A model generated the notes under the pieces. It had not been told where the DNA came from. It saw only the letters and a list, made by a program, of their open reading frames with translations, and ran no database searches. A DNA stretch of 64,000 bases from Megaustenia siamemsis (taxonomy: Eukaryota; Mollusca; Gastropoda; Stylommatophora; Ariophantidae), in contig JAVIAB010000156.1 in assembly GCA_032433765.1 (NCBI GenBank), positions 88,183,150 to 88,247,149 on the forward strand. Direction: 5' to 3'. Of the stretch, positions 1 to 64,000 are shown in pieces (position 1 is the stretch's first letter; each line of letters opens with the position of its first letter). A program made the position numbers and the translations under genes.

Positions 1-572
<572 letters not shown>

Positions 573-662
573 GAGCCGTAGCAGGCCCATAGAGCATAGA
601 CCCATATACTGTTTCTCTTATCTAAATTGTTATTCTAGCAGTTTTTAATCCTGGTAAAGATC

Positions 663-2222
663 TAAAACATTAATGGAAAGATAATCAATAACCTGAGATA
701 TGCTGATGATACTGTTCTACTAGCAGAAAATCCTAAAGATCTACAACAATTGCTTAATGTGATAAACATGACAAGCAAAAAATATGGACTAGAAATGAAT
801 ATCAAAAAGACTAAAACTATCATCATCATCATCATGTACCCTGCCGGTTGGCGTAGGCGATCATGTCCCTCCACAATCTTCTATCCACAGTGCATCGTAT
901 CAGTTCTGTTGCCGAATGTTTTCCATGCCATGACACCAAGCTATCCAGTATTTTCTCTCTTTGTCGTCCACGATCTCTCTTTCCTTTTAATTTGCCAGTT
1001 GTAACCAAGTATTCCAATTTTCCTCTTCTCATGATGTGCCCGAAAAATGTTGATTGCTTCTTTCTGATGTTTTTTAAGAGCTCCCTTTTTGTGTTGGCCA
1101 CTTTGAGAACTTCCTCAATGGTCTTTTAGCTGTCCAGGGAACTTTCAACATTCTTCTGAGAAATCCCATCTCTGTGGCCTCTAATCGTCTTTTCATTTGT
1201 TTGTCTACTGTCCATGATTCGCTTCCATAGGTCAGAATTGGTTCTATATAGCACCGATGAACTCTCTTTCTCATTTTTATTGACATAGATTTGTTGCAAA
1301 AGATATTTTTCATTTTCTGAAATGCTATTTTGGCCTGAGCTATTCTGCTTTTTATTTCTGTGGTGCATCTCCCATCTGATGTTATTATTGTGCCCTAGTA
1401 TTAGAAACGTTTTACTTGTTTCAGGTTTGTCTCATTTATTTTTATGCTGCATGATGGTGATGATTGTTTCTTCGATATAACCATTACTTCTGTTTTCTTG
1501 CTATTCAGACTGAGACCTTTCTTGTTGCTTTCTTCCACTATTATGTCTAAAACTATGATCATAAACAAAGAAAATTCTCAAGACCTACAATTAAATATCA
1601 CAGTTGAGGGAACACATTTGGAGAAAGTCCAGGGCTACAACTACCTGGGACATACTATAACCAATGATGGAAAATGCAAAACTGAAATAAACAAAAGAAT
1701 AGGTATGGCAAAAAGTAATTTTAATGCCATGAAAAATATACTAACAACAAAACAAATATTAACAGGGCTGAAACTAAGAATGGCAAAATGTTACATCTTC
1801 TCAATATTCCTGTATGGTGCAGAAACATGGACATTAGACAAGAAAACAGAACAGAAAATTGAAGCCTTTGAAATGTGGATTTATAGAAGAATAGGTAGAA
1901 TTGGATGGAAACAAAATAAAACAAACAATGAAGTTTTAAAACAACTGAAAATAAAAAGAGAACTACTAAATACAATTAAGACAAGACAAATGAAATTTTT
2001 GGGGCATGTTAAAAGACACAACAGCCTACTAAAAGTAATATTGGAAGGAAAAATACAAAGTAAAAGAGGCAGAGGCAGACCAAGACTAACATGGACGAAT
2101 AACATCAAAAGATGGTCAAGTCAATCTATGACAGCCTGCACCATCAAAGCAAGAAACAGAGTAGAATGGCGATCCATGTTAGCCAACCTTCGTTGCGGAG
2201 AAGGCACACGATGATGATGATG
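663..2222 (+). mobile_element. LINE A copy, RT palm to 3' end, split by LINE E
   Basis: Contains RYADDTVLLAEN (RT catalytic YADD) near 695-730, then KTKTI, then after the nested element continues from 1557 with the NYLGHTITNDG, YGAETWTLDKK, FLGHVKRHN and GRGRPRLTWTNNIK blocks to a TGA at 2212, ending with (TGA)n. It lies inside the 3' UTR of LINE B, whose halves flank it (573 to about 655, and about 2225 on). 5'-truncated, as is usual for LINE insertions. Confidence 0.8.
821..1546 (-). mobile_element. LINE E fragment nested in LINE A, with 10-bp target duplication
   Basis: On the - strand it encodes YGSESWTVDKQMKRRLEATE, then after a frameshift NTKRELLKNIRKKQ, FFGHIMRRGKLEY, GRQREKILDSL and a C-terminus ending YANRQGT: the RTE-type RT C-terminal region of a different family. 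Its (ATG)n tail appears as (CAT)n at 821. It is flanked by exact copies of CTAAAACTAT at 811-820 and 1547-1556, and removing it restores the LINE A reading frame. That is direct evidence of target-primed insertion. Confidence 0.88.
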
Positions 2223-2249
2223 AACGATCTTTGATAAAATCTCGCTATT

Positions 2250-3015
2250 TGTCTCTGTTCTGTGCATGTTACTCTATTTCACTGAGGGAGCCCATTCCTG
2301 CTGCTCTTGCCTCTCTGGTCAATGTTCTTCTCAGTGTCTCTGTTCTGTGCATGTTACTCTATTGAGAGAGCCCATTCCTGCTGCTCTTGCCTCTCTGGTC
2401 AATGTTCTTCTCAGTGTCTCTGTTCTGTGCATGTTACTCTATTTCATTGAGAGAGCCCATTCCTGATGCTCTTGCCTCTCTGGTCAATGTTCTTCTCAGT
2501 GTCTCTGTTCTGTGCATGTTACTCTATTTCATTGAGAGAGCCCATTCCTGCTGCTCTTGCCTCTCTGGTCAATGTTCTTCTCAGTGTCTCTGTTCTGTGC
2601 ATGTTACTCTATTTCACTGAGAGAGCCCATTCCTGATGATCTTGCCTCTCTGGTCAATGTTCTTCTCAGTGTCTCTGTTCTGTGCATGTTACTCTATTTC
2701 ACTGAGAGAGCCCATTCCTGATGCTCTTGCCTCTCTGGTCAATGTTCTTCTCAGTGTCTCTGTTCTGTGCATGTTACTCTATTTCATTGAGAGAGCCCAT
2801 TCCTGCTGCTCTTGCCTCTCTGGTCAATGTTCTTCTCAGTGTCTCTGTTCTGTGCATGTTACTCTATTTCATTGAGAGAGCCCATTCCTGCTGCTCTTGC
2901 CTCTCTGGTCAATGTTCTTCTCAGTGTCTCTGTTCTGTGCATGTTACTCTATTTCACTGAGAGAGCCCATTCCTGCTGCTCTTGCCTCTCTGGTCAATGT
3001 TCTTCTCAGTGTCTC
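2250..3015. repeat. 85-bp tandem array inside LINE B coding sequence, about 9 copies
   Basis: The unit contains gttctgtgcatgttactcta and ends cttctcag; one copy is a few bases short. The same sequence occurs once in the LINE B copies near 48390-48480 and 55950-56030, where it encodes part of the RT C-terminus. The array is therefore an internal amplification of LINE sequence, probably by slippage between the two tgtctc-type words flanking the single-copy segment. Confidence 0.9.
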
Positions 3016-3210
3016 TCTGGGTCGGCCTCTTTTCCTCTTTCCTGTTTCCCACATGAGGACTTGCTTTGCTATTCGGTTATTATCTCTCCTCATCACATGC
3101 CCAACATATGACCATCGTCTTTTCTTGATTACTGAAGATATTAGTGGTTGATTGGCGATTTCTATAATTTCCTCGTTGTTTTTAATTTGTTCCACGCTAT
3201 AGCAAGTATT

Positions 3211-3481
3211 TTTGAAGCCGCGATAGCTCAGTGGTTAGTGAACTGGACTACAAAGGACAAGGGGTAGAGTTCGATCCCAACCGACGGCTTCCGGGTTCAC
3301 CCAGCCTTAAATGGGTACCGGATTTTTTTCTGGGAAAGTAAAGCGGCACGGGCGTAATACCGACCACATTACCTCAAAAAACATGTGCCGAAGGTCTGTA
3401 AAATTTATGGTCACTAACACCATATTCCCTATACGCCGCCACTTGGCGTGACGGGGGTACTTTACTTTTTTTACTTTTTTA
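3211..3481 (+). mobile_element. tRNA-derived SINE
   Basis: Starts GCCGCGATAGCTCAGTGG at 3217 with a pol III box A (TAGCTCAGTGG, 3224-3234) and a box B-like AGTTCGATCCC near 3268-3278, followed by a non-tRNA body (gggttcacccagcc, aaatgggtacc, gaccacattacctc) and a T-rich end. It interrupts LINE B between imperfect duplicates AGCAAGTATT (3201-3210) and ACCAAATATT (3482-3491); intact LINE B near 48680 reads accaagtatt. Not a functional tRNA gene. Confidence 0.82.
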
Positions 3482-3515
3482 TACCAAATATTATCCTTAG
3501 ACATTTATTTAATGC

Positions 3516-3603
<88 letters not shown>

Positions 3604-3992
3604 TGCGATCGGGGCTCAATCAGAGTAGGATTCCAGACTCTCACATGAAGTCAGCTGTCAGGTTAAGTATGTTGATCGCCCCCACAGACAGAACATCACA
3701 ATTAGAGTCTGCCAGATCCACTCTGATTGAACACCCGTTAAAACGTTGCACTGTGTTCTGCGCCAGTGGCCCAGTGCATCCGATTTCAGCCAGTATTTTA
3801 TTCAGGTATGCTTTCCTTAGCCTTTGATTGTCTCCAATCTTCCTGCAAGGCAGCAGATAATCTTTTCTGTAGAGGGATTCTGCCCTTAGATGGTCGGTCC
3901 TCCCAGGTTTACGAGCACCATCTGCCCGAGTCACTACAGGTGACTAACACAGACATGCACACACAAAGATATGAGGTGTGACTAACACAGAC
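3516..3992 (-). mobile_element. Nonautonomous (AG)n-tailed element related to LINE C 5' region
   Basis: On the - strand it runs from about 3992 down to an (AG)n tail, seen as (CT)n at about 3516-3602. Its body (for example the strings for AEIGCTGPLAQNTVQR) is shared with the 5' region of LINE C at 9840-10010 and with a second copy at 54745-55060, which also ends in (CT)n. LINE B words AATGCG flank it at about 3510-3515 and 3993-3998. No complete protein is apparent. Confidence 0.65.
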
Positions 3993-4497
3993 ATAATGCG
4001 TTCAACTTTGTTTCTATGTCTCTTGTTGTTTTCCAGCTCGCACATGCATACGAGAGGGTTGATAGTACGTTTGATTTGAATAGTGTAAGTTTTGTATTTG
4101 TGCTGATGAGTTTTCATTTCCACAACTTTTCAAGGCTTCTGAAAGACATTGCTGCTTTAGCTATTCTGATTCTAATTTCTTTGCTTGTATCCCCTTCTCG
4201 ATCAATGTGACTTCCAAGATAGATAAAGTGATCGATCTCTTCCACTGGTTTGTTTTCCATGTATATTTTGTCATCTGTTGGAATTAAACTTTTCATGACT
4301 TTAGTCTTTTCACGATTGATCTCAAGCCCAATTTTGCTGGCTATTGATGATAGTTCATTTGTGTTTTCCTGCATCGTTTTTATCTGACTGCTGATGAGAA
4401 CAATGTCATCAGCAAAGTCGAGGTCCTCCAAATGGTCTCCTTGTATCCATTCGATGCCTTTATTACCAGTGCAGCATTTCTTCATTATGAAGTCCAT

Positions 4498-5545
4498 CTT
4501 CTTCTTCTTCTTTTCTCTTTCACTGATACCTAAAAGGTGTCGTGGTTTATATCGTTTGTCGTTCTTGTGCTGCTCGAATTGTCTGAATTAGTGATTTTCC
4601 TTTGTTGTTACATGTCTCTGTCACTGCATCTATCCATCTTCTTCTGGGTCTTCCTCTTGGTCTTTTTCCATGCATTCTCGAGAAGAACGCCCTTGATGGT
4701 GATAGGTGAGGATTCATTCTGACCAGGTGGCCAAACCATTTAAGTTGTTGTTGTTCTATATATTCTTGGCAGGGTTTTGTTCCTACCATTTTTCTTATGG
4801 TTTCATTTGGTATTCTATCTCTTCTTGTGTTGTTTGTTACTTTTCTCAAGCATCGCATCTCACATGTATTGATCTTTCTTAAATGTGATTTAGAAAGGGT
4901 CCATGTTTGACTTTCATAGCACAAAGTTGGTATGAAGATGCTATTTATCATTTGTTGTTTAGCTGGCATAGAAATGTTTGGATGTCTTAACAATGGTGAA
5001 AGCTGGTATGTGACAGCATTTGCTTTTTGTATTCTCATGTCAATTTCTCTGTCTAGTTTTCCATCTTCTGTGAACATTGTGCCTAAATACTTGAATTCCT
5101 CTACTTGTTTTATTTCTTTGTCTTTGATCTTGATGTTTAATGGGTGTCTTAATTTGCTTATTCTTATAGCCTCTGTTTTTGCTGTGTTAATTTTCATACT
5201 GTAGTTTGTGCAGCTTTTATCTAGAGATGTTAAATGCTGTTGTAGCAGGTTTTCATCCTCGTATATTAGGCATTGGTCATCTGCGAAGAGTAGCTCATTG
5301 ATGTTGGAGTTTTCTACCTCTATGTTATTATTTGATTTGTCCTTGTTGTTGGTTGTTTCCTGATTTATTTTGTCCATATATATGATGAAGAGGAGTGGTG
5401 AGAGGACACATCCTTGTCTTACTCCTGTTGTAACCTGAAACCATTCTGACAGACCTTCCGATGTTCTGACGGCACTTTGACTGTTTTTATATAGTGCTAT
5501 TATATTTTCTAGTAGTTGTCCTGCTACCCCGTATAAGTCATAGAA
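4498..5545 (-). mobile_element. LINE D copy nested in LINE B, with 9-bp target duplication
   Basis: Encodes TTGVRQGCVLSPLLFIIYMD, ELLFADDQCLIYEDE (RT catalytic FADD near 5285), QVEEFKYLGTMF, CYESQTWTLSKS, QLKWFGHLVRM and RPRGRPRRRWIDAVTE, the RTE-like RT from the QG motif to the C-terminus, with a (GAA)n tail seen as cttcttcttctt at 4498. GAAGTCCAT at 4489-4497 and 5546-5554 flanks it and is contiguous LINE B sequence on either side. It inserted in the same orientation and in frame, so a 473-codon frame (5968-4547) runs through both LINEs. Confidence 0.85.
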
Positions 5546-7370
5546 GAAGTCCATAACAATTCCAAATAACAAGGGCGATAAAATACATCCTTGTTTAACC
5601 CCAGTTGCTATTGGGAAACACTCGCTCAGTCCTTCCTCTGTTCGAACTGCACATGTGTAACTATCATACATGTCTTTGACAATATTTATGATTTTTGATG
5701 GTAAGCCATATTGCTTCAGAATTTTCCACAAAGAATCTCTATGAATACCATCAAATGCTTTTTTGAAGTCGATGAAGTTAAGTACAAAAGGTTTTTGCTT
5801 TTCAATGTGTTCCTCCAATATAAGTCGTAGAGTGAAAATGTGGTTAATGCAGCTTCTCCCTTTTCTAAACTCAGCCTGTTCTTCCCGCATTACTGTATCT
5901 ATTGAATCCTTTATTCTATTTAGGATGATTTTGCAGAATAACTTTGAGGCAACTGACAAAAGTGTCACGCCTCTCCGGTTGTTACAATCTCTAAGATTGC
6001 CCTTTTCTGAAATCTTAACAATGATTCTTTTTTTTCCATTTATGAGGCGTCTTCTCTGTTTTCCAAATGATGTTGAACATTTTTTGGAGATGTATTAGAT
6101 TATGGCTATCAATTGCCTTGAGGATCTCAGCTGTTAACTTATCCTCTCCAGCAGCATTGTTATTGGTCATAAGCTTTAATGTGGTTTCTATTTCGCTCAA
6201 GGTGAAGTCATCTAAATTTACATCTAATTCTGCTGCTGGTGTTTCAGCTTCAAAATCTATTAAACTGTCAGGTAGTGGAAGGTTAAGAATTTATTTGAAG
6301 TGTTCCGCCCAACAAGCTTTTATGTCTGCGCTTGTTGTTAGCATTAATCCAGATTTGTCTAGAATTGGTCTTCCACTGGATGTATAGGTGTTTGTCCGCA
6401 TCTTTTGTACAGTATAGAGAGTTCTGCTGTCTCCTGTAATTGCAGCTGTCTCTGCTTTCTCTGCCAAATTGTCTACATAAGCTCTTGCATCTCTTCTTGC
6501 TGAACTTTTCACTCTGTTGTCTAATTCTTTGTATGTTGCTTTTGCCAGAACCTTTCCAAGATCTGTCTTTACATTAGTCATGGCTCTCTTCGCTTCTCTT
6601 CTTTCTTTGATGTATTTCCATGTGGTGTCTGAAATCCAAGCTCGTTTTTTCCATTTTCTTCAGTCCGGCACTTGTTTCTGCTGCTGTCATTAGTATTTTG
6701 CTCTGTGAGTCCCACATTTCATTGATATCTAAGTCTATTTCACCGAGTGCTGTATAACAATTACTTAGCTCTATGTTAAACTTTTCCTTTATGGCTTCAT
6801 CTTTCAATTTATGACTATCAATTTTATGTGTAATTGACCTCTTCTGTTGTCTTCTAAATTTTAATCTTATTTTCCCAATGCACAGGTTGTGGTCACTACT
6901 AACATCAGCACCTCTGTATGCTCTTACATCGATTAATGATGATCTGAATTGTTGTTTAATACATAGGTGGTCAATTTGATTTGAGGTTCTATCATCAGGA
7001 GATATCCATGTTGTTTTGTGAATATTTTTGTGTGGAAATAATGTCCCACCTGTAACTAAATTTTATATTAAACATAATTCTATTAATCTTTCTCCATTCT
7101 GACTTGTAGTATCACAGCCTTCTCTCCCCATTACATGTTTCATTCCTGCGTTGTCTTTTCCCACTTTGGCGTTGAAATCTCCCATTACAATTAAAAGATC
7201 GTGTTTGGGTATTTTGTTTATAAGTTGTTGTAGTTGGTTATAAAAATTGCCCTTAACATCATCATCAGCTTCGTTTGTAGGCGCATAACACTGAACAATT
7301 GAAAGTCTTTCATATTTTGTTTTGTAGCGTGTTCGTATCAGACAGCTATTTACAAGTTCCCATTCTAATC

Positions 7371-7823
7371 AACTTCTGGCACATTGACCTTATATCCACC
7401 ATATTGACCTTTTTTTCAATATAAACAAACAACTGGTGTTATTACCACCATTTTTCTCACATCCTCATTTCTAATATCATCTCTTCTAGCTTTGTTTACA
7501 TATTTTCTTATAATTTCATGTCGCATGTTGATATATTTGCTCCCGTGTCTTTCAATAACTGTCTATAGCACAATGTGAGAATACCAAAATGTTGGGGGTG
7601 TGAAACCATGAACGACCTAGCGACTTTCAACATTTATCTAGCGACCACGGCCTTCTCGGTCGTCGGCATTAAAAACATGGACAGCGCAAATTAGAAACGA
7701 AACAAAAGAGGTTTGCGAGAAGTAGTGGGCAGGTCTGCTGACGTAGTGGGAGTTTTCTGTTGTTGTCGAGTTGTTGTTGTGCTGGAGTTTTTGTTGTGCT
7801 GAAGTTACTGTTGCTGAGTGGCG
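7371..7823 (+). other. 5' flank and probable 5' UTR of the ADAM17-like gene
   Basis: Lies between the 5'-truncated LINE B copy and the start codon. I recognise no repeat, TATA box or other defined element here. A short upstream frame starts at 7677 (ATG GAC AGC GCA AAT TAG) and could be a uORF if transcription starts before it. An in-frame TGA at 7815-7817 sits just before the chosen ATG, so translation cannot begin further upstream in this exon. The transcription start cannot be placed from sequence alone. Confidence 0.4.
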
Positions 7824-7866
7824 ATGAGAGTGCTGGATCTGTTTATCGTGATCGTTAGTGCGGCCG
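7824..7866 (+). CDS. ADAM17: ADAM17-like exon 1: start codon and signal peptide
   Basis: ATG at 7824 has G at -3 and an in-frame stop 7 bases upstream. It encodes MRVLDLFIVIVSAA, a short hydrophobic signal peptide, and ends with one base (g) of the next codon. The donor is GTAAGT at 7867. The split codon G|GT is completed by exon 2 at 21715, giving Gly15. No similarity search was possible; the call rests on the exact phase match, the strong donor and the signal-peptide character. A different first exon cannot be excluded. Confidence 0.75.
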
Positions 7867-8429
7867 GTAAGTGTGGACAGTTTGTGCTGGTCAGTCATGG
7901 CCGGCCTGTCTCTGTCACCATCTGCTCGAGTCTGCGGCTACTTCAGCCACTTTTACTCACTTAACTCACTATTTGACTAATGTTTTAAACGAGAAGAGAT
8001 CACGAATACTTGAATATTGTATGCAGTTGTTGTAATTGAGCTAATGCTAACAAATAAACGACTCAAAGTTCGTGAAGTGAAACCTGACACATTCCAGACC
8101 TCACAGAGATCATCATTGTTCAAGTACGCGATGGCAGGGCTTGACGGGAGCTGGCCTTTCGTTATAGAACTTCTGCTAGAAAAACAAACTTGCGTGATTT
8201 CCACTCTCTTGGATAATATCATTGATGTCCATATAAGTGGTCTTGTTTGTGAAATAACACCTGTCAGCTTCAACCTTTCCTGTCTTCTCATCTGCAAACT
8301 TTGTAATGTCAGCTCTCGTCTACTCACTGCAAGTTACACATCCCTGCCTCCACAATATTTGATTTTGTTCACGATCATCCATCAACGGAATATTATACAT
8401 TTATTTTTGTGTGTTTTAGTTTTATCACC
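7867..8429. other. Start of intron 1, no recognised element
   Basis: Both strands are partly open (for example 8017-8484 on + and 8327-7977 on -), with fairly complex sequence unlike the minisatellites. I recognise no domain in either translation, so I call no gene. It could be an unrecognised exon of another transcript or an old transposon. Confidence 0.3.
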
Positions 8430-9470
8430 TGAATGTGACTTTATACATCAACTAAAAGTAACTTTTTTATGTTTTATGATGTGAATGTAACTTTATATCA
8501 ACTAAAAGTAACTTTTTTATGTTTTATTATGTGAATGTGACTTTATATCAACTAAAAGTAACTTTTTTATGTTTTATTATGTGAATGTGACTTTATACTT
8601 TATACATCAACTAAAAGTAACTTTTTGATGTTTTATCATGTTAATGTGACTTTATATCAACTAAAAGTAACTTTTTAATGTTTTATTATGTGAATGTGAC
8701 TTTATATCAACTAAAAGTAACTTTTTTATGTTTTATCATGTTAATGTGACTTTATATCAAGTGAAAGTAACTTTTGGTGTTTTATCATATGAATGTTACT
8801 TTATATCAACTAAAAGTAACTGTTTGTGTTGTATAATGTGGATTTTACTTTATATCAACTGAAAGTAACTTTTTTGTGTTTTATCATCTTAATGTTCCTT
8901 TATATCAACTGAAAGAAACTTTTTGTGTTGTATCATCTGGATGATACTTTATATGTCATTTGAAAGGAACTTTTTGTGTTTTATCATGTGGGTGTTACTT
9001 TATATGTCATTTGAAAGGAACTTTTTTGTGTTTTATCATCTTAATGTTCTTTTATATCAACTGAAAGAAACTTTTTTGTGTTGTATCATCTGGATGTTAC
9101 TTTATATCAACTGAAAGTAACTTTTTGTGTTTTATCATCTGGATGTTACTTTATATGTCATTTGAAAGGAACTTTTTTTGTTTTATCATCTGAATATAAC
9201 TTTATATATCAATTGAAAGTAAGTTTTTGTGTTTTTTTAAATCATGTGTGTGTTACTTTATATCAACTGAAAGTAACTTTTTTTGTTTTATCATCTGGAT
9301 GTTACCTATATCAACTGAAAGGAACTTTTTGTGTTTTATCATGTGGGTTTTACCTATATCAACTGAAAGGAACTTTTTGTGTTTTATCATCTGGATGTTA
9401 CTTTATATAGCAATTGAAAGTAACTTTTTCTATTTAATCATCTGGGTTTTACTTTATATCAGCTATCTCC
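8430..9470. repeat. Degenerate 50-bp minisatellite, about 20 copies
   Basis: The unit includes tttatatcaactaaaagtaa followed by cttttttatgttttatcatg-type sequence. Copies drift toward a gtgttttatcatctggatgttac variant to the right. The right end is interrupted by LINE C; the 24-bp array starting at 12396 shares the tttatcatctgaatgttact core and may be the continuation. Confidence 0.9.
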
Positions 9471-9471
9471 A

Positions 9472-11610
9472 CATTAGGCTCACCTTCTTGTGGTTGGAGG
9501 GCTTATGTGCCTCCGGGATCCAAGGAGCTATGCCAGCGGGAGCTTAGCTCCTGGCAGGGTCACCCAAGCTGGACAGGTCCTTGGTGAGGGGCCAGACAAA
9601 GGAGCCAGGAGTAGATGGAACCCTTTAAGTGAAGACACAGAACCCACCGACGAGTGGTACACACTCTGGTCTGGACTAATCCATCCCCACTTCATGGGTT
9701 CAATGCTTCTCTGTCTTTTCTTCTCTTTCTGTCCTCTATCAAACAGGCAGGTGGTGCTCCAGAGCTCAGAAGACCAGACCACCTATGAGAGAGACAACTC
9801 TACACAAAGCTTGGGCAGATGGTGCTCATAAACCCTGGAGGGCCGACCATCTAAGAGCAGAATCCCTCTACAGAAAAGACAATATGCAGGAAGATTGGGG
9901 ACAATCAAAGGCTAAGGAAAGCAAACCCAAATAAAAAGCTGGCAGAAATCGGATGCACTGGGCCATTGGCGCAGAACATAGTGCAACGTTCTAACATGTA
10001 CTCAGAGTGGATCTAACAGACTTTAGTTATGGTGCTCTGTCTGTGGAGTCCCCCCAGGCAGGTGGAGTGCAGGACCCATGCCTCAAAGGGGTCCACCCCA
10101 AGCTACTGGTGGTCAGGGAATGGGACCAGAGGGAAACTACTACTGGTCGAAACAGAATCAAGGCACACCTGAAAATAATGCACTGGAATGCTAGGGCATA
10201 TACCACAAAAAACAAGCCCTAGCAGTCAGACTAGCAGAGGAGGAGATAGACTTTGCCTGCATACAAGAAACTCACCTTAATCCTCAGCATAGATTTATGA
10301 TCAGGGGCTACTAAATATTTAGACAGAACAGGGAAGGCCACAAGGGTGGAATCCTTATACTTATAAGAAATACCATCCCAGCAAAACTGATAGATGTAGT
10401 CACAAATGGGGAAGCAGAGATCATTGGTACAGACCTATACATCAACTCCATTAGCACAAGGATATTTAACATATACTGTCCTAATGACAAATTGCTCAAG
10501 CTTGAGTCAATGGAAATATCACCATCACAGTGTCTGGTAGTAGGAGACTTTAACAGCCACTCTGAAAGATGGGGATATAAGGAATCCAACGCTCGAGGTG
10601 AAGAAGTGGAAGAATGGGAAATAGACAACAACTTCTTCCTCATAAACTCTAGAGAGGACCCCCCAACCTTCTACTCAAGAAGATGGAAAACAACTTCCAC
10701 TCCCGACCTAGCATTCGCAACAGGAGACATATCCAACAAAATAACCAGAATAGTACTGAACCAACTTGGCGATGGTAACCGTAGACCAGTCAAAGTTTCT
10801 GTGGATCTTGCTCACAAACAGGAGTTGCAAATACCACTTCCGCGCTGGAACTACAAGAGAGCAGACTGGGTAAAGTTTGCCAAGCTCACAGATGCTTACA
10901 CTGTACTCATCAACATGCATGAATAGAAAGTCAATAATATGATAGAGGAGTTAAAAATGGCAATCCTGAGAGCTGCTAAAGAATACTAGGATAGCAGGAA
11001 AAAACAACAAGCCATACTGGAGCAAGGAAATACAAAGACTAGAGGAGGAACTGAACTCTGCCAGAGAACTAGCTGAAACATCACAAAGCACAGAGAACAA
11101 CATAGCCTTTAAAGCAGCCTCTGGCAAGTACAGAAGAGAGGTCCAGATATTCGCAAGACAGAGTTGGAAACTCAAAACAGAGAGCCTCAATCTAGATAAA
11201 AATGGACACAAACTGTGGAAACTTGCGAAAGCTCTGAGCGATGAAAACAACAGCCGACCTACAATATCATTAGCACACAATCAGAACATCCACACGAGCA
11301 AAAGGACAGCACACATACTGATAGAAACTTACAAAAACATAAGTAGGATAAACATTCCGAAAGACCAACAGAAAGCTGCAAGAAAGGAAAACTGAGATGC
11401 AAAACACATGCCTTTAGCACCAGAAGAACACCAGACAACCATCATTACACCAACAGAACTAGATGTAGCACTCAAAGGATTGAAACTCAAGAGTTCCCCT
11501 GGAAAAGATGGAATCACCAATGAAATGCTCTTAAAATTTGAAAAATGGACGAACACCTGGCTACTACCAATTAACGGAAAAAAACTACATACACAATTCT
11601 CAGCCAATCA
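9472..11610 (+). mobile_element. LINE C (I-like, endonuclease part), 3'-truncated and decayed
   Basis: 5' UTR-like sequence runs to about 10170, then the AP endonuclease: LKIMHWNARAYTTKNKP, CIQETHLNP, GGILILIRNTIP, LVVGDFNSHSERWGYKE (10536-10584) and STPDLAFATGDISNKITRIV, then RWNYKRADWVKF and SPGKDGITNEML at the start of the RT. Several frameshifts and stops break it. It stops where LINE D on the opposite strand begins (about 11610). The family is the same as the copy at 23705-27088, which carries RT and RNase H. Confidence 0.78.
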
Positions 11611-12406
11611 AGAAACACACTCTTATGGACTCGGGAGCAGACAGCAATATCTTGAAACGACTATATGTAGGAAGAGTAAGACCTCCTATCATTCGTCTAG
11701 CACATTTGATCTCTGTAGAGGTTATTTTTCTTATTGTTCTTGCATCCTGGACTAGGGTCCAGGACTGGCATTGGTAGCACAACGTTGGGATGAAGATTAT
11801 ATTGTAGAGTGCCCGTGTTGACTCTAAAGTTATTTCCTTGTTGGTCAATAGTGGTGATAGCTGTTTAATGATTTGACAAGCTTTGTTGCATCTTGGTTCT
11901 ATCTCTGCTGTTTGAGAATTATCGTTTGTCATTAGACCGTCTAGGTATTTGAATTCCTCTACTTGTTTTAATTGCCTGCCTTCTTTAGTTATGTTGATGT
12001 TCTGTTTATTTTTGGTGAAATTCATGACGTCTGTTTTGTTGATATTGATTTTCATGTTGTATTTTGTGCCTGAGATGTTGAGTTTGTTTAAGTGTTCTTG
12101 TAGGTCTTCTATTGTTTCATGTATTAGTGCCTGATCGTCTGCAAATAAAAGCTCGTTGATCTCCTCTGTCTCTGATGGGTTGGCTGGCTTGCATATATGG
12201 TCCATGTATGTAATAAACAGTAGGGGGGATAGTACGCACCCCTGTCTTACACCTGATCTAACTTCGAAGTGGTCTGTGTAGCCTGCTGTTGTTCTGACCC
12301 TGCAGCTGCTGTTGATGTAGAGACTTTTAATAATGTTCGATAGATGTTGGCCTACTCCGTATGTTGTTAGTATCTCCCACAGTTGTTCTCTATAGTATTT
12401 TATCAT
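11610..12406 (-). mobile_element. LINE D fragment (RT core to C-terminal region)
   Basis: A 268-codon frame encodes YREQLWEILTTYG, RSGVRQGCVLSPLLFITYMD, ELLFADDQALIHET (FADD), QVEEFKYLDGLMTND and CYQCQSWTLVQDA. This is the same family as 4498-5545 and 37285-38045, truncated at both ends. Its 3' end abuts LINE C. Confidence 0.8.
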
Positions 12407-13035
12407 CTGAATGTTACTATTTTATCATCTGAATGTTACTATTTTATCATCTGAATGTTACTACTTTATCATCTGAATGTTACTATTTTATCATCTGAAT
12501 GTTACTATTTTATCATCTGAATGTTACTATTTTATCATCTGAATGTTACTATTTTATCATCTGAATGTTACTATTTTATCATCTGAATGTTACTATTTTA
12601 TCATCTGAATGTTACTATTATATCATCTGAATGTTACTATTTTATCATCTGAATGTTACTAATATATCATCTGAGTGTTACTATTTTATCATCTGAATGT
12701 TACTATTTTATCATCTGAGTGTTACTATTTTATCATCTGAGTGTTACTATTTTATCATCTGAATGTTACTATTTTATCATCTGAGTGTTACTATTTTATC
12801 ATCTGAATGTTACTATTTTATTATCTGAGTGTTACTATTTTATCATCTGAATGTTACTATTTTATCATCTGAATGTTACTATTTTATCATCTGAGTGTTA
12901 CTATTTTATCATCTGAATGTTACTATTTTATCATCTGAGTGTTACTATTTTATCATCTGAATGTTACTATTTTATCATCTGAATGTTACTATTTTATCAT
13001 CTGAATGTTACTATTTTATCATCTGAATGTTATTG
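12396..13035. repeat. 24-bp minisatellite (tatcatctgaatgttactatttta), about 26 copies
   Basis: Nearly perfect 24-bp units with an a/g variant in gaatg/gagtg. The core word matches part of the 50-bp array at 8430-9470. Confidence 0.95.
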
Positions 13036-13069
13036 TTTTATCTAAGAGTCAAAAGTAAGTTTTTGTAAA

Positions 13070-13228
13070 CTCTCTGAGAGAAATATCTGAGAGAAATATC
13101 TGAGAGAAATATCTGTGAGAAATATCTGAGAGAAATATCTGTGAGAAATATCTGAGAGAAATATCTGAGAGAAATATCTGAGAGAAATATCTGAGAGAAA
13201 TATCTGAGAGAAATATCTGTGAGAAATT
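13070..13228. repeat. 13-bp minisatellite (gagagaaatatct), about 12 copies
   Basis: Tandem 13-bp units with a gtgag variant. The open - strand frames here (SQIFLSDISLRYF) are a consequence of the repeat. Confidence 0.93.
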
Positions 13229-13427
13229 CTGAGCCAGAGCTGACAACTTTCTACTTTCCTATTTGAAATCCTCATACACATTGAATCAATTTTAAACCAA
13301 AATTATCGACATGGTGATTGAGCTGTCAGTAGATTGTAGTTTTTTATGGGCTGTGTAGTTGTAATAGAATAGCACCGAGAAAAGATGAGGTATAAGGAAT
13401 GTTGTATATATATTGTATTATCCTATA

Positions 13428-14225
13428 CCCATACATGTTGTATTATCTTTGTTCCATACATGTTGTATTATCTCTGCTCCATACATGTTGTATTATCTTT
13501 GTTCCATACATGTTGTATTATCTTTGTTCCATACATGTTGTATTATCTTTGTTCTATACATGTTGTATTATCTTTGTTCTATACATGTTGTATTATCTTT
13601 GTTCTATACATGTTGTATTATCTCTGCTCCATACATGTTGTATTATCTTTGTTCCATACATGTTGTATTATCTTTGTTCTATACATGTTGTATTATCTCT
13701 GCTCCATACATGTTGTATTATCTTTGTTCTATACATGTTGTATTATCTCTGCTCCATACATGTTGTATTATCTTTGTTCTATACATGTTGTATTATCTCT
13801 GCTCCATACATGTTGTATTATCTTTGTTCCATACATGTTGTATTATCTTTGTTCCATACATGTTGTATTATCTTTGTTCCATACATGTTGTATTATCTCT
13901 GCTCCATACATGTTTTATTATCTCTGCTCCATACATGTTGTATTATCTCTGCTCCATACATGTTGTATTATCTTTGTTCCATACATGTTGTATTATCTTT
14001 GTTCCATACATGTTGTATTATCTTTGTTCCATACATGTTGTATTATCTTTGTTCCATACATGTTGTATTATCTTTGTTCCATACATGTTGTATTATCTTT
14101 GTTCCATACATGTTGTATTATCTTTGTTCTATACATGTTGTATTATCTCTGCTCCATACATGTTGTATTATCTCTGCTCCATACATGTTGTATTATCTCT
14201 GCTCCATACATGTTGTATTATCCTA
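13428..14225. repeat. 25-bp minisatellite, about 32 copies
   Basis: Unit tacatgttgtattatctttg plus ttcca, with ttgttcc, ttgttct and ctgctcc variants. All three + strand frames stay open (up to 309 codons, YMLYYLCSIHVVLSLFHTC) because the unit has no stop; not a gene. Confidence 0.95.
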
Positions 14226-14339
14226 TGTTCCTACATGTTCTGTCATGCTTGATGTCTACTTGTTGCCTTATCTCATTCCATAATTGTAGCACTATCTTTG
14301 TTTTTGTGTGTTAGATTCCTAGTCATAAAAAAGGGTAAA

Positions 14340-15355
14340 TTTCTAATCTCTGTACAACCAAGATCATGTAGATCTCTGTACAACCAAGATCATGTAGATC
14401 TCTGTACAACCAAGATCATGTACACATCTGTACAACCAAGATCATGTACACCTCTGTACACCAACATTGTGTGTCTCATCCGTTTTGATCCTGCTTCGAT
14501 ATCCCGCTTGTTTACGATGAATGATGATATCGTATGACAGGGAACAGTTGGCTGTGTTCACTTTCTGCGCGGTTTCGCCTTATGTCTTTTGGCGTGTGCT
14601 GAGACTGCTACGATGGGGACTACAGTTACCTTTCTTTGTTTGGGAGATGAGTTAGTAATTCGGATGATTCCACTGGCACGGGCGGTTGAGCAATTATCGA
14701 TTTTAATTCGTTTGCTGTGAAACCGAGGCCTTCCATAACCAATAACACCAAGATCATGTAGACTTCTGTATAACCTAGACCTCTGTACAACCTAGATCTC
14801 TGTACAAACTGGACCTCTGTACAACCAAGATCATGTAGATCTCTGTAAAACCTAGATCTCTGTACAACCAAGATCATGTACACCTCTTAACAACCTAGAT
14901 CTCTGTACAACCTAGACCTCTGTACAACCAAGATCATGTAGATCTCTGTACAACCTAGACCTCTGTACAACCAAGACCATGTAGATCTCTGTACAACCTA
15001 GATCTCTGTACAACCTAGACCTTTGTACAACCTAGATCTCTGTACAACCTAGATCCCTGTACAACCTAGACCTCTGTACAACCTAGATCTCTGTGCAACC
15101 AAGATCATGAACACCTCTGAACAACCAAGATCATGTACACCTCTGTGCAACCAAGATCATGTACACCTCTGAACAACCTAGATCTCTGTACAACCAAGAT
15201 CATGTACACCTCTGAACAACCTAGATCTCTGTACAACCAAGATCACATAGATCTCTGTACAGCCAAGATCATGTACATCTCTGTACAGCCAAGATCATGT
15301 AGATCTCTGTATAACCAAGATCATGTACATCTATGTTGAATCACGATCATACACA
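14340..15355. repeat. Mixed 26/17-bp minisatellite around caaccaagatcatgta
   Basis: Alternates a 26-bp unit (caaccaagatcatgtagatc plus tctgta) with a 17-bp unit (caacctagatctctgta). Interrupted by a 280-bp insertion at 14465-14744. Confidence 0.9.
14465..14744. mobile_element. Unclassified 280-bp insertion in the minisatellite
   Basis: Complex sequence of unknown type interrupting the repeat, flanked by ACACCAA at 14458-14464 and 14745-14751. That 7-bp duplication suggests an insertion. I see no terminal inverted repeat, tRNA boxes or coding potential. Confidence 0.45.
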
Positions 15356-15359
15356 TTTC

Positions 15360-15494
15360 TGTTCTCAAAGATGACTCATTTGTGTCTAATGTCTGACATC
15401 AAAGATGACACATTTGTGTCTAATGTCTGACATCAAAGATGACATATTTATGTCTAATGTCTGACATCAAAGATGACACAGTTGTGTCTAATGT
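15360..15494. repeat. 34-bp minisatellite, about 4 copies, split by the Penelope-like element
   Basis: Unit tgacatcaaagatgacacat plus ttgtgtctaatgtc. A remaining piece (agttgtgtctaatgtctgac) appears on the other side of the Penelope-like element at 18293. Confidence 0.88.
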
Positions 15495-17824
15495 TGTGCC
15501 CTCAACATCTTTTCCTCTATCACCCTCCTTCCTGATCGTCACTACCGCCTCTTCGTTATGGATGTCTGCTCCCTGTATACTTCTATTCCCCACTCCGATG
15601 GCCTTCGAGCTCTTCAGTTTTTCCTGGACCATAGGATCCAACCCTCCATCGCCACTGGCGTCCTCCTCCGTCTAGCGGAATTAGTCTTGAACCTCAGCTC
15701 TTTCGAGTTCAATGGCAATTTCTTCACCCAGATCAGCAGTGTGGCGATGGGCACTAAAATGGGCCCTAGCTATGCTTGTCTCTTCATGGGCTATCTAGAG
15801 CACCAAATCATCCAAACCTACCAGGGTCCTCTCCCCTTATGTATCGTAGGTACATGGATGACTGCATTGGTCTGTCTGACCTTCCAGAAGATGAGATCTC
15901 CCGTTTCATCGAATATGTCAGACATTTCCACCCCTCTATCCACATCACCTTCCACATCTCCACCTCCTCCGTATCTTTCCTGGACATCCTAGTCTCCGTG
16001 GGCACCTCTCATCTTCTCACCTCGGTCTTCTACAAGGCCACTGACTCCCATAGTTTCCTCCGCTACGACTCCTCTCATCCTACATCCTGCAAGAACTCTC
16101 TTCCTTATTCTCAGCTTCTCAGACTTCGTCGCCTTTGCCAAGACGATGAAGATTTCCTTCACAATGCCCACCTCATGCTTGATTTCTTCCGACGACGCCT
16201 CTATCCAGAAACAGCTCTCCTCCCAGCCCTGCGTCGAGTTCTCCACACTTCACGTCAGTCTGCTCTTACCCCCTCTACTCATCCCCCCTCTGATAGAGTA
16301 GTGCTCGCCCTCACCCATCACCCTCACCACTACGCCGCGACTAGGACCATTCACCGCTACCTCCCTATTCTTCGATCTGACCCTACTACTCGTCTGCTCT
16401 TCCCTGACTTTCCTCAGAGACTTTCTTGCCAGGGGCCGTCTTCCTACTGACCATTTCAGCCATCGAGGCACTATCCGCTGCAACCGCAGAGTATGTAAAA
16501 CTTGTGACCACGTTTTCCAGACCGACACTGTCCTCTTCCCTAATGGTCCTTTCGAGATCAGAGAGGGATTCACTTGCACATCGCGGAACATCATTTATGC
16601 CATCATTTGTAAGCGATGCAAGTTGACCTACATCGGCCAATCTGGTAGACGTATCGGCGATAGGTGCCGTGAATACTTGAATGACATCACCCGAGAAGCG
16701 GACACTCCTGTAGCAGCACACTTTAACTCGAGGGGCCATCGAGGTAAGACTGATGTCTTGGTAACTGGCCTAATATCATGCTCCTCTGATCACCACAGTC
16801 GGCTCACTCTGGAGCACTGTCTGATCGCTCGTTGGGGTTGCCTCACTCCTCGTGGCATCAATGTATCCCTGTCCCTCTGAGGACCCTCCTACCTCCGACT
16901 CCATCCTCCCACCTATGGACCTCTCTTCCTATATCTCTTCTTGGGTCTTCTACTCCTCGTCCATCCCTGCTTTCCATATTCTCTTTGAGTAACCCCTATC
17001 TTGCCTTCTTCATCCTAACCCCCCCCCCCCCTTTTTTTCTCTTTTGACTACCTTCATGTCCTTTACCCCTTTATCACTATATCACCTCTCCACCTGGACT
17101 GTACGTACGATCTCTCTGCCCACCTCTATTGTTCCTCGTCCTTCCCACCACCTCTCTGCTGATCTACTCCTAGCTCACCCCTCTCCTCTCTATCCACTTG
17201 TAGTCACTGCTCCTCTATACCTACTATTCCAGTATCCCCCTTATCCTGATGCCCACTTTCATTCCTCTCCTAGGACCCTCATCACCCCCCTTTGTTCTAT
17301 CATTTCCCTACTTCTTTACCTCCTATGGTTCATACCTCTTGCACACCATCCCCTATTGCTCCACTTCTTCCAGACTCTCTCTTTTTCCATTCACTTCTGA
17401 CCTACCGCCTCTCCTCCTATCCAGTTTTCACATACCTGCTTCTTATCCCTCCTCTCCATACCTCCTCCTCTAATACTTCCCTACCTCTCAATTGACTAAC
17501 TTCCTCCGGACCACCCCTCTATCGCCCTTCTCCTTATACCAGCTTTATTATTCCTCCTCTCCTTATCTCTTCCTCCAGTATCCAATCCTTCCTTTCGTTG
17601 ACCTACCTTTCTACTCTTTCAGTTCGAGGCCATCCATTCTGTAGAGTCCATCTCTCTCACCCATCGCCTAGTTCACTACTTTGTCTTGTCATTCAATTTC
17701 TTTCTTGTAACCTCTCACATGATCTCTCACTTGCATTATTGAGTGATTTATTGGTATTGCTTGTCGTTTCCCAGGAGTTTGGCAGCTTCGCCTATCCTCC
17801 TTCCCCCACCCTCCTCTTCTCTCC

Positions 17825-17855
<31 letters not shown>

Positions 17856-18292
17856 TTGGTTTTCCTGATACTAGATCCGTTTGTCCTCTTAACTCGCCTG
17901 CCTTAATCACGTGTTACTTTCTAGACACATTCTCTACGCTCCTAGTCATTCCGACTTGTTCAAGCACGGAGAACAGATTTGCTGCTCTGAGCTAAGCTAA
18001 GCACATTTTATTATACATTTTTCTCTTTTTCTATTTTATATATCTTGACGCCCATCATACCTCTCATCATGTAATATTCATTTCTCTCTTCTCTCTTTTC
18101 TTATTTCTGCATCCTACTTTCCTCGCCCTCCACTTGATCATCTAACATGTAGTAATTGTGCTTCACCGCTTGTTGTCGTTGTTCCTGTATTCTGAAGAAG
18201 GCCACAGGCCGAAACGTCAGTATTGTGTTGTGTTCCTTATTTGTAAAGCTGTCACCATACTTTGGAGTGTTTAGCACACCCCACCACTGGCT
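15495..18292 (+). mobile_element. Penelope-like element (RT plus GIY-YIG), 5'-truncated
   Basis: The RT starts inside the domain with LFVMDVCSLYTSIPHSDGL and continues with SVAMGTKMGPSYACLFMGYLE, RYMDDCIGLSD (catalytic YMDD near 15850) and SFLDILVS, through two frameshifts (near 15838 and 16420). A Cys-rich linker (RCNRRVCKTC) and a GIY-YIG endonuclease (NIIYAIICKRCKLTYIGQSG, then EHCLIARW) end at a stop at 16878. A C/T-rich 3' region follows, with poly-C at about 17826-17855 and a hammerhead-like motif at 18192. A 15-bp duplication AGTTGTGTCTAATGT at 15480-15494 and 18293-18307 flanks the whole. Frameshifts make it inactive. Confidence 0.87.
18192..18218 (+). ncRNA. Hammerhead ribozyme-like motif at the 3' end of the Penelope-like element
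   Basis: CTGAAGA (fits CUGANGA) at 18192-18198, an extra A, a 4-bp stem GGCC/GGCC with an ACA loop (18200-18210), GAAA (18211-18214), then C and GTC (18216-18218). These are the conserved core pieces in the right order. Penelope-like elements are known to carry minimal hammerhead motifs near their ends. Whether it cleaves cannot be told from sequence. Confidence 0.6.
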
Positions 18293-18364
18293 AGTTGTGT
18301 CTAATGTCTGACATCAAATACAATATTTTCTTTTACTTTACATTTTCCACACTGCTGTTTTCTA

Positions 18365-21300
18365 CATGTCAACAATATTTACTTCTACATGTCAACAATA
18401 TTTACTTCTACATGTCAACAATATTTACTTCTACATGTCAACAATATTTACTTCTACATGTCAACAATATTTACTTCTACATGTCAACAATATTTACTTC
18501 TACATGTCAACAATATTTACTTCTACATGTCAACAATATTTACTTCTACATGTCAACAATATTTACTTCTAGTCAACAATATTTACTTCTACATGTCAAC
18601 AATATTTACTTCTACATGTCAACAATATTTACTTCTACATGTCAACAATATTTACTTCTACATGTCAACAATATTTACTTCTACATGTCAACAATATTTA
18701 CTTCTACATGTCAACAATATTTACTTCTACATGTCAACAATATTTACTTCTACATGTCAACAATATTTACTTCTACATGTCAACAATATTTACTTCTACA
18801 TGTCAACAATATTTACTTCTACATGTCAACAATATTTACTTCTACATGTCAACAATATTTACTTCTACATGCCAACAATATTTACTTCTACATGTCAACA
18901 ATATTTACTTCTACATGTCAACAATATTTACTTCTACATGTCAACAATATTTACTTCCACATGTCAACAATATTTACTTCTACATGTCAACAATATTTAC
19001 TTCTACATGTCAACAATATTTACTTCTACATGTCAACAATATTTACTTCTACATGTCAACAATATTTACTTCTACATGTCAACAATATTTACTTCTACAT
19101 GTCAACAATATTTACTTCTACATGTCAACAATATTTACTTCTAGTCAACAATATTTACTTCTACATGTCAACAATATTTACTTCTACATGTCAACAATAT
19201 TTACTTCTACATGTCAACAATATTTACTTCTAGTCAACAATATTTACTTCTACATGTCAACAATATTTACTTCTACATGTCAACAATATTTACTTCTACA
19301 TGTCAACAATATTTACTTCTACATGTCAACAATATTTACTTCTACATGTCAACAATATTTACTTCTACATGTCAACAATATTTACTTCTACATGTCAACA
19401 ATATTTACTTCTACATGTCAACAATATTTACTTCTACATGTCAACAATATTTACTTCTACATGTCAACAATATTTACTTCTACATGTCAACAATATTTAC
19501 TTCTACATGTCAACAATATTTACTTCTACATGCCAACAATATTTACTTCTACATGTCAACAATATTTACTTCTACATGTCAACAATATTTACTTCTACAT
19601 GTCAACAATATTTACTTCCACATGTCAACAATATTTACTTCTACATGTCAACAATATTTACTTCTACATGTCAACAATATTTACTTCTACATGTCAACAA
19701 TATTTACTTCTACATGTCAACAATATTTACTTCTAGTCAACAATATTTACTTCTACATGTCAACAATATTTACTTCTACATGTCAACAATATTTACTTCT
19801 ACATGTCAACAATATTTACTTCTACATGTCAACAATATTTACTTCTACATGTCAACAATATTTACTTCTACATGTCAACAATATTTACTTCTACATGTCA
19901 ACAATATTTACTTCTACATGTCAACAATATTTACTTCTAGTCAACAATATTTACTTCTACATGTCAACAATATTTACTTCTACATGTCAACAATATTTAC
20001 TTCTACATGTCAACAATATTTACTTCTACATGTCAACAATATTTACTTCTACATATCAACAATATTTACTTCTACATGTCAACAATATTTACTTCTACAT
20101 GTCAACAATATTTACTTCTACATGTCAACAATATTTACTTCTACATGTCAACAATATTTACTTCTACATGTCAACAATATTTACTTCTACATGTCAACAA
20201 TATTTACTTCTACATGCCAACAATATTTACTTCTACATGTCAACAATATTTACTTCTACATGTCAACAATATTTACTTCTACATGCCAACAATATTTACT
20301 TCTACATGTCAACAATATTTACTTCTACATGTCAACAATATTTACTTCTAAATTCATGTCAACAATATTTACTTCTACATGTCAACAATATTTACTTCTA
20401 CATGCCAACAATATTTACTTCTACATGTCAACAATATTTACTTCTACATGTCAACAATATTTACTTCTACATGTCAACAATATTTACTTCTACATGTCAA
20501 CAATATTTACTTCTAAATTCATGTCAATAATATGTACTTCTACATGTCAACAGTTCATGTCAACAATATGTACTTCTACATGTCAACAATTCATGTCAAC
20601 AATATGTACTTCTACATGTCAACAATTCATGTCAACAATATGTACTTCTACATGTCAACAGTTCATGTCAACAATATGTACTTCTACATGTCAACAGTTC
20701 ATGTCAACAATATGTACTTCTACACGTCAACAATTCATGTCAACAATATGTACTTCTACATGTCAACAATATTTACTTCTAAATTCATGTCAACAATATG
20801 TACTTCTACATTCATATCAACAATATGTACTTCTACATGTCAACATTTACTTCTAAATTCATGTCAACAATATGTACTTCTACATGTCAACATTTACTTC
20901 TAAATTCATGTCAACAATATATACTTCTACATGTCAACATTTACTTCTAAATTCATGTCAACAATATGTACTTCTACATGTCAACATTTACTTCTAAATT
21001 AATGTCAACAATATTTACTTCTAAATGTCAACATTTACTTCTAAATTCATGTCAACAATATGTACTTCTACATGTCAACATTTACTTCTAAATTCATGTC
21101 AACAATATGTACTTCTACATGTCAACATTTACTTCTAAATTCATGTCAACAATATGTACTTCTACATGTCAACATTTACTTCTAAATTCATGTCAACAAT
21201 ATGTACTTCTACATGTCAACATTTACTTCTAAATTCATGTCAACAATATGTACTTCTAAATGTCAACATTTACTTCTAAATTCATGTCAACAATATGTAC

Positions 21301-21603
21301 TTCTACATTCATATCAACAATATGTACTTCTACATGTCAACAATATGTACTTCTACATGTCAACAATATGTACTTCTAAATTCATGTCAACAATATGTAC
21401 TTCTACATGTCAACAATATATACTTCTTCATGTCAACAATATGTACTTCTACATGTCAACAATATGTACTTCTAAATTCATGTCAACAATATGTACTTCT
21501 ACATTCATATCAACAATACATACTTCTACATGTTAACATTTACTTTTACATTCATGTCAACAATATTTACCTCTACATGTCAACAATATTTACTTCTACA
21601 TTC
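18365..21603. repeat. 23-bp minisatellite (acatgtcaacaatatttacttct), about 140 units
   Basis: Almost perfect to about 20515, then a compound form with aaattcatgtcaacaatatg. A shortened unit (ctagtcaac) recurs at about 18570, 19142, 19232, 19734 and 19938, hinting at larger-scale duplications. All + frames stay open (up to 518 codons) only because the unit lacks stops. Confidence 0.96.
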
Positions 21604-21714
21604 AAGTACAGGCTTAAAATGCTCATTTTGTTGACTCTTTGTCAAATGAGACATCTGTTTGTCATACTGAGACAGTTGGTAGGAGTATAATGAGGAAACT
21701 TTGTTCATCTGCAG

Positions 21715-21841
21715 GTGAGTTGAGTGATCGGCTGCGATACTTTGAGACCTTACACCATCTTGATGTCAAAGTTCGAAAAAAAAGAAATGCTGAGGGTCAG
21801 GATGTTGGTATAAAGGATATCAGCTTTTCTGCATTTGGAAA
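21715..21841 (+). CDS. ADAM17: ADAM17-like exon 2: N-terminal prodomain
   Basis: Acceptor tctgcag ends at 21714 and donor gtaagt starts at 21842. Encodes residues 15-57, beginning GELSDRLRYFETL and ending with FSAFGK, whose last Lys codon is split AA|G. This corresponds to the start of the ADAM prodomain (Pep_M12B_propep), where human ADAM17 has a similar basic stretch followed by a TFSAL-type motif. It is flanked on both sides by minisatellites, and its base composition and codon use differ clearly from them. Confidence 0.88.
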
Positions 21842-21849
21842 GTAAGTGA

Positions 21850-22825
21850 GGTTTATGGAATCGATCGTGTGTTTGTTGGCATCATTTGTTTATAGCATCA
21901 GTCTTGTGTTTGTTGGCATCATTTGTTTATAGCATCAGTCTTGTGTTTGTTGGCATCATTTGTTTATAGGATCAGTCTTGTGTTTGTTGGCATCATTTGT
22001 TTATAGCATCAGTCTTGTGTTTGTTGGCATCATTTGTTTATAGCATCAGTCTTGTGTTTGTTGGCACTTGTCTTTTGTTTGTTGGCACTTATCTTGTGTT
22101 TGTTGGCACTTGTCTTTTGTTTGTTGGCACTTGTCTTTTGTTTGTTGGCACTTGTCTTTTGTTTGTTGTTGCTTGTCTTGTGATTGTTGGCTTCATTGGT
22201 TTATGACATTGGTCTTTTGTTTGTTGGCACTTGTCTTTTGTTTGTTGGCACTTATCTTGTGTTTGTTGGCACTTGTCTTTTGTTTGTTGGCACTTGTCTT
22301 TTGTTTGTTGGCATCATTTGTTTATAGCATCAGTCTTGTGTTTGTTGGCACTTGCCATTTGTTTGTTTTCTCTTATCTTGTGTTTGTTGGCACTTGTCTT
22401 TTGTTTGTTGGCACTTATCTTCTGTTTGTTGGCACTTGTCTTTTGTTTGTTGGCACTTGTCTTTTGATTGTTGGCACTTATCTTGCATTTGTTGGCACTT
22501 GTCTTTAGTTTGTTGGCACTTATCTTGTGTTTGTTGGCACTAGTCTTTTGTTTGTTGGCACTTATCTTCTGTTTTTTGGCACTTGTCTTTTGTTTGTTGG
22601 CACTTGTCTTGTGATTGTTGGCATCATTGGTTTATGACATTGGTCTTGCGTTTGTTGGCACTTGTCTTTTGTTTGTTGGCACTTGTCTTTTGTTTGTTGG
22701 CATCATTGGTTTATGACATCATCCTTGTGTTTGTTGACATCATTGGTTTATGTCAGTCTTGTGTTTGTTGACATCATTGGTTTATGATGTAATTCTTGTA
22801 TTTGTTGGCATCAGTGATTTGTGAC
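21850..22825. repeat. Minisatellite in intron 2 (tgtgtttgttggcacttgtctt)
   Basis: Starts with a 37-bp form containing ggcatcatttgtttatagca and changes to a 22-bp form; 22-bp units keep + frames open. It begins about 10 bases after the exon 2 donor. Confidence 0.92.
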
Positions 22826-23460
22826 ATTTTTAGTTTATGACATCATTGGTTTATACCATCATTGGTTTATGGCATCAATGGTTTATGACATCATTCTTAT
22901 GTTTGTTTAGATCATTGGTTTATGACATCAATGGTTCATGACATCAATGGTTTATGACATCACTGGTTTATGACATCACTGGTTTGTGGCATCATTAGTT
23001 TATGATTTCAATGATTTGTGGCATCATTGGTTTATGACATCAATGGTTTATAGCATTTTTCTTGTGTTTCTTGACATCAATGGTTTATGACATCATTGGT
23101 TTAAGTAAGACATCAATGGTTTATGACATCAATGGTTTGTGCCCTTAATGGTTTATGCCATCAATGATTTATGACATTGGTTTATGACATCAATGGTTTG
23201 TGGTATCATTGGTTTGTGACATCAATGGTTTATAGCATTATTCTTGTGTTTATTGACAATAATTGTTTTATGCCATCAGTTTTTTCTTTGTTTACATCAT
23301 TTTTATGACATTCTTGTGTTTGTTGACATCAATGGTTAATGACATCAATGGTTTATGACATCATTCTTATGTTTGTTGACATCATTGTTTTATGCCATCA
23401 GTTTTTTTCTTTGTTGACATAATTTTTTATGACATTCTTGTGAATGTTAATTATGTGAAG
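22826..23460. repeat. Degenerate short-unit repeat around gacatcaatggttta
   Basis: Irregular 15-16 bp units (gacatcattggttta, gacatcaatggttta) grading from the preceding array and ending about 50 bases before exon 3. Confidence 0.85.
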
Positions 23461-23514
23461 TTAATGTTATCAAAGTGTAGAATTGATTTCTTTGTTCATG
23501 TCTCTATCATCAAG

Positions 23515-23648
23515 GGATTTTAGTTTGGTGTTAACGCCAGGGTCCCCAGTGCTCAGTGCTGGCTTCCAAGCTTCGCTAGTCGACAGTGCTGGCAAGTCTG
23601 TACCTCTGTATATTAATGAGAATGACTTCTTCACTGGTCACTTCTCAG
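23515..23648 (+). CDS. ADAM17: ADAM17-like exon 3: prodomain
   Basis: Acceptor catcaag ends at 23514; donor gtaagt begins at 23649. Encodes residues 58-101, including DFSLVLTPGS and the DFFTGH motif near residues 94-99, a hallmark of ADAM17-type prodomains. The acceptor has a weak polypyrimidine tract, but its phase (2 bases in, 1 base out) joins both neighbours exactly. Confidence 0.9.
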
Positions 23649-23704
23649 GTAAGTTTTCAATTAGAGTTAGGCTTTCTTCTATACAATCACAACATATGTG
23701 CAGT

Positions 23705-26700
23705 CATACGTTTTATCCTCATCAAGGCCAGCTCCTTGTCGTGGGGATGGGGCTTAACAGTCACCAGGGACTGAAAACTAAGACTGGCCAGGCCTTCCTA
23801 CAACCGAGCAAGACCACAGTCTGCTCTAGCAAGTTCAAGTGCTGAAGTCGGAGGCAACCAGCCAAAAGGCGCACAACAATCAGTATACCACACACTCACG
23901 CAAATGGAAGTATGTCTATAACTGCAAATTGATATGGCACTCGTCCTGTGATGGACACTCAGGCAGGTGCAGCGCCGGGCCTCAGCCTCGAAAGGGCCCA
24001 ACCAATATTACTGGATGTCCTTCTCAACCACTCTGTGGAGTCAGGGGGCGAGAGAATAGAGCTACTGGCCAATCCAAAATAAGACCACTCAAAATAATGC
24101 AAAATAATGTTGAATGCTGAAGGCATCAACAGCAAAAGAGATGGGTACAGTAAAAAGATAGAATTAGAAAATATCCTGCATGAAGAACAAATAAGCATAT
24201 GCTGTTTGCAGGAAACCCATCTAAACAACGACATAGCCTTCAAGATTAGGGGATACCAGTGCTACCGATCTGACAGAAACAACAGACAGAAGGGCGGAAT
24301 ACTGACACTTGTAAGGAACAACATTAATGCATGTCAGATTGAAGTGTATATGGATGGGGCGGAATATCAAATACTGCACCTCAGGACAGGAAATACAGAC
24401 TTCCATCTACTTAATTACTACTGTCCGAGTGACCGCCCACTAGCACTAGACACAATTACATTAAAAGAAAGAATAATTGGCATACCACATCTACACCAGA
24501 CCTTGCTTTCCATTCACCAGATCTGGATTGGAATATCACACGTATTGTTGGGAAACAACTTGGAGGCAGCGACCACCGACCAGTCTTTTTAGTGGTACAA
24601 AATAAGGCCATCAGGGAGAGCGGCACTCTCTCCAGATGGAATTACAAAAAGGCAGACTGGAAAATGTATCAACACTACACCAGTGTACTGACTAAAGATA
24701 TAAATACAGATAGAGACATCAACAAAATAGTTGATGAATTCAGTAGACTAATAATACAAGCTGCCAATGAAACAATACCTAGAGGGGCACGGAAACACTA
24801 CAAACCATACTGGAGTAGTGAACTAGAGCAACTGCACAATGACATGGAAACATCTCGAAAGCAAGCAGAAAATAACCCTTGCCAAGAACACCACAACAAC
24901 TACCAGCATGCTAAAGCCAAATTTCAACGGGCTAAACTACAAGCCAGACGGAGAAGCTGGAAAGAGAAAACAGAGTCCTTGAATCTTGAACGAGACACAA
25001 GAAAAGTGTGGAAGCTTGTAAAACAGCTGAATGATGAGGGTACAGAAAGGAACACCAAAATTACACTGAAGAAGGATGGAAACATTCTAACAGGTAAACA
25101 TGCAGCAAATTACTTTGCAGACTCCTTTGTAAATGACAATAATATTGAAATTAGCCTAGAAAAACGACAAGAGACCCGTTTAAAACAACAAAATGCAAGA
25201 CAAGAAGAGACCACACATGAAGTCATGGAAATACCCATTACACAAAGAGAGCTAGAGTTGGCAATATCCAAATTAAAAATGAAAAAGTCACCAGGCAGTG
25301 ATGGAGTGTCCAATGAAATGATTAAGAACTTGGGAACTGCAGCTAAAGCAAAACTACTGCAGATCTACAACATTTGCTGGATCACAGGTAGAGTGCCACA
25401 GGCATGGAGAGAAGCAATTATGATACCATTACTAAAGCCAGGAAAAGATGGTTCAACGACATCCAGCTATAGACCAATCAGCCTTACAAGCTGTTTGTGT
25501 AAAACAATGGAAAGTATAATCAATCTCAGACTGCAGTGGTACCTGGAAAGTGAAAATCTTTTTGTCCCACAACAAGCAGGCTTTAGACAGTGTTACTCTA
25601 CCGAAGATCAGGCAACCTATCTTTCCCAGGAAATTGAGGATGCGTTTCAAGAAAAGAAACTGGTACTAGCAGCATGGATAGACCTAAAGAAAGCATTTGA
25701 TAAGGTATGGAAGGAAGGGCTTTTGAAGAAACTGAGAAATTATGGAGTAAATGGCAGGATGTACAAATGGGTCAAAGCATACCTGCATAACAGGAGAGCC
25801 AGAGTGCAACTGGATGGTCTTAAGAGTAAGAAGGTCTTACTGCGCCAGGGCGTTCCACAGGGAGGGGTACTATCGCCAACACTTTTTCTGATCTACATCA
25901 ATGACCTAGTTACTGAACTACCACATGACATCAAAGTGGCAATGTATGCAGATGACTTGGTAATGTGGTGCACAGAGAAGTATGCAACAGTGGCCTCCAG
26001 ATTGCTACAAAGAGCTATGAATGCACTGAATTCATGGACAAATAGATGGTGTATCAGCATCAATACAGACAAATGCAGTACTACACTTTTCACACTCTCC
26101 CCAAAACAAAAAGCAGGAGCCATCTACATAAACAATGAGCCTGTGAAAGAAGACATACAAGCTACATATCTCGGAGTTACATTTGATAACAAACTATCTT
26201 GGAAACAGCAGATAAATAAGGCAACCCAAAAAGCAAGGAGGAAATTGGCTATTCTAAGAAAGTTGTGTGGAACCACATGGGGTGCGAGTGAGAAAATACT
26301 CAGTAAAGTTTACCAACAGAGTATACGCCCACATTTAGAATATGGATCATCCGCATGGTGCTCAGCATCAAACACCACATTGCAAGAACAGGATAAAGTA
26401 CAAAACCAGGCACTTAGGGTCATCACAGGAGCAATGAAATCAACACCAATATTGGAGATGGAGAAATTGTTGAGGATACCAGCACTGAGAGAACGGAGAG
26501 ACACAAAGGTGCTGATACAGGCAGAAAAATGTGCATGCATGCCGAGACATCCAATGAAGGACAGATTCCAAAATCTTGCATTGGGACGACTTAAGAGAAG
26601 CAGTTTTATCCACCAAGCCAAGCGTATTAGTAGACAAACACCAGACATGCCAAGAGTTGTTAACCCCCTACTGCCCATACCAGAACAGACTCCCTGGACA

Positions 26701-27088
26701 GAGGAATCAGGATTATTAGTTCAAATTCGGACAGAAGTGAAAGGAATAGTTGACAAAGAGGAACAAAATAGTCTACAGCGAAAAACAATAACTCTCAGTT
26801 TCCTGGATGAAGAATACCCACAAGACCTATGGATCCGTGTGTACACAGATGGATCAGCACAGAATGCAGTAAAGAATGGGGGAGCAGGTGCATATATAGA
26901 GTACCCAAATAACACTAGGGATATGAATAAAATAGCAACAGGGAAATATTGTCACAATTTTGATGCAGAAATACAAGCAATAAAGTTGGCAATAGAAAAA
27001 CTGCTGAACAGTAATCTTAGCCCACAGCCTGTAGTGTTTTTGACAGATGCAAGATCAGTACTCCAGGCACTACAATCCAGAAAATTAC
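23705..27088 (+). mobile_element. LINE C (I-like LINE with RNase H), endonuclease damaged
   Basis: An 849-codon frame opens at 24592. It holds a linker (RWNYKKADWKMY), the RT from SPGSDGVSNEMI through YRPISLTSCLCKTME, AAWIDLKKAFDKVW and RQGVPQGGVLSPTLFLIYIN to AMYADDLVMWC (catalytic YADD near 25945), a long thumb region, and an RNase H domain with VYTDGSAQNA (26838), AEIQAIKLA (26965) and LTDARSVLQAL (27040). Upstream, the endonuclease keeps CCLQETHLN, YRSDR and SDHRP, but the middle with the GDFN motif is missing and the frame shifts near 24480, so it is probably inactive. The RNase H places it in the I superfamily (I/Nimb-like). The end is replaced by the 33-bp array. Confidence 0.85.
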
Positions 27089-30000
27089 CACTCGTCATCA
27101 AAGTTTGGCTTGTTGAGTGCCATCTCGTCATCAAAGTTTGACTTGTTGAGTGCCATCTCATCATCAAAGTTTGACTTGTTGAGTGCCATCTCATCATCAA
27201 AGTTTGGCTTGTTGAGTGCCATCTCGGCATCAAAGTTTCACTTGTTGAGTGCCATCTTGGCATCAAAGTTTGACTTGTTAAGTGCCATCTCGTCATCAAA
27301 GTTTGACTTGTTCAGTGCCATCTCGGCATCAAAGTTTGACTTGTTGAGTGCCATCTCGTCATAAAAGTTTGACTTATTGAGTGGCATCTCGTCATCAAAG
27401 TTTGACTTGTTGAGTGCCATCTCATCATCAAAGTTTGACTTGTTGAGTGCCATCTCGTCATCAAAGTTTGACTTGTTGAGTGCCATCTCGGCATCAAAGT
27501 TTGACTTGTTGAGTGCAAACTTGGCATCAAAGTTTGACTTGTTGAGTGCCATCTCGGCATCAAAGTTTGACTTGTTGAGTGCCATCTCGGCATCAAAGTT
27601 TGACTTGTTGAGTGCCATCTCGGCATCAAAGTTTGACTTGTTGAGTGCCATCTCGTCATCAAAGTTTGGCTTGTTGAGTGCCATCTCGTCATCAAAGTTT
27701 GACTTGTTGAGTGCCATCTCGTCATCAAAGTTTGGCTTGTTGAGTGCCATCTCGTCATCAAAGTTTGACTTGTTGAGTGCCATCTCGGCATCAAAGTTTG
27801 ACTTGTTGAGTGCCATCTTGGCATCAAAGTTTGGCTTGTTGAGTGCCATCTCGTCATCAAAGTTTGGCTTGTTGAGTGCCATCTTGGCATAAAAGTTTGG
27901 CTTGTTGATTGCCATCTCGGCATAAAAGTTTGGCTTGTTGAGTGCCATCTCGTCATCAAAGTTTGGCTTGTTGAGTGCCATCTCGGCATAAAAGTTTGGC
28001 TTGTTGATTGCCATCTCGTCATCAAAGTTTGGCTTGTTGAGTGCCATCTCGTCATCAAAGTTTGACTTGTTGAGTGCCATCTCGTCATCAAAGTTTGGCT
28101 TGTTGAGTGCCATCTCGTCATCAAAGTTTGACTTGTTGAGTGCCATCTCATCATCAAAGTTTGACTTGTTGAGTGCCATCTCATCATCAAAGTTTGGCTT
28201 GTTGAGTGCCATCTCGGCATCAAAGTTTCACTTGTTGAGTGCCATCTTGGCATCAAAGTTTGACTTGTTAAGTGCCATCTCGTCATCAAAGTTTGACTTG
28301 TTCAGTGCCATCTTGGCATCAAAGTTTGACTTGTTCAGTGCCATCTCGGCATCAAAGTTTGACTTGTTGAGTGCCATCTAGTCATAAAAGTTTGACTTAT
28401 TAAGTGGCATCTCGTCATCAAAGTTTGACTTGTTGAGTGCCATCTCGTCATCAAAGTTTGACTTATTGAGTGCCATCTCGTCATCAAAGTTTGACTTGTT
28501 GAGTGCCATCTCGGCATCAAAGTTTGACTTGTTGAGTGCAAACTTGGCATCAAAGTTTGACTTGTTGAGTGCCATCTCAGCATCAAAGTTTGACTTGTTG
28601 AGTGCCATCTCGGCATCAAAGTTTGACTTGTTCAGTGCCATCTCGTCATCAAAGTTTGGCTTGTTGAGTGCCATCTCGTCATCAAAGTTTGACTTGTTGA
28701 TTGCCATCTCGTCATCAAAGTTTGGCTTGTTGAGTGCCATCTCGTCATCAAAGTTTGACTTGTTGAGTGCCATCTCGGCATCAAAGTTTGACTTGTTGAG
28801 TGCCATCTTGGCATCAAAGTTTGGCTTGTTGAGTGCCATCTCGTCATCAAAGTTTGGCTTGTTGAGTGCCATCTCATCATCAAAGTTTGACTTGTTGAGT
28901 GCCATCTTGGCATCAAAGTTTGGCTTGTTGATTGCCATCTCGTCATCAAAGTTTGACTTGTTCAGTGCCATCTCGTCATCAAAGTATGACTTGTTCAGTG
29001 CCATCTCGGCATAAAAGTTTGGCTTGTTGATTGCCATCTCGTCATCAAAGTTTGGCTTGTTGAGTGCCATCTCGTCATCAAAGTTTGACTTGTTGAGTGC
29101 CATCTCAGCATAAAAGTTTGGCTTGTTGATTGCCATCTCGTCATCAAAGTTTGGCTTGTTGAGTGCTATCTCGTCATCAAAGTTTGACTTGTTGAGTGCC
29201 ATCTCGTCATCAAAGTTTGGCTTGTTGAGTGCCATCTCGTCATCAAAGTTTGACTTGTTGAGTGCCATCTCGTCATCAAAGTTTGGCTTGTTGAGTGCCA
29301 TCTCGGCATCAAAGTTTGACTTGTTGAGTGCCATCTTGTCATCAAAGTTTGACTTGTTGAGTGCCATCTCGGCATCAAAGTTTGACTTGTTGAGTGCCAT
29401 CTTGGCATCAAAGTTTGGCTTGTTGAGTGCCATCTCGTCATCAAAGTTTGACTTGTTGAGTGCCATCTCATCATCAAAGTTTGACTTGTTGAGTGCCATC
29501 TCGTCATCAAAGTTTGACTTGTTGAGTGCCATCTCGGCATCAAAGTTTGACTTGTTGAGTGCCATCTCGTCATCAAAGTTTGGCTTGTTGAGTGCCATCT
29601 TGGCATCAAAGTTTGACTTGTTGAGTGCCATCTCGGCATCAAAGTTTGGCTTGTTGAGTGCCATCTTGGCATCAAAGTTTGGCTTGTTGAGTGCCATCTC
29701 GGCATCAAAGTTTGACTTGTTGAGTGCCATCTTGGCATCAAAGTTTGGCTTGTTGATTGTCATCTTGTCATCAAAGTTTGGCTTATGGCATAAAAGTTTG
29801 GCTTGTTGATTGCCATCTCGTCATCAAAGTTTGGCTTGTTGAGTGCCATCTCGTCATCAAAGTTTGACTTTTTGAGTGCCATCTCGTCATCAAAGTTTGG
29901 CTTGTTGAGTGCCATCTTGTCATCAAAGTTTATGTTGTTGAGTGCCATCTCGGCATAAAAGTTTGGCTTGTTGATTGCCATCTCGTCATCAAAGTTTGGC

Positions 30001-33000
30001 TTGTTGAGTGCTATCTCGTCATCAAAGTTTGACTTGTTGAGTGCCATCTCGTCATCAAAGTTTGACTTGTTGAGTGCCATCTCATCATCAAAGTTTGACT
30101 TGTTGAGTGCCATCTCATCATCAAAGTTTGGCTTGTTGAGTGCCATCTCGGCATCAAAGTTTCACTTGTTGAGTGCCATCTTGGCATCAAAGTTTGACTT
30201 GTTAAGTGCCATCTTGGCATCAAAGTTTGTCTTGTTGAGTGCCATCTCGTCATCAAAGTTTGACTTGTTCAGTGCCATCTCGGCATCAAAGTTTGACTTG
30301 TTGAGTGCCATCTCGGCATCAAAGTTTGACTTGTTGAGTGCCATCTCGTCATAAAAGTTTGACTTATTGAGTGGCATCTCGTCATCAAAGTTTCACTTGT
30401 TGAGTGCCATCTCGTCATCAAAGTTTGACTTATTGAGTGCCATCTCGTCATCAAAGTTTGACTTGTTGAGTGCCATCTCGGCATAAAAGTTTGGCTTGTT
30501 GATTGCCATCTTGGCATCAAAGTTTGGCTTGTTGAGTGCTATCTCGTCATCAAAGTTTGACTTGTTGAGTGCCATCTCGTCATCAAAGTTTGACTTGTTG
30601 AGTGCCATCTCATCATCAAAGTTTGACTTGTTGAGTGCCATCTCATCATCAAAGTTTGGCTTGTTGAGTGCCATCTCGGCATCAAAGTTTCACTTGTTGA
30701 GTGCCATCTTGGCATCAAAGTTTGTCTTGTTGAGTGCCATCTCGTCATCAAAGTTTGACTTGTTCAGTGCCATCTTGGCATCAAAGTTTGACTTGTTCAG
30801 TGCCATCTCGGCATCAAAGTTTGACTTGTTGAGTGCCATCTCGTCATAAAAGTTTGACTTATTGAGTGGCATCTCGTCATCAAAGTTTCACTTGTTGAGT
30901 GCCATCTCGTCATCAAAGTTTGACTTATTGAGTGCCATCTCGTCATCAAAGTTTGACTTGTTGAGTGCCATCTCGGCATCAAAGTTTGACTTGTTGAGTG
31001 CAAACTTGGCATCAAAGTTTGACTTGTTGAGTGCCATCTCGGCATCAAAGTTTGACTTGTTGAGTGCCATTTCGGCATCAAAGTTTGGCTTGTTGAGTGC
31101 CATCTTGGCATCAAAGTTTGACTTGTTGAGTGCAAATTCGGCTTCAAAGTTTGGCTTGTTGAGTGCCATCTTGGCATCAAAGTTTGACTTGTTGAGTGCC
31201 ATCTTGGCATCAAAGTTTGACTTGTTGAGTGCCATCTTGGCATCAAAGTTTGGCTTGTTGATTGCCATCTCGTCATCAAAGTTTGACTTGTTCAGTGCCA
31301 TCTCGTCATCAAAGTATGACTTGTTCAGTGCCATCTCGGCATCAAAGTTTGGCTTGTTGATTGCCATCTCGTCATCAAAGTTTGGCTTGTTCAGTGCCAT
31401 CTCGGCATAAAAGTTTGGCTTGTTGATTGCCATCTCGTCATCAAAGTTTGTCTTTTTGAGTGCCATCTCGTCATCAAAGTTTGAATTGTTGAGTGCCATC
31501 TCGTCATCAAAGTTTGACTTGTTGAGTGCCATCTCGTCATCAAAGTTTGACTTGTTGAGTGCCATCTCAGCATAAAAGTTTGGCTTGTTGAGTGCCATCT
31601 CGTCTTCAAAGTTTGGCTTGTTGAGTGCTATCTTATCATCAAAGTTTGACTTGTTGAGTGCCATCTCGTCATCAAAGTTTGGCTTGTTGAGTGCCATCTC
31701 GTCATCAAAGTTTGACTTGTTGAGTGCCATCTCATCATCAAAGTTTGGCTTGTTGAGTGCCATCTCGGCATCAAAGTTTCACTTGTTCAGTGCCATCTTG
31801 TCATCAAAGTTTGACTTGTTGAGTGCCATCTCGGCATCAAAGTTTGACTTGTTGAGTGCCATCTTGGCATCAAAGTTTGGCTTGTTGAGTGCCATCTCGT
31901 CATCAAAGTTTGACTTGTTGAGTGCCATCTCATCATCAAAGTTTGACTTGTTGAGTGCCATCTCGTCATCAAAGTTTGACTTGTTGAGTGCCATCTCGGC
32001 ATCAAAGTTTGACTTGTTGAGTGCCATCTCGTCATCAAAGTTTGGTTTGTTGAGTGCCATCTTGGCATCAAAGTTTGACTTGTTGAGTGCCATCTCAGCA
32101 TCAAAGTTTGGCTTGTTGAGTGCCATCTTGGCATCAAAGTTTGGCTTGTTGAGTGCCATCTCGGCATCAAAGTTTGACTTGTTGAGTGCCATCTTGGCAT
32201 CAAAGTTTGGCTTGTTGATTGCCATCTTGTCATCAAAGTTTGGCTTGTTGATTGCCATCTTGTCATCAAAGTTTGGCTTGTTGAGTGCCATCTCGTCATC
32301 AAAGTTTGGCTTGTTGAGTGCCATCTCGTCATCAAAGTTTGACTTGTTGAGTGCCATCTCGTCATCAAAGTTTGGCTTGTTGAGTGCCATCTTGTCATCA
32401 AAGTTTATGTTGTTGAGTGCCATCTCGGCATCAAAGTTTGACTTGTTGAGTGCCATCTCGTCATCAAAGTTTGGCTTGTTGAGTGCTATCTCGTCATCAA
32501 AGTTTGACTTGTTGAGTGCCATCTCGTCATCAAAGTTTGACTTGTTGAGTGCCATCTCATCATCAAAGTTTGACTTGTTGAGTGCCATCTCATCATCAAA
32601 GTTTGGCTTGTTGAGTGCCATCTCGGCATCAAAGTTTCACTTGTTGAGTGCCATCTTGGCATCAAAGTTTGACTTGTTAAGTGCCATCTTGGCATCAAAG
32701 TTTGTCTTGTTGAGTGCCATCTCGTCATCAAAGTTTGACTTGTTCAGTGCCATCTTGGCATCAAAGTTTGACTTGTTCAGTGCCATCTCGGCATCAAAGT
32801 TTGACTTGTTGAGTGCCATCTCGTCATAAAAGTTTGACTTATTGAGTGGCATCTCATCATCAAAGTTTCACTTGTTGAGTGCCATCTCGTCATCAAAGTT
32901 TGACTTATTGAGTGCCATCTCGTCATCAAAGTTTGACTTGTTGAGTGCCATCTCGGCATCAAAGTTTGACTTGTTGAGTGCAAACTTGGCATCAAAGTTT

Positions 33001-34092
33001 GACTTGTTGAGTGCCATCTCGGCATCAAAGTTTGACTTGTTGAGTGCCATTTCGGCATCAAAGTTTGGCTTGTTGAGTGCCATCTTGGCATCAAAGTTTG
33101 ACTTTTTGAGTGCAAATTCGGCTTCAAAGTTTGGCTTGTTGAGTGCCATCTTGGCATCAAAGTTTGACTTGTTGAGTGCCATCTTGGCATCAAAGTTTGA
33201 CTTGTTGAGTGCCATCTTGGCATCAAAGTTTGGCTTGTTGAGTGCCATCTCATCATCAAAGTTTGGCTTGTTGAGTGCCATCTCATCATCAAAGTTTGGC
33301 TTGTTGACTGCCATCTTGGCATCAAAGTTTGACTTGTTGAGTGCCATCTCTGCATCAAAGTTTGTCTTGTTGAGTGCCATCTTGGCATCAAAGTTTGACT
33401 TGTTGAGTGCCATCTCGGCATCAAAGTTTGTCTTGTTGAGTGCCATCTCGTCATCAAAGTTTGACTTGTTGAGTGCCATCTTGGCATCAAAGTTTGACTT
33501 GTTGAGTGTCATCTCGGCATCAAAGTTTGTCTTGTTGAGTGCCATCTTGGCATCAAAGTTTGACTTGTTGAGTGCCATCTCGGCATCAAAGTTTGTCTTG
33601 TTGAGTGCCATCTCATCATCAAAGTTTGGCTTGTTGAGTGCCATCTCGGTATCAAAGTTTGACTTGTTGAGTGCCATCTTGGCATCAAAGTTTGACTTGT
33701 TGAGTGCCATCTCGGCATCAAAGTTTGTCTTGTTGAGTGCCATCTCGTCATCAAAGTTTGACTTGTTGATTGCCATCTCGTCATCAAAGTTTGACTTGTT
33801 GAGTGCCATCTCGGCATCAAAGTTTGTCTTGTTGAGTGCCATCTCGTCATCAAAGTTTGACTTGTTGAGTGCCATCTCGGCATCAAAGTTTGACTTGTTG
33901 AGTGCCATCTTGGCATCAAAGTTTGGCTTATTGAGTGCCATCTCGTCATCAAAGTTTGTCTTGTTGAGTGCCATCTCGTCATCAAAATTTGTCTTGTTGA
34001 GTGCCATCTCGTCATCAAAGTTTGACTTGTTGAGTGCCATCTCGGCATCAAAGTTTGACTTGTTGAGTGCCATCTTGGCATCAAAGTTTGGA
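27089..34092. repeat. 33-bp satellite array, about 212 units, with higher-order structure
   Basis: Unit ctcgtcatcaaagtttgact plus tgttgagtgccat, with gt/gg, ctcg/cttg and cat/gcat variants. Because 33 is a multiple of 3 and the unit has few stops, both strands show long frames (- strand MALNKSNFDDE repeats up to 461 codons; + strand SSKFDLLSAI). Rare variants recur in blocks: gagtggcatctc at about 27380, 28404, 30373, 30866 and 32846, and gtgcaaacttgg at about 27517, 28537, 30995 and 32977. Spacings near 1.02 and 1.98 kb (about 31 and 60 units) show duplication of large blocks. Starts abruptly inside the LINE C RNase H frame. Confidence 0.96.
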
Positions 34093-34198
34093 TACCATGA
34101 AGCAGGGAATTATCTCAGGGGAAGAGGTATGTTTACACCACTTGGAAAAAAATCACAAATAATCAACAAGAGAAAAAAAAATAGATGGTTCCAAAGTA

Positions 34199-34281
34199 GG
34201 ATCGAACCCATACTCTATGGCACAGCGCCTTGCCATGCGAAACCAAATGCTAGAGTACACTGCCAACTCAGCTATCTTAAC
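34199..34281 (-). mobile_element. tRNA-like / SINE head with pol III boxes
   Basis: On the - strand: TAGCTGAGTTGG (box A, 34274-34263) and GGGTTCGATCC (box B, 34209-34199) with tRNA-like spacing. The arms are imperfect, and A/T-rich sequence follows on that strand (34160-34185). Most likely a SINE head or tRNA pseudogene rather than a working tRNA; the anticodon loop could not be assigned safely. Confidence 0.5.
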
Positions 34282-34299
34282 TGATAACTATCTCTCTAG

Positions 34300-35396
34300 T
34301 ATTATAGATGGTAGTCTCACTCACATACAAGTTTTCTCTAGTGCTATAGATGGTAATCTCACTCACATACAAGTTTTCTCTAATGCTATAGATGGTAGTC
34401 TCACTCACATACAAGTTTTCTCTAGTGCTATAGATGGTAGTCTCACTCACATACAAGTTTTCTCTAGTGCTATAGATGGTAATCTCACTCACATACAAGT
34501 TTTCTCTAATGCTATAGATGGTAGTCTCACTCACATACAAGTTTTCTCTAGTGCTATAGATGGTGGTCTCACTCACACACAAGTTTTCTCTATTGCTATA
34601 GATGGCAGTCTCACTCACATACAAGTTTTCTCTAGTGCTATAGATGGTAGTCTCACTCACACACAAGTTTTCTCTAGTGCTATAGATGGTAGTCTCACTC
34701 ACACACAAGTTTTCTCTAGTGCTATAGATGGTAGTCTCACTCACACACAAGTTTTCTCTAGTGCTATAGATGGTAGTCTCACTCACACACAAGTTTTCTC
34801 TATTGCTATAGATGGCAGTCTCACTCACACACAAGTTTTCTCTAGTGCTATAGATGGTAGTCTCACTCACACACAAGTTTTCTCTAGTGCTATAGATGGT
34901 GGTCTCACTCACACACAAGTTTTCTCTAGTGCTATAGATGGTAGTCTCACTCACATACAAGTTTTCTCTAGTGCTATAGATGGTAGTCTCACTCACACAC
35001 GTTTTCTCTACTGCTATAGATGGTGGTCTCACTCACACACAAGTTTTCTCTAGTGCTATAGATGGTAGTCTCACTCACACACAAGTTTTCTCTAGTGCTA
35101 TAGATGTAGTCTCACTCACATACAAGTTTTCTCTAGTGCTATAGATGGTAGTCTCACTCACACACAAGTTTTCTCTAGTGCTATAGATGGTAGTCTCACT
35201 CACATACAAGTTTTCTCTAGTGCTATAGATGGTAGTCTCACTCACATACAAGTTTTCTCTAGTGCTATAGATGGTAGTCTCACTCACATACAATTTTTCT
35301 CTAGTGTTATAGATGGTAGTCTCACTCACATACAAGTTTTCTCTAGTGCTATAGATGGTAGTCTCACTCACATACAAGTTTTCTCTAGTGCTATGT
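34300..35396. repeat. 42-bp minisatellite, about 26 copies, just before exon 4
   Basis: Unit agatggtagtctcactcaca plus tacaagttttctctagtgctat. 42 is a multiple of 3, so DGSLTHIQVFSSAI frames run through it on + and YSTRENLYVSETTI on -. Ends 40 bases before the exon 4 acceptor. Confidence 0.95.
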
Positions 35397-35436
35397 CCTG
35401 TATGTAATGATAGGTGTTTGCTTTTCTTGTGTTCAG

Positions 35437-35525
35437 AGGACAAAAGCATCAAAGCTGATGCCCACACTGAGGATGGCCTGTGGACTGTCAGCATCTATGA
35501 CAGGGATGACATTTACCTACTGGAG
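35437..35525 (+). CDS. ADAM17: ADAM17-like exon 4: prodomain
   Basis: Acceptor tgttcag ends at 35436; donor gtcagt begins at 35526. The first two bases complete Glu102, followed by DKSIKADAHTEDG and a run ending IYLLE (residue 131). The pattern of a loop followed by a beta-strand fits the prodomain after TGH. The end is in phase 0. Confidence 0.88.
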
Positions 35526-35574
35526 GTCAGTGATCTGGACAAACTCTTATTTCTTCAGCAATATTTATTTTAAT

Positions 35575-35885
35575 AGTAACACACCTGTACATGTCCACAA
35601 CTGTAACACACCTGTACATGTCCACAACTGTAACACACCTGTACATGTCCACAACTGTAACACACCTGTACATGTCCACAGCTGTAACACACCTGTACAT
35701 GACCACAACTGTAACACACCTGTACATGACCACAACTGTAACACACCTGTACATGACCACAACTGTAGCACACCTGTACATGACCACAACTGTAACACAC
35801 CTGTACATGTCCACAACTGTAACACACCTGTATATGTCCACAATTGTAACACACCAGTACATGTCCACAATTGTAACACACCTGT
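35575..35885. repeat. 27-bp minisatellite filling intron 4, about 11 copies
   Basis: Unit cacctgtacatgtccacaac plus tgtaaca. Open in several frames on both strands. It fills nearly all of the 372-bp intron between exons 4 and 5. Confidence 0.94.
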
Positions 35886-35897
35886 GTTTTTTATCAG

Positions 35898-35934
35898 ATC
35901 AACAAGACTGCATGGTTCACTCAGCCACTGCAAT
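35898..35934 (+). CDS. ADAM17: ADAM17-like exon 5: 37-nt microexon
   Basis: Acceptor ttttttatcag ends at 35897; donor gtaagt begins at 35935. Encodes INKTAWFTQPLQ (residues 132-143) plus one base of Tyr144. NKT is a possible N-glycosylation site. It sits directly after an intronic 27-bp repeat array. It was found because exon 4 ends in phase 0 and exon 6 needs one incoming base; only this frame satisfies both. Confidence 0.78.
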
Positions 35935-36099
35935 GTAAGTAAGTGTATTGTCATGGAATGTTGGGGTCTCTACCCCACACCATGAAGGAAACCTCTACCC
36001 AATCATAGTAGCCATTTCTTTTACAGGGGTGTGTCACATGTGCTGGGCTCATACATTTGTCTATGTTCCATGTTCATATTTTTTATTGGCTATGCACAG

Positions 36100-36815
36100 C
36101 ACTCACTACTATTACACATAACACTCACTACCATTACACATAACACTCACTACCATTACACACAACACTCACTACTATTACACATAAGACTCACTACCAT
36201 TACACATAACACTCACTACCATTACACATAACACTCACTACTATTACACATAACACTTACTACCATTACACATAACACTCACTACCATTACACACAACAC
36301 TCACTACCATTACACATAACACTCACTAACATTACACATAACACTCACTACCATTACCCATAACACTCACTAACATTACACACAACACTCACTAACATTA
36401 CACACAACACTTACTACCATTACGCACAACACTCACTACCATTACACACAACACTTACTAACATTACACACAACACTTATTACCATTACACACAACATTT
36501 ATTACCATTACACACAACACTTATTACCATTACACACAACACTTACTACCATTACACACAACACTTACTACCATTGCACACAACACTTACTACCATTACA
36601 CACAACACTTACCAACATTACACTCACCAACATTACACACAACACTCACCAACATTACACACAACACTCACCAAGGTTACACACAACTCTCACCAACATT
36701 ACACACAACTCTCACCAACATTACACACAACTCTCACCAACATTACACACAACACATACCACCATTACACGCAACACTTACCAACATTACACACAACATT
36801 AGTGTCAAGAGTAGA
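36100..36815. repeat. 22-bp minisatellite in intron 5, about 32 copies
   Basis: Unit cattacacataacactcact plus ac, degenerating toward caccaacattacacacaact on the right. A CA-rich, non-periodic stretch follows to about 36960; nothing further is recognisable before exon 6. Confidence 0.92.
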
Positions 36816-37051
36816 CACACTACACACACATAGCAACGATCACACTGACATTGCACACACCACACTTACGCTTCACATCTAACACACACGCATCAACAAT
36901 TGTACCTAAACATCATGACTGCTCAACACATACATCTAACACCCACACAGCACACACATACACAAAATAAAATCCACATTTGTCAGCAACATAAGCTACA
37001 TGTAATTGTTTGATTACTCACAGCCCTCATGGCGCCACCTGTCCCCTTCAG

Positions 37052-37130
37052 ATAACCACAGCATGATTGTATATCGCCAGTCAGACATCAAGTGGGATCA
37101 CATGTTCTCAGATGTGTCCCTACACAAGAG
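37052..37130 (+). CDS. ADAM17: ADAM17-like exon 6: prodomain
   Basis: Acceptor gtccccttcag ends at 37051; donor gtttgt at 37131 is weaker than the others. Completes Tyr144 and encodes NHSMIVYRQSDIKW and onward to LHK, with two bases of Arg170. The MIVYRQSDIK block resembles the ADAM17 segment just before the cysteine switch. Confidence 0.87.
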
Positions 37131-37284
37131 GTTTGTTTGTTCTCACTTGTCATCTCTTCATGTTTCTATTTAACAAGATCTTTCTTTTAATAAGAATATT
37201 ATCACATAGTTCTGTGTCAATGTATGTCTTTATTGCATGTGTGTTTGTGTTTAGTACCTGTGTGAGAGAACCAGAACATTGACA

Positions 37285-38045
37285 CTATGATAAAGGGCAA
37301 ACAATTAAAATAAGTGGAGAATTTAAATATTTAGAAGTCCAGTGACAAACGACAATTCTCAAACAGCAAAGATAGACTCAAGATGCAACAAAGCTCGTCA
37401 AATCAATGGACAACTATCACCACTATTGTCCAACAAGGAAATAACTCTGAAAAAACCACTACCAAGATTAAATGTTTTAGATTGACAGGAAACAGCCTGA
37501 GAGATAAGATCATAAATGAAGAACTGAGAAAAAAAGCTAGGAATAGATCATAAATGAAGAACTGAGGAAAAAGCTAGGAATAGATCATAAATGAAGAACT
37601 GAGAAAAAAAGCTAGGAATAGATGATAAATGAAGAACTGAGAAAAAAAGCTAGGAATAGATCATAAATGAAGAACTGAGAAAAAAGCTAGGAATAGATGA
37701 TAAATGAAGAACTGAGAAAAAAGCTAGGAATAGATGATAAATGAAGAACTGACAAAAAAAACTAGGAATAGTTCCTGCCGTATAATACATACAGAAACAA
37801 CAGATAAAATTGTTTGGCCACATGATAAGGCAGAAAGATCAAAACACAACACAATGAGCCTTTAATAAACGTTATGAGAACACCAGACCCATGGCTGACC
37901 TTGAAAAAGATGGATTGATGGAATATTACAAACATAAGGAAACATAACAGCTGCAGAGGCCAACAGAAGAGCAAAATATGGCAGATTATATCTGCTCTCA
38001 ATGCTAAAGGCAAGTGAGGAAGGAAAGAAGAGGAAGAAGATCTGT
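37285..38045 (+). mobile_element. LINE D fragment (3' part), heavily decayed
   Basis: Translated pieces match the LINE D copy at 11610-12406: EFKYLEVQ, RCNKARQINGQLSPLLSNKEITL, then IINEELRKKLGI, KLFGHMIRQ and DGLMEYYKHKET. It ends in gaagaggaagaag near 38041, the (GAA)n tail also seen at 4498. An internal segment is tandemly amplified at 37500-37775. Confidence 0.7.
37500..37775. repeat. 37-38-bp tandem array inside LINE D, about 7 copies
   Basis: Unit gatcataaatgaagaactga plus gaaaaaaagctaggaata, corresponding to LINE D codons for IINEELRKKLGI. Poly-A length varies between copies. Confidence 0.88.
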
Positions 38046-38147
38046 ATAATGCATGCCCATTATTATAAGAATGTTTGTATCGAGTGCCTGTGTCGTTGTG
38101 TGGACAAGTGGAAAAACAAAACAAGTTTGTTCATGGGAGACTCGGTG

Positions 38148-38274
38148 GCTGAATATCATCGAGTGCCATCTCTGCAACGAAGGTTGGCTACCATGGAGTG
38201 CCATTCAGCTCTGTCTCTTGCTGTGATGGTGCAGGTTGTCATAGGCTGGTTTGTCCATCTTTTGATGTTACTTG
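38148..38274 (-). mobile_element. LINE A fragment, 3' end, left half
   Basis: The reverse complement matches the LINE A 3' end at 300-417 (atcatcgagtgccatctctg, then gttggctaccatgg). Its continuation is at 43428-43740, on the other side of the LTR element. Confidence 0.75.
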
Positions 38275-40241
38275 TGAAGTAGTGGATAATTAGGGGTGAT
38301 AGAAGGGGAGGCTATTAGGGGTACAAAAGGTCAAAAGGTGAAGGTGAGAGATGCCGTAAACATGTAGTAACTCATTGTCCACGTGAAATGACATGATTAG
38401 GTGAGCGTCTCGAAAAACACGAGGTTTGAAAACGAGACAAAGATTCAGTTAGAGAATTTTAGTTGGTTGAAATAGTCATTCGAGAGATGTGCGAGAAGCT
38501 GTGCGGACGGACTTGTCACGTTTGACAACCCGGTACCGAGGGCATTATGTTAGTAGGAAAAAGGAACAGAATGTTAGAAATTAGATTTCAATGTAGGAAT
38601 GACAGTAAGTAAAAGAAACGTGTGATAGAGATAGAAGAATATTTCATGGACTTAGGAAACTGTGCTAGAAATAGTTGTGATTTAATTCAATAAGGTGTGT
38701 GTAGAGTAGGGGAGTTAATTAGAGTTTAGTAGCACAACGAGGACAATAGTAGGAACTCGGTAGAGTTCATATTGTGCTCAGAGAACTAAGAACGAGTCTG
38801 TTCTTACTAGTATTGGCTGAATGTAAGCCGTATAAGGAATTTCTGAGGCTGAATGTAAGCCGTATCAGGAATTTATGAGGAACTGGGTATGTTCCATATT
38901 CTATGTAGAGACGGTAGAGGGCAGGATTGTTCTTACTGGTCTTAGGCTGGATGTAAGCCGCATAGAGAGATTATTTTGATGAATTTCGTAGATTCAATGT
39001 TGTGTGACAATATTGAATATAGAGACTTAGAGAACAGGAATTGTTCTGACCATTAGTAGGCTGTGTGTCAGCCATAAAGAGACAGTTGATGAATCCAATA
39101 GATTCGACATTGTGTGTCAATGTTGAATATAGAGACGTTAGAGAGCAGACATTGTTCTAACCATTAGCAGGCTGTGGGTCAGCCATAAAGAGACAGTTGA
39201 TGAATCCAATAGATTCGACATTGTGTGTCAATGTTGAATATAGAGACGTTAGAGAGCAGACATTGTTCTAACCATTAGCAGGCTGTGTGTCAGCCATAAA
39301 GAGACAGTTGATGAATCCAATAAATTCGACATTGTGTGTCAATGTGAAATATAGCGATCTTAGAGAACAGGAATTGTTCTGACCATAGGCGGGCTGAATG
39401 TAAGCCACAGAGAATATTGTTTTGATGAACGCAGTAGGTTCAATGAGTTGTGCAATTAGTGTGGAGTATAGGGTGGCGCTGGGCCACTAATAAATTAACT
39501 AATTAGGCATAAGGCGTGTTTCCCAGAGGAGACACACAAGCCAGTGAGTAGATGTGAATTCTGTACTTGAATAAGTGTAGGACGTATGAGTGAATGACAA
39601 TAATGTATTTGTCATACCATGCCATCGTGGGAAGTGCAGTAAAATAAAGCAACGTATGTTTTGTTTACGAGTGTCACTTCAGTCATTCTTGTTGTCACGT
39701 CCATCGTTATAGAGTTGCTGTATTCTGTCCCCGTGATGAACGGATGGGGGTGTCGCAGGCCATAAATAACACAACGCGAAGTACAAACGTAAATGATTAC
39801 GGGCCAACGTGATGGGAAAACAAAGGAATCCTGTCCATCCAGTCCAGTAGAACACCAGGCCGGGCTCAGATCTTTACGAGCCTTGCCACTATTGCAGAGC
39901 AAACATCAGGTTGGGCTCAGATCTATACGAGCCTTACCTTTGTCAGACGCAATCGGTCTGAACACAGTCACAGAGCAGGGGAGCTTTGTTCGAGCTGAAG
40001 GGCGCAATCGGTCCTAACGTGTGGGCTCATATGTCTCAGAGTTCACAGAGTTCTTTCCCGATCAAGTAAACGTGAGGCGATCTTTCGGCGGCTGAGCAAG
40101 TGCCGTCGAGAGTTATCAGTGATCGAGGTTCAGTATCTCTATCAAGGTTCAGTATCTGATCAACGCCTCGCTCGCCTCAAAGAAGCATCCTGATGTCAAG
40201 GTTATCTTCGCATAATGGCAAAAAAAGTCCTCCCCTTTACA
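38275..40241 (+). repeat. 5' LTR
   Basis: Contains a polyadenylation signal AATAAA at 39643-39648 and internal repeats of roughly 110 bp (about 39000-39340, gacattgtgtgtcaatgttg and gtcagccataaagagacagt). Small frames inside it occur identically in the 3' LTR and match nothing I know. Confidence 0.88.
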
Positions 40242-40756
40242 ATGGAGCCATAGCCAACGCGGGGCAGAGGTCAAACAGAATGACAGCAACACAACGGAAT
40301 TTTTTTTCAGACGTCATCAGAGAAGTGTAGAGTTAGTTAATTAAGATTAATTAATTAGTTATTTAAGTAGTGTATGGTTGGAGTGTGAGAAGGAAACATT
40401 CTTTTGTGAAAAAATTATATAAAGTCGCATTAGTGTGTGAGATATAATAAGTGTAACAGTATCACAGTTGTGTGTGTCAACCGCATTTTTGTAGCTAGAG
40501 TAAGGAATTATATACATTAAAGGAAAGGGGGTAGGATAGAGAAACGAGTAGGATTATATTATATGACACACATGGCTGGGATAAGGTGACACCAATATGT
40601 GATTGTTATACAAACATGGTGAATTGGATTTGTGAATTTGTTTTTTTTGTGGAGTATGTATTGAATTCACAATGTTGGTAATGTATGAAATTGAAAATTG
40701 GTTACTAGTGAGTTGAACTCAGTTTTTTTGGAGCGGATAAGTAAGGCAATATAAGA

Positions 40757-40798
40757 TGCTATAGATGCGGGAAGGTAGGGCATATTAGAAGCCAATGT
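40757..40798 (+). pseudogene. Gag zinc-knuckle relic in the LTR element
   Basis: One short frame (stops at 40742 and 40871) contains a CX2CX4HX4C zinc knuckle, with Cys at 40757 and 40766, His at 40781 and Cys at 40796, followed by an Arg/Gly/Gln-rich tail. This is the nucleocapsid signature of retroelement Gag proteins. No further gag or pol is visible, so this is a remnant. Confidence 0.75.
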
Positions 40799-41500
40799 AG
40801 AGAGGGAGATAATAGACAGAGAGGAACAATAAGGTATCAGAGGTGGGGAAATAGACAAGGATATAGAAATTAAGGTAGGAAATTAGGAAATGGAGGAAAA
40901 GGAAAGGAAATGGTAGTAAGGCACTGATCTGAGAGTGATTAGGCTATGTAAGAAGGTGTAAGGAGTTGTAGCGGAGTACTAATCGGGAGTTGATTAGGCT
41001 ACAGAGAGTAAACAGGCAAGAAGCAATTAGGGATATTGTAGAAAGCCTGTGAGAAAGGGGAAAGTAACGAGGTGTAGTCCCGGAAATGTGTCCGGTCGGA
41101 GAAGACTGCACAAAAAGGGAGTTATTGTCGAGACAATACAGATAAATTGCGGAATGCAATGTATGATAAAGGATTGGGAGATAGAAGGAAAACGGAGAGT
41201 AGAGGGAGAAGATAGGGATAGGAATAAGATGGGAAAAAAAGGTGACAGAGAAATATACAAGACAAGACGAGTTGGTGACAATGTTGGGAGGTGTCTAAAA
41301 GAGACAATGAACATAGACCTAGTCTGCGGATTCCATAGGGCCCATATCTGGAATCTGTAGATAAGGTGACGACACAGACTGACAGAGACAGAGTACAGGA
41401 GGCTCAGAATAAGGTTAGAGAGTGAGGATGAGATAGCATAGTAGGGATGGAATAGAGTAGTTATCAGATAGAGTATAACTACTTATGAGTGGGGAGGCAA

Positions 41501-43427
41501 TGAAGTAGTGGATAATTAGGGGTGATAGAAGGGGAGGCTATTAGGGGTACAAAAGGTCAAAAGGTGAAGGTGAGAGATAGCCGTAAACATGTAGTAACTC
41601 ATTGTCCACGTGAAATGACATGATTAGGTGAGCGTCTCGAAAAACACGAGGTTTGAAAACGAGACAAAGATTCAGTTAGAGAATTTTAGTTGGTTGAAAT
41701 AGTCATTCGAGAGATGTGCGAGAAGCTGTGCGGATGGACTTGTCACGTTTGACAACCCGGTACCGAGGGCATTATGTTAGTAGGAAAAAGGAACAGAATG
41801 TTAGAAATTAGATTTCAATGTAGGAATGACAGTAAGTAAAAGAAACGTGTGATAGAGATAGAAGAATATTTCATGGACTTAGGAAACTGTGCTAGAAATA
41901 GTTGTGATTTAATTCAATAAGGTGTGTGTAGAGTAGGGGAGTTAATTAGAGTTTAGTAGCACAACGAGGACAATAGTAGGAACTCGGTAGAGTTCATATT
42001 GTGCTCAGAGAACTAAGAACGAGTCTGTTCTTACTAGTATTGGCTGAATGTAAGCCGTATAAGGAATTTCTGAGGCTGAATGTAAGCCGTATCAGGAATT
42101 TATGAGGAACTGGGTATGTTCCATATTCTATGTAGAGACGGTAGAGAGCAGGATTGTTCTTACTGGTCTTAGGCTGGATGTAAGCCGCATAGAGAGATTA
42201 TTTTGATGAATTTCGTAGATTCAATGTTGTGTGACAATATTGAATATAGAGACTTAGAGAACAGGAATTGTTCTGATCATTAGCAGGCTGTGTGTCAGCC
42301 ATAAAGAGACAGTTGATGAATCCAATAGATTCGACATTGTGTGTCAATGTTGAATATAGAGACGTTAGAGAGCAGACATTGTTCTAACCATTAGCAGGCT
42401 GTGGGTCAGCCATAAAGAGACAGTTGATGAATCCAATAGATTCGACATTGTGTGTCAATGTTGAATATAGAGACGTTAGAGAGCAGACATTGTTCTAACC
42501 ATTAGCAGGCTGTGTGTCAGCCATAAAGAGACAGTTGATGAATCCAATAAATTCGACATTGTGTGTCAATGTGAAATATAGCGATCTTAGAGAACAGGAA
42601 TTGTTCTGACCATAGGCGGGCTGAATGTAAGCCACAGAGAATATTGTTTTGATGAACGCAGTAGGTTCAATGAGTTGTGCAATTAGTGTGGAGTATAGGG
42701 TGGCGCTGGGCCACTAATAAATTAACTAATTAGGCATAAGGCGTGTTTCCCAGAGGAGACACACAAGCCAGTGAGTAGGTGTGAATTCTGTACTTGAATA
42801 AGTGTAGGACGTATGAGTGAATGACAATAATGTATTTGTCATACCATGCCATCGTGGGAAGTGCAGTAAAATAAAGCAACGTATGTTTTGTTTACGAGTG
42901 TCACTTCAGTCATTCCTGTTGTCACGTCCATCGTTATAGAGTTGCTGTATTCTGTCCCCGTGATGAACGGATGGGGGTGTCGCAGGCCATAAATAACACA
43001 ACGCGAAGTACAAACGTAAATGATTACGGGCCAACGTGATGGGAAAACAAAGGAATCCTGTCCATCCAGTCCAGTAGAACACCAGGCCGGGCTCAGATCT
43101 TTACGAGCCTTGCCACTATTGCAGAGCAAACATCAGGTTGGGCTCAGATCTATACGAGCCTTACCTTTGTCAGACGCAATCGGTCTGAACACAGTCACAG
43201 AGCAGGGGAGCTTTGTTCGAGCTGAAGGGCGCAATCGGTCCTAACGTGTGGGCTCATATGTCTCAGAGTTCACAGAGTTCTTTCCCGATCAAGTAAACGT
43301 GAGGCGATCTTTCGGCGGCTGAGCAAGTGCCGTCGAGAGTTATCAGTGATCGAGGTTCAGTATCTCTATCAAGGTTCAGTATCTGATCAACGCCTCGCTC
43401 GCCTCAAAGAAAGTCCTCCCCTTTACA
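41501..43427 (+). repeat. 3' LTR
   Basis: Near-identical to 38275-40241; AATAAA at 42870-42875. It lacks about 41 nt (gcatcctgatgtcaaggtta and onward in the 5' copy) near its right end. Confidence 0.88.
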
Positions 43428-43740
43428 ATTGTCCATGTTAGTCTTGGTCTGCCTCTTTTTCCTTGTATTTTCCCCTCCAGGATTACTTTTAGTAGGTTGT
43501 TGTGTCTTTTAACATGGCCCAAAAATCGCATTTGTCTTGTTTGAATTGTGTTTAGTAGTTCTCTTTTCATTTTTAGTTGTTTTAAGACTTTAAGATCATT
43601 TGTTTTCTTTTCCTTCGATCCAGTTCTACCTATTCTTCTATATATCCACATTTCAAAAGCTTCAATTCTCTGTTCTGTTTTCTTGTCTAATGTCCAGGTT
43701 TCTGCACCATATGGCTGAATATCAGGTGTGAAATACAAAC
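43428..43740 (-). mobile_element. LINE A fragment, right half
   Basis: On the - strand it encodes YGAETWTLDKKTEQRIEAFE, FLGHVKRHNNLLKVILEG and GKRGRPRLTW, continuing the LINE A piece at 38148-38274 across the LTR element. Confidence 0.82.
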
Positions 43741-43929
43741 TCAGACCTAAACACCTTGTGGTGACTGCACTAGACGAGTGCCTGTATTAGCCGTCCTATA
43801 AGTTCCCCCGATGGACCCCAGTAATGGGAAAATGCTGTAAAGATAGTTTATTTTCTGATGGTTGCAGCAGTTATCTGTTAATGTTGCAACAATGATAATT
43901 TCCATCATATACTTAGGTTGAATCAGAGC

Positions 43930-44558
43930 TGTCTGGTATTTGGATATTAATCAATGAACAATGATGTGATTTAGTTACAGTAACTGTTGTGACAATTAAT
44001 CATTGAGCAATGATGTGAGTTAATGATAGTAACTGTTGTGACAATTAATCATTGAGCAATGATGTGATTTAATGACAGTAACTGTTGTGACAATTAATCA
44101 TTGAGCAATGATGTGATTTAATGACAGTAACTGTTGTGACAATTAATCATTGAGCAATGATGTGATTTAATGACAGTAACTGTTGTGATAATTAATCGTT
44201 GAGCAATGATGTGATTTAATGACAGTAACTGTTTTGACAATTATTATATCAATGAACAATGATGTGATTTAATGACAGTAACTGTTGTGACAATTATTAT
44301 ATCAATGAACAATGATGTGATTTAATGACAGTAACTGTTGTGACAATTAATCATTGAGCAATGATGTGATTTAATGATAGTAACTGTTGTGACAATTATT
44401 ATATCAATGAACAATGATGTGATTTAATGACAGTAACTGTTGTGACAATTAATCAATGAGCAATGATGTGATTTAATGATAGTAACTGTTGTGACAATTA
44501 TTATATCAATGAACAATGATGTGATTTAATGATAGTAACTGTTGTGACAATTAGTGTA
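43930..44558. repeat. 49-bp minisatellite, about 13 copies, just before exon 7
   Basis: Unit gtgatttaatgacagtaact plus gttgtgacaattaatcattg and agcaatgat, with an attattatatcaatgaac variant. Ends about 28 bases before the exon 7 acceptor. The preceding 43741-43929 is unique sequence with nothing recognised. Confidence 0.93.
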
Positions 44559-44586
44559 TGATAATTGTTCTTGAATGCAACTGAAG

Positions 44587-44684
44587 GAAGCCGCTGTGCG
44601 GAGCCATACATCCTGAAGTAGAGCCTGACTATAATCCAGAGTGGGAACAGAGACAAGAACAGTTGGCAGCCGAGAAGGAAGATG
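44587..44684 (+). CDS. ADAM17: ADAM17-like exon 7: cysteine switch
   Basis: Acceptor ctgaag ends at 44586 with a weak pyrimidine tract; donor gtaagt begins at 44685. Encodes residues 170-202 from R|KPLCGAIHPE to the acidic run AAEKED. Cys174 in KPLCG corresponds to the prodomain cysteine switch that ligates the active-site zinc in the zymogen. The following acidic, Gln/Glu-rich linker leads to the furin site in exon 8. One base is left over and completed by exon 8. Confidence 0.9.
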
Positions 44685-44884
44685 GTAAGTGATGTCACTG
44701 GTCTGAACAAAGACAGGTAGTAGCCAAGTTTGTCTTCTCAAATGACAGGAGCGCAATATGCAGGTGACATCTAGTTGTCCTGGGATTTCTAGATCCTCCT
44801 TTATTCTTTTAGGCTTCAAACTATTTCTCTTTCTGTTGAGATCTATGTTTTAGACATTCCATACTTTATATTTGAGTCTGGTTG

Positions 44885-45925
44885 GTCAGGTATCATTGTC
44901 TCAGTGTAATGGCAGGCCTAAACTACTAAACTGTCAGGTATCATTGTCTCAGTGTAATGGCAGGCCTAAACTACTAAACTGTCAGGTGTTTATCATTGTC
45001 TCAGTGTAATGACAGACCTAAAATACTAAACTGTCAGGTATTATTGTATCAATGTAATGGCAGGCCTAAAATACTAAACTGCCAGGTGTTTATCATTGTC
45101 TCAATGTAATGACAGACCTAAAATATTAAAGTGCCAGGTGTTTATCATTGTCTCAATGTAATGACAGACCTAAAATACTAAACTGCCAGATGTTTATCAT
45201 TGTCTCAGTGTAATGACAGACATAAAATACTAAACTGTCAGGTATTATTGTCTCAATGTAATGGCAGGCCTGAAATACTAAACTGCCAGGTGTTTATCAT
45301 TGTCTCAATGTAACCATAGACCTAAAATACTAAACTGCCAGGTGTTTATCATTGTCTCAATGTAATGACAGACCTAAAATACTAAACTGGCAGGTGTTTA
45401 TCATTGCCTCAATGTAATGACAGACCTAAAATACTAAACTGGCAGGTGTTTATCATTGCCTCAATGTAATGACAGACCTAAAATACTAAACTGGCAGGTG
45501 TTTATCATTGTCTCAATGTAATGACAGACCTAAAATACTAAACTGGCAGGTGTCTATCATTTGTCTCAATGTAGTGACAGACCTAAAATACTAAACTGCC
45601 AGGTGTTTATCATTTTCTCAGTCTAATGACAGACCTAAAATACTAAACTGGCAGATGTTTATCATTGTCTCAATGTAATGACAGACCTAAAATACTAAAC
45701 TGGCAAGTGTTTATCATCATAATGACAGACCTAAAATACTCAATGTAATGACAGACCTAAAATACTAAACTGGCAGGTGTTTATCATTTTCTCAGTCTAA
45801 TGACAGACCTAAAATACTAAACTGGCAGATGTTTATCATTGTTTCAATGTAATGACAGGCCTAAAATACTAAACTGGCAGGTGTTTATCATTGTCTCAAT
45901 GTAATGACAGACCTAAAATACACAG
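44885..45925. repeat. 52-bp minisatellite, about 20 copies
   Basis: Unit caatgtaatgacagacctaa plus aatactaaactgccaggtgt and ttatcattgtct, with deletion variants. The first 200 bases of intron 7 (44685-44880) before it are unique. Confidence 0.93.
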
Positions 45926-45944
45926 ACAGACATGCTCATTAATC

Positions 45945-48045
45945 TTCCTACCATTTGGTGGGTTGCTGTAGTCATGCCCAGGTTGTGTTATCCATCTCTA
46001 GTGGGTTGCAGTCAGTCATGCACCAGGTTGTGTTATCCATCTCTGGTGGGTTGCAGTCAGTCATGCCCATGTTGTGTTATCCATCTCTGGTGTGTTGCAG
46101 TCAGTCATGTACCAGGTTGTGCTATCCATCTCTGGTGGGTTGCAGTCAGTCATGCACCAGGTTGTGTTATCCATCTCTGGTGGGTTGCAGTCAGTCATGC
46201 CCATGTTGTGTTATCCATCTCTGGTGTGTTGCAGTCAGTCATGCACCAGGTTGTGCTATCCAGATCTAGTGGGTTGCAGTCAGTCATGCACCAGGTTGTG
46301 TTATCCATCTCTGATGGGTTGCAGTCAGTCATGCCCAGGTTGTGTTATCCATCCCTGGTGGGTTGCAGTCAGTCATGCACCACCAGGTTGTATTATCCAT
46401 CTCTGGTGGGTTGCAGTCAGTCATGCCCAGGTTGTGTTATCCATCTCTGGTGGGTATCAGTCAGTTATGCACCAGGTTGTGTTATCCATCTCTGGTGGGT
46501 TGCAGTCAGTCATGCGCCAGGTTGTGTTATCCATCTCTGGTGGGTTGCAGTCAGTCATGCGTCAGGTTGTGTTATCCATCTCTGGTGGGTTGCAGTCAGT
46601 CATGCGCCAGGTTGTGTTATCCATCTCTGGTGGGTTGCAGTAGTAATGCACCAGGTTGTGTTATCCATCTCTGGTGGGTTGCAGTCAGTCATGCATAGGT
46701 TGTGTTATCCATCTCTGGTGGGTTGCCGTCAGTCATGCCCAGGTTGTGTTATCCATCTCTGGTGGGTTGCTGTCAGTCATGCCCAGGTTGTGTTATCCAT
46801 CTCTGGTGGGTTGCTGTCAGTCATGCCCAGGTTGTGTTATCCATCTCTGGTGGGTTGCTGTAGTCATGCCCAGGTTGTGTTATCCATCTCTGGTGGGTTG
46901 CAGTCAGTCATGCCCAGGTTGTGTTATCCATCTCTGGTGGGTTGCAATCAGTCATGCCCAGGTTGTGTTATCCATCTCTGGTGGGTTGCCGTCAGTCATG
47001 CCCAGGTTGTGTTATCCATCTCTGGTGGGTTGCCATCAATCATGCCCAGGTTATGTTATCCATCTCTGGTGGGTTGCCATCAGTCATGCCCAGGTTGTGT
47101 TATCCATCTCTGGTGGGTTGCCGTCAGTCATGCCCAGGTTGTGTTATCCATCTCTGGTGGGTTGCCATCAGTCATGCCCAGGTTGTGTTATCCATCTCTG
47201 GTGGGTTGCCATCAGTCATGCCCAGGTTGTGTTATCCATCTCTAGTGGGTTGCCATCAGTCATGCACCAGGTTGTGTTATCCATCTCTGGTGGGTTGCAG
47301 TCAGTCATGCGCCAGGTTGTGTTATCCATCTCTGGTGGGTTGCAGTCAGTCATGCGCCAGGTTGTGTTATCCATCTCTGGTGGGTTGCAGTAGTAATGCA
47401 CCAGGTTGTGTTATCCATCTCTGGTGGGTTGCCATCAGTCATGCCCAGGTTGTGTTATCCATCTCTGGTGGGTTGCCATCAGTCATGCCCAGGTTGTGTT
47501 ATCCATCTCTGGTGGGTTGCCATCAGTCATGCCCAGGTTATGTTATCCATCTCTGGTGGGTTGCCATCAGTCATGCCCAGGTTATGTTATCCATCTCTGG
47601 TGGGTTGCCATCAGTCATGCCCAGGTTGTGTTATCCATCTCTGGTGGGTTGCCATCAGTCATGCCCAGGTTGTGTTATCCATCTCTGGTGGGTTGCAATC
47701 AGTCATGCCCAGGTTGTGTTATCCATCTCTGGTGGGTTGCCGTCAGTCATGCCCAGGTTGTGTTATCCATCTCTGGTGGGTTGCCGTCAGTCATGCCCAG
47801 GTTGTGTTATCCATCTCTGGTGGGTTGCCATCAGTCATGCCCAGGTTGTGTTATCCATCTCTGGTGGGTTGCCATCAGTCATGCCCAGGTTGTGTTATCC
47901 ATCTCTGGTGGGTTGCCATCAGTCATGCCCAGGTTATGTTATCCATCTCTGGTGGGTTGCCATCAGTCATGCCCAGGTTATGTTATCCATCTCTGGTGGG
48001 TTGCCATCAGTCATGCCCAGGTAATGTTATCCATCTCTGGTGGCT
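45945..48045. repeat. 44-bp minisatellite, about 47 copies
   Basis: Unit catgcccaggttgtgttatc plus catctctggtgggttgccat and cagt. Blocks with tgcgccagg recur at about 46510-46640 and 47300-47400, implying block duplication. The open + frames (up to 437 codons, CYPSLVGCSQSC) are repeat artefacts. Confidence 0.95.
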
Positions 48046-48109
48046 TGCACATTCTTGTGGGCCTGTCTATTCCATCAGAATGCTATCAATTTCCAAATCT
48101 TAACACAAA

Positions 48110-49015
48110 ATAGGTAATTCTTAATTAAACGTTGATGGTATCCTGCAATCTCTCATCAAAATTATTCACTTCATAATTAAACGTTGATGGTATCCTGCAA
48201 TCTCTCATCAAAATTATTCAGTTCATAATTAAACGTTGATGGTATCCTGCAATCTCTCATCAAAATTATTCTATCTATCTATTGACCTTTCGAGCCGTAA
48301 CCGGCCCATAGGGCGTAGACCAAGATACACCCTCTCCCATATGAATTTTTGTTCTAGCAGTTTTCTTTTAAAGATATTTTATCAAATCTCGCCATCTGTC
48401 TCTGTTCTGTGCAAGCAGTTCTATCTCATTGAGGGAGCCGATTCCTGCTGCTCTTGCCTCTCTCATCAATGTTCTTCTCAGTGTCTCCCTGGGTCTTCCT
48501 CTTTTTCTTTTACCTGTTGTTTCCCATATGAGGGCTTGCTTTGCTATTCGATTATTATCTCTTCTCATCACATGTCCAACGTATGACCATCGTCTTTTCT
48601 TTATTACTGAAGATATTAGTGGTTGATTGGCGATTTCTCTAATTTCCTCGTTTGTTTTGAATTCGTTCCATACTATACCAAGTATTTTCCTTAGACATTT
48701 ATTTTCGAATGCGTTCAACTTTGTTTCTATATCTCTTGTTGTTTTCCAATGAATGATGTAGAGTTTCCGGTTGTTTCCAAAATGGAGGAATTATTTTTCT
48801 CCGGCTTGGTATAGAACCGTTGATCAGAGGTTTAACAAGCCGCTATCGTAAAAACGATGTTGTTAATGAAAAAATTATTCACTTGATAATTAAACGTTGA
48901 TGGTATCCTGCAATCTCTCATCAAAATTATTCACTTCATAATTAAACGTTGATGGTATCCTGCAATCTCTCATCAAAATTATTCACTTCATAATTAAACG
49001 TTGATGGTATCCTAT
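48110..49015. repeat. 52-bp minisatellite, about 6 copies, split by LINE B
   Basis: Unit ataattaaacgttgatggta plus tcctgcaatctctcatcaaa and attattcacttc. Interrupted at 48272-48869 by a LINE B insertion. Confidence 0.92.
48272..48869 (-). mobile_element. LINE B 3' fragment inserted in the minisatellite
   Basis: On the - strand it encodes ENKCLRKILGIVWNEFKTNE, RRWSYVGHVMRRDNNRIAKQ, KRKRGRPRETLRRTL and DRWRDLIKYL, then the LINE B 3' UTR ending in a short (TAGA)n tail, seen as tctatctatctatt at 48272. Flanked by repeat words aaaattattc on both sides. This copy gives the unamplified reference for the 85-bp array at 2250. Confidence 0.82.
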
Positions 49016-49069
49016 CAACATTATCTTCAAGTAAAATAAGATGACTAATATTCCTACACAAAATGATAG

Positions 49070-52000
49070 TCACATGGGTATCACCAGACCACATCACAGA
49101 GAATGGTAGACAAAGTGACTAGGGTATCACTAGACCATGTCACAGAGAATGGTAGACAAGTTACTTGGGTATCACTAGACCATGTCACAGAGAATGGTAG
49201 ACAAGTTACTTGGGTATCACTAGACCATGTCACAGAGAATGGTAGACAAGTTACTTGGGTATCACTAGACCATGTCACAGAGAATGGTAGACAAGTTACT
49301 TGGGTATCACTAGACCATGTCACAGAGAATGGTAGACAAGTCACATGCATATCACTAGACCATGTCACAAAGAATGGTAGACAAGACATATGGGTATCAC
49401 TAGACCATGTCACAGAGAATGGTAGACAAGTCACATGGGTATCACTAGACCATGTAACAGAGAATTGTAGACAAGTCACATGGGTATCACTAGACCATGT
49501 CACAGAGAATGGTAGACAAGTCACATGCATATCACTAGACCATGTCACAAAGAATGGTAGACAAGACATATGGGTATCACTAGACCATGTCACAGAGAAT
49601 GGTAGACAAGTCACATGGGTATCACTAGACCATGTCACAGAGAATGGTAGACAAGTTACATGGGTATCACTAGACCATGTCACAGATAATGGTAGATAAG
49701 TCATATGGGTATCACTAGACCATGTCACAGAGAATGGTAGACAAGTTACATGGGTATCACTAGACCATGTCACAGATAATGGTAGATAAGTCACATGGGT
49801 ATCACTAGACCACATCACAGAGAATGGTAGACAAGTTACATGGGTATCACTGGATCACACTACTGAGAATGGTAGACAAGTCATTTAGGTATCACTAGAC
49901 CATGTCACAGAGAATGTAGACAAGTCACATGGATATCACTAGACCACATCACAGAGAATGGTAGACAGTCACATGGGTATCACTAGACCACATCACAAAG
50001 AATGGTAGACAAAGTCACATGGGTATCACTAGACCATGTCACAGAATGGTAGACAAGTCACATGGGTATCACTAGACCATGTCACAGAGAATGGTAGACA
50101 AGTCACTTGGGTATCACTAGACCATGTCACTGAGAATGATAGACAAAGTCACATGGGTATCACTGTAATAGGGTCTCTTCCCAGATGGTCAGTTGTAACG
50201 ACATTGTAACGAGGCGCACAACACAAAGCACCACTTGTACATTTGATTGTAACAGGGTATTTCTCCCCTTCATGCGTTGTCTGGAACTGGACTCTATTCG
50301 ACCGCTGCAAAGCTCGTTAAGGACTTGAGCCCCTGTGTACCTGATAGGGAAGATGCACACAGCAAGCTCCCTATGATCTGCGCCTTTCCTCCACTTGAAG
50401 TGGAGAAGGTGTCGACAGAAAGCTCGTTGAGATTTGAACCCTCACTCGACCTCACCAACCACCTTGGATGCCAGCCACTTGCACTGACATGGACGACTTG
50501 AACTGCCTTAGTTGACTATCTGCCCGTGGATGGGACTTCTGCCGGTTGATCGTTCTGATGTACTCCGCGCTGTTATGTCCGTGGTTCAGGACGAGCCAGT
50601 ATCCGTTCTTCACTAGGACTAGACAACAACACAGCTAGCATTGAACAAAGCAGGCACCAACACCATTGAACTCACACAACGTTTATAGCACACAAGTAAT
50701 TGCTCCCCTGCATTTCACAATAGCCACATGCCTGATGGCCTCTCATTCCTTCCTAGCTTTCTCTCTGACACTACAATAGCAGCATGCCAGCACTAGTCTT
50801 CTCAAGCCTAACAGTCGTGAGAACACTCTCCATAATACAATTCTCTGTAATTGTTACTACCAGCTTCCTAATAAAGTCTCTTCATGGCTATTACTAAGCC
50901 TATACTAGTGAACACACTCCCACAATAATACGGTCTCTGCCACTGTTGAAGCTACCAGCTTCCTAATAAAGTCACATTACACTATCTACCCTAACACTTC
51001 TCCAGGAATTTCCACCTCACTAGCTCGACTGTCACTGCTTAACTGACCTATCCTTGAAAACTGCCTGAACTCCACTTTTCCCCCTGTTCATGGTAATCGG
51101 CTGTACAACACGCACAGTCGCCCGCACTGAACCATCACTCTACATCGAATGAATCTATCCGTTTTAACCTATCCTTTGTCTAACTTAAACTCTCCCCTGC
51201 CTCGTTTTTGATCGCCCTACACGCTTTCCCCCTGATTGATGATATGTTCATTTATCCGCTTTCCCCGTGGACCTGAAGCCTCTTACTAATACTCTCGACC
51301 TATTTACTCTCTTAACTTCCACGTGGACTATGAGTTCCTCTCAATCTTTATCTCAACCCTTATCTCCCCTTGACCTCTACTAAATTATCTGTCTCTTTCC
51401 TATCCTTATTACCTCCCTGTTTCATCACTAGACCATGTCATGGAGAATGGTAGACAAAGTGACTTGGGTATCACTAGATCACATCACAGAGAATGGTAGA
51501 CAAGTCACATTGGTGTCACTAGACCACGTCACAGAAAATGGTAGACAGTCACATGGGTATCACTAGATCACATCACAAAAAATGGTAGACAAAGTCACAT
51601 GGGTATCACTAGACCATGTCACAGAGAATGGTAGACAAAGTGACTTGGGTATCACTAGACCACATCACAAAGAATGGTAGACAAAGTCACATGGGTATCA
51701 CTAGAGCATGTCACAGAGAATGGTAGACAAAGTGACTTGGGTATCACTAGACCACATCACAAAGAATGGTAGACAAAGTCACATGGGTATCACTAGACCA
51801 TGTCACAGAGAATGGTAGACAAAGTGACTTGGGTATCACTAGACCACATCACAGAGAATGGTAGACAAGTCACTTGGGTATCACTAGACCACATCACAAA
51901 GAATGGTAGACAAAGTCACATTGGTATGACTAGACCACATCACAGAGAATGGTGGACAGGTCACTTGGGTATCACTAGACCACATCACAGAGAATGGTGG

Positions 52001-52385
52001 ACAAGTCACTTGGGTATCACTAGACCACATCACAGAGAATGGTGGACAAGTCACTTGGGTATCACTAGACCACATCACAGAGAATGGTGGATAAGTCACT
52101 TGGGTATCACTAGACCACATCACAGAGAATGGTAGACATGTCACTTGGGTATCATTAGACCACATCACAGAGAATGGACAAGTCACTTGGGTATCACTAG
52201 ACCACATCACAGGGAATGGACAAGTCACTTGGGTATCACTAGACCACATCACAAAGAATTGTGAACTAGTCACTTGGGTATCACTAGACCACATCACAGA
52301 GAATGGTGGACAAGTCACTTGGGTATCACTAGACCACATCACAAAGAATGGTAGAAAAAGAGAGTTTGGTATCACCAGACCATGT
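49070..52385. repeat. 45-bp minisatellite, split by a solo LTR
   Basis: Unit gggtatcactagaccatgtc plus acagagaatggtagacaagt and cacat; about 24 copies at 49070-50163 and 21 at 51425-52385. 45 is a multiple of 3, giving open frames on both strands (VSLDHVTENGRQVTW) that are not genes. Confidence 0.95.
50164..51424 (-). mobile_element. Probable solo LTR (1261 bp), 4-bp target duplication TCAC
   Basis: Begins TGTAATAGGG and ends CCCTGTTTCA (TG...CA), with TCAC at 50160-50163 and 51425-51428. The host minisatellite reads ...tatcactag... without it. The inverted ends resemble those of the full LTR element (TGAA...TTTACA read on the - strand), so I place it on the - strand. No coding capacity is seen. 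Confidence 0.7.
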
Positions 52386-52612
52386 CACACAGATTGCCCA
52401 CATTCGTGTTAGCAGATGGTTAAGCAGAGTTAAGGTGGGCACAGTCAGAAATGAGAAACTTAGTGGTCATGTAAGAAGACTTATCAACCAACATAGAACT
52501 GGAGTCGTCAGTCGCTGGACACTGCTGGAATTGCTGAGGAGGGGATCTGAGCACCTATGGACATGTTCAGAGTGCAATGATGATGACCCACAAATAACTC
52601 AATAGCAACTCA
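52386..52612 (+). other. Unrecognised unique segment with an open frame
   Basis: Between two arrays lies about 225 bp of complex sequence, open in one + frame to a stop at 52603, including VSRWLSRVKVG, LSGHVRRLINQHRTG and LWTCSECNDDDP. CSEC could be half of a zinc motif. It may be the end of a transposon protein; I cannot assign it. Confidence 0.35.
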
Positions 52613-52613
52613 A

Positions 52614-54375
52614 TCTAGAACTTTCTGTTTGTATCTGACACAGCTAGATCTAGAACTTTCTGTTTGTATCTGACACAGCTAGATCTAGAACTTTCTGTTT
52701 GTATCTGACATATAGACAAAATATAGCCGTGTTCTAACTGTTCTTGGTATAAGACACGACACCACACATTCAAGAATCAACAAACTTTGCGTGTTACAAA
52801 TCAGTCCTCATTTATTATGTTACATACAGATATATGTAGATGCTATCAGGCTGTCCTTCCTAGCGTCTCTGTTCTGTAGATACTTGTTCGATCTAATGAG
52901 TCTTGGCCGCTGAAGTATTTCGACTACCGTCGGTGTTGTACATCAGCTATTCGTATAGTGGATATTCTAGCTTTCTCTCTATATCTAGCTCTCTTTCGTC
53001 TGTGTCTTCTGTTTCTAAAGTTCTCCAATGGCTATCTTGGTGCCTATCTCTAGTTCTCCGTCTCTTCTCTAGTTCTTGTCCTCTAGTTCTGGTGCCTGAC
53101 TTCTAATTCTGATCTGTAATTCTAATTCTGCTCTCCTGTAGTTCTGTTTCTCTAGTTCTCGTCTCTTCTCTAAGTTGAAGTTTTTCTGTGACTATCTCAA
53201 TTCCTATCGGTCGCTAGTGCGTGGCTATCTCTGTGTGTTCCTAGTCAAGATGTAAAAGTGGAAGCTCCCTCTCAAGTCTGCCCTCTAACTTTTATACGGT
53301 TTTGACCGACCGTGAACCTTTTTTCCCGCCAACTATTCTTTATCCAGATAAAAGTGACATCTGGCTCTGCTCTACTCCTTTCTGCATTCTAAGTGACCTT
53401 CCCTCACCATCTGCCACTTGTGTGACTAGCCTTTAGTTCATGAGTTCCACATTCCTTACTGACAGCTAAAGTAAGTTTACGACCAGTGGTCAGTCACGGT
53501 GGTCGTGACTAGCATTTAGTTTATAAGTTCTACATTCCTCACCAACAGCTAAGGTCATTCCCCAGCCATCTGGCACCTTTAGTTTATGTCAGTCAGTGCA
53601 GTTAGTCATCCCTCTGCTAAATTTGTCTAGTCCTGTTTAGTCCTCACTTAATTATGATCTAAATATGTATGTGCTATCATTCACGGTTACAGACACAGGT
53701 AGATCTAGAACTTTCTGTTTGTATCTGACACAGCTGGACCTAGAACTTTCTGTTTGTATCTGACACAGCTAGATCTAGATCTTTCTGTTTGTATCTGACA
53801 CAGCTAGATCTAGAACTTTCTGTTTGTATCTGACACAGCTAGATCTAGATCTTTCTGTTTGTATCTGACACAGCTAGACCTAGAACTTTCTGTTTGTATC
53901 TGACACAGCTAGATCTAGATCTTTCTGTTTGTATCTGACACAGCTGGACCTAGAACTTTCTGTTTGTATCTGACACAGCTAGATCTAGAACTTTCTGTTT
54001 GTATCTGACACAGCTAGATCTAGAACTTTCTGTTTGTATCTGACACAGCTAGATCTAGAACTTTCTGTTTGTATCTGACACAGCTGGACCTAGAACTTTC
54101 TGTTTGTATCTGACACAGCTAGATCTAGAACTTTCTGTTTGTATCTGACACAGCTAGATCTAGATCTTTCTGTTTGTATCTGACACAGCTAGACCTAGAA
54201 CTTTCTGTTTGTATCTGACACAGCTAGATCTAGATCTTTCTGTTTGTATCTGACACAGCTGGACCTAGAACTTTCTGTTTGTATCTGACACAGCTAGATC
54301 TAGATCTTTCTGTTTGTATCTGACACAGCTAGATCTAGAACTTTCTGTTTGTATCTGACACAGCTAGATCTAGAA
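52614..54375 (+). repeat. 35-bp array made of copies of the exon 8 splice acceptor
   Basis: Unit: 23 bases ctttctgtttgtatctgaca plus cag (pyrimidine-rich, ending in AG), followed by 12 bases ctagatctagaa. The last unit is the real 3' splice site and the first 12 bases of exon 8. About 3 units precede and about 19 follow a solo LTR at 52711-53691. Variants are ctagatctagat and ctggacctagaa. Every unit keeps a plausible acceptor. Confidence 0.92.
52711..53691 (-). mobile_element. Probable solo LTR (981 bp), 4-bp target duplication GACA
   Basis: Interrupts the acceptor array: GACA at 52707-52710 and 53692-53695 flank it, and the uninterrupted repeat reads ctgacacag. On the - strand it starts TGTAACCGTG and ends TCTATA, so one end departs from TG...CA. 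AATAAA on the - strand (tttatt at 52811-52816) suits an LTR polyadenylation signal. Confidence 0.6.
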
Positions 54376-54479
54376 GAGATGCGCAGCAACAAAACACCTG
54401 CCACATCCTGGCTGTAGCAGACTACTCATTCTTCATCGGACCAGGAGGAGGCTTCCAACACAAAACAGCCAGTGTCATT
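54364..54479 (+). CDS. ADAM17: ADAM17-like exon 8: furin site and start of protease domain
   Basis: Acceptor ctgacacag ends at 54363; donor gtaaga begins at 54480. With the incoming g it reads A-RSRR-DAQQQ (residues 203-212), then NTCHILAVADYSFF and a Gly-rich stretch to TASVI (241). RSRR fits the furin consensus R-X-R/K-R at the expected prodomain-protease boundary. The first 12 bases are identical to the 35-bp repeat unit filling the end of intron 7, and the last 8 bases belong to the 52-bp unit that fills intron 8. The nearer AG at 54373 would also keep phase but would lose the furin site, so it is less likely. Confidence 0.9.
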
Positions 54480-54744
54480 GTAAGATTGTATATGTGACCA
54501 GTTTAAATATAAATGACCAACTTGTGTCATTGTAAGATTGTATATGTGACCAGTTTAAATATAAATGACCAACTTGTGTCATTGTAAGATTGTATATGAG
54601 ACCAGTTTAAATATAAATGACCAACTTGTGTCATTGTAAGATTGTATATCAGACCAGTTTAAATATAAATGACCAACTTGTGTCATTGTAAGATTGTATA
54701 TGTGACCTGTATAAATATAAATGACCAACTTGTGTCATTGTAAG

Positions 54745-55060
54745 ATTGTATATCTCTCTCTCTCTCTCTCTGCGATCAGGACTCAATCAGAGTAGGATTC
54801 CAGACTCCCACATGAAGTTAGCTGTCAGGCTAAGTAATACGTTGCACTGTGTTCTGCGCCAGTGGCCCAGTGCATCCGATTTCTGCCAGCATTTTATTCG
54901 GGTTTGCTTTCCCTAGTCTTTGATTGTCCCCAATCTTCCTGCAAGGCAGCAGGTCGTCTGTTCTGTAAGGGGATTCTGCCCTTAGATGGTCGGCCCTCCC
55001 AGGTTTACGAGCACCATCTGCCCGAGTCACTAGAGGTGACTAACACAGACATGCACACAC
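54745..55060 (-). mobile_element. Second (AG)n-tailed nonautonomous element
   Basis: Closely matches 3516-3992: (CT)n, then tgcgatcaggactcaatcag through to cgagtcactagaggtgacta, with about 60 bp missing near 54836. Inserted in the donor array. Confidence 0.65.
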
Positions 55061-55545
55061 AAAGATGTGAGATGTGACTAACACAGACATGCACACAGCG
55101 ATACGAGGCATGACTAACATTGACACACATCAAGATATATGACACATGACTAACATAAACATGCACATAAAGATATGAGATATGACTAACATAGATATGC
55201 ACACACAAAGACATGAGATGGGACTAACATAGACATGCGCACACAAAGATATGACACATGCCTAACATAGACATGCACACAAAGATATGACATATGACTA
55301 ACACTGGTGCACACTAAGATATGAGATATGACTAAACACAGACACACATAAAGATATGAGACATGGTTAACACGGACGCACCAAGATATGAGATATGACT
55401 AACATGACACACACCAAGATATGAGCCATGGCCAGCACACACAAGCCAAGATATGAGCCATGGCTAGGACAGAAACACATCAAGATATGAGCCATGGCTT
55501 CACGGAAAAACACCAAGAAATGAACCATGTCTAGCACAGAAACAC
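55030..55545. repeat. Degenerate repeat around gactaacacagacatgcacacaaagatatga
   Basis: Irregular units of about 30-36 bp that begin in the end of the (AG)n-tailed element (the same words occur once or twice at 3940-3990), so the array probably grew from that element. The sequence 55546-55705 after it is unique with nothing recognised. Confidence 0.8.
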
Positions 55546-55833
55546 ATTAAAGTGTCCATATGCTTGGGTTTGTTGTAGTCGGCAGACTCTTCTGAACGTG
55601 GGAATCACAGGTTTCGTTAAACAGTTGTCCGGAGATTTGAGAGTGCTGTCTGGCCCATAGAACGTTCTCTTGCATGTACAGTTCCCGATTGACTGTTCAC
55701 AGGTGTCAAATGACCAACTTGTGTCATTGTAAGATTGTATATGTGACCTGTTTAAATATAAATGACCATCTTGTATTATTGTAAGATTGTATATGAGACC
55801 TGTTTAAATATAAATGACCATCTTGTATCATTG

Positions 55834-56144
55834 CTACGTTGGACATGTGATGAGAAGAGATAATAATCGAATAGCAAAGCAAGCCCTCATATGGGAAACA
55901 ACAGGTAAAAGAAAAAGAGGAAGACCCAGGGAGACACTGAGAAGAACATTGATGAGAGAGGCAAGAGCAGCAGGAATCGGCTCCCTCAATGAGATAGAAC
56001 TGCTTGCACAGAACAGAGACAGATGGCGAGATTTGATAAAATATCTTTAAAAGAAAACTGCTAGAACAAAAATTCATATAGGAGAAGGTGTATCTTGGTC
56101 TACGCCCTATGGGCCGGTTACGGCTCGAAAGGTCAGAGATGAGA
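55834..56144 (+). mobile_element. LINE B 3' fragment, 10-bp target duplication
   Basis: Encodes YVGHVMRRDNNRIAKQAL, KRGRPRETLRRTLM, GIGSLNEIELLAQ and DRWRDLIKYL, stop at 56048, then the LINE B 3' UTR. TGTATCATTG at 55824-55833 and 56145-56154 flanks it. The 85-bp segment amplified at 2250 is single-copy here. Confidence 0.85.
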
Positions 56145-56822
56145 TGTATCATTGTAAGATTGTATATGTGACCTGTTTAAACATAAATGACCATCTTGTG
56201 TCATTGTAAGATTCTATATGAGACCTGTTTAAACATAAATGACCAACTTGTGTCATTGTAAGATTCTATATGAGACCTGTTTAAACATAAATGACCAACT
56301 TGTGTCATTGTAAGATTCTTTATGAGACCTGTTTAAACATAAATGACCATCTTGTATCATTGTAAGATTGTATATGTGACCTGTTTAAACATAAATGACC
56401 ATCTTGTATCATTGTAAGATTCTATATGAGACCTGTTTAAACATAAATGACCAACTTGTGTCATTGTAAGATTCTATATGAGACCTGTTTAAACATAAAT
56501 GACCATCTTGTATCATTGTAAGATTGTATATGTGACCTGTTTAAATATAAATGACCATCTTGTATCATTGTAAGATTGTATATGTGACCTGTTTAAATAT
56601 AAATGACCATCTTGTATCATTGTAAGATTGTATATGTGACCTGTTTAAATATAAATGACCATCTTGTATCATTGTAAGATTGTATATGAGACCTGTTTAA
56701 ATATAAATGACCATCTTGTGTTATTGTAAGATTCTATATGAGACCTGTTTAAACATAAATGACCAACTTGTATCATTGTAAGATTCTATATGAGACCTGT
56801 TTAAACATAAATGACCATCTTG

Positions 56823-59040
56823 TGTAATAATGTTAGAATTGCGAGCGCTTGTGCGCGAGAGAGAGAGATGATGTAATATCCCTTGTAATATCACTTGCGA
56901 GCGATATTTATCTGTAATACTCATCTGTCATAAACCATGTCTCATAAACCATGACCTGTCTCTCCCTCACTTGTAATAATAAACTTGAAGCTCAATTTCT
57001 TATAACCTTGACAATCAACTTGACTGATCAATGAAATGCCGACTCATGAACGATCGACTGACCGCTCGTCAACCTTGAGCCTGTGATCATTCCTCTTCAC
57101 CACGAGCCCGATTACCAGAGGTGCTTTCGCACGATGAGCGAGGGCTCGTGATGCTGCTTATGGCCGGATTGCTGAATGACGAGTTGCTCGCCACTCTTAT
57201 GATCTGCCCCTTGCTCTAACTGCCATGTCAGTCTTTTGGACCGCCATGATTTGATGCCTCGTACTTCACGTTATGTTGTTGCGACTCTCCTTGGACCGTT
57301 ATGATCTATAGTTTAGTACTTCACGTTGTAACTTCTCAATTCCCCGCGACTTCTCAGTTCGTTCACTCGCTAGACCGTTGGAACACTGAAAGATGTTTTA
57401 ATGACTCAACACAAGTCCTTACTAAACACAAAACATCTTTATTTGACAAGGCACATGTCCGGATCATACAACACATTTCACAAATTAACAGTACATATAT
57501 TGACAGTGATAATTCCCTCCCTTGGTTAACAATAGTGCCACCCTCAGGTGCATTCCTCATGGACTGACCATACAGCCCAAAATCTGTGGAACTCTCTTAT
57601 CGAGTTCCCAACTCTGTGTAAACTACTTGACTAACAAGTTCAATTGTGTATCGTAGAAGCTAGTCACAAGCTCCCAAGTCTCTGAGGAACCTTACTTGAA
57701 GTTTCCCAATGATGTGTACGATCTACACGATCGGTAAAAGTCTCTAAGGAATCTTACTTGAAGTTTCCCAATGATGTGTACGATCTACACGATCGATGAA
57801 AGTCTCTAAGGAATCTTACTTGAAGTTTCCCAATGATGTGTACGATCTACACGATCGATGAAAGTCTCTAAGGAATCTTACTTGAAGTTTCCCAATGATG
57901 TGTACGATCTACACGATCGATGAAAGTCTCTAAGGAATCTTACTTGAAGTTTCCCAATGATGTGTACGATCTACACGATCGATGAAAGTCTCTAAGGAAT
58001 CTTACTTGAAGTTTCCCAATGATGTGTACGATCTACACGATCGATGAAAGTCTCTAAGGAATCTTACTTGAAGTTTCCAGTTATGTTTGCGATCGACACG
58101 ATCGATCAAACCAATGGTTCACGGTAGCAGCTGCTCATAAGCCTACCACGTCTCTGTGGAATCTTGCTCTCAGTTTCCACTTATGGGTGCGATCTAGACG
58201 ATCGATGAAAGTCTCTCTTCATGGTAGAAGCTTAGTCATAAGCTTCCTAAACTTCCCGCTACGACTTCCTCGAAGTCGGCGAGTGTTAGATAATCCACAA
58301 ATTTCCAACAATGTCCCATTGTGTCGATTGCACTGATTCACAATCAGTTTCTATGCCGAGAAGGTAACCCTAACCTTAACAGCTGCAATCACACCTATTC
58401 TATATTGTTCACATCTAACACAACATTTAGTAACTAACAATCACAATTCCTGGAAATACAACAACTAAACTAATTGGCTGCCGCCCTATATTTGTCTTAA
58501 CTTTCATCTATTAACTACTCTTTTCTAGTCCACGGTAAGCGACTGGATTTCTCCAGACGTCCGCACTGGACCCCGGCTCGAATGCCCTCTGTTTATCTTA
58601 ACTTTCATCTATTAACTACTCCTTCCTAGTCCGCGGTAAGCGACTGGATTTCTCCAGACGTCCGCACTGGACCCCGGCTCGAATGCCCTCTGTTTATCTT
58701 AACTTTCATCTATTAACTACTCCTTCCTAGTCCGCGGTAAGCGACTGGATTTCTCCAGACGTCCGCACTAGACCCGGCTCAAAATGCCCTCTGTCTCTAA
58801 AATCTACGACTATTCTCATCTCCCTACTTCCCCTTAAAACATCTCACCCATTCACGCTTATTTCGCCTTTTTCCAAAACAGTTCACTCACTCACACCTGA
58901 CCACTTCTGCTTGTCTCCCCTAGATGTTTATTATTTCTCTACTAATATCGTCTGTTTCAATCAACTCTCATCAATGCTCTGTTTCTCTTGTTGCCCCGCT
59001 ACACACCCGTTTCACACACCCTCATCCATTCCCTGTTTCA
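56823..59040 (-). mobile_element. Probable solo LTR (2218 bp), 4-bp target duplication CTTG
   Basis: Begins TGTAATAATG and ends CCCTGTTTCA, with CTTG at 56819-56822 and 59041-59044 flanking. Shares both end words with the element at 50164. Inside are about six 62-bp repeats (cgatgaaagtctctaaggaa, about 57700-58080) and three of about 115 bp (about 58490-58790). AATAAA occurs on the - strand (tttatt, 57438-57443) at a position comparable to the full element's LTR. No coding capacity. Confidence 0.7.
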
Positions 59041-59464
59041 CTTGTGTCATTGTAAGATTGCATATGTGACCAGTTTAAATATAAATGACCATCTTGTGTC
59101 ATTGTAAGATTCTATATGAGACCTGTTTAAACATAAATGACCATCTTGTGTCATTGTAAGATTGTATATGTGACTTGTTTAAACATAAATGACCATCTTG
59201 TGTCATTGTAAGATTGCATATGAGACCTGTTTAAATATTAATGACCATCTTGTATCACTGTAAGATTGTATATGAGACCTGTTTAAATATTAATGAGCTA
59301 TTCGTGTCATTGTAAAGCTACACCTGTGGTCTAATCTGTTAGTAAAAGATCAGCCTTATGATAAAAGTGCCAATAGACTGAATTCATACAATTTGAATGG
59401 ATTCAGACTTTCCCTCCTCTTCCCACTACTTAATTCTTTGATACCACATTTTACACGAGAGAGG

Positions 59465-60812
59465 CATTCATTTAGCCAGCTGTACAGAGACATTCATTTA
59501 GCCAGCTGTACAGAGACATTCATTTAGCCAACTGTACAGAGACATTCATTTAGCCAGCTGTACAGAGACATTCATTTAACCAGCTGTACAGAGACATTCA
59601 TTTAGCCAACTGTACAGAGACATTCATTTAGCCAACTGTACAGAGACATACATTTAGTCAGCTGTACAGAGACATTCATTTAGCCAGCTGTACAGAGACA
59701 TTCATTTAGCCAGCTGTACAGAGACATTCATTTAGCCAACTGTACAGAGACATTCATTTAGCCAACTGTACAAAGACATTAATTTAGCCAGCTGTACAGA
59801 GACATACATTTAGCCAGCTGTACAGAGACATACATTTAGCCAGCTGTACAAAGACATTCATTTAGCCAGCTGTTCAGAGACATACATTTAGCCAACTGTA
59901 CAGAGACATTCATTTAGCCAGCTGTACAGAGACATTCATTTAGCCAACTGTACAGAGACATTCATTTAGCCAGCTGTACAGAGACATTCATTTAGCCAGC
60001 TGTACAGAGACATTCATTTAGCCAGCTGTACAGAGACATTCATTTAGCCAACTGTACAGAGACATACATTTAGTCAGCTGTACAGAGACATTCATTTAGC
60101 CAACTGTACAGAGACATTCATTTAGCCAGCTGTACAGAGACATTCATTTAGCCAGCTGTACAAAGACATTCATTTAGCCAACTGTACAGAGACATACATT
60201 TAGTCAGCTGTACAGAGACATTCATTTAGCCAGCTGTACAAAGACATTCATTTAGCCAACTGTACAGAGACATACATTTAGTCAGCTGTACAGAGACATT
60301 CATTTAGCCAACTGTACAGAGACATTCATTTAGCCAGCTGTACAGAGACATTCATTTAGCCAGCTGTACAGAGACATTCATTTAGCCAACTGTACAGAGA
60401 CATTCATTTAGCCAGCTGTACAGAGACATTCATTTAGCCAGCTGTACAGAGACATTCATTTAGCCAACTGTACAGAGACATTCATTTAGCCAGCTGTACA
60501 GAGACATACATTTAGCCAGCTGTACAAAGACATTCATTTAACCAGCTGTACAGAGACATTAATTTAGCCAGCTGTGCAGAGACATACATTTAGCCAACTG
60601 TACAAAGACATTCATTTAACCAGCTGTACAGAGACATTCATTTAGCCAGCTGTGCAGAGACATACATTTAGCCAACTGTACAAAGACATTCATTTAACCA
60701 GCTGTACAGAGACATTCATTTAGCCAGCTGTACAGAGACATTCATTTAGCCAGCTGTACAGAGACATACATTTAGCCAACTGTACAGAGACATACATTTA
60801 GCCAGCTGTGCG
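59465..60812. repeat. 26-bp minisatellite (acattcatttagccagctgt plus acagag), about 52 copies
   Basis: Units vary at cag/caa and ttc/tac. Ends about 75 bases before the exon 9 acceptor. Confidence 0.95.
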
Positions 60813-60888
60813 GTCATTACCTTCTTGACCATAATAATGAGAGACTTTACGAACTTTGGTTCCAATGAGCAACTGCTATATCTTTCAG

Positions 60889-60981
60889 ATCTTGACAATG
60901 CAGAGGGTCAATCACATCTTCAGAGACACGTTGTGGGGCGCTGAGCCATCTCTAACAAACATGGGACTGCAGATCAAGGAG
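60889..60981 (+). CDS. ADAM17: ADAM17-like exon 9: reprolysin domain
   Basis: Acceptor atatctttcag ends at 60888; donor gtcagt begins at 60982. Phase 0 at both ends, 31 codons (residues 242-272), ILTMQRVNHIFRDTLW to LQIKE. The helix with R-V-N-H-I-F and the following GLQIKE strand match the early metalloprotease fold of ADAM17. Confidence 0.9.
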
Positions 60982-61204
60982 GTCAGTCTGAACAATCTTC
61001 TTTAATGTTTGCTTTGTCATGTTGTAAGGGGTTAGATTGCTCTGTCGACATTGTGTGCATCAAATGGAGGCCTAGCTTCAGTTTTGTTTTAATAATATTT
61101 CTTGACGCATGCATGCCGACCTTAAGCTCAACTCTGACTTGTCGCTGACTCATGGAGATCCTGTCGATGGACACAATACTACAGCTACCTGGAAGTTTGT
61201 TCAT

Positions 61205-61315
61205 AATGAGTTGCGTACCTTTGTTCAACATGCAATACATTTACTGGATCAGTGTGAGTGGATGCGTACCTTTGTTCAACATGCAATACATTTACTGGAT
61301 CAGTGTGAGTGGACA
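61205..61315. repeat. 48-bp direct duplication
   Basis: gcgtacctttgttcaacatg plus caatacatttactggatcag and tgtgagtg occur twice in a row just ahead of the next array. Confidence 0.85.
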
Positions 61316-61329
61316 CGGTTGCTGGGATG

Positions 61330-62565
61330 TAGCAAATATAGGAATGTCCTGCTTGTGTTGATGCCAATGTTGTAAATATGGGAATGTCCCGCTTGTATTG
61401 ATGCCAATGTTACAAATATGGGAATGTCCCGCTTGTGTTGATGCCAATGTTGTAAATATGGGAATGTCCTGCTTGTGTTGATGCCAATGTTGTAAATATG
61501 GGAATGTCCTGCTTGTGTTGATGCCAATGTAGCAAATATGGGAATGTCCTGCTTGTGTTGATGCCAATGTTGTAAATATGGGAATATCCTGCTTGTGTTG
61601 ATGCCAATGTTGTAAATATGGGAATGTCCTGCTTGTGTTGATGCCAATGTTGTAAATATGGGAATGTCCTGCTTGTGTTGATGCCAATGTAGCAAATATG
61701 GGAATGTCCTGCTTGTGTTGATGCCAATGTAGCAAATATGGGAATGTCCTGCTTGTGTTGATGCCAATGTTGTAAATATGGGAATGTCCTGCTTGTGTTG
61801 ATACCAATGTAGCAAATATGGGAATGTCCCACTTGTGTTGATGTGAATGTAGCAAATATGGGAATGTCCCGCTTGTGTTGATGTGAATGTAGCAAATATG
61901 GGAATGTCCTGCTTGTGTTGATACCAATGTAGCAAATATGGGAATGTCCTACTTGTGTTGATGTGAATGTAGCAAATATGGGAATGTCCCGCTTGTGTTG
62001 ATGTGAATATAGCAAATATGGGAATGTCCCGCTTGTGTTGATGTGAATGTAGGAAATATGGGAATGTCCCGCTTGTGTTGATGCCAATGTAGCAAATATG
62101 GGAATGTCCTGCTTGTGTTGATGCCAATGTAGCAAATATGGGAATGTCCCACTTGTGTTGATGCCAATGTTGTAAATATGGGAATATCCCACTTGTGTTG
62201 ATGCCAATGTAGCAAATATGGGAATGTCCCACTTGTGTTGATGTGAATGTAGCAAATATGGGAATGTCCCACTTGTGTTGATGTGAATGTAGCAAATATG
62301 GGAATGTCCTGCTTGTGTTGATGCCAATGTTGTAAATATGGGAATGTCCTGCTTGTGTTGATGCCAATGTTGTAAATATGGGAATGTCCTGCTTGTGTTG
62401 ATGCCAATGTTGTAAATATGGGAATGTCCTGCTTGTGTTGATGCCAATGTAGCAAATATGGGAATGTCCTGCTTATGTTGATGCCAATGTAGCAAATATG
62501 GGAATATCCCACTTGTGTTGATGTGAATGTAGCAAATATGGGAATGTCCCACTTGTGTTGATGCC
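61330..62565. repeat. 40-bp minisatellite, about 31 copies
   Basis: Unit ggaatgtcctgcttgtgttg plus atgccaatgttgtaaatatg, with cc/ct, tagca/ttgta and atgtgaatg variants. Long - strand frames (GINTSRTFPYLLHWHQHKQD, up to 380 codons) are repeat artefacts. Confidence 0.95.
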
Positions 62566-62779
62566 GGTTTACACTAAATGGAGTGAGAGTCATTCTTGCC
62601 AATATTCGAGTCAGGCTTACCTAGACAATGTGTGTCATGTGATGCCACAGAGACATATAAGACAGGAAGACTCAAGGAGAATGACATGTCCAACTGAAGT
62701 GCCATGTACAGAATATAAGTGTACAGCAGAGTAGTCTTCTGATATGTGTACTGCATACACAAGTACAGCAGAGCAAACA

Positions 62780-62965
62780 TTTTAACTTATAGATCAACAT
62801 GAAAGATCAAAAGTACAATAATAAAATCAACTTTGTATCTTCTAGATCGACAAGAAAGATAGAAAGTTCAGTAATAAAATCAACTTTGTATCTTATAGAT
62901 CGACATGAAAGATCAGAGTACAACAAGATAATCAAGATTGTAACTTTCAGATCTGATCAGAGGTA
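62780..62965. repeat. About 62-bp repeat, 3 degenerate copies
   Basis: Words agatcgacatgaaagatcaa and aataaaatcaactttgtatc recur three times before exon 10. 62566-62780 is unique, nothing recognised. Confidence 0.75.
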
Positions 62966-63107
62966 CAGAAAAATGTAGCCAAAAATGCCTGAAAACAAAA
63001 CGAAGGTAACAGTAGTTTCTGTGCTTCAAGCTGAGCTCCCACCCATGTACTGCATTGAAGTGAAGAAACTTTGCAAACATGAGAAATGTTGTCTTGCTTC
63101 TCTACAG

Positions 63108-63215
63108 CTTCGAATTCACCATGAGATCACGGCTACCAGTGGCTACCATAAGAATGGGAGACACTACAACATGTACGACGACAGCATTGCCTGGCATGAT
63201 CATGACTTTCTGAAG
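63108..63215 (+). CDS. ADAM17: ADAM17-like exon 10: reprolysin domain
   Basis: Acceptor tctacag ends at 63107; donor gtaggt begins at 63216. Phase 0 at both ends, 36 codons (residues 273-308): LRIHHEITATSGYHKNG, then HYNMYDDS and ending HDFLK. HYNM is shared with ADAM17 in this region. The next exons, including the HExxH zinc site, are outside the window. Confidence 0.9.
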
Positions 63216-63244
63216 GTAGGTCTGTGATGTATCAATCTTAAGGA

Positions 63245-63400
63245 CAGCTCAAACTAGAAAACTGATTGTGACAATATCTACTGTAAGCAATTCTTTCAAA
63301 CTAGAAAACTGATTGTGACAATATCTACTGTAAGCAATTCTTTCAAACTAGAAAACTGATTGTGACAATATCTACTGTAAGCAATTCTTTCATGTGAAAC
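63245..63400. repeat. 47-bp repeat, 3 copies at the start of intron 10
   Basis: aaactagaaaactgattgtg plus acaatatctactgtaagcaa and ttctttc, three near-identical copies. Confidence 0.9.
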
Positions 63401-63544
63401 ATAATTGTCTCAGAGATTCAGCAAAATTAATTCTTGTGCCAAAAAAAAACATATTTTTTGTTCAATTTGCTGAAAATGTAGCATTTTATGTGGAAAATCT
63501 ATAAATCTAAACTAATAAAGATAACTTCATGTAATTTGATTATG

Positions 63545-63825
63545 CATGTAGAACAATACGGTATATCATTTCTGCATATAGAACATTATGTTATATCATT
63601 TCTACATATAGAACATTATGTTATATCATTTCTGTCTTCTAGAACATTACTTTATATCATTTCTGCCTCTAGAATGTTACGTTATATCATTTCTGCCTCT
63701 AGAACATTAAGTTATATAATTTGTACTTATAGAACATTGCGTTATATCATTTCTGCATATAAAACACTACATTATATCATTTCTGCCTATAGAACATTAC
63801 GTTATATAATTTCTGAACTAACAAC
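63545..63825. repeat. 30-bp minisatellite, about 9 degenerate copies
   Basis: Unit gaacattatgttatatcatt plus tctgcctcta. The last 175 bases of the window are A/T-rich with nothing recognised. Confidence 0.88.
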
Positions 63826-64000
63826 TTTAGGATTAGATCTATGGTTACCAAAATATGCTCATCTATGGGGAACAATAATAATTTTTGTTTAAAATTAATG
63901 GTAAAGGTAATCAAATATAACTTAAAAAATCATTAAGTTATTGATCTACAGCAGTGCTATATTCTTAAGTGTCTGCCAAATTTGGAGACAAAATATTAGT

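Follow-up and report, generated by a model that had tools for sequence, protein, structure and literature searches.

Putative mirage minisatellites on both sides of an ADAM17-like exon in the gastropod Megaustenia siamemsis

The closest described systems are the 'mirage' minisatellites of amphioxus. It has been reported, in the accessible text of PMC3087553, that the globin genes BflGb6 and BflGb9 carry tandem duplications of their 3′ and 5′ boundaries, with Adh3 and other loci described earlier. RT-PCR suggested there that regular splicing is undisturbed, and it was remarked that the copies could act as cryptic sites and that the arrays are unstable in length. The arrays described below share with these the tandem units across an intron-exon boundary (3′ or 5′), the many AG or GT dinucleotides that are kept, and the genic boundary lying beside the copies. 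They differ in being found in a gastropod instead of a cephalochordate and in occupying both boundaries of one 116-bp exon. The numbers of copies are 21-22 and 26, compared with the 6 and 3 units given in that text for two BflGb6 haplotypes. The units are of 35 and 52 bp, whereas those of amphioxus are given as 150-160 bp (globin) and 10-72 bp (Adh3).

Similar arrangements are known from other genes. According to the available part of PMC3902484, which also cites troponin C, 60- and 108-bp tandem repeats in the lancelet PGBD5 gene coincide with or overlap 5′ and 3′ splice sites. Those repeats are imperfect, one being a 3 × 108 bp triplication, whereas the copies here are many and near-identical. 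Internal tandem repeats at human exon-intron boundaries are likewise a product of minisatellite expansion, for which novel introns arising through cryptic splice sites were proposed (PMC2812944, as far as its text is accessible). In recent duplicates they average 30-bp units × 4, whereas no new intron is implied here. Intron gain by tandem duplication of AG/GT is the subject of the Rogers model, as cited in the accessible text of PMC3087553, and reportedly also concerns a potato RdRp gene (PMC4974935). The likeness lies in the tandem splice-signal copies within a gene, but the intron here is not new, since the paralogue described below has an intron at the same place as the one ahead of the exon under study. 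Among the literature matches listed, judged by titles and abstract starts and including few subscription papers, no report of junction-spanning minisatellite arrays outside chordates was recognised. The accessible portions of a cone-snail paper (PMC3862624) and an earthworm paper (PMC12783039) describe repeats in introns and no junction arrays. Read from the sequence, the arrays are putative mirage minisatellites, large and two-sided, in a mollusc, and they would extend mirages from amphioxus to that phylum.

The gene is predicted to encode an ADAM17/TACE-like sheddase. The window is the whole stretch of 64,000 nucleotides that was analysed. Within it an ADAM17-like protein of Candidula placed eight exons in order on the + strand (Table 1), with one weak match elsewhere (E 0.04, minus strand), and a Physella protein located seven of those eight. 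Five homologous coding exons lie ahead of exon 8 in the window, the number 8 being that of the original prediction. The joined exons are open in frame from 23477 to 63215. They match ADAM17 in the PDB (9o54_A) with E 4.7e-13 over residues 5-190 of 194, which include the propeptide, the furin site and the start of the protease domain. Exon 8 alone gives a weak match to ADAM17, at E 0.47 or worse, and the 194-aa stretch matched no Pfam family at E 1. The closest protein is the ADAM17-like protein of Candidula unifasciata, with 60-62% identity (62% over 97% of the query; 8 matches). The match to Arion vulgaris is of 68% over 35% of the query, and those to Aplysia, Physella, Biomphalaria and Lymnaea are of 51-52%. 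Protein similarity by itself points to a gastropod, probably a stylommatophoran land snail or slug, and amphioxus was rejected as the source because the closest proteins that bear an organism name come from gastropods.

The predicted start of exon 8 at 54364 is supported by the frame from the previous exon and by RxxR homology. The preceding exon ends GAAGATG/gtaagt (a slash marks the junction here and below), one base into a codon. A start at CT gives GCT followed by AGA TCT AGA AGA, which reads A-RSRR. The RxxR motif is present in 8/8 aligned sequences that cover the furin place, the Arion sequence starting later. It is RSRR in the window, RAKR in Candidula, RVRR in Aplysia, RRER in Physella, RTKR in Biomphalaria, RHKR in Lymnaea, RSKR in Batillaria and RKKR in Mytilus. 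A further relative has RQKR here, and inspection of its translated flanks by eye showed nothing like a junction repeat. No array-encoded insert is present in the aligned orthologous proteins. By simple arithmetic, the one other in-frame AG, with an exon from 54379, would delete RSRR. An exon-like open stretch between AG and GT at 35899-35934 (INKTAWFTQPLQ) was dropped, being in no aligned orthologue.

The zinc-binding HExxH site and the disintegrin region would lie beyond the window. Downstream of it on the same contig (C151), candidate exons ending LVTAH and containing GHNWGAEHD were found. Also downstream in the same gene (L035, C151:88332800-88338300), the exon at 2500-2574 shows an apparent loss of one base relative to its relatives, which breaks the frame. 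Damage to the gene at that point or an assembly error may account for this. The full function of this gene copy is therefore uncertain.

Table 1. Predicted exons and junction arrays of the ADAM17-like gene, with positions counted from the first letter of the window
Feature	Positions	Strand	Remarks
Upstream coding exon	21715..21841	+	GELSDRLRYFETLHHLDVKVRKKRN...FGK
Upstream coding exon	23515..23648	+	DFSLVLTPGSPVLSAGF...TGHFS; 5′ end inferred
Upstream coding exon	35437..35525	+	by homology
Upstream coding exon	37024..37130	+	by homology
Exon 7 (number of the original prediction)	44587..44684	+	ends one base into codon, fits exon 8 start 54364
Acceptor array, left block	52621..52710	+	2 full 35-bp units and 1 cut; 2.8 copies from 52613 (TRF)
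Insert splitting the acceptor array	52711..53691	.	about 981 bp, GACA on both sides
Acceptor array, main block	53692..54375	+	19.5 copies; last copy is the presumed true intron/exon junction
Intron part of terminal unit	54341..54363	+	presumed true 3′ splice site, AG 54362-54363
First 12 exon bases, common to the units	54364..54375	+	with neighbours A-R-S-R-R, furin site
Exon 8 (number of the original prediction)	54364..54479	+	116 bp, RSRRDAQQQNTCHILAVADYSFFIGPGGGFQHKTASVI, start of ADAM17-like catalytic domain
Donor array, block 1	54472..54753	+	GTGTCATT + GTAAGATT..., 52-bp unit, 5.4 copies, 6 donor copies; first is the presumed true 5′ splice site
Donor array, block 2	55708..55833	+	2 donor copies
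Donor array, block 3	56145..56823	+	13 donor copies
Donor array, block 4	59041..59315	+	5 donor copies
Next coding exon	60889..60981	+	in-frame join to exon 8 from donor 54479
Following coding exon	63108..63215	+	by homology

The acceptor unit of 35 bp is CTTTCTGTTTGTATCTGACACAG/CTAGATCTAGAA, made of 23 intron bases and the first 12 bases of the exon. The original prediction held that such a unit, taken from the gene's own acceptor, is present in about 22 copies. This is borne out by 21 full copies with 0 to 2 mismatches, found by unit match within 52621-54375. One hybrid copy (AG at 53698) brings the GACACAG sites to 22, of which the one at the junction (54363) comes last. It was further claimed that the copies lie in line before the true junction. 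The last copy is indeed the junction, but the line is interrupted by the 981-bp gap and the array consists of 2.8 + 19.5 copies. The main block has a TRF score of 1249 with 94% matches. The 23 bases of the intron part are invariant in 21/21 full copies, and CACAG is kept in all 21 of those found by unit match. Variation is confined to columns 26, 29 and 35, all within the 12 exon-like bases. By simple arithmetic, all 3 variable columns would fall within 12 of the 35 bases with a chance of about 3-4%; the core of the donor copies described below is also invariant. No claim is made for selection preserving the decoys, as the independent changes are few and exchange homogenises the units.

Four unit types, A to D, follow each other in the order AA[hybrid]CBABDBCAAACABDBCBAA. 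The block ABDBC is present twice, which fits the expectation from block exchange. The GACA on both sides of the insert is possibly a target-site duplication of 4 bp, the exact ends being uncertain. No second copy of the insert was found within the 64-kb window. The hybrid unit beside it (53692-53710) reads CAG/GTAGATC, in which a donor-like GT directly follows an acceptor, and is probably accidental.

The terminal copy was predicted to be the only one that keeps the frame, and every one of the 21 upstream acceptors does lead to a premature stop. As had been foreseen, the acceptor one unit up leads to LDLEEMRSNKTPATSWL-stop inside the exon, and that two units up meets a TGA within the repeat. 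The terminal unit is of type A. A terminal unit of type B would read EDARSR-stop, and one of type C would read GPRR, so that the furin motif would lack its first arginine; RxRR is preserved with types A and D. With B and C making up 10 of the 21 full units (6 B, 4 C), exchange of units into the exon edge would often be harmful.

Beyond what was originally predicted, the donor side of exon 8 is also an array. The exon ends with GTGTCATT/GTAAGATT, and its last 8 bases and the intron that follows form a unit of 52 bp. There are 26 donor copies in four blocks, spread over 4.8 kb (54472-59315), all 26 being on the + strand and none on the opposite one. The sequence GTAAGATT is kept in 26/26 of them. 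In 10/26 copies the sixth exon base, counted back from the junction, is A instead of G. The donor at 54479 fits an in-frame join to the next exon, and 25/25 of the later donors lead to a premature stop within the first added unit. A candidate hairpin, AAUGAC-loop-GUCAUU, was noted by eye ahead of the decoy donors; no function is argued for it, since the 10/26 copies with that A lose one pair. By homology and frame, the copies next to the exon are those at 54363 and 54479, and no others keep the frame open. Exon 8 is, on this prediction, a case of about 22 acceptors × 26 donors with one productive pair.

The best explanation, with a probability of roughly 75%, is that exon 8 is bracketed by two 'mirage' minisatellites which have grown from its own 3′ and 5′ junctions, that the exon-proximal copies are used by virtue of exon context, and that the arrays are nearly neutral. 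Tandem duplication would have begun at the 3′ and 5′ splice junctions of exon 8 itself. The arrays would then have grown by slippage or unequal exchange, array length being read from one assembly. The 12 exon bases of the acceptor unit encode most of the conserved furin site (RSRR). As the unit encodes this site and the gene model is in frame with both neighbours, the repeat most likely comes from the exon edge. A local origin is strongly suggested, since coding bases of the exon itself are part of the unit and each mirage has its own unit. The reverse order of events, in which a dispersed, introner-like satellite was inserted at exon edges and supplied their splice sites, would draw on a window that is full of minisatellites. 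It is judged very improbable, as the motif encoded by the exon part of the acceptor unit is common to gastropods and a mussel, and the other mirage junctions have different units, each resembling its own exon end. A search of the 2.59-Gb genome assembly with 54355-54484 also gave one match only, by a method that skips common repeats. Tandem arrays are difficult to assemble with the correct number of copies, and the exact copy number may be off here. That the arrays as such were made or resized by the assembler is extremely improbable, however, given the four unit types in an ordered pattern, the insert inside the array, a contig that spans 88.9 Mb and the presence of the pattern at other exons.

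Over at least 35 bases the true acceptor does not differ from the copy next to it, nor does the true donor differ from its neighbour over 60 (8 exon + 52 intron). True and decoy sites being identical, their accurate choice is unexplained by local sequence. Predicted RNA accessibility was ranked under three settings. The true donor took ranks 26, 8 and 23 among the 26 donors, and the true acceptor ranks 19, 20 and 10 among the 22 acceptors; these local pairing estimates are rough, some being slightly below zero. Folding gave a z of -0.88 for the acceptor end and of -2.17 for the donor array. The idea that RNA structure hides the decoys was rejected, as the local pairing estimates do not single out the true sites. 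Since neither local sequence nor predicted RNA pairing marks the true sites, exon context is left as the most likely guide. Under the reading of mirages grown from the exon's own junctions, the spliceosome would pick the exon-proximal copy on each side, and the real exon body with its enhancers would define the exon. Pairing of the sites across the 116-bp exon, together with enhancers in the exon body, would be the most likely guide. The remaining copies would leave as ordinary intron, and the arrays would be nearly neutral passengers of a genome rich in tandem repeats.

When splice sites are duplicated and exon context is equal, the intron-proximal copy is reportedly favoured, as in the experiments of Reed and Maniatis in 1986. 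Such a preference would pick the wrong copy at both ends of exon 8, and it speaks for a reading in which the decoys compete. A substantial share of the transcripts would then use upstream acceptors or downstream donors and be lost to nonsense-mediated decay, with less sheddase output. Heavy mis-splicing may be inferred from the arrays in this way, as it was in the original prediction, with a premature stop following from 21/21 upstream acceptors and 25/25 downstream donors and with a decoy core the same as that of the true sites. The remark that the copies could serve as cryptic sites, in the accessible text of PMC3087553, points in the same direction. Competition on such a scale is nevertheless considered unlikely. 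The amphioxus mirages are reported, in that same portion of text and in that of PMC3902484, without interference with regular splicing, and the intact state of the decoys (26/26 GTAAGATT; 21/21 intron parts) would be odd if they were costly, although exchange of units could also homogenise them.

A related proposal is that array length acts as a tunable dial. The copy number would be unstable from one individual to the next and would determine how much of the ADAM17-like mRNA is productive. It has in its favour that the arrays flank the furin-site exon on both sides, that all decoys are unproductive and that the type of the terminal unit affects the protein (a stop with B, loss of the first RSRR arginine with C). 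The mirage of amphioxus Adh3 has also been reported with length and somatic instability, in the accessible text of PMC3087553. The array is missing, however, at exon 8 of the paralogue, and the dial is regarded as improbable.

The genome was searched with the Physella protein, by which the rest of the gene was found on contig C151 and the paralogue at C143:19.50-19.60 Mb. In the paralogue tatcttcttcag stands directly ahead of the exon coding NARYRR. The junctions of its exon 8 are single-copy on both sides, with no array within 500 bases. The arrays at exon 8 would thus have arisen after the split or have been lost in the other copy. Between the two genes pN is 0.159 and pS 0.843 (synonymous sites being saturated) over 285 codons, from a sample of 8 exon pairs chosen from those available, which averages both copies and is blind to a recent decay of one. 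As pN is far below pS, coding constraint has prevailed. For the slug Deroceras laeve it is reported (PMC12506671, in its accessible part) that counting tandem repeats raises the repeat content by 28.39% of the genome, and that the ohnologues are consistent with a whole-genome duplication. The 50.8% of the window that consists of tandem arrays, and the presence of two ADAM17 genes, would fit the pattern of this slug.

As a further result beyond the original prediction, the pattern recurs at other exons of the gene and the paralogue. The edges of 29 exons (21 distinct ones from fetched stretches and 8 of the window; 58 edges) were tested with a 20-mer containing the AG or GT, which had to occur at least 3 times in the fetched stretch with no more than 3 mismatches. 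The 20-mers consisted of 12 intron and 8 exon bases for acceptors and of 8 exon and 12 intron bases for donors. Mirage arrays are present at 7/58 edges, comprising 6/29 donors and 1/29 acceptors, after eight had been flagged and one dropped; the tested edges belong to one gene pair found by homology, and the figure is not a genome-wide rate. A wider retest of 16 fetched exons that were unflagged or dropped gave zero new cases. The seven kept edges are the acceptor and donor of exon 8, the donors of L035, L037 and L044, and two donors of L047. The case that was dropped is the acceptor of L039, flagged with 7 copies, where the AGs that raised the flag precede the likely junction (2491), itself single-copy.

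The donor of L035 has a 27-bp unit; when up to 5 mismatches in 20 are allowed it has 104 copies, of which 102 have GT. With no more than 3 mismatches, its 20-mer of 8 exon and 12 intron bases is found 38 times, and CACCTGCAG/GTAGAG is part of the unit consensus. On these two grounds this donor is counted. Its shared exon bases were scored 0, as the seven nearest copies have another base immediately ahead of the junction. The donor of L037 has a 38-bp unit, in which 16/19 exon bases match the next copy. That of L044 has a 65-bp unit in three copies, 3 of them with GT. The first donor of L047 has a 55-bp unit in 8 copies, 8 with GT and with 40/46 exon bases matching. The second has a 35-bp unit, with 9 copies in L047 (7 with GT) and 23 in L048 (15 with GT), and with 28/30 exon bases matching. 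Some of the decoys in this L047/L048 array are without GT, unlike those of exon 8.

The identity of true and false sites throughout the splice-signal region, and this at each end of one small exon, constitutes a natural experiment on exon definition. Given the recurrence at 7/58 edges, gene annotation in snail genomes rich in repeats may be led astray by such arrays. A much broader proposition is that junction mirages are widespread and continuing in the snail lineage, at about one exon edge in eight, with tens of exact splice-site copies in many genes. Exon context would then override local site sequence, and array length would be a heritable and fast-changing control of the productive share of the ADAM17-like mRNA. 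Taken as a whole, this proposition is improbable.

Other ADAM17-like sequences were met with in the genome. A further copy, L029, has a 15-bp donor array with only CAG in common with the exon, and was left uncounted. At C1:87.9 Mb, L002 and L003 are ADAM17-like and unbroken over long stretches, one of them in a 767-aa open frame with 34% identity to Physella ADAM17. These two are possible retrocopies.

The window also contains mobile-element-like frames and several further repeats. An open frame of 902 aa with reverse transcriptase and RNase H lies at 24433-27138. Its closest matches with an organism name are from the land snail Bradybaena similaris (74%) and then Littorina saxatilis (57%), among the best 120 of 3132 matches, in which others reach up to 80%. 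Frames at 15492-16877 have weak similarity to reverse transcriptase and to GIY-YIG, both below the Pfam cut-off, a combination presumably as in Penelope-like elements. A direct repeat pair at 38275-40184 and 41501-43411, of about 1,911 bp and 99.6% identical, lies within one intron and may represent either a young LTR pair or a recent duplication. An intron of the ADAM17-like gene also holds a 7-kb array (27091-34090) of about 212 copies of a 33-bp unit. Like the 35-bp array, an array of 45-bp units (49068-50164, 51424-52393) is split by about 1.26 kb (50165-51423), with TCACT near both ends by eye.
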